Assembly (NCBI GenBank): GCA_014378155.1
Contig: JACMOF010000203.1
Location: 1 to 20,231, forward strand
From: Caulobacter sp.
Lineage (GTDB): Bacteria; Pseudomonadota; Alphaproteobacteria; Caulobacterales; Caulobacteraceae
DNA length: 20,231 nt
Reading direction: 5' to 3'
Part shown: piece by piece, positions 1-20,231 of the stretch
Layout: every line of letters begins with the position of its first letter
How positions within the stretch are numbered: the stretch's first letter is position 1
The notes under the pieces: generated by a model
The model's database searches: none
What the model was told of the DNA's origin: nothing
What the model saw: the letters and a program-made list of their open reading frames with translations, nothing else
Made by a program: the position numbers and the translations under genes

Positions 1-117
1 GGGTTCGGCGCGATCCAGCACCACGACCTTCGCCCCCTCCGCCATGAGCTGTGATGAGATCAGCGATCCCAAACCGCCGGCGCCGCCGGTCAGCAGAATG
101 GTTTTGTCTCTAAACAT
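1..117 (-). CDS. SDR-family oxidoreductase, N-terminal fragment
   Basis: Only the first 39 codons are inside the window; the gene runs off the left edge. The visible N-terminus begins MFRDKTILLTGGAGGLGS and carries the TGxxxGxG dinucleotide-binding motif of short-chain dehydrogenases/reductases (beta1-loop-alphaA of a Rossmann fold), followed by a second strand ending in VVVLDRAEP, where the Asp would be expected to favour NAD(H) over NADP(H). The ATG (115-117) overlaps the end of the upstream diiron-oxidase-like gene by 8 bases, which suggests translational coupling, so it is probably the last or a later gene of the operon starting near 2943. The catalytic Ser-Tyr-Lys residues lie outside the window, so the substrate cannot be judged. 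Confidence 0.85.
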   Translation of the reverse strand, partial: MFRDKTILLTGGAGGLGSLISSQLMAEGAKVVVLDRAEP

Positions 118-772
118 AGGCCACCCGATCATGAGGGATTGAGCGGAAGACGTCGGCGAAGCGGTCGAAGATCGCCTTGGCGACCTCGATGATCGCGGCT
201 TGGTCGTCGGGGTCGGTTACCTCGTCCATCAGCTTCTGGAAGAAAACGAGGTGCTCCATGTCCAGCGAGCCATGCGACGTCAGGTAGCTGAAGCACTCCG
301 GCCCCAGGTTCAGGTTCTTGGCCACCGCCTCGGCGCCCTGGGTCGCCAGGCGCACGCTGGTCCCCTCCAGCACGAAGACCATGCCGAAGAAGCCCATCGG
401 GTTGACCTTGGCGATGTAGTCGTAGGCGAAGGCGACCATGCGACGGGTCGCCTCGCGGGGCTCGCCCAGCCGCACCGCCTCGGGATCGCCGCCGCAATGG
501 CGAATGTCGTTGAGGATCCAGGCTTCGTGCCCCGTCTCCTCGGCGATGTACTCGTCGAGCGCATGGCGGAAACGGTCGCGGGCGTCATCCAACCCGGCCC
601 GCGCCGCCTGCATCAGCGGCACGGTGTGCTTCACGTGGTGATAGGCCTCGGTCAGATAGGCGATATAGGTCTCGCGCGAGATGCGGCCGGTCAGACCGTC
701 CTGGATCTGCGGCACGCTGGCCAGGGTCTGCTGACCCTCGGCGGTTTCGGCGACCAGTCTCTGGAAGAACAT
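110..772 (-). CDS. Heme-oxygenase-like (HDO/TenA-PqqC fold) iron-containing redox enzyme
   Basis: A 220-residue, mostly helical protein of the iron-containing redox enzyme / heme-oxygenase-like superfamily (relatives: TenA, PqqC and the diiron oxidases UndA, BesC and SznF). Numbered from the ATG at 772, candidate metal ligands fall in the expected order: E42 and H49 in an early helix (EAYHHVKHT), E78/E79 and H82 in EETGHE, E136 in the VLEG segment, and H167, D171 and H174 in the last ligand helix (SHGSLDMEH). Such enzymes use two irons and O2 to oxidise or cleave small substrates. The ATG follows an AGGAG 9 bases upstream; a TTG directly before it (775) is the alternative. The gene lies 15 bases after the AMP-ligase and overlaps the SDR gene, so one transcript is likely. 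The substrate is unknown; the ligand assignment is by eye. Confidence 0.85.
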   Translation of the reverse strand: MFFQRLVAETAEGQQTLASVPQIQDGLTGRISRETYIAYLTEAYHHVKHTVPLMQAARAGLDDARDRFRHALDEYIAEETGHEAWILNDIRHCGGDPEAVRLGEPREATRRMVAFAYDYIAKVNPMGFFGMVFVLEGTSVRLATQGAEAVAKNLNLGPECFSYLTSHGSLDMEHLVFFQKLMDEVTDPDDQAAIIEVAKAIFDRFADVFRSIPHDRVAYV

Positions 773-787
773 CAAGTCGGGCTCCTG

Positions 788-2236
788 TTACGAGGCTTGG
801 ATGAAGTCGCTGTGACGCGACAGCAGGACCGCCCGACGCGGGCGGCCATTGTTGGTGAGTTCGCCGGCGGCCAAGTCGAACGGTGCACGGATCTGCCAGC
901 GCTTGATCTGGGCGTAGTCGGGCAAGGCCTGGTTGGCGCGGGCCACCGCCCTGGCGATGCCCGCCTCGTCCATGTCCGGCAGCAGCGGCACGATCAGCGC
1001 GCCGAGCGCGGCCTGGGCCTCGCCGAACACCACCGCCTGGCGAATCTCGGGTTGGGCCAGCAGTTCGCTCTCGACCCATTCGGGCGCGACGTTGCGACCG
1101 AAGGCGGTGATGATGGTGTTACTGCGACGCCCCTCGATGCGCAGGAAGCCGTCGGCGTCCAAGCCGCCCAGGTCCCCGGTGCGGACTTCGCCGGTGTTTA
1201 GCGCGCCGCCGGCGTAGCCGAGGAAGGGATGCGGCCCGACGACGATCTCGCCATCCGGGGCGATCTCGACTCTGAGGTGTGACAGGGGCCGCCCCACGGC
1301 GCCGGCCTTGCGGGCGGCGGGCGTGTTCAGCGCCACGACCGAAGCGCATTCGCTCAGGCCGTAGCCTTCGTAAACCGGCAGACCCAGGGCGTCGGCCTGG
1401 CTCAGCAGTTGCGACGACACCTTAGCCCCGCCGACCGCCACCAGGTTCAGCTGTGGAAAGCGCGCGCCGGTGAAGGTCATCACCATCAGCAGGGCCCGCA
1501 GCAGTTCAGGCACGACGATCAGGCTGGTCGCTTCCTCGGCGGCGATGGCGCCGGCCAGGGCCGGCAGATCGGGCCGGAATGGATTGCCCAGGCCCAACAT
1601 CGCCGCCGGCAGCACATGGTAGCGCCCGCCGGCCAGCAGGGTCGTGTAGAGGCCCGCCACGTTCTCCAGCAGGATCGACAGCGGCAGCAGCGGCAGGTGA
1701 CGTCCGGCATAGTCAGCGCCAATCGCCTCGACCAGCGAGCCGGCCACCATCTCCATCTGGGCTTGCGACAAACAGACGCCCTTCGGTTGGCCCGTCGAGC
1801 CGGAGGTGTAGGTGATCTTGGCCGTGCCCGTCGGCAAGGGAACCTGGGCCGTGCGACGCGGCTTCACGTCGATCGGCGCGCCCGCCACGACCATCTGGCC
1901 GCCCGCCTCGGCCGCCTCGATCAGCAGGGTCGCGCCGGCGTCGGCCAAGGCGTGATCGCGCTGGGCCAGGGTGAAGAATCCCGGCAGCGGCAGGCTGGGC
2001 CAACCCAGGCGGATCAAGGCCAGGTCCAGAATCACCCAGGCCGGCCCGTTGGCCAGCTGGATGGCGACCGGCGCGCCGGGGCGTACCAGCGGCGCGAAGG
2101 CGAACAAGGCCGTGGCCGCGTGGCGCACCGCCTCGCCCAGCTGGGCGTAGGTCCAGGTCGCCGATGGCGTGCTCAGCGCGATCGCATCGGGCGAGGCGCA
2201 AGCGTGGGCGTCGATCGCCCGCAGGACGCTGCTCAT
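788..2236 (-). CDS. AMP-dependent acyl ligase/synthetase (ANL superfamily)
   Basis: A 482-residue adenylate-forming enzyme that would activate a carboxylate with ATP, probably passing it to CoA or a carrier. Core motifs are in order: A3 phosphate loop TYTSGSTGQPKG (about 142-153), A5 YGLSE (292-296), A7 TGD (353-355), A8 hinge region (369-389, with GRNVAPEWVE), and an A10-like segment LTNNGRPRR (460-468). The A10 residue that is normally the catalytic Lys (NGK) is Arg465 here, so the adenylation half-reaction may be altered or another Lys may serve. The start ATG overlaps the stop of the hemolysin-family gene as ATGA, and the next gene follows after 15 bases. It is shorter than most long-chain acyl-CoA ligases and nearer the size of stand-alone acyl/amino-acid activating enzymes. 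Substrate unknown. Confidence 0.93.
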   Translation of the reverse strand: MSSVLRAIDAHACASPDAIALSTPSATWTYAQLGEAVRHAATALFAFAPLVRPGAPVAIQLANGPAWVILDLALIRLGWPSLPLPGFFTLAQRDHALADAGATLLIEAAEAGGQMVVAGAPIDVKPRRTAQVPLPTGTAKITYTSGSTGQPKGVCLSQAQMEMVAGSLVEAIGADYAGRHLPLLPLSILLENVAGLYTTLLAGGRYHVLPAAMLGLGNPFRPDLPALAGAIAAEEATSLIVVPELLRALLMVMTFTGARFPQLNLVAVGGAKVSSQLLSQADALGLPVYEGYGLSECASVVALNTPAARKAGAVGRPLSHLRVEIAPDGEIVVGPHPFLGYAGGALNTGEVRTGDLGGLDADGFLRIEGRRSNTIITAFGRNVAPEWVESELLAQPEIRQAVVFGEAQAALGALIVPLLPDMDEAGIARAVARANQALPDYAQIKRWQIRAPFDLAAGELTNNGRPRRAVLLSRHSDFIQAS

Positions 2237-2943
2237 CGGCCGATCTCCGCGCAGGCCGGATGGAGGCGAGGCCGGATGTCTTGGATCTCGACGGGCTCGG
2301 CGACCAGCATCTGGCTCAGGGGCCGCAAGGCCGGACCGATCGCGCCGGCCAGCAGCTCCGGATCGCGCTCGTAATAGGCGCCCCACTCGGTGGCGGACTC
2401 GCCCAGGCGGGAGGGCTCGGCGCGGGTAAGGACCTGGGTCTCGAAGCCGACACGGCCAAAACTGCGGCGCAGTTGGCGCGTGGCCGTGGCCACGGCGTGG
2501 GTGCAGCCGTGCTGATCGAGGTGGCGGGCCAGGGCCAGGAACAGGAACATCGAGGCGCCGACGCTGCCCGAGCCCAGATTGCCGATCTCGGCGACCCCGC
2601 AACGCGTCACCGGCTGGGCCAGCTTGCGGGTGATCGCGGCCTCGACGGGTTCGTCCAGATATTGCTCCAGGAACAGCGGTTCGGCGGCCGCGAACCGGAA
2701 GCCGACCGCGGCGTGGATACGCCCCTCGCCATCCTGGACGCTCATCAGCGTGGGGTAGTGCCGGCTGATCACGCCATTGAACGCCGTGGCGTAGGCGGCC
2801 TCGAGATAGGCCTCCACGCGCAGCCGCTCGGGCCGCATCAGGTGATGGATCGAGATCACCTTCGGCGTCAGGCCGGTGAAGCGCCGCATGCGCGCTTCGT
2901 CGAACCGCAAGCTGCCGCGCAGGGCGCCGTCGTCGATCATCAT
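2233..2943 (-). CDS. Thermostable hemolysin family protein (GNAT-like)
   Basis: A 236-residue member of the thermostable hemolysin family (named after Vibrio delta-VPH). Family-typical stretches are visible: RHYPTLMSVQDG, a GFRFAAAEPLFLEQYLDEPVE block, VAEIGNLGSGS, and a C-terminal TEWGAYYERDPELLAGAI. The layout (central strands, an acidic EIGNL segment, then FGRVGFE) resembles GNAT/acyl-homoserine-lactone synthase folds, so an acyltransferase role is at least as plausible as haemolysis; this is inference. There is no signal peptide, which argues against a secreted toxin. Two adjacent ATGs (2943, 2940) follow a GGAAG; a TTG at 2955 is another possible start. It is the first gene of the minus-strand operon and overlaps the ligase by 4 bases. 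Confidence 0.88.
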   Translation of the reverse strand: MMIDDGALRGSLRFDEARMRRFTGLTPKVISIHHLMRPERLRVEAYLEAAYATAFNGVISRHYPTLMSVQDGEGRIHAAVGFRFAAAEPLFLEQYLDEPVEAAITRKLAQPVTRCGVAEIGNLGSGSVGASMFLFLALARHLDQHGCTHAVATATRQLRRSFGRVGFETQVLTRAEPSRLGESATEWGAYYERDPELLAGAIGPALRPLSQMLVAEPVEIQDIRPRLHPACAEIGR

Positions 2944-3133
2944 CACTTCCAACAAGGCCGGTCTCCACGTCCTGGCGGGCGTCGCGACGCCCTTCGATGA
3001 GCCATGACGACGTGCTGTCCAAACCGCCTCAAAGGGATTGCGATTGCGCCAGGAGGCGGCATCGGAAAGACTGGCGCGGTCGTCGGATTCCCGCCGACGC
3101 GCCGCGACCCCGGCCGGAGCTTGGATCGAGTCC
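2944..3133. other. Divergent intergenic/control region
   Basis: About 190 bases between the start of the hemolysin-family operon (minus) and the sigma-factor gene (plus). It should hold promoters for both. I could not pick a convincing -35/-10 pair or operator by eye. Reading continues in the sigma-factor frame back to TTG codons at 3038 and 3044; the one at 3044 has a GGGA six bases upstream, so part of this stretch could be coding if translation starts there. Third-position GC is low in that stretch, which favours non-coding. Confidence 0.4.
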
Positions 3134-3655
3134 TTGGACGACAGCGACGTCCATCCCCTGCTCGCCTGCTACCTCGAACGGCGGGAAGAGCTGGTGCGCT
3201 ACTTTCGTGTCCGGCTGCGGTCCGAGGAAGCCGCCCAGGACCTGGTGCAGGACATCTATCTGAAGATCACACCGCCGCCGGCCGCGCCGGTCGACAATCC
3301 CGCCGCCTATCTCTACCGGCTGGGCACGAACCTGATGCTGGACCGGATCAAGGTCCAACGACGAGCGGGCCAGCGCGACGCCCAGTGGCGCGGCGCGGGC
3401 GGTCCCAGCGCCACGGACTGGGAGGCTGCCGACGAGCCCCGCGCCGACGACGCCCTGGCCGCCCGCCAGCGCCTGGCCCAGATCGTCGCGGTCGTGAACG
3501 GCCTGCCGCCCGCCGTGCAGGAGGCGTTCCGCCTGCACAAGCTGGAAGGCCTCAACCACGCCGAGACGGCGGCGGCCATGGGCGTGTCGCGCTCCAGCAT
3601 CGAGAAGTACATCATGACCAGCCTCAAGCGCATCCTCGCCAAGGTCGGCCGATGA
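3134..3655 (+). CDS. ECF RNA polymerase sigma factor, FecI-like
   Basis: An extracytoplasmic-function sigma factor expected to direct transcription of the downstream receptor genes when released by FecR signalling. Sigma region 2 spans the segment from ERREELVRYF through the acidic AAQDLVQDIY core to AAYLYRLGTNLMLDRIK; sigma region 4 is the C-terminal helix-turn-helix LPPAVQEAFRLHKLEGLNHA followed by AAAMGVSRSSIEKYI. A Pro/Ala- and Asp-rich linker joins them. The start is uncertain: TTG 3134 gives the length and N-terminus usual for this family (173 residues), while TTG 3038 or 3044 would add about 30 low-complexity residues. It lies 100 bases upstream of fecR-like and in the same direction as a TonB receptor, the classical FecI-FecR-FecA order. 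Confidence 0.9.
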   Translation: MDDSDVHPLLACYLERREELVRYFRVRLRSEEAAQDLVQDIYLKITPPPAAPVDNPAAYLYRLGTNLMLDRIKVQRRAGQRDAQWRGAGGPSATDWEAADEPRADDALAARQRLAQIVAVVNGLPPAVQEAFRLHKLEGLNHAETAAAMGVSRSSIEKYIMTSLKRILAKVGR

Positions 3656-3755
3656 TGTCCGGAAACCTTCTGAAGAAAGTTTGGAGGCGCCTGGGCGTTT
3701 GTGGCGTCATTGGGGCGAGCAACGAGGCTTGGGCCTCAGGGAATGGTGAGCACCG

Positions 3756-4772
3756 ATGAGCGGCGCGGACGACATGACGGCGACCAACGCCCTGCGCGAC
3801 GACGCCGTAGCGTGGCTGGTTCGCGTCCAGTCGGATCAGGCCGGCGCCGACGACTGGGCCGCGTTGACCGCCTGGTTGGAAGCCTCGGACGACCATCTCG
3901 TGGCCTTCGAACAGGTCGAAGCGGTCGCGGCGGAATTGTCCGAGCGCGCGCCCGAGATTTCTCCGGCCCTGAAGCCGGCGACGTCGCGGGTCGTTCCTCT
4001 GCGGCGCCGCGCCGCCCTGCCCGTCTGGTCCGCTGCGGCGGGCGCCGCCGCGGTCGCCCTCCCCGTCGGGCCCCGTGCGGCGCCCCCCGCCGTGATCGCC
4101 CTCGTCGTCGGCCCGATGGCCTGGCGCGGTTATCAGGGGACGCCGACGGTCTACCAGACCCGCCCGGGCGAGACCCGCGAAGTGGCCTTGGCCGACGGCA
4201 CCCACATCCGCATGGACGCCGCCTCGACCCTGACCGTCCGGCTCGGCTGGCGCGCGCGGCGCGTCGAGATGGCCGAGGCCCAAGCGACCTTCGACGTCGC
4301 CAAGGACCCCGGCCGCGCCTTCCTGATCTCGGTGGGCGACCAGCAGGTACGGGTCGTCGGCACCGAATTCAACATCCGCCACTACGACAAGTCCGTTCGG
4401 GTGACCGTGCGTCGCGGGATCGTCGAGGTGCGCCAGCTCGCCCTGGGCCAAACGCCCGTCGCGCGCCTGGTGGCCGGCCAGAGTTTGAGCCATGTCGAAG
4501 GTGCGCCGAGATCGGTCCAAACCGCGACCGACCCCAACCCCGCCTTCGCCTGGACTGAAGGCCGGATGGTCTGCGACGACGAGACCCTGGGCGACATGAT
4601 CGCCTATCTGAACCGCCGCTATCCCGTGCCGATCAAGATTTCGCCCGCGCTCGCCGGCAAACGCTTCTCGGGCGTCCTGGAGCTGGGCGACGAGAATCTC
4701 GTGATCAAACGCCTCGCCAGCTACTTTTCGCTGTCCGTGCATCGCACCGACAGCACAATCGAACTACGGTAG
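3756..4772 (+). CDS. FecR-family anti-sigma/transmembrane signal transducer
   Basis: A 338-residue FecR-type protein that would bind the adjacent sigma factor in the cytoplasm and the STN domain of the receptor in the periplasm. Residues 1-80 form the cytoplasmic N-terminal (DUF4880-like) domain with the family pattern around DDAVAWLVRVQS and AALTAWLEASDDHLVAFEQVE. A membrane segment follows near 90-125, unusually split by a Pro-rich patch (LPVGPRAAPPA). The periplasmic FecR domain begins at YQTRPGETREVALADGT and includes VVGTEFNIR and VRRGIVEVRQL; the C-terminus (MIAYLNRRYPVPIKI onward) is the STN-like DUF4974 module. The ATG at 3756 has only a weak ribosome-binding site. A second ATG seven codons in is possible. 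Confidence 0.92.
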   Translation: MSGADDMTATNALRDDAVAWLVRVQSDQAGADDWAALTAWLEASDDHLVAFEQVEAVAAELSERAPEISPALKPATSRVVPLRRRAALPVWSAAAGAAAVALPVGPRAAPPAVIALVVGPMAWRGYQGTPTVYQTRPGETREVALADGTHIRMDAASTLTVRLGWRARRVEMAEAQATFDVAKDPGRAFLISVGDQQVRVVGTEFNIRHYDKSVRVTVRRGIVEVRQLALGQTPVARLVAGQSLSHVEGAPRSVQTATDPNPAFAWTEGRMVCDDETLGDMIAYLNRRYPVPIKISPALAGKRFSGVLELGDENLVIKRLASYFSLSVHRTDSTIELR

Positions 4773-4801
4773 CGCCGTCCTGAACATCGGAGGGTGTTTC
4801 G

Positions 4802-7216
4802 TTGCGAGCTGACGCATGGCGGCGCTGGGCGCTGGCTTCCAGCTTCGCGTGCGTGGCCGGATGGAGCAGCTATGCTTCGGCGGCCCAGCCCCGCTTGGCG
4901 TTCGACATCCCCGGCAAGCCCTTGAACGCCGCCCTGGTCGATTTCGCCATCCAGGCGAAGATCTCGATCAGCACGCAGGCCGCCGCCGGTTGCGCCCCGA
5001 CCAGCCAGCCGCTTCGGGGTCGCTTCACCCTCCACGCCGGATTGACCAAGCTGCTGGCGGGAACCAACTGCGGCTTTCGGCTGATCGACGCTGGCGCCGT
5101 CGAGATCGTCCGCCTGCCACCCGCCAAGCCCGTCGCTCGAAAGGCCCTCCAAAGCGCGTCCGATCCTGCCACCTCACTCGGCGAGCTGGTCGTGGTGGCG
5201 ACACGCCGCCTAACCCCCGCCGATCGCCTCGCCTACGCCGTCAGCGCGGTCGAGGGCTCGGCGATCATGGGGCAAGCCCTACGCGACGCCAACGACCTGG
5301 CGCTGGCCGTTCCGGCCATGACGGTCACCAATCTGGGTCCAGGCCGCGACAAGATCATGCTGCGGGGTTTGTCGGACGGACCGCTGACCGGCCGCACCCA
5401 GTCGATGGTCGGGCTCTATCTCGACGACACCCGGCTGACCTACAACGCCCCCGACCCCGACCTGCTGCTGATCGACATGGCCCAGGTCGAGGTCCTGCGC
5501 GGGCCGCAGGGCGCGCTCTATGGATCGGGGTCCCTGGGCGGCGTCCTGCACCTGGTCAGCGAGCAACCCCACGCGGATCGCTTCGAGGCCTGGGTCGCGA
5601 CCAACCTCGGCGCCACGCACGGCGGCGACGCCTCCGACGGCCTGTCCGGCATGGTCAACCTGCCAATCCTCAACGGTCGCGGCGCGGTCCGCGTTGTGCT
5701 CTATCGCGATCAGCAGGGCGGCTATATCGACGACGCCGGGCTCGGCCTGAAGAACGTCAACCGCACGCTTCGCTCTGGGGGGCGGGTGAATGTGAAAGTC
5801 GACCTGGGCGACGGCTGGACCCTCACGGGCGGCGGCGGCGCCCAATTCATCAACTCGGACGACACTCAGTACGGGCTGGCGACCGAAGCGCCCTATACGC
5901 GTCGCAACCACGTGCGCGAGCCGCACGACAACGACTTCGCCGAGGCGCACCTGAATCTGAAGGGCCAGATCGGCGCCGTCCAGGCGCGTTGGACGATCTC
6001 GGCGGTCGATCACGACATCACCAGTCGCTATGACGCCACCGCCGCGCCGCCCATCTCCCCGGCTCCCGGCCCCGCGGCCTATGACGACGACGATCGCACC
6101 CACAGCCTGGTCACTGAGGGCTCGCTCGCGGCGGCCGATGACGCCCGCTTGCAATGGCTGGTCGGCGCCTTCCTGGCCCGCACTCAGCAGGACATCGATC
6201 TAGCGCTGACGCGTCTTGCCGACCTACCGGCCGAGGCCTTCGCGGAAAAGCGACGTGACACGCTTGACGAGGCGGCGCTCTACGGCGAGGCGACCTTGCC
6301 CATCGGCCGATCCCTGAGCGTGACGCTCGGCGGTCGGGTTTTCACCTCCAAGACCCGCGTGAACAGCCACAGCACGGCCCTGACCGGAACGATCGCGCCG
6401 TTCTCGGGCAGCTTGGACCAGTCCGGATTCGCGCCCAAGATAGTGCTATCCTATGCCCTTTCACCAAGCGCCTTGATCTATGTGCAAGCGACCGAGGGCT
6501 ACCGAGCAGGCGGGTTCAACACGACCGGGCCGTCCGGCCAGGTCTTCTCCGCCAGCGGCCAGGCCGAGCCGCGCCGCCTTTATGACAGCGACGAACTCTG
6601 GAACCTGGAGGCCGGCGGCAAGGTTTCCCTGCTCAACGGCCGCCTGCGCCTGCGGGCAACGGTCTTTCAGGCCAGTTGGAAGGTCATCCAGAGCGACGAG
6701 CTGCTGCCCCCGGGCCTGCCCTACACCGCCAACATCGGCGACGGGCGCAACCTGGGTCTGGAGTTCGAAGGCGCCTACCGCGTGGCCGGACTGCGGTTGA
6801 ACGCCAACCTGCTCTTCAACGCCCCCGAACTGGAGAAGGCCAACCCCACCTTCCCCGCGCGTAAAGACGTCAGCTTGGCCGGCGTGCCCCATTCCGCCGG
6901 GGGGGTGACGGCCCACTATGACTGGTCGCTGGGTTCGGACCTGACCTTGGAGCTGGACGGTCGTTACGCCTATGTCGGCCATTCCCACCTGACGTTCGAC
7001 GCGACGACCGCGCCCTTGATGGGCGGTTACGCGACCGGCCGCCTGGCCGTCGGTCTCGCCACCCGGCGCTGGCGAACGACCCTGGCCTTGGACAACCCGA
7101 CCGACACGCGCGGCGACACCTTCGCCTATGGCAATCCGTTTTCTCTGCGATCGACCGATCAGATCACCCCGCTCCGCCCTCGCACCGTCTCTCTCAGCGT
7201 CCGCGTCGCCTATTAA
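4802..7216 (+). CDS. TonB-dependent outer membrane receptor with STN signalling domain
   Basis: An 804-residue FecA-type receptor/transducer. The TTG start is supported by GGAGG eight bases upstream and gives a clear signal peptide (MRADAWRRWALASSFACVAG, cleaved near ASA-AQ). Residues about 30-105 form the secretin/TonB short N-terminal (STN) domain that signals to FecR. A TonB-box-like ELVVVATRR follows near 128, then the plug (DLALAVPAMTVTNLG, MLRGLSDG, VEVLRGPQGALYGSGSLGG) and a 22-strand-type barrel with the usual GYRAGGFN and ending SVRVAY, with a terminal aromatic residue. The ligand is probably a ferric siderophore or similar metal complex because of the FecI/FecR pair; which one cannot be read from sequence. 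Expression is probably sigma-factor driven and iron-responsive. Confidence 0.95.
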   Translation: MRADAWRRWALASSFACVAGWSSYASAAQPRLAFDIPGKPLNAALVDFAIQAKISISTQAAAGCAPTSQPLRGRFTLHAGLTKLLAGTNCGFRLIDAGAVEIVRLPPAKPVARKALQSASDPATSLGELVVVATRRLTPADRLAYAVSAVEGSAIMGQALRDANDLALAVPAMTVTNLGPGRDKIMLRGLSDGPLTGRTQSMVGLYLDDTRLTYNAPDPDLLLIDMAQVEVLRGPQGALYGSGSLGGVLHLVSEQPHADRFEAWVATNLGATHGGDASDGLSGMVNLPILNGRGAVRVVLYRDQQGGYIDDAGLGLKNVNRTLRSGGRVNVKVDLGDGWTLTGGGGAQFINSDDTQYGLATEAPYTRRNHVREPHDNDFAEAHLNLKGQIGAVQARWTISAVDHDITSRYDATAAPPISPAPGPAAYDDDDRTHSLVTEGSLAAADDARLQWLVGAFLARTQQDIDLALTRLADLPAEAFAEKRRDTLDEAALYGEATLPIGRSLSVTLGGRVFTSKTRVNSHSTALTGTIAPFSGSLDQSGFAPKIVLSYALSPSALIYVQATEGYRAGGFNTTGPSGQVFSASGQAEPRRLYDSDELWNLEAGGKVSLLNGRLRLRATVFQASWKVIQSDELLPPGLPYTANIGDGRNLGLEFEGAYRVAGLRLNANLLFNAPELEKANPTFPARKDVSLAGVPHSAGGVTAHYDWSLGSDLTLELDGRYAYVGHSHLTFDATTAPLMGGYATGRLAVGLATRRWRTTLALDNPTDTRGDTFAYGNPFSLRSTDQITPLRPRTVSLSVRVAY

Positions 7217-7253
7217 GGCGCCAAGGTCGCGGCATTCATCAAGGAACGCCGCC

Positions 7254-7955
7254 ATGCCCAGATCCTATCGCCACGCTGAAGCCCATCTGGTCTCTCGGAT
7301 TGGATGGCTGCGCGCCGCCGTGTTGGGCGCCAACGACGGCTTGGTCTCCACCGCCAGCCTGATCGTCGGCGTCGCGGCCGCCTCGGCCAAGCCGAGCGAG
7401 GTGCTGGTCGCCGGCGCCGCCGCGCTGGCGGCGGGCGCCATGTCGATGGCGGCAGGGGAATATGTCTCGGTCAGCTCGCAAGCCGACACCGAAAAAGCCG
7501 ACATCGCGCGCGAGACCCAGGAGCTGAAAAACGACGGCGAAGCCGAGCACGCCGAGCTGGCTCAAATCTACGTTGAACGCGGTCTTGAACCCGAGACGGC
7601 CAGGATCGTCGCCCAGCAATTGATGGCCAAGGACGCACTGGACGCTCACGCCCGCGATGAACTGGGCATCTCGTTGGCGACGGCGGCCCGCCCGGTGCAG
7701 GCCGCCCTCGCCTCGGCGGCGAGCTTCACGGTCGGCGCGGCCGCGCCTCTGATCGTCGTTGCGGTGGCGCCGGTGCCGATGATGGCGCCTGGCGTTGTGA
7801 TGGTGACCCTAGCTTGCCTGGTGCTGCTCGGCGTGGCCGGCGCCAAAGCTGGCGGCGCGCCGCCTTGGCGCGCGGCGGCGCGGGTCACCTTCTGGGGAGC
7901 CCTCGCCATGATCGTGACGGCGGGTATCGGCCGGCTGGTCGGCACGGTCATCTAA
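7254..7955 (+). CDS. VIT1/CCC1-family iron/manganese transporter
   Basis: A 233-residue member of the vacuolar iron transporter (VIT1/CCC1) family. Hallmarks are GANDGLVSTASLIVGVA in the first membrane helix (25-41), GAMSMAAGEYVSVSSQ in the second, a charged cytoplasmic metal-binding segment (roughly 85-140, rich in Glu/Asp/His: ETQELKNDGEAEHAELAQ) and three more C-terminal membrane helices ending GRLVGTVI. These proteins move Fe(II) or Mn(II) out of the cytoplasm. The ATG at 7254 has AAGGA eight bases upstream; the frame is open further upstream into the receptor gene but is not needed. Starting 37 bases after the TonB receptor, it may share its transcript, pairing iron uptake with iron efflux or storage. 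Confidence 0.93.
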   Translation: MPRSYRHAEAHLVSRIGWLRAAVLGANDGLVSTASLIVGVAAASAKPSEVLVAGAAALAAGAMSMAAGEYVSVSSQADTEKADIARETQELKNDGEAEHAELAQIYVERGLEPETARIVAQQLMAKDALDAHARDELGISLATAARPVQAALASAASFTVGAAAPLIVVAVAPVPMMAPGVVMVTLACLVLLGVAGAKAGGAPPWRAAARVTFWGALAMIVTAGIGRLVGTVI

Positions 7956-8216
7956 TGTGAGGGCGGCGCTTGGCGCCGCCCGCCGCAGCCGGTCCATCAA
8001 GTCGCCCAGCGTTTCGCAGCGGGCCAGGTCGCTGTCGGGCAAGACAGTGCCGCATTGGTCCTCCAAGGCGGCCACGAGGCCCAGGAATTCGTAGGCTGAG
8101 ACATCGAGGTGGTCGAGCAAGTGCGATCGACCTAGGCGCCTCGGCATTTGACCGAGCGATCGGCTCGGCAAGGACAGCAGAGCCGTTTCAGAAGCAGGAT
8201 CGAAGAAAAGAGCCAT
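7809..8216 (-). CDS. Acyl-carrier-protein-like small protein, degenerate attachment site
   Basis: A 135-residue ORF whose start is well supported: a GGAGGAGG lies eight bases before the ATG at 8216. Residues 32-78 align by eye without gaps to the ACP fold: HLLDHLDVSAYEFLGLVAAL, then EDQCGTVLPDSDLARCETLG and DLMDRL, matching helix II, the loop and helix III. The phosphopantetheine-carrying Ser of the DSL motif aligns with Ala41, and a Ser sits one residue earlier (Ser40), so ordinary modification is doubtful. Residues 85-135 are Arg/Asp/Pro-rich and read antisense through the end of the VIT1/CCC1 gene (147-base overlap); this tail may be spurious if a base is missing near 7961-7981. It has no obvious operon partner and its function is unknown. 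Confidence 0.6.
   Translation of the reverse strand: MALFFDPASETALLSLPSRSLGQMPRRLGRSHLLDHLDVSAYEFLGLVAALEDQCGTVLPDSDLARCETLGDLMDRLRRAAPSAALTLDDRADQPADTRRHDHGEGSPEGDPRRRAPRRRAASFGAGHAEQHQAS
7961..7981 (+). terminator. Perfect GC-rich hairpin after the VIT1/CCC1 gene
   Basis: A perfect 9-bp stem, GGGCGGCGC (7961-7969) and GCGCCGCCC (7973-7981), with a 3-base loop starts five bases after the transporter stop. There is no T-run, so it is a terminator-like or mRNA-stabilising hairpin rather than a canonical intrinsic terminator. It also lies inside the convergent ACP-like ORF, where it encodes an Ala-rich stretch. Confidence 0.5.
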
Positions 8217-8578
8217 GGTGACGTCCTCCTCCCGCAAGGACGACGGGCTTTCGCGCCTCCCTCGAAGGGTTCGTATGATCGCGACATTTTCCAAGTCCCG
8301 CGCGCTGAACTCACCTCAGAACTCGTCCCGCCAAGGTCGCGCGTGCTGCCGCAAGCAAACGGTCCGATGTCAAGAATGGCCCAGGTTCGGACGATTGGTT
8401 GAGGACCGAACACGCCGGCAGCATAGCGTTCGCAAAGGCGCGTCAAGGCTCGTGGCGCCAGGAGTCAAATTCGCCAATTGAAAGGGTCGCTTGTAGCGCT
8501 GGCGCGCACCTGCGGCACACCCTGCCTTACGATGCGCCCAATTGTCTGACGGCTACCGCTTGGGTGGAAGGGGTCGCC
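8217..8578. other. Intergenic region, no convincing gene
   Basis: About 360 bases between the ACP-like gene start and the end of the methyltransferase gene, both on the minus strand. Open frames here lack homology-like features and good starts. The stretch should contain the ACP-like gene's promoter and 5' leader. In the leader (minus strand) CGTCCT and AGGACG can pair around a 9-base loop that carries most of the Shine-Dalgarno sequence. No clear -35/-10 pair was found. Confidence 0.4.
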
Positions 8579-9202
8579 TCAGCCTCGCTGCGCAACGCCG
8601 AGCTCACACCAGCCCAACGGCTTGGGGGCCTTCGGGATATAGAACGCCTGATGGGTCTCGATCACGAACCCCGCCGCGATGATCGCCCCGCCGACCGGAC
8701 GGGTCAGGCGGCAGCCGCCGGCCAGCGGCGTCCAGAACGGTTCGATGCGCCTCTGCCAGGCCACGACCTCCGGGTCGGGCGCCAGGCCATGCTCACAGAA
8801 GATAAATCGGCCGCCGGGCTTCAGAACCCGCCGCGCCTCGGCCAGCACGGCCCCTGGCGTATGAACCGAACACAGGGTGAAGGTGCAGACGACAGTGTCG
8901 AAGATTTGGTCATCAAACAGCAGTTGCTCGGCCGCCCCCGCCAGGACCTCGACCTTAAGGCCTTTGGGACGCGGCGCCGCCAGGGCCCGATCCCTCAGGC
9001 CCTCCGACGGATCAACCCCGGTGACGCTGCTAACCAGCCTCGGATCATAGAAGGCCAGGTTCAGTCCGCCCCCGATCCCCAGTTCCAGAACCCGCCCTTG
9101 CGCCTGGGGAACGACCTTGGCGCGCAGCTTGGCGATCGCCCTCGCCCCGCAAGCGCAGCCAATGAGGCGCGGTAGGATATGGCGATCATAGAAGGACATC
9201 AT
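8579..9202 (-). CDS. Class I SAM-dependent methyltransferase, METTL7/thiol methyltransferase-like
   Basis: A 207-residue soluble methyltransferase. Motif I is VLELGIGGG (38-46), the acidic ribose-binding residue is D64 in TGVDPS, and the later core strand reads VVCTFTLCSV (104-113), followed by RRVLKPGGRFIFCEH. After the core, EPFWTPLAGGCRLTR (154-168) resembles the segment following the core in human METTL7A/B (TMT1A/B), which methylate hydrogen sulfide and other thiols; that similarity is from memory. It is the last gene of the sqr operon and overlaps the short arsR gene as ATGA. In this setting the likely substrate is sulfide, a persulfide or a small thiol, giving a volatile methylated product. 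Alternatives are a lipid or quinone methyltransferase. Two consecutive ATGs (9202, 9199) exist. Confidence 0.88.
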   Translation of the reverse strand: MMSFYDRHILPRLIGCACGARAIAKLRAKVVPQAQGRVLELGIGGGLNLAFYDPRLVSSVTGVDPSEGLRDRALAAPRPKGLKVEVLAGAAEQLLFDDQIFDTVVCTFTLCSVHTPGAVLAEARRVLKPGGRFIFCEHGLAPDPEVVAWQRRIEPFWTPLAGGCRLTRPVGGAIIAAGFVIETHQAFYIPKAPKPLGWCELGVAQRG

Positions 9203-9465
9203 GGCCGCTGCTCACCCTGCCGTTCCACTACTTTTAGGAGCGCCCTGGCCAGGGTCAAGGCCCCGTCGTCGACGATCCTGTAGTCGATCTCAGCATCGCG
9301 AAGGCGCGTCAGATGTTGCGACAGCGCCGATCGAGGGAGCGGCAGGTGGGCCTGCGGATCGCTGACCCGCAAGGCTCCGTCGCCTAGAGCCCGGAGAATT
9401 CGCAAGCGATGGATATTGGCCAACGCCCGCAGGATGTCGTCCGGCGGCGCCGGTTCATTGACCAT
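9199..9465 (-). CDS. Short ArsR-family winged-helix regulator without sensor cysteines
   Basis: An 88-residue protein beginning MVNEPAPPDDILRALANIHR, with the ArsR pattern ILRALANIHRLRILRALGDG and a recognition helix in PRSALSQHLTRLRDAEIDYR. It contains no cysteine at all, so it cannot sense persulfides through a dithiol as the two larger ArsR proteins here can, and the wing and C-terminal helix are short. The ATG lies within the last codons of the tolC-like gene (11-base overlap) and its stop overlaps the methyltransferase start (4 bases), so it is translated as part of the operon. Earlier in-frame starts up to 9588 would run antisense-like through the tolC-like gene and are rejected. Its signal and target are unknown. 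Confidence 0.8.
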   Translation of the reverse strand: MVNEPAPPDDILRALANIHRLRILRALGDGALRVSDPQAHLPLPRSALSQHLTRLRDAEIDYRIVDDGALTLARALLKVVERQGEQRP

Positions 9466-10720
9466 GCAGCATCGCGTTGAGGCGGTAGGTCGAGACCGTA
9501 ACGTCACCGCGTGCGGCGACCAGTGCGCTTGCGGCCGCCAGGGCCTCGCGTTGGGCGTCGAGAAGATCCAAGATAGGCTTTTGGCCAACCCGCACCTCGT
9601 TGCGCACGCTGTCCAGCGCGCTGGTCGCGGCTACGGCCTGGTCGGTGGCGGCGAGCATCACCGCGCGCGCGGTGGCGACATCGCCCCAGGCGCCGATCAC
9701 CGTTTCGCGAACCTGGGCCCGCGCCGCATCGAGACGCGCCCGGGCGCCGCGAAGCTCCGCGCCGGCCTCCTCGATACGCCCGCTCGCCGCGCCCCCCGAA
9801 AACAGGGTCCAGCGCCCCTGGACGCCGACCGTCACGCCATCGGCGCTGTATCCGGGAAAGAACTGGTCGCGCGCCGTGCTGGCGGTGGCGGTGAGGGCCA
9901 AGCTCGGCAGACGCTCGGCCTTGGCATAGCGAACGCCGGCCCCAGCCGCGCGCTCGGTCGCCTGGGCGGCCAGCAGCATCGGGCTGGATTGAGAGGCCGT
10001 TGCGATCGCCTCATCGAGCGATGCGGGCGCCGCAGGAGGCGTGACCACCGTCTCCAAGTCGTCCGGCTCCGCCCCGACGACGGAGACGAAGTGGGCCCGA
10101 CTGCGGGCCAGTTGACCCTCGGCCCGAGCCAGACCCGAGCGGCTCTCCGCCTGCCGGGCGGTGGCTTGGTCAAGGTCGGTGCGAGGAATTTCGCCGCCGT
10201 TGAAGCGTAACCTGGCTTGGCTTGTGATCGTCTCCATCTGCAGGACCTGGCTATGGCTCAGGGCCAGCATGTCTTGAGCGCCGAGAACCCCGACATAGGC
10301 TGCGGCCACGTCGGCGCTCAGCAGGGCCGTCGCGCCGCCGACCTGGGCCTGAGCCACGGCCCTGCCCTCCCCGGCTCGGGCGATGGCGGCGCTGACGCCG
10401 CCGCCTGAGAACAGCGGCTGGCGCAGTTGCAGCGAGGCCGCGCGGGGCGACACATCGCTCTGACCAAAGCCGAAGAAGCCGCCAAGGTCCGTTGTCCCGC
10501 TGGCGCTTTCGGCCGACAGGGTCAGACTGGGGAGGCGACCGGCGCGGGCCTGGGCCAAGCGCGCCGAGGCCGCCTCCGACTGGGCCTGGACCTGGGCCAG
10601 GCCAGGATTGGAGCGCCGCGCCAGGGCGATAGCCTCGGGTAGGGTCATGGCCGCAGCGCCCTGAGGCGCGGCGGCGCAGGCCAGCAAGGTTAGGGCGAGC
10701 ACGGCGCGCATCGGGCTCAC
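9455..10720 (-). CDS. TolC-like outer membrane efflux protein
   Basis: A 421-residue outer membrane factor. A signal peptide (MSPMRAVLALTLLACAAA, cleavage near GAAA) is followed by MTLPEAIALARRSNPGLAQ, the usual N-terminus of the OEP family, and by two repeated halves rich in Ala/Gln coiled-coil helices with beta segments such as LQLRQPLFSGGG and VQGRWTLFSGGA, each ending in the barrel strand motif. The GTG at 10720 overlaps the stop of the DUF2892 gene as GTGA; ATG 10711 is the alternative. It should provide the outer membrane channel for the RND adaptor and pump, which are encoded in the divergent operon beginning at 12840, not next to it. The exported substrate is unknown, plausibly a sulfur compound. 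Confidence 0.92.
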   Translation of the reverse strand: MSPMRAVLALTLLACAAAPQGAAAMTLPEAIALARRSNPGLAQVQAQSEAASARLAQARAGRLPSLTLSAESASGTTDLGGFFGFGQSDVSPRAASLQLRQPLFSGGGVSAAIARAGEGRAVAQAQVGGATALLSADVAAAYVGVLGAQDMLALSHSQVLQMETITSQARLRFNGGEIPRTDLDQATARQAESRSGLARAEGQLARSRAHFVSVVGAEPDDLETVVTPPAAPASLDEAIATASQSSPMLLAAQATERAAGAGVRYAKAERLPSLALTATASTARDQFFPGYSADGVTVGVQGRWTLFSGGAASGRIEEAGAELRGARARLDAARAQVRETVIGAWGDVATARAVMLAATDQAVAATSALDSVRNEVRVGQKPILDLLDAQREALAAASALVAARGDVTVSTYRLNAMLHGQ

Positions 10721-10920
10721 CGGAACGCGACGCCCGGCTTGACGCCGAGCTTCTTGAACACCATCGCGGCGGGGCAAAAGCCAGTGAAGGCGGCCTGCAT
10801 CATGTTGAGGCCAGCAAAGATCGGAAGGGCGATCCACCAGGGATGAACGAAGTGGGCCAAGGCGACGCCCACCAGAACGACCAAGCCGGCGAAGGCCAGA
10901 ACCATACGGTCGATCGTCAT
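10717..10920 (-). CDS. DUF2892 (YgaP-like) small inner membrane protein
   Basis: A 67-residue protein with two membrane helices (about 7-23 and 28-45) and the family signature FTGFCPAAMVFKKLGV, which contains a single Cys49. DUF2892 is the membrane half of Escherichia coli YgaP, where it is fused to a rhodanese; here a separate rhodanese is encoded in the divergent operon, so the two could act together in sulfane-sulfur handling or thiocyanate/sulfide export. This is inference from family context. It is preceded by GGGAGG, starts three bases after the trxC stop and overlaps the tolC-like start by 4 bases. Longer forms of the frame upstream are antisense-like shadows of trxC. Confidence 0.88.
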   Translation of the reverse strand: MTIDRMVLAFAGLVVLVGVALAHFVHPWWIALPIFAGLNMMQAAFTGFCPAAMVFKKLGVKPGVAFR

Positions 10921-10922
10921 GA

Positions 10923-11384
10923 TCAACCTCCCTTTTCGGCCGAGGCGTTCGCCTGGGCCAGAGCCTGGTGCGTCCAGGCGACGATCTGGGCCGCGCTCAT
11001 CAGGCCGGCGGACCGCGCGATGACGACCCCGTCTCGATAAAGCAGCAGGGCCGGAATGCCCGAGACGCCCAGCGCACCGGCGGCCTGCGGTTCGGCTTCG
11101 GAATTGAGCTTCAGCAATCGGACCTCCGGCTCGAGCCGAACGGCCGCAGCGGCGTACTGGGGCGCCATCGACCGGCAAGGTCCGCACCAAGGCGCCCAGA
11201 CATCGACGAGCACTGCGCCGCCGCGGGTCTTGCCGGTGTGCGCGGCCAGTTGCGCGCCGCTCACCTCGACCGGAACGCCGGAGAACAGACGCTCGCCGCA
11301 GCGGCCGCACTTGGCCGCCAAGGCGTTTTTGTCTTCCGGGGCGCGATTGGTCGCGCCACAGGCGGGACATACAAGCTGGCGCAT
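10923..11384 (-). CDS. trxC: Thioredoxin 2 with N-terminal zinc ribbon
   Basis: A 153-residue thioredoxin of the TrxC type. Two CxxC pairs at the N-terminus (C6-C9 and C26-C29: VCPACG and KCGRCG) form the zinc-binding module, followed by a full thioredoxin domain with the active site WCGPC (66-70) and the cis-proline loop GIP (P111). In a sulfide-oxidising setting it would reduce protein persulfides and disulfides and could accept sulfane sulfur made by SQR. The ATG overlaps the sqr stop by one base (TGATG), so it is probably translated by reinitiation; a GTG one codon earlier (11387) is possible. It shares its regulation with sqr. Confidence 0.93.
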   Translation of the reverse strand: MRQLVCPACGATNRAPEDKNALAAKCGRCGERLFSGVPVEVSGAQLAAHTGKTRGGAVLVDVWAPWCGPCRSMAPQYAAAAVRLEPEVRLLKLNSEAEPQAAGALGVSGIPALLLYRDGVVIARSAGLMSAAQIVAWTHQALAQANASAEKGG

Positions 11385-12682
11385 CACGACGCCCTTTGCG
11401 GCCCGGGCTTGATCTTCGGGATGCCCATCACGTCCAGGGCGAGCTTCTCATAGAACGGTTCGCTCTCGCCGCGCTTGACCTTGGCCAGGAAGTATTTCTC
11501 GAACCCGACCTTGGCCAAATGGACCCACTTGCCGCTGGCCGACCAGTTGACGTTGCGCGGCGGGATTTGGGGCTGGGCGACGAAAACCACGCCGCCGTCG
11601 CCGAAGTCCGCCAGGCAGATGGCGTTCCAGGTCGCCTCGTGCGTTGCGGGCTTGCCATCCAGGATCTCTTTGAAGTTGTGAGCGATGGCCGTGACCATGC
11701 TCTCGATCATGAAGCCGGTCTTGGGCACGCCGACCGGCACAGGGGTCTTGCCGGTCGGGGCGATGGCCACGCAGACACCCAGGGCCATAACGTTTTGGAA
11801 CGTCGGATTGCGCTGGTGCTTGTCGACCAGAATAAAGCCACGCGGATTGGTCAGGCCCATGACGCCATGCACGGCGGCAACACCCCTGAAGGCCGGCAGC
11901 ATCATCGAATAGGCAAACGGCAGGTCGTGGGTCGCCTTGACGGCGCCGTCATCGGCCACCTCTTCCACGTGCATCAGGCCCGCTTCGACCGAGGTCACGC
12001 GGGCGTTGGTGACCCACTTGATGTGCCGCTGGCGCATCTCGCTCTCCAGCAGGCCCTTCGTGTCGCCCACCCCGTCCAAGCCCAGGTGACCGACATAGGG
12101 CTCGGAGGTGACGAAGGTCATCGGCACCCTGTCGCGGATTTTGCGGCGCTTGAGCTCGGTGTCGAGGATCATCGCGAACTCGTAGGCCGGGCCAAAGCAC
12201 GAAGCGCCCTGCACCGCGCCGACGATGATCGGACCGGGATTTTCCACGAAGCGGTCAAAGGCGGCGGCGGCTGTCTCGGCATGATCGACGTGACAGACCG
12301 ACTGGGTGAAGCCGCCATGCGGCCCAAGGCCCGCAATTTCATCGAAGGCCAGCTCCGGCCCGGTGGCGATCACCAGATAGTCGTAGTCGAGCAGCACGCC
12401 GTCGGTCAGTTCGAGTTGGTTACGCTCGGGCATGACCTTGGCGGCGCCGACGCCCCGGAAGGCGATGCCCTTTTTCTTGAACACCGGCGGCAGTACGACC
12501 TCGATGGCTTCGCGCTTGCGCCAATGGACGGCGACCCACGGGTTGGACGGCACGAAGTGGAAGGTGTCGCCCTGCGAGACCACCTCGACTTCCGCCTTTT
12601 CGCCGACGGCCTGCTTGATCTCGAAGGCGGCGATGGCGCCGCCTAGTCCGGCGCCCAGAATGACGATGCGCGGCTTGGCCAT
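11384..12682 (-). CDS. sqr: Sulfide:quinone oxidoreductase
   Basis: A 432-residue FAD flavoprotein that oxidises hydrogen sulfide and passes electrons to membrane quinone. The N-terminal GxGxxG dinucleotide motif is ILGAGLGGAIAA (8-19), and a second conserved ATGP (106-109) is present. Cysteines fall at 130 (SVCHVDH), 162 (GASCFGP), 304 and 356 (NAICLADFG); C130, C162 and C356 correspond closely in position to the three catalytic cysteines of Acidithiobacillus ferrooxidans SQR (128, 160, 356), so the enzyme looks active. The C-terminus has the amphipathic, aromatic membrane-anchoring region (WVHLAKVGFEKYFL). The start ATG has GGGAGG nine bases upstream. It is the first gene of a six-gene leftward operon and lies divergent from a SqrR/BigR-type repressor gene. 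Confidence 0.96.
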   Translation of the reverse strand: MAKPRIVILGAGLGGAIAAFEIKQAVGEKAEVEVVSQGDTFHFVPSNPWVAVHWRKREAIEVVLPPVFKKKGIAFRGVGAAKVMPERNQLELTDGVLLDYDYLVIATGPELAFDEIAGLGPHGGFTQSVCHVDHAETAAAAFDRFVENPGPIIVGAVQGASCFGPAYEFAMILDTELKRRKIRDRVPMTFVTSEPYVGHLGLDGVGDTKGLLESEMRQRHIKWVTNARVTSVEAGLMHVEEVADDGAVKATHDLPFAYSMMLPAFRGVAAVHGVMGLTNPRGFILVDKHQRNPTFQNVMALGVCVAIAPTGKTPVPVGVPKTGFMIESMVTAIAHNFKEILDGKPATHEATWNAICLADFGDGGVVFVAQPQIPPRNVNWSASGKWVHLAKVGFEKYFLAKVKRGESEPFYEKLALDVMGIPKIKPGPQRAS

Positions 12683-12748
12683 GAGTTCATTCCTCCCTGA
12701 GCCGTCGGCTTGGAGCGGCAAGGTCCGCTCGATCCGATAGCCCGGCGT

Positions 12749-12762
12749 TGATTCAGATCACT
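12749..12762. promoter_or_regulatory. FNR/FixK-like box upstream of sqr
   Basis: TTGATTCAGATCAC matches the TTGAT-N4-ATCAA palindrome bound by FNR/FixK regulators at 9 of 10 conserved positions. It lies about 67 bases upstream of the sqr ATG in the 157-base divergent region. Such a site would link sulfide oxidation to oxygen limitation. I could not place a promoter -10 at the ideal distance for activation. Confidence 0.4.
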
Positions 12763-12803
12763 TCGGACGGTGATGACCGGCCCTAGGGTGATCGCGACAA
12801 TCC

Positions 12804-12839
12804 TTGACTGAATATTTGAATAGACGCATATACGCAACT
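12804..12839 (+). promoter_or_regulatory. Promoter of the dithiol arsR gene with embedded AT-rich operator
   Basis: TTGACT (12804-12809) and CATATA (12827-12832) are spaced by 17 bases and would start transcription at or next to the A of the ATG at 12840, giving a leaderless mRNA; there is no Shine-Dalgarno before the ATG. Between the two boxes lies TGAATATTTGAATAGAC (12809-12825), nearly the same as the motif in the tauE/dioxygenase control region. Binding there would block this promoter and probably the divergent sqr promoter. The start TTG at 12804 is thus the -35 box, not a codon. Confidence 0.55.
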
Positions 12840-13184
12840 ATGAAATTAGAGCCTCACGCCCTCAAGGCCTCTGCGGACGACGCCTGCGCCCTGCTCAAGG
12901 CGCTGGCCAATCCGCATCGGCTGATGATCGTCTGCGCGTTGATTGACGGCGAGCAGTCGGTTGGCGCGCTGGCCCATCTCTTGGGGGTCCGCGAGACCCT
13001 GGCCTCGCAACATCTGGGTCTGCTGCGTCGCGATGGCGTTGTCGGCGCCCGGCGCGATGGCCAGACCATCTATTACGATCTTCGCGGCGGTCAGGCCCGC
13101 GCCCTGGTCGAGACCCTGTCGCGCCTGTTCTGCGCGGTACCCGAAGCCGCCGCCTACCCCGCCCCTCTCAAGGAGATGCATTGA
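12840..13184 (+). CDS. SqrR/BigR-type dithiol ArsR repressor (persulfide sensor)
   Basis: A 114-residue ArsR winged-helix protein: LLKALANPHRLMIVCALIDG, a recognition helix around LASQHLGLLRRDG, then the wing RRDGQTIYYDL. Cys32 (alpha2) and Cys98 (alpha5) are 66 residues apart, exactly the spacing of the C41/C107 pair of Rhodobacter SqrR and C42/C108 of BigR, which form a tetrasulfide or disulfide with persulfides and release DNA. A third Cys16 is extra. It sits divergent from sqr, heads the rhodanese and RND operon, and has a matching operator upstream, so it is the likely master regulator of this island. The ATG at 12840 appears leaderless. The repressor stop overlaps the rhodanese ATG by one base. 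Confidence 0.92.
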   Translation: MKLEPHALKASADDACALLKALANPHRLMIVCALIDGEQSVGALAHLLGVRETLASQHLGLLRRDGVVGARRDGQTIYYDLRGGQARALVETLSRLFCAVPEAAAYPAPLKEMH

Positions 13185-13510
13185 TGTTTGGATCGCCCAA
13201 GACCAAGGACCTCACCGCCCATCAGGTGAAGACCGCCCTCGACGCCCAGGAGATCCTGCTGGTCGATGTGCGCGAGCCGGCCGAGTTCGCCGCGGAGCGC
13301 ATTCCTGGCGCGGTCAATATTCCGCTCTCGAGCTTTGATCCCAAGGCCCTGCCGGACGCCGGCGGCAAGTCCGTGGTGTTCAGTTGCGGTTCGGGCAAGC
13401 GCTCGGCCACTGCCGTGGAGTACTGCCAGAAGGCCGGCCATGCGCTGGACACCCACCTGACCGGCGGGATCACAGCCTGGAAGGCCGCCGGCCTCCCCAC
13501 CGTCCGCTAG
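13184..13510 (+). CDS. Single-domain rhodanese
   Basis: A 108-residue single-domain sulfurtransferase. The fold markers LLVDVREPAEFAAERIPGA and NIPLSS precede the active-site loop SCGSGKRSATA, in which Cys68 is the persulfide-carrying catalytic residue and Arg73 lies at the end of the CxxGxR loop; the C-terminal LTGGITAWKAAGLP is also typical. It would accept sulfane sulfur from SQR-made persulfides and pass it to thiols such as glutathione or to the DUF2892 protein. AAGGAG lies eight bases before the ATG, which overlaps the repressor stop (TGATG). Its own stop codon TAG (13508-13510) lies inside the terminal inverted repeat of a 108-base repeat element, so the original C-terminus may have been different. 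Confidence 0.95.
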   Translation: MFGSPKTKDLTAHQVKTALDAQEILLVDVREPAEFAAERIPGAVNIPLSSFDPKALPDAGGKSVVFSCGSGKRSATAVEYCQKAGHALDTHLTGGITAWKAAGLPTVR

Positions 13511-13614
13511 AGCATTTTTCGAGCGAAGTGGTTCCGGTTCGCGTGAAGAAAAATGCGTCAAAACAGAAGATTAGAGCTCACGGCCTGACGCAGTCAGGTC
13601 GGGAAATGCTCTAG
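13507..13614. repeat. 108-bp palindromic repeat element (alphaproteobacterial small interspersed repeat)
   Basis: The element is bounded by a perfect 11-base inverted repeat, CTAGAGCATTT (13507-13517) and AAATGCTCTAG (13604-13614). Inside, GCATTTTTC (13512-13520) can instead pair perfectly with GAAAAATGC (13548-13556), and CCTGAC/GTCAGG (13584-13589, 13593-13598) forms a 6-bp hairpin. The sequence around GCGAAGTGG...GGTTCGCGTGAAG resembles a short repeat seen many times in alphaproteobacterial genomes (from memory). It sits between the rhodanese and the RND adaptor genes and could act as an mRNA processing or attenuation structure within the operon. Confidence 0.75.
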
Positions 13615-13650
13615 CCGACAATCACAAGACCAACCCCTGGAGCGGACGCC

Positions 13651-14685
13651 ATGATGGCACGGCCCTATCTGATCAGCGCCTTGGGAGTCGCCTTGCTGCT
13701 CAGCGCCTGCGGCGTATCCAAGGAAGCTCCGGCGCCGGCCGCCAAGACAGCTCCAGCGGCTGACCGTCTGACCATCCGCGCCCAGACCGTAGCCGACCTC
13801 AAGCCGGTTCCCGCCACCCTGACCACACGCGACATGGCCGACGCCCGGGCGCGGATCGCCGGAACCCTGGTGGCGCTGAGCGTCAAGGAAGGCGATGTCG
13901 TCCGTCAGGGTCAATTGATTGGCCGGATCAAGGATGACCGGCTGGCGCTGCAGACCGGGGCGTTCGACGCCCAGGTCGCCGCCGCCGCCGCCGAAGCCGC
14001 CCGCGCCCGGGCCGACCTGGCCCGCACCCGTGATCTCTTTTCACATGGGGTCTATGCCCAGGCCCGCCTGGATCAGGTGGAGGCCCAAGCCAAGGCCGCC
14101 AGCGCCAACCTCACAGCCGCCCGCGCCCAGCGCGGGGCCAGCGCCGAACTTGGCGCCCAAGGCGCGATCCTGGCGCCGGCCTCGGGTCGGGTCCTGGTGG
14201 CCAATGTCCCGGTAGGCTCGGTGGTGATGCCCGGCCAATCGGTCGCCAGGATCACCGCGGGTCCTCTGGTCGTGCGCATCGAACTGCCGGAGGGCCAGGC
14301 GCGGGCCCTGAAGGTCGGCGACCCCGTGGACCTGGCCGCCGACGACCTCCGCGGCGTCGCCGCGCGCGGATCCATCACCCAGATCTATCCTTCGATCACC
14401 AGCGGCCAGGTTACCGCCGACGTCACCGCGCCCAACCTGCCCAGCGACCTGATCGGCCAGCGCGTGCGCGCTGCCGTCAAGATCGGCGAGCGTAAGGCGA
14501 TCATCATTCCCCGGCGTTATGTCGCCACCCGTTTCGGCGTCGACTATGCGCGGCTGGTCGGGGCTGATGGCGTGATCTCGGAATCACCCATCCAGACCCG
14601 CGGTGCCGCCTCACCCGACGCCGTCGAGATCCTGTCGGGCCTGCGCCTCGGCGACATCCTGACCCCGGCAGAGGCCGCCCGATGA
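13651..14685 (+). CDS. RND efflux periplasmic adaptor lipoprotein
   Basis: A 344-residue membrane fusion protein. The N-terminus is a lipoprotein signal (MMARPYLISALGVALLLSAC) with lipobox LSAC, so Cys20 should be lipidated. Then come a beta-barrel/lipoyl half-motif (AGTLVALSVKEGDVVRQGQL), an alpha-helical hairpin (about 100-160, rich in Ala/Arg/Gln), the second lipoyl half (ILAPASGRVLVANVPVGSVV) and a membrane-proximal domain ending GLRLGDILTPAEAAR. It would bridge the RND pump to a TolC-type channel, probably the one encoded at 9455-10720. GGAG lies eight bases before the ATG. Its stop overlaps the pump start as ATGA. Confidence 0.94.
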   Translation: MMARPYLISALGVALLLSACGVSKEAPAPAAKTAPAADRLTIRAQTVADLKPVPATLTTRDMADARARIAGTLVALSVKEGDVVRQGQLIGRIKDDRLALQTGAFDAQVAAAAAEAARARADLARTRDLFSHGVYAQARLDQVEAQAKAASANLTAARAQRGASAELGAQGAILAPASGRVLVANVPVGSVVMPGQSVARITAGPLVVRIELPEGQARALKVGDPVDLAADDLRGVAARGSITQIYPSITSGQVTADVTAPNLPSDLIGQRVRAAVKIGERKAIIIPRRYVATRFGVDYARLVGADGVISESPIQTRGAASPDAVEILSGLRLGDILTPAEAAR

Positions 14686-17600
14686 ACCTGGGCCTCTCGG
14701 GTCGCCTGACCAAGGCGTCGATCAAGTCGCCGCTGACGCCGCTGATCCTGCTGGCGGCGATCGCCGTGGGCCTGCTGGCCCTGATTTCGATCCCCCGCGA
14801 GGAGGAGCCGCAGATCAGCGTGCCCATGGTCGACATCATGGTCGCCGCGCCCGGCCTGCGCGCCCCCGACGCCATCGAACTGGTTGGCAAGCCGCTGGAG
14901 ACCATCGTCAAGAGCGTCGCCGAGGTCGAACACGTCTATACTTTTGCCGACGACAATCAGGTGATGGTCACAGCCCGCTTCAAGGTCGGGGTCGATCCTG
15001 ACGCCGCAGCCGTGCGCATCCACGAGAAGATCCGCGCCAACTATGACCGCATTCCCGCTGGCATAGCAGAACCCCTGATCCAGACGCGCGGCATCAACGA
15101 CGTGCCCAGCCTGGTGCTGACCCTGTCGCCCAAGCCCGGCGCCGCCGGCCAATGGACCGATCAGGCGCTGTATGAGCTGGCCGGCAAGCTGAGGACCGAG
15201 GTGGCCAAGGTCGACGACGTCGGCCTGACCTTCATCGTCGGCGGACGGCCCGAGGAGATCCGCATCGCGCCCGATCCGGCGCGCCTGGCCCAGCACGGCG
15301 TGTCGCTTGGCGCTTTGATGGACACCGTGCGTCAGGCCACCCGCGCCTTCCCAGCCGGCCAGATCCGGGGCGGCGGCCAGACGATCGACGTCACGGCCGG
15401 CCGCAGCATGACCAGCACGGTTGATATTGGCCTTCTGGCCCTGCCGTCCGCGAGCGGCCAGGCGGTCTTTGTCCGAGACGTCGCCGATGTCATCCAGGGT
15501 CCTCGCGAGGATCAGGCCCGCGCCTGGCGCTATGCCCGCGTCGATGGCGGCTGGAGCCAGGCGCCGGCGGTCAGCCTGGCCATCGCCAAGCGCAAGGGCG
15601 CCAACGCGGTCGTCGTTTCGCAGGCGGTGCTGGCGCGGGTCGAAGCCCTGAAGGGGTCTTTGCTGCCCGATAGCCTGGATGTCGCCGTGACCCGCGACTA
15701 TGGCGCCACGGCCAACGAGAAGGCCAACGAGCTGCTGTTTCACCTGGGCTTGGCTACCCTGTCGATCGTGGTCTTGATCGGCCTGGCCATCGGCTGGCGC
15801 GAGGCGGCGGTGACCGCCGTGGTCATCCCGACCACCATCCTGCTGACCCTCTTCGCCTCCAACCTGATGGGCTACACCATCAATCGGGTCAGCCTGTTTG
15901 CCTTGATCTTCTCGATCGGCATCCTGGTCGACGACGCCATCGTCATGATCGAGAACATTGCGCGACATTGGGCGATGGCCGACGGCCGAAGCCGGATCGA
16001 TGCGGCGGTCGACGCGGTGGCGGAGGTCGGCAATCCGACCGTGGTCGCCACCCTGACGGTGGTCTCGGCCCTGCTGCCGATGCTTTTCGTCTCGGGCCTC
16101 ATGGGCCCCTACATGGCTCCGATCCCGGTCAACGCCTCGGCGGCCATGGTGTTCTCATTCTTCGTCGCCGTGGTCATCGCGCCCTGGCTGATGGTGCGTT
16201 TCGCCCGCAAGACGCTAAACGCCGACGGCCATGGCGCCAAGGGCGGCCACGACGGCGGCGGCAAGCTTGGCGGACTCTATCGCCAGGTCGCGGGGCGGGT
16301 CATCGCCACGCGCAAGAGCGCCTGGACCTTCCTGATCGGCGTGGGCCTAGCCACCCTGCTGGCCTGCGCCATGTTCGCCACCAAGACCGTGACGGTGAAA
16401 CTGCTGCCGTTCGACAACAAGTCGGAGCTGCAGGTGGTGTTGGACATGCCGGAGGGAACCTCGCTGGAGGCCACCTCCCGAGCCTTGTCCGACGCGGCGG
16501 TGATCACCCGCGCCCTGCCCGAGGTCACGGCGATCGACGCCTATGCGGGCACGGCCTCGCCTTTCAATTTCAACGGCCTGGTGCGCCACTACTATCTGCG
16601 CAATCGCCCCGACCAGGGCGATCTATCGGTCGCCTTGGCCGAAAAGGGCGGGCGCACGCGCTCCAGCCACGCCGTGGCGCTGGACCTGCGCGAGCGGCTG
16701 GCCAAGGTTGTGCTGCCGGGCGGGGCCTCGATCAAGGTGGTCGAGGCCCCGCCCGGACCGCCGGTGATGGCCACCCTGCTGGCCGAGATCTATGGTCCCG
16801 ACGCCAAGACGCGGCGCGCCGTGGCCGAACGCGTCAAGGCCGCCTTCAAGTCCGTGCCCTACATCGTCGATATCGACGACAGCTACGGCCAGCCCCGGCC
16901 CGGCCTGCGCCTGATTCCCGACCGCGATCGCCTGGAGGCCCTGAAGGTCAATGACCGCGAGGTCCTGGACTCGATCAGTGCGGCTTTTGGCGGTCAGGTG
17001 GTCGGCTACGCCCATCGCGGCGAGGGGCGCGATCCCCTGGAGATTTCGGTGCGCCTGCCGCAGTCGGCGCGCAGCTGGGGCGAAGGTCTGGCATCCCTGC
17101 CCGTGGCCCAGAGCCAGGGTGGCCGGCTCGTGGCGCTGGGCGAGGTGGTCACCGCCACCCAGGAGGCCGGATCGACCCACATCTTCCGCCGCGACGGCCG
17201 CGACGTCGATATGATCATGGCCGAACTGGCCGGCGCCTACGAGGCGCCGATCTACGGGATGATGGCGGTCGATAAGGCGATCAAGACTGCCGACTGGGGC
17301 AATCTGCAAATGCCCGACATTCGCATGAACGGCCAGCCGACCGACGAGAGCAAGCCGACCGTGCTCTGGGACGGTGAGTGGGAAATCACCTGGGTGACCT
17401 TCCGCGACATGGGCGCGGCCTTCGGGGTGGCGATCCTTGGCATCTATGTGCTGGTCGTCGCCCAGTTCAAGAGCTTCCGCCTGCCGCTGGTGATCCTGAC
17501 GCCGATCCCCCTGACCCTGGTCGGCATCGTCATCGGCCACATCCTGTTCAAGGCGCCCTTCACCGCCACCTCGATGATCGGCTTCATCGCCCTGGCGGGG

Positions 17601-17903
17601 ATCATCGTGCGCAATTCGATCCTGCTGGTGGACTTCATCCGCCACAGCCAGACCGGCGATCGGCCGCTGCGCGAGGTGTTGCTCGAAGCTGGAGCGATCC
17701 GCTTCAAGCCGATCGTTCTGACCGCCCTGGCGGCCATGATCGGCGCGGCGGTGATCCTGTTCGACCCGATCTTCCAGGGCTTGGCGATCTCGCTGCTGTT
17801 TGGCTTGGCCTCATCGACGGTGCTGACCGTGCTGGTGATTCCCGCCCTCTACATCGTCCTGCGCGATGACGACCGCCCGCAGGTTCCCAAGGAGTCGACA
17901 TGA
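14682..17903 (+). CDS. RND-family efflux pump, inner membrane permease
   Basis: A 1073-residue RND transporter with the usual layout: a first membrane helix (PLILLAAIAVGLLALISI), a large periplasmic loop, helices 2-6, a second loop and helices 8-12. The proton-relay pair D417-D418 is present in GILVDDAIVMIENI (TM4). In TM10 the position of the AcrB Lys940 is Arg977 (GIIVRNSILLVDF), a possible difference in the relay network. It overlaps the adaptor and dps genes, so the three genes are coupled. Substrate type cannot be told: it has neither the methionine-rich look of CusA nor strong similarity to a known drug pump that I can name. Placement in a SqrR-type regulon suggests export of a sulfide-related or toxic thiol compound. 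Confidence 0.94.
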   Translation: MNLGLSGRLTKASIKSPLTPLILLAAIAVGLLALISIPREEEPQISVPMVDIMVAAPGLRAPDAIELVGKPLETIVKSVAEVEHVYTFADDNQVMVTARFKVGVDPDAAAVRIHEKIRANYDRIPAGIAEPLIQTRGINDVPSLVLTLSPKPGAAGQWTDQALYELAGKLRTEVAKVDDVGLTFIVGGRPEEIRIAPDPARLAQHGVSLGALMDTVRQATRAFPAGQIRGGGQTIDVTAGRSMTSTVDIGLLALPSASGQAVFVRDVADVIQGPREDQARAWRYARVDGGWSQAPAVSLAIAKRKGANAVVVSQAVLARVEALKGSLLPDSLDVAVTRDYGATANEKANELLFHLGLATLSIVVLIGLAIGWREAAVTAVVIPTTILLTLFASNLMGYTINRVSLFALIFSIGILVDDAIVMIENIARHWAMADGRSRIDAAVDAVAEVGNPTVVATLTVVSALLPMLFVSGLMGPYMAPIPVNASAAMVFSFFVAVVIAPWLMVRFARKTLNADGHGAKGGHDGGGKLGGLYRQVAGRVIATRKSAWTFLIGVGLATLLACAMFATKTVTVKLLPFDNKSELQVVLDMPEGTSLEATSRALSDAAVITRALPEVTAIDAYAGTASPFNFNGLVRHYYLRNRPDQGDLSVALAEKGGRTRSSHAVALDLRERLAKVVLPGGASIKVVEAPPGPPVMATLLAEIYGPDAKTRRAVAERVKAAFKSVPYIVDIDDSYGQPRPGLRLIPDRDRLEALKVNDREVLDSISAAFGGQVVGYAHRGEGRDPLEISVRLPQSARSWGEGLASLPVAQSQGGRLVALGEVVTATQEAGSTHIFRRDGRDVDMIMAELAGAYEAPIYGMMAVDKAIKTADWGNLQMPDIRMNGQPTDESKPTVLWDGEWEITWVTFRDMGAAFGVAILGIYVLVVAQFKSFRLPLVILTPIPLTLVGIVIGHILFKAPFTATSMIGFIALAGIIVRNSILLVDFIRHSQTGDRPLREVLLEAGAIRFKPIVLTALAAMIGAAVILFDPIFQGLAISLLFGLASSTVLTVLVIPALYIVLRDDDRPQVPKEST

Positions 17904-18380
17904 CGAGCTTGGACATCGATATCGGCATCGCCTCGCCGGAACGCCAGGCCATCACCGAGGGCTCTCGCACCTGCTGGCCGACAGCTACACACTGTACCTG
18001 AAGACCCACAACTATCATTGGAACGTCACGGGTCCGATGTTCCAGACCCTGCACACCATGTTCATGACCCAGTACACCGAGCTGGGCTTGGCGGTCGATG
18101 ACATCGCCGAACGGATCCGCACCCTCGGCCATCCCGCCCCGGGCAGCTACGCGGCCTTCGCCAGGCTCTCCAGCATCGCCGAGGAGGACGCCGTCCCGCC
18201 GTCGCGCGAGATGATCATCAATCTGGTCAAGAGACACGAAACCGTGACGCGCACGGCCCGAGGGATCTTCCCGATCGCCAAGGCGGCTAGCGACGAGCCG
18301 ACCTGTGACCTGCTGACACAGCGCATGCAGGTCTCGGAAAGACCGCCTGGATGCTGCGCAGCCTTCTCGACCCGGCCTAG
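17900..18380 (+). pseudogene. dps: Dps-family ferritin-like protein gene with two 1-base deletions
   Basis: The gene starts ATG at 17900 (overlapping the RND stop as ATGA, with AAGGAG upstream) and reads MTSLDIDIGIASPERQAITEG, then shifts frame. The next frame gives the conserved Dps core YLKTHNYHWNVTGPMFQTLH and QYTELGLAVDDIAERIRTLG, carrying the His and Asp/Glu residues of the ferroxidase centre. Near the end a second shift is needed to read EKTAWMLRSLLDPA before TAG at 18378-18380. Both breaks look like single-base losses in short runs: a C at about 17962 (GGGCTC for GGGCCTC) and an A at 18338-18340 (GAAAG for GAAAAG). Repaired, it would be 160 residues. Either a true pseudogene or, since both are homopolymer losses, sequencing errors in a working DNA-protecting iron-storage protein. 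Confidence 0.88.
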
Positions 18381-18390
18381 ACGACAGGCA

Positions 18391-18415
18391 GGGCGGTCGC
18401 CGTCGGCGTCCGCCC
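18391..18415 (+). terminator. GC-rich hairpin after dps
   Basis: GGGCGG (18391-18396) pairs with CCGCCC (18410-18415), and inside it CGCC pairs with GGCG around a GTC loop, with one T-T mismatch. It begins ten bases after the repaired dps stop. No T-run follows, so it is a probable but non-canonical terminator for the rightward operon. Confidence 0.5.
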
Positions 18416-18424
18416 AACGCCCTC

Positions 18425-18458
18425 TTGAACCTCTCTGCGTATCTTCTAAATTAAGCAG
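18425..18458 (+). promoter_or_regulatory. Possible promoter of the second dithiol arsR gene, leaderless
   Basis: TTGAAC (18425-18430) and TAAATT (18447-18452) are 16 bases apart and would place the transcript start at or next to the ATG at 18459, again without a Shine-Dalgarno. The TCTGC...GCAGA inverted repeat (18434-18438, 18455-18459) flanks the -10 and could be an operator. The AT-rich motif shared by the other two control regions is absent here. Confidence 0.4.
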
Positions 18459-18794
18459 ATGAGCAAGCTCGCCCTCTCTTCGCCGGTCGATGATGTCCAG
18501 GATCTCGCCGCCAGCGCCCATGCCGCCGCGCGTTTGCTCAAGCTCCTGGCCAGCGAGCAGCGCCTGCTCATCCTCTGTCGTCTGATCGATGGGGAGGCCT
18601 CGGTCGGCGATCTGGCGGTCCATGTTGGAATGGCCCAGTCGGCGACCTCCCAGCACCTGGCCAAGATGCGCGCCGAGGGCTTGGTTGCCACCCGGCGGGA
18701 AGCTCAGACCATCTTCTATCGACTGGCCGATCCCGCCGCGATGCGCGTGCTTGAGACGCTGTGCGAGGTCTATCGCGGGGTTGGGACGCGCTGA
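18459..18794 (+). CDS. Second BigR/SqrR-like ArsR repressor with shifted cysteine
   Basis: A 111-residue ArsR-family repressor closely resembling the one at 12840: LLKLLASEQRLLILCRLIDG, recognition helix SATSQHLAKMRAEG, wing TRREAQTIFYRL. Cys40 matches the first sensor cysteine. The second cysteine is Cys102 (VLETLCEVY), four residues before the usual position, which is Arg106 here; that is one helical turn along alpha5. A dithiol bridge may still form but with other geometry, so its signal or affinity may differ from the first repressor. It is next to the convergent tauE-like gene and close to the dioxygenase gene, which BigR regulates in other bacteria. It probably controls that pair or its own gene. 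Confidence 0.9.
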   Translation: MSKLALSSPVDDVQDLAASAHAAARLLKLLASEQRLLILCRLIDGEASVGDLAVHVGMAQSATSQHLAKMRAEGLVATRREAQTIFYRLADPAAMRVLETLCEVYRGVGTR

Positions 18795-18799
18795 GCCTC

Positions 18800-18825
18800 G
18801 ATCACGACCTCATGCCGTCGTGGTC
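18800..18825. terminator. Hairpin between convergent arsR and tauE-like genes
   Basis: GATCACGAC (18800-18808) and GTCGTGGTC (18817-18825) form a 9-bp stem with one G-T pair and an 8-base loop that contains the tauE-like stop codon. The gene ends are 15 bases apart, so it could serve as a bidirectional terminator; no T-run is visible on either side. Confidence 0.45.
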
Positions 18826-19583
18826 TTCCAGGCCACATAGGCCGCGACCATCAGCACAAGGGCGGCGAACAACCTGCGCGCCAGCAACGCGCGCCCAGCC
18901 AGAAGTCCCGCGCCGCGTACGCCTAGGGCGCCTCCGCCCAGTCCGCCCAGGACAAAGAGACCCGCGACGGGCCAGTCGATCAGTCCGGAGGCGGCATAGT
19001 TCAGCGAGGTGGCCGCGCCAAACAGCGAGACCGACAGCAGCGATGAGGCCGTGGCGCTGGCCAGGGTCATGCCTGTAGCCGCTATCAATCCGGGTACAAT
19101 CAGGAACCCGCCGCCGATCCCGAAAAATCCGGCGGCAAGGCCCGTCAGCACGCCCAGCGGCGCCAGCTTTAGCATCAGGCTCGGGCTGATATGGACCAGC
19201 GGATCGCCCTCGGACTTGGGGCGACGCATCATCGATAGGGCAATCGCCGCCATCGCGGCGGCGAACCACAGTAACAGGCGCTGTCCATCGACAGCCTTGG
19301 CCAGGGTCGAGCCCAGGAAGGAGCCGATCAGTCCGGCTCCGGCGAAGACGCTCGCACACGGCCATTTGACGCGCCCTCCCCGGCCATGGCCCACCAGATT
19401 AAGCCCGGCATTGACCGCAACCGCTGCGGCCGATGTTCCAATCGCCACGTGGGGATCGTGGACACCAACGACATAGAGCAGCAATGGGGTGGCGAGCACC
19501 GACCCGCCGCCGCCGAACAGACCCAGCAGCGCGCCGACGACGACGCCGCTCATCAGGGCCGAAACGATCATGAACAAGGACAT
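18810..19583 (-). CDS. TauE/SafE-family sulfite/sulfur anion exporter
   Basis: A 257-residue membrane protein with about eight helices and the internal duplication typical of TauE/SafE: the first half begins GALLGLFGGGGSVLATPLLL and the second repeats GLAAGFFGIGGGFLIVPGLI. Members of this family next to persulfide dioxygenase and BigR genes are thought to export sulfite made from persulfide oxidation. It is divergent from the dioxygenase-like gene across a 78-base control region and convergent with the second arsR gene. The predicted minus-strand promoter (-35 TCGACA at 19635-19640, -10 TATATG at 19612-19617) is overlapped by the shared AT-rich motif, so repression by a dithiol ArsR protein is expected. 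Confidence 0.92.
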   Translation of the reverse strand: MSLFMIVSALMSGVVVGALLGLFGGGGSVLATPLLLYVVGVHDPHVAIGTSAAAVAVNAGLNLVGHGRGGRVKWPCASVFAGAGLIGSFLGSTLAKAVDGQRLLLWFAAAMAAIALSMMRRPKSEGDPLVHISPSLMLKLAPLGVLTGLAAGFFGIGGGFLIVPGLIAATGMTLASATASSLLSVSLFGAATSLNYAASGLIDWPVAGLFVLGGLGGGALGVRGAGLLAGRALLARRLFAALVLMVAAYVAWKTTTA

Positions 19584-19604
19584 ACGGCCAACTCGACGGG
19601 ACTT

Positions 19605-19640
19605 GTATATTCATATATTCGCATATAAGTACTCTGTCGA
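19605..19640 (-). promoter_or_regulatory. Divergent tauE/dioxygenase promoter with AT-rich operator
   Basis: On the minus strand, CGAATATATGAATATAC (19621 down to 19605) agrees at 14 of 17 bases with the motif at 12809-12825. It covers the -10 TATATG (19617-19612) of a promoter whose -35 TCGACA (19640-19635) is 17 bases away. The plus-strand gene may use TATAAG (19624-19629) as its -10, with no good -35. One bound repressor could therefore silence both genes. Confidence 0.6.
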
Positions 19641-19661
19641 TAGGAAACCCGAGAGTATGTG

Positions 19662-20231
19662 ATGCGCGAGCCGCCCCCTTCGCCCGACGCTGCCGTGAAC
19701 AAGGCGAGATCGATTATAGAACAGGCGCTGGCCGCACCCGTCTCGCGACCGCTGGTGCAAGCCTTCTTCGACGAGGCGACCTCCACGGTCAGCTATGTCG
19801 TGAGTGACCCCACCTCATCGGCTTGCGCCATCATCGACAGCGTCCTGGACTATGACGCGGCTTCAGGTAGGACCGCCGAGCGGTCGGCCGACGCACTCAT
19901 CGCCCATGTCAAGAATCAGGGGCTCACGGTCGTCTGGCAGTTGGAGACCCACGCCCACGCCGACCACCTGTCGGCCGCGCCCTATCTGCAAGGCGCTCTG
20001 GGCGGTCGCCTGGCGATCGGCGAGCATATCGTCGACGTTCAAAGCACGTTCGGAAAACTGTTCAATGCGGGACCCGACTTTGCTCGCGATGGCCGGCAGT
20101 TCGATCATCTGTTCAAGGACGGTGAGACGTTTTCGATTGGCGAGTTACGGGCCATCGCCCTGCATGTGCCCGGCCACACCCCGGCCTGCATGGCCTATGT
20201 GATCGGCGATGCGATCTTCGTCGGCGACACC
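19662..20231 (+). CDS. Persulfide-dioxygenase-like metallo-beta-lactamase-fold protein, 3' end outside window
   Basis: The first 190 residues of an MBL-fold hydrolase resembling ETHE1/SdoA/Blh persulfide dioxygenases. Metal-binding motif THAHADHLSAAPYL gives H97, H99, D101 and H102; H172 in PGHTPACMAYV and D189 in FVGDT are further ligands. In ETHE1-type enzymes only two His and one Asp bind a single Fe(II), which oxidises glutathione persulfide to sulfite; the residues needed to tell this from a glyoxalase II are partly outside the window. The ATG has GAGAG seven bases upstream and gives an N-terminal extension of about 35 residues before the MBL domain. Paired divergently with the TauE-like exporter, matching sulfite production with sulfite export. 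Confidence 0.9.
   Translation, partial: MREPPPSPDAAVNKARSIIEQALAAPVSRPLVQAFFDEATSTVSYVVSDPTSSACAIIDSVLDYDAASGRTAERSADALIAHVKNQGLTVVWQLETHAHADHLSAAPYLQGALGGRLAIGEHIVDVQSTFGKLFNAGPDFARDGRQFDHLFKDGETFSIGELRAIALHVPGHTPACMAYVIGDAIFVGDT

Follow-up and report, generated by a model that had tools for sequence, protein, structure and literature searches.

The BigR-Blh operon of Xylella and Agrobacterium combines a BigR-like repressor with an ETHE1-type dioxygenase, DUF2892 and TauE. In the SqrR/BigR/sHdrR-type regulons of R. capsulatus, Xylella, Acinetobacter and Hyphomicrobium, a dithiol ArsR protein is located beside sqr, pdo, rhodanese, tauE and RND genes, and the proximity of RND genes to dithiol ArsR regulators is already in print (PMC12423496). 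S-methylation of H2S by MddA, MddH and MddM1/2 is likewise known chemistry (PMC12904073), and conversion of H2S/MeSH to DMS as a means of detoxification is the proposed role of MddH, MddM1 and MddM2 (PMC12904073, PMC13360808). Human TMT1A/B methylate alkyl thiols and H2S, the human activity being described as microsomal (PMC7921093). The literature describes MddM1, MddM2, MddH and TMT1A/B as related, and each of them methylates H2S (PMC12904073, PMC7921093); one algal Mdd-like enzyme was inactive on H2S/MeSH when assayed, and the identity threshold applied there, relative to characterised Mdd/TMT1 enzymes, was 40% (PMC12904073). The statement of the first-pass annotation that the locus analyzed here matches no described system was therefore too strong, both for the methylation of H2S and for the RND genes near dithiol ArsR regulators. 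The main text of PMC12904073 makes no mention of an operon, gene cluster, neighbouring genes, genomic context, quinone or sulfide oxidation, and no description of sulfide methylation within an sqr operon was found in the literature consulted.

Like the BigR-Blh operon, the island found in the window (the whole stretch of DNA analyzed, 20,231 nucleotides) contains a BigR-like repressor, an ETHE1-type dioxygenase with a Blh domain match, DUF2892 and TauE; it differs in that a single-domain rhodanese and the dioxygenase are separate, and in the addition of SQR, an RND pump and a methyltransferase. Compared with the SqrR/BigR/sHdrR-type regulons, the island has two dithiol ArsR regulators and a Cys-less third, and its sqr operon additionally includes trxC, tolC and the methyltransferase gene. 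The methyltransferase resembles MddH and MddM1/MddM2 (UbiE/UbiG-type) in being a SAM methyltransferase of comparable size with a GxGxG motif, while its likeness to human TMT1A/TMT1B (METTL7A/B) rests on the first-pass annotation, shared motifs and the family statement in PMC12904073. All genes named at first reading were confirmed, in the order given there:

8579..9202, minus strand: class I SAM-dependent methyltransferase, METTL7/Mdd-like, 207 aa; Pfam Methyltransf_11, 74.6 bits; last gene of the sqr operon
9199..9465, minus strand: arsR2, Cys-less ArsR protein, 88 aa; HTH_5, 32.5 bits; overlaps tolC and the methyltransferase gene
9455..10711, minus strand: tolC-type outer-membrane channel; TIGR01844, 263.7 bits (cut-off 225)
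10717..10920, minus strand: DUF2892/YgaP-like transmembrane protein; PF11127, 40.4 bits (cut-off 25.3)
10923..11384, minus strand: trxC, thioredoxin 2 with Zn ribbon; PF00085 and PF21352; NF008229, 119.7 bits, just below the cut-off of 125
11384..12682, minus strand: sqr, sulfide:quinone oxidoreductase; 490 bits to 3sz0 (A. ferrooxidans SQR)
12809..12834, plus strand: operator-like motif ATATT-N8-CGCATATA, copy 1; immediately 5' of arsR1, with sqr starting divergently about 130 bp away
12840..13184, plus strand: arsR1, SqrR/BigR-type repressor with Cys16, Cys32 and Cys98
13181..13510, plus strand: single-domain rhodanese; PF00581, 66.9 bits
13651..14685, plus strand: RND periplasmic adaptor (MFP); TIGR01730, 147.3 bits (cut-off 94.9)
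14682..17903, plus strand: RND permease, sulfide-linked subfamily; PF00873, 469.4 bits; neighbourhoods in 20 + 24 loci
17866..18462, plus strand: dps-like ORF, frameshifted; PF00210, 80.2 bits; frames compared with L066
18459..18794, plus strand: arsR3, dithiol ArsR protein with Cys40 and Cys102; 85.7 bits to the ArsR-family entry group 13ct/6o8l-6o8o
18810..19583, minus strand: tauE, sulfite-exporter family; PF01925, 144.5 bits, above the gathering score of 32.6
19604..19629, plus strand: operator-like motif ATATT-N8-CGCATATA, copy 2; tauE/pdo intergenic region
19659..20231, plus strand: pdo, ETHE1-like persulfide dioxygenase, cut by the contig end; NF040641 (Blh), 206.3 bits for the partial gene (cut-off 625)

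The minus-strand genes thus follow the order sqr, trxC, DUF2892 (YgaP-like, transmembrane), tolC, arsR2 and methyltransferase, and the plus-strand genes the order arsR1, rhodanese, MFP, RND, dps-like and arsR3; 3' of arsR3 lie tauE (minus) and then the truncated pdo (plus). As judged from the coordinates, the sqr operon is tightly packed, with overlaps at three of its five junctions and two and five bases at the remaining ones. The components of what had been called a complete tripartite RND exporter are present, but tolC is part of the sqr operon and does not adjoin the MFP-RND pair.

Judged by its sequence, the sqr product is a sulfide:quinone oxidoreductase: it closely matches the solved A. 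ferrooxidans enzyme over its full length and retains C130, C162 and C356, which align with cysteines of that structure and which we take to be the catalytic ones. ArsR1 keeps the BigR cysteine pair, both members of which align with BigR 3pqj, and has a third cysteine; the pair corresponds to SqrR C41/C107 (BigR C42/C108). Since ArsR1 scores 88.3 bits against the NCBIfam BigR equivalog model, below the cut-off of 155, we class it as BigR/SqrR-type and not as BigR itself. ArsR3, also below this cut-off (79.1 bits), is a second dithiol-type regulator, whose first cysteine aligns with that of SqrR, whereas its second is displaced by about four residues towards the N-terminus relative to the SqrR one; the entry group that it matches is that of SqrR. 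The match of pdo to NF040641 begins at model position 138, and the part of Blh ahead of that position is therefore absent.

Sulfide markers were present at 19 of 20 Caulobacterales loci carrying this RND subfamily (window counted), and any sulfide marker at 19 of 24 further alphaproteobacterial loci, while the control, ten other RND loci of the same genome, yielded none. No more than 6 kb from the RND gene, the 20 Caulobacterales loci contained rhodanese (19), SQR, DUF2892 and dithiol ArsR (17 each), TrxC (13), PDO and TauE (12 each) and tolC (8). Mapped on an rpoB tree covering 54 genomes, RND and SQR were gained and lost together (median p 0.008). The linkage between sqr and the RND subfamily, which the first-pass annotation had proposed to check, is thus conserved, and these data support the conclusion that sqr, the RND pump, rhodanese, DUF2892, ArsR, tauE and pdo constitute a single conserved sulfide-response island. 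The permease scores 407 and 305 bits against the NCBIfam multidrug models NF033617 and NF000282, below their cut-off of 1250, and is still a member of ACR_tran. Its class-wide subfamily offers a defined target for establishing what persulfide-linked RND pumps export.

The genes of the island appear to share one genetic switch. With at most one mismatch, the operator-like motif occurs at exactly two sites in the 3.83-Mb assembly, both in the island; with at most two, 36 matches were retrieved from 532 kb (29 loci) versus 2 from 739 kb (44 other methyltransferase loci). The motif is likewise found 5' of arsR1 in L085 and L112, loci whose operon includes the methyltransferase gene. No operator motif was found at the stand-alone methyltransferase copies in L083, L084 and L086 or at the Psychrobacter locus L147.

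The methyltransferase is the unusual part of this otherwise conserved island. Its gene lies inside the sqr operon, and the order sqr-trxC-DUF2892-tolC-arsR-methyltransferase is common to the window, L085 and L112, but co-occurrence of sqr, a METTL7-like methyltransferase and the RND subfamily is not supported as a general rule: 114 of 140 surveyed stretches with the methyltransferase have no marker at all, markers of at least 100 bits within 6.5 kb occur in only eight different genomes, the window's included, and the genome-level correlation (methyltransferase in 18 of 20 RND genomes versus 14 of 41 others) is not upheld on the tree (median p 0.625). The L085 and L112 operons come from imperfect assemblies, because sqr of the former is in two pieces and the methyltransferase gene of the latter is out of frame near the C-terminus; the tolC-arsR-methyltransferase end is also present in L087. 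In Psychrobacter L147 (one record), a BigR-like gene is divergent to pdo-DUF2892-methyltransferase-trxC. A second methyltransferase copy in L210 closes a same-strand run with PDO, a SulP permease and an MBL-fold gene, with a dithiol ArsR and a rhodanese nearby, and on four Rhodobacterales plasmids the homologue lies immediately 3' of a CcdA/DsbD-type gene.

One may ask whether the methyltransferase is merely a passenger, i.e., whether a mobile arsR-methyltransferase pair of other function sits behind tolC of a sulfide-response core and is only co-transcribed with it. Consistent with this, most surveyed homologues are found elsewhere, the methyltransferase gene and an arsR2 remnant of Caulobacter Root1455 (L083, probably genome G035) are on a different contig from its sqr island, HMWF025 (L086) shares the window's left flank of the methyltransferase gene yet has no island, and in L087 the tolC-arsR-methyltransferase end adjoins TrbC/VirB2 pilin and VirB4-type conjugation genes. 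However, non-sister branches share the operon position, with gene ends touching or overlapping, the Psychrobacter arrangement is a separate one, and the plasmid neighbours in Rhodobacterales are of thiol-redox type; we consider a passenger unlikely, though the most serious of the alternatives.

The methyltransferase scores below the cut-off for all 25 NCBIfam families listed. Its AF2 model has a mean pLDDT of 91.1, G42, G44 and G46 of the class I GxGxG motif are invariant in 33 sequences, and the invariant family pattern also includes P155, W157, G162-G163-C164 and R168. By both sequence and fold, the nearest solved structure is a bacterial phosphatidylethanolamine N-methyltransferase (26% identity), which, together with a Pfam domain match of UbiE type, would fit a phospholipid (PmtA-like) or quinone (UbiE-like) methyltransferase tuning the membrane or the quinone pool of SQR. 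Such a role is improbable: the sequence match is confined to residues 21-140, the SAM-binding core, part of the invariant pattern lies outside this core, and the NCBIfam scores are 44.6 bits for PmtA (cut-off 390) and 47.2 for UbiE (cut-off 158). We give even less credence to a metalloid (arsenic-type) methylation unit made of ArsR2 and the methyltransferase, with the RND pump exporting metals or drugs and the sulfide genes as mere stress neighbours. ArsR neighbours, weak arsenite-methyltransferase matches and, on four Rhodobacterales plasmids, cation-transporter and ArsR/SmtB or CmtR neighbours point in that direction, but the matches score 22-40 bits where the models require 240-575, arsenic trioxide is not methylated by METTL7B (PMC7921093), and the RND gene, far under the multidrug cut-offs, is linked to sulfide genes.

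On balance, we lean slightly towards a persulfide-controlled sulfide-detoxification island in which the methyltransferase provides a second, non-oxidative outlet. SQR, as its gene and aligned cysteines indicate, would oxidise sulfide at the membrane; going by their families, rhodanese, DUF2892 and TrxC would relay sulfane sulfur, PDO would convert it to sulfite and TauE would export the latter. A persulfide/polysulfide signal would free the dithiol ArsR repressor(s) from the operator shared by arsR1/sqr and pdo/tauE, where the motif is found. RND-MFP, whose linkage is conserved, may export a putative persulfide-related or thiol product, probably with TolC of the sqr operon. Given its operon position, the METTL7/Mdd-like enzyme most likely turns H2S or a small alkyl thiol into the methyl thioether, and this outlet would be made together with SQR. 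Methylation of sulfide by the cell is a further possibility, to which the gene arrangement points without proving it. A search of the 85%-complete genome for a methanethiol oxidase (SBP56) gave no hit.

More tentatively, and with somewhat less than even confidence, we propose that a sulfide-sensing operon would yield both outlets at once: SQR would oxidise sulfide, SAM-dependent S-methylation would convert it to a volatile methyl thioether, and the RND pump would serve a persulfide-derived product. Those METTL7-like enzymes of Alpha- and Gammaproteobacteria whose genes are linked to BigR-type regulators, pdo, DUF2892 and trxC would then be dedicated sulfide-defence enzymes, unlike their unlinked homologues. 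If true, this would mark the sulfide enzymes within the very large METTL7-like family, tie volatile methylated sulfur output in Caulobacteraceae to sulfide stress and permit a genetic test of why bacteria methylate sulfide: since the methyltransferase gene and sqr apparently belong to one transcription unit, next to a repressor of the persulfide type, induction, substrate and benefit would be measurable in a single strain.

Two smaller genes deserve comment. The dps sequence reported by the first-pass annotation is there, but it is spread over three frames relative to its L066 homologue, and dps is sporadic, occurring in only 2 of the 20 Caulobacterales islands. ArsR2 indeed has no cysteine, as had been claimed, to which we add that, judged by eye, it also lacks about ten wing residues that its 98-99 aa homologues have; those in L085, L087 and L112 are Cys-less too from the start codon onward, with the wing intact.

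The window, which is the complete contig C556 of an 85%-complete assembly (598 contigs, 3.83 Mb), carries a sulfide island of a known kind, to whose sqr operon a METTL7/Mdd-like methyltransferase (MTase) has been added in a few lineages, with a parallel case in Psychrobacter. The genes named in the first-pass annotation were confirmed, with corrections, and are laid out as follows:

Minus strand, from the centre outward: sqr, trxC, DUF2892, tolC, arsR2 and the MTase gene (8579..9202); three of the five junctions overlap, and the others measure 2 and 5 bases
Plus strand: arsR1, rhodanese, RND adaptor, RND permease, dps-like ORF and arsR3; then tauE and a truncated pdo

Almost the full length of the window SQR can be aligned with the enzyme of A. 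ferrooxidans, and three cysteines are among the aligned positions. The alignment of ArsR1 shows that the BigR cysteine pair is kept, while in ArsR3, whose closest match we take to be SqrR, the second cysteine lies about four residues before that of SqrR. Neither regulator reaches the NCBIfam BigR cut-off of 155 bits (ArsR1, 88.3; ArsR3, 79.1). The dps-like gene (17866-18462) needs three frames to match its homologue in locus L066; the frame breaks may stem from sequencing error or from decay. The gap between the rhodanese and RND adaptor genes (13511-13650) contains inverted repeats, e.g., CCTGACGCAGTCAGG, and resembles a repeat element of the intergenic type.

The RND permease, SQR and MTase were searched for in 61 genomes (our own and 60 relatives), where they were found in 20, 23 and 32 genomes, respectively, and the neighbourhoods were annotated with profiles of the window genes. 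Among the Caulobacterales loci that carry this RND subfamily (20, window included), 19 had sulfide markers within 6 kb: rhodanese at 19, SQR and DUF2892 at 17 each, dithiol ArsR at 17 (by a loose rule that allows the second cysteine anywhere near the C-terminus), TrxC at 13, and PDO and TauE at 12 each. In a class-wide sample, the pump was found at E 1e-250 or better in 26 of 289 genomes. When loci already counted were left out, 19 of 24 class-wide RND loci had markers (DUF2892 at 18, dithiol ArsR at 14, SQR at 6, rhodanese at 4, TauE at 2 and PDO at 1), and the link of the pump beyond Caulobacterales is therefore chiefly to DUF2892 and ArsR. As a control, 10 other RND loci of our own genome, several of them on short contigs, were scanned, and none had markers. 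When independent pairs were drawn from an rpoB tree (54 genomes), RND and SQR were on average concordant in 8.4 pairs and discordant in 0.0 (median p 0.008). The RND pump belongs to a conserved sulfide island. Since section 2.1 of PMC12423496 already states that RND genes are neighbours of dithiol ArsR-type regulators, the island with its pump is a clear instance of a known observation. The island permease is a divergent branch of the ACR_tran family; it is the weakest full-length match to that family in our genome (468 bits vs. at least 711 for the other full-length ones).

The MTase behaves differently from the pump. Markers were missing around it in 114 of 140 surveyed stretches. Among the 140, L049 lacks the MTase and forms one locus together with L050. 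The set comprised the window, 19 stretches from the 61 relatives, 80 from named genomes (the best 80 of 246) and 40 sampled ones (38 of the 51 matches of a phylum survey and 2 of the 49 of a class survey; another phylum match, G041, had been fetched earlier), and four genomes are represented twice (L043/L083, L044/L086, L051/L098 and L055/L113). Markers scoring at least 100 bits within 6.5 kb were found in eight different genomes (the window, L085, L087, L112, L086, L147, L203 and L210). In several Caulobacter loci, the MTase was read to lie amid NUDIX, polyprenyl-synthase and ABC-transporter genes, families that were checked in L059. Two candidates were rejected as linked loci: L092 (Novosphingobium), where TauE and PDO are 9-10 kb away and thus too distant, and L177, where the match is only 27% and half-length. 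Co-occurrence at the level of genomes was strong by Fisher test, with the MTase present in 18 of 20 RND genomes vs. 14 of 41 others in the set of 61, and in 10 of 25 vs. 37 of 263 class-wide when the window was excluded, but it was not upheld by independent pairs on the rpoB tree (54 of the 61 genomes), of which on average 2.7 agreed, 0.7 disagreed and 6.7 showed no difference. SQR and MTase likewise gave no significant association on this tree (3.6, 0.5 and 8.9, respectively; median p 0.25). Co-occurrence was therefore dropped as evidence. Conserved neighbourhoods, for which the first-pass annotation had proposed a search, exist for the pump but not for most MTase copies surveyed. Its reading of the island as a pathway without a described match, in which sulfide is also methylated and/or exported, is upheld in part: the sulfide island, pump included, is of a known kind, and the MTase joins the sqr operon in a few lineages.

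Named relatives of the MTase belong to Caulobacter and other Caulobacteraceae. Among the best 80 of 246 relatives in the named-genome scan, three share the window arrangement. The operon sqr-trxC-DUF2892-tolC-arsR-MTase is seen in L085 and L112, both in imperfect assemblies (sqr is in two pieces in the former; in the latter, the MTase loses its reading frame close to the end). In L087 (5165-10624), a shortened tolC is followed by arsR and the MTase, after which the contig enters TrbC/VirB2 pilin and VirB4-type conjugation genes, which suggests that this cassette travels on a mobile element. Because L085 is closely related to L112, the operon end, seen on four contigs, represents about three lineages. 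The ArsR protein preceding the MTase, described as Cys-less at first pass, indeed lacks cysteine in all four contigs, so the Cys-less state is a family trait; window ArsR2 also lacks part of the wing, and arsR2 of Caulobacter Root1455 (L083) is a frameshifted remnant. Root1455 does have the island, but its MTase is located elsewhere. A phylogeny of 58 homologues places the window MTase in a clade of 15 with strong support (96/96), which includes the four operon copies; linkage does not extend to every member of this clade.

By NCBIfam, the window MTase is not a member of the arsenite methyltransferase, PmtA or UbiE families. The PDB matches listed contain no METTL7 or Mdd entry; the closest solved fold among them is a phospholipid N-methyltransferase (26% identity), which is unsurprising for a class I methyltransferase. 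Conserved residues (E137-H138-G139, P155, W157, G162-G163-C164 and R168) mark a distinct family and presumably resemble those of human METTL7. A methanethiol oxidase family match was not found in the 85%-complete genome. Methylation of H2S and small thiols is known bacterial chemistry according to PMC12904073, which describes mddM1/mddM2 as H2S-induced and protective on expression in E. coli; MddH is covered in PMC13360808. The open-licence PMC literature searched yielded no description of a methyltransferase inside an sqr or BigR operon.

An independent link is seen in one Psychrobacter record, L147, where a BigR-like gene is divergent to pdo, DUF2892 (PF11127, 81.4 bits), the MTase and trxC, all four on one strand, with 42 bases between the last two. 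The BigR-like protein has both cysteines and scores 109.6 bits, below the cut-off of 155. Since the L147 MTase clusters with Pseudomonas homologues, outside the Caulobacter clade of the 58-homologue tree, this association probably arose separately. In L210, the MTase closes a run that also includes PDO (4.8 kb off), a SulP permease and an MBL-fold gene, and a dithiol ArsR and a rhodanese are encoded in the vicinity; the same Caulobacteraceae genome (G583) has another copy, L209, without markers nearby. In L203 and on the Halomonas sp. KO116 plasmid L229, a PDO-type MBL gene, on the opposite strand, and a TIGR01244-type sulfur transferase lie ca. 2 kb from the MTase; as the two MTase proteins are identical, this is a single, weak case.

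Six plasmid regions of 128 records were inspected. On four Rhodobacterales plasmids (L227, L228, L231 and L232), two of which share an identical accession for the MTase homologue, this gene comes immediately after a CcdA/DsbD-type gene, which is itself preceded by TlpA/DsbE-type genes. Downstream are cation transporters along with an ArsR/SmtB or CmtR gene, so that the context is one of thiol redox and metals. The S. meliloti region L230 has no sulfur/thiol neighbour by annotation.

The region before arsR1 and the tauE/pdo intergenic region share an operator-like motif, ATATT-N8-CGCATATA. Since the pattern was derived from these two sites and relative L063, its window matches arise by construction and the test lies elsewhere. 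With at most one mismatch, it occurs twice in the assembly, both times in the window; the reversed motif, used as a control, has zero occurrences. With at most two mismatches, there were 36 hits in 29 loci totalling 532 kb (the window plus the island and linked MTase loci) and 2 in 44 other MTase loci (739 kb), sites being fewer than hits because some hits overlap or are one site read on both strands. The motif precedes arsR1 in L085 and L112 and was not found in several scanned island loci (L067, L075 and L077). It is kept before rhodanese in L070-L073, where arsR3 is present and arsR1 was undetected, so ArsR3-type proteins may read it too. The scan found no motif at the stand-alone MTase copies L083, L084 and L086. 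In Caulobacter sp. HMWF025 (L086), the MTase and arsR3 sit side by side in divergent orientation, and another methyltransferase gene lies behind; without the motif, this pair was rejected as a case of direct dithiol-regulator control and is only a weak link. This locus has the flank genes of window 110-7955 in the same order and lacks the sqr/RND island.

Gene order, the cysteines of SQR and the regulators, the shared motif and the conserved linkage make up the observed part of a mechanism in which SQR-derived persulfide would modify ArsR1 and/or ArsR3, leading to derepression of the two operons as well as pdo/tauE. Sulfane sulfur would be moved by TrxC, rhodanese and DUF2892, and sulfite produced by PDO would be exported by TauE. 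The RND pump may export a persulfide-related or thiol compound, and the MTase would cap H2S or a small thiol.

Beside the island (window 110-8294) lies a cluster encoding a haem-oxygenase-like iron enzyme (PF14518), an AMP-binding ligase, a thermostable-hemolysin-family protein (PF12261), a carrier-protein match slightly below cut-off, an ECF sigma factor, FecR, a TonB receptor and a VIT-family protein.
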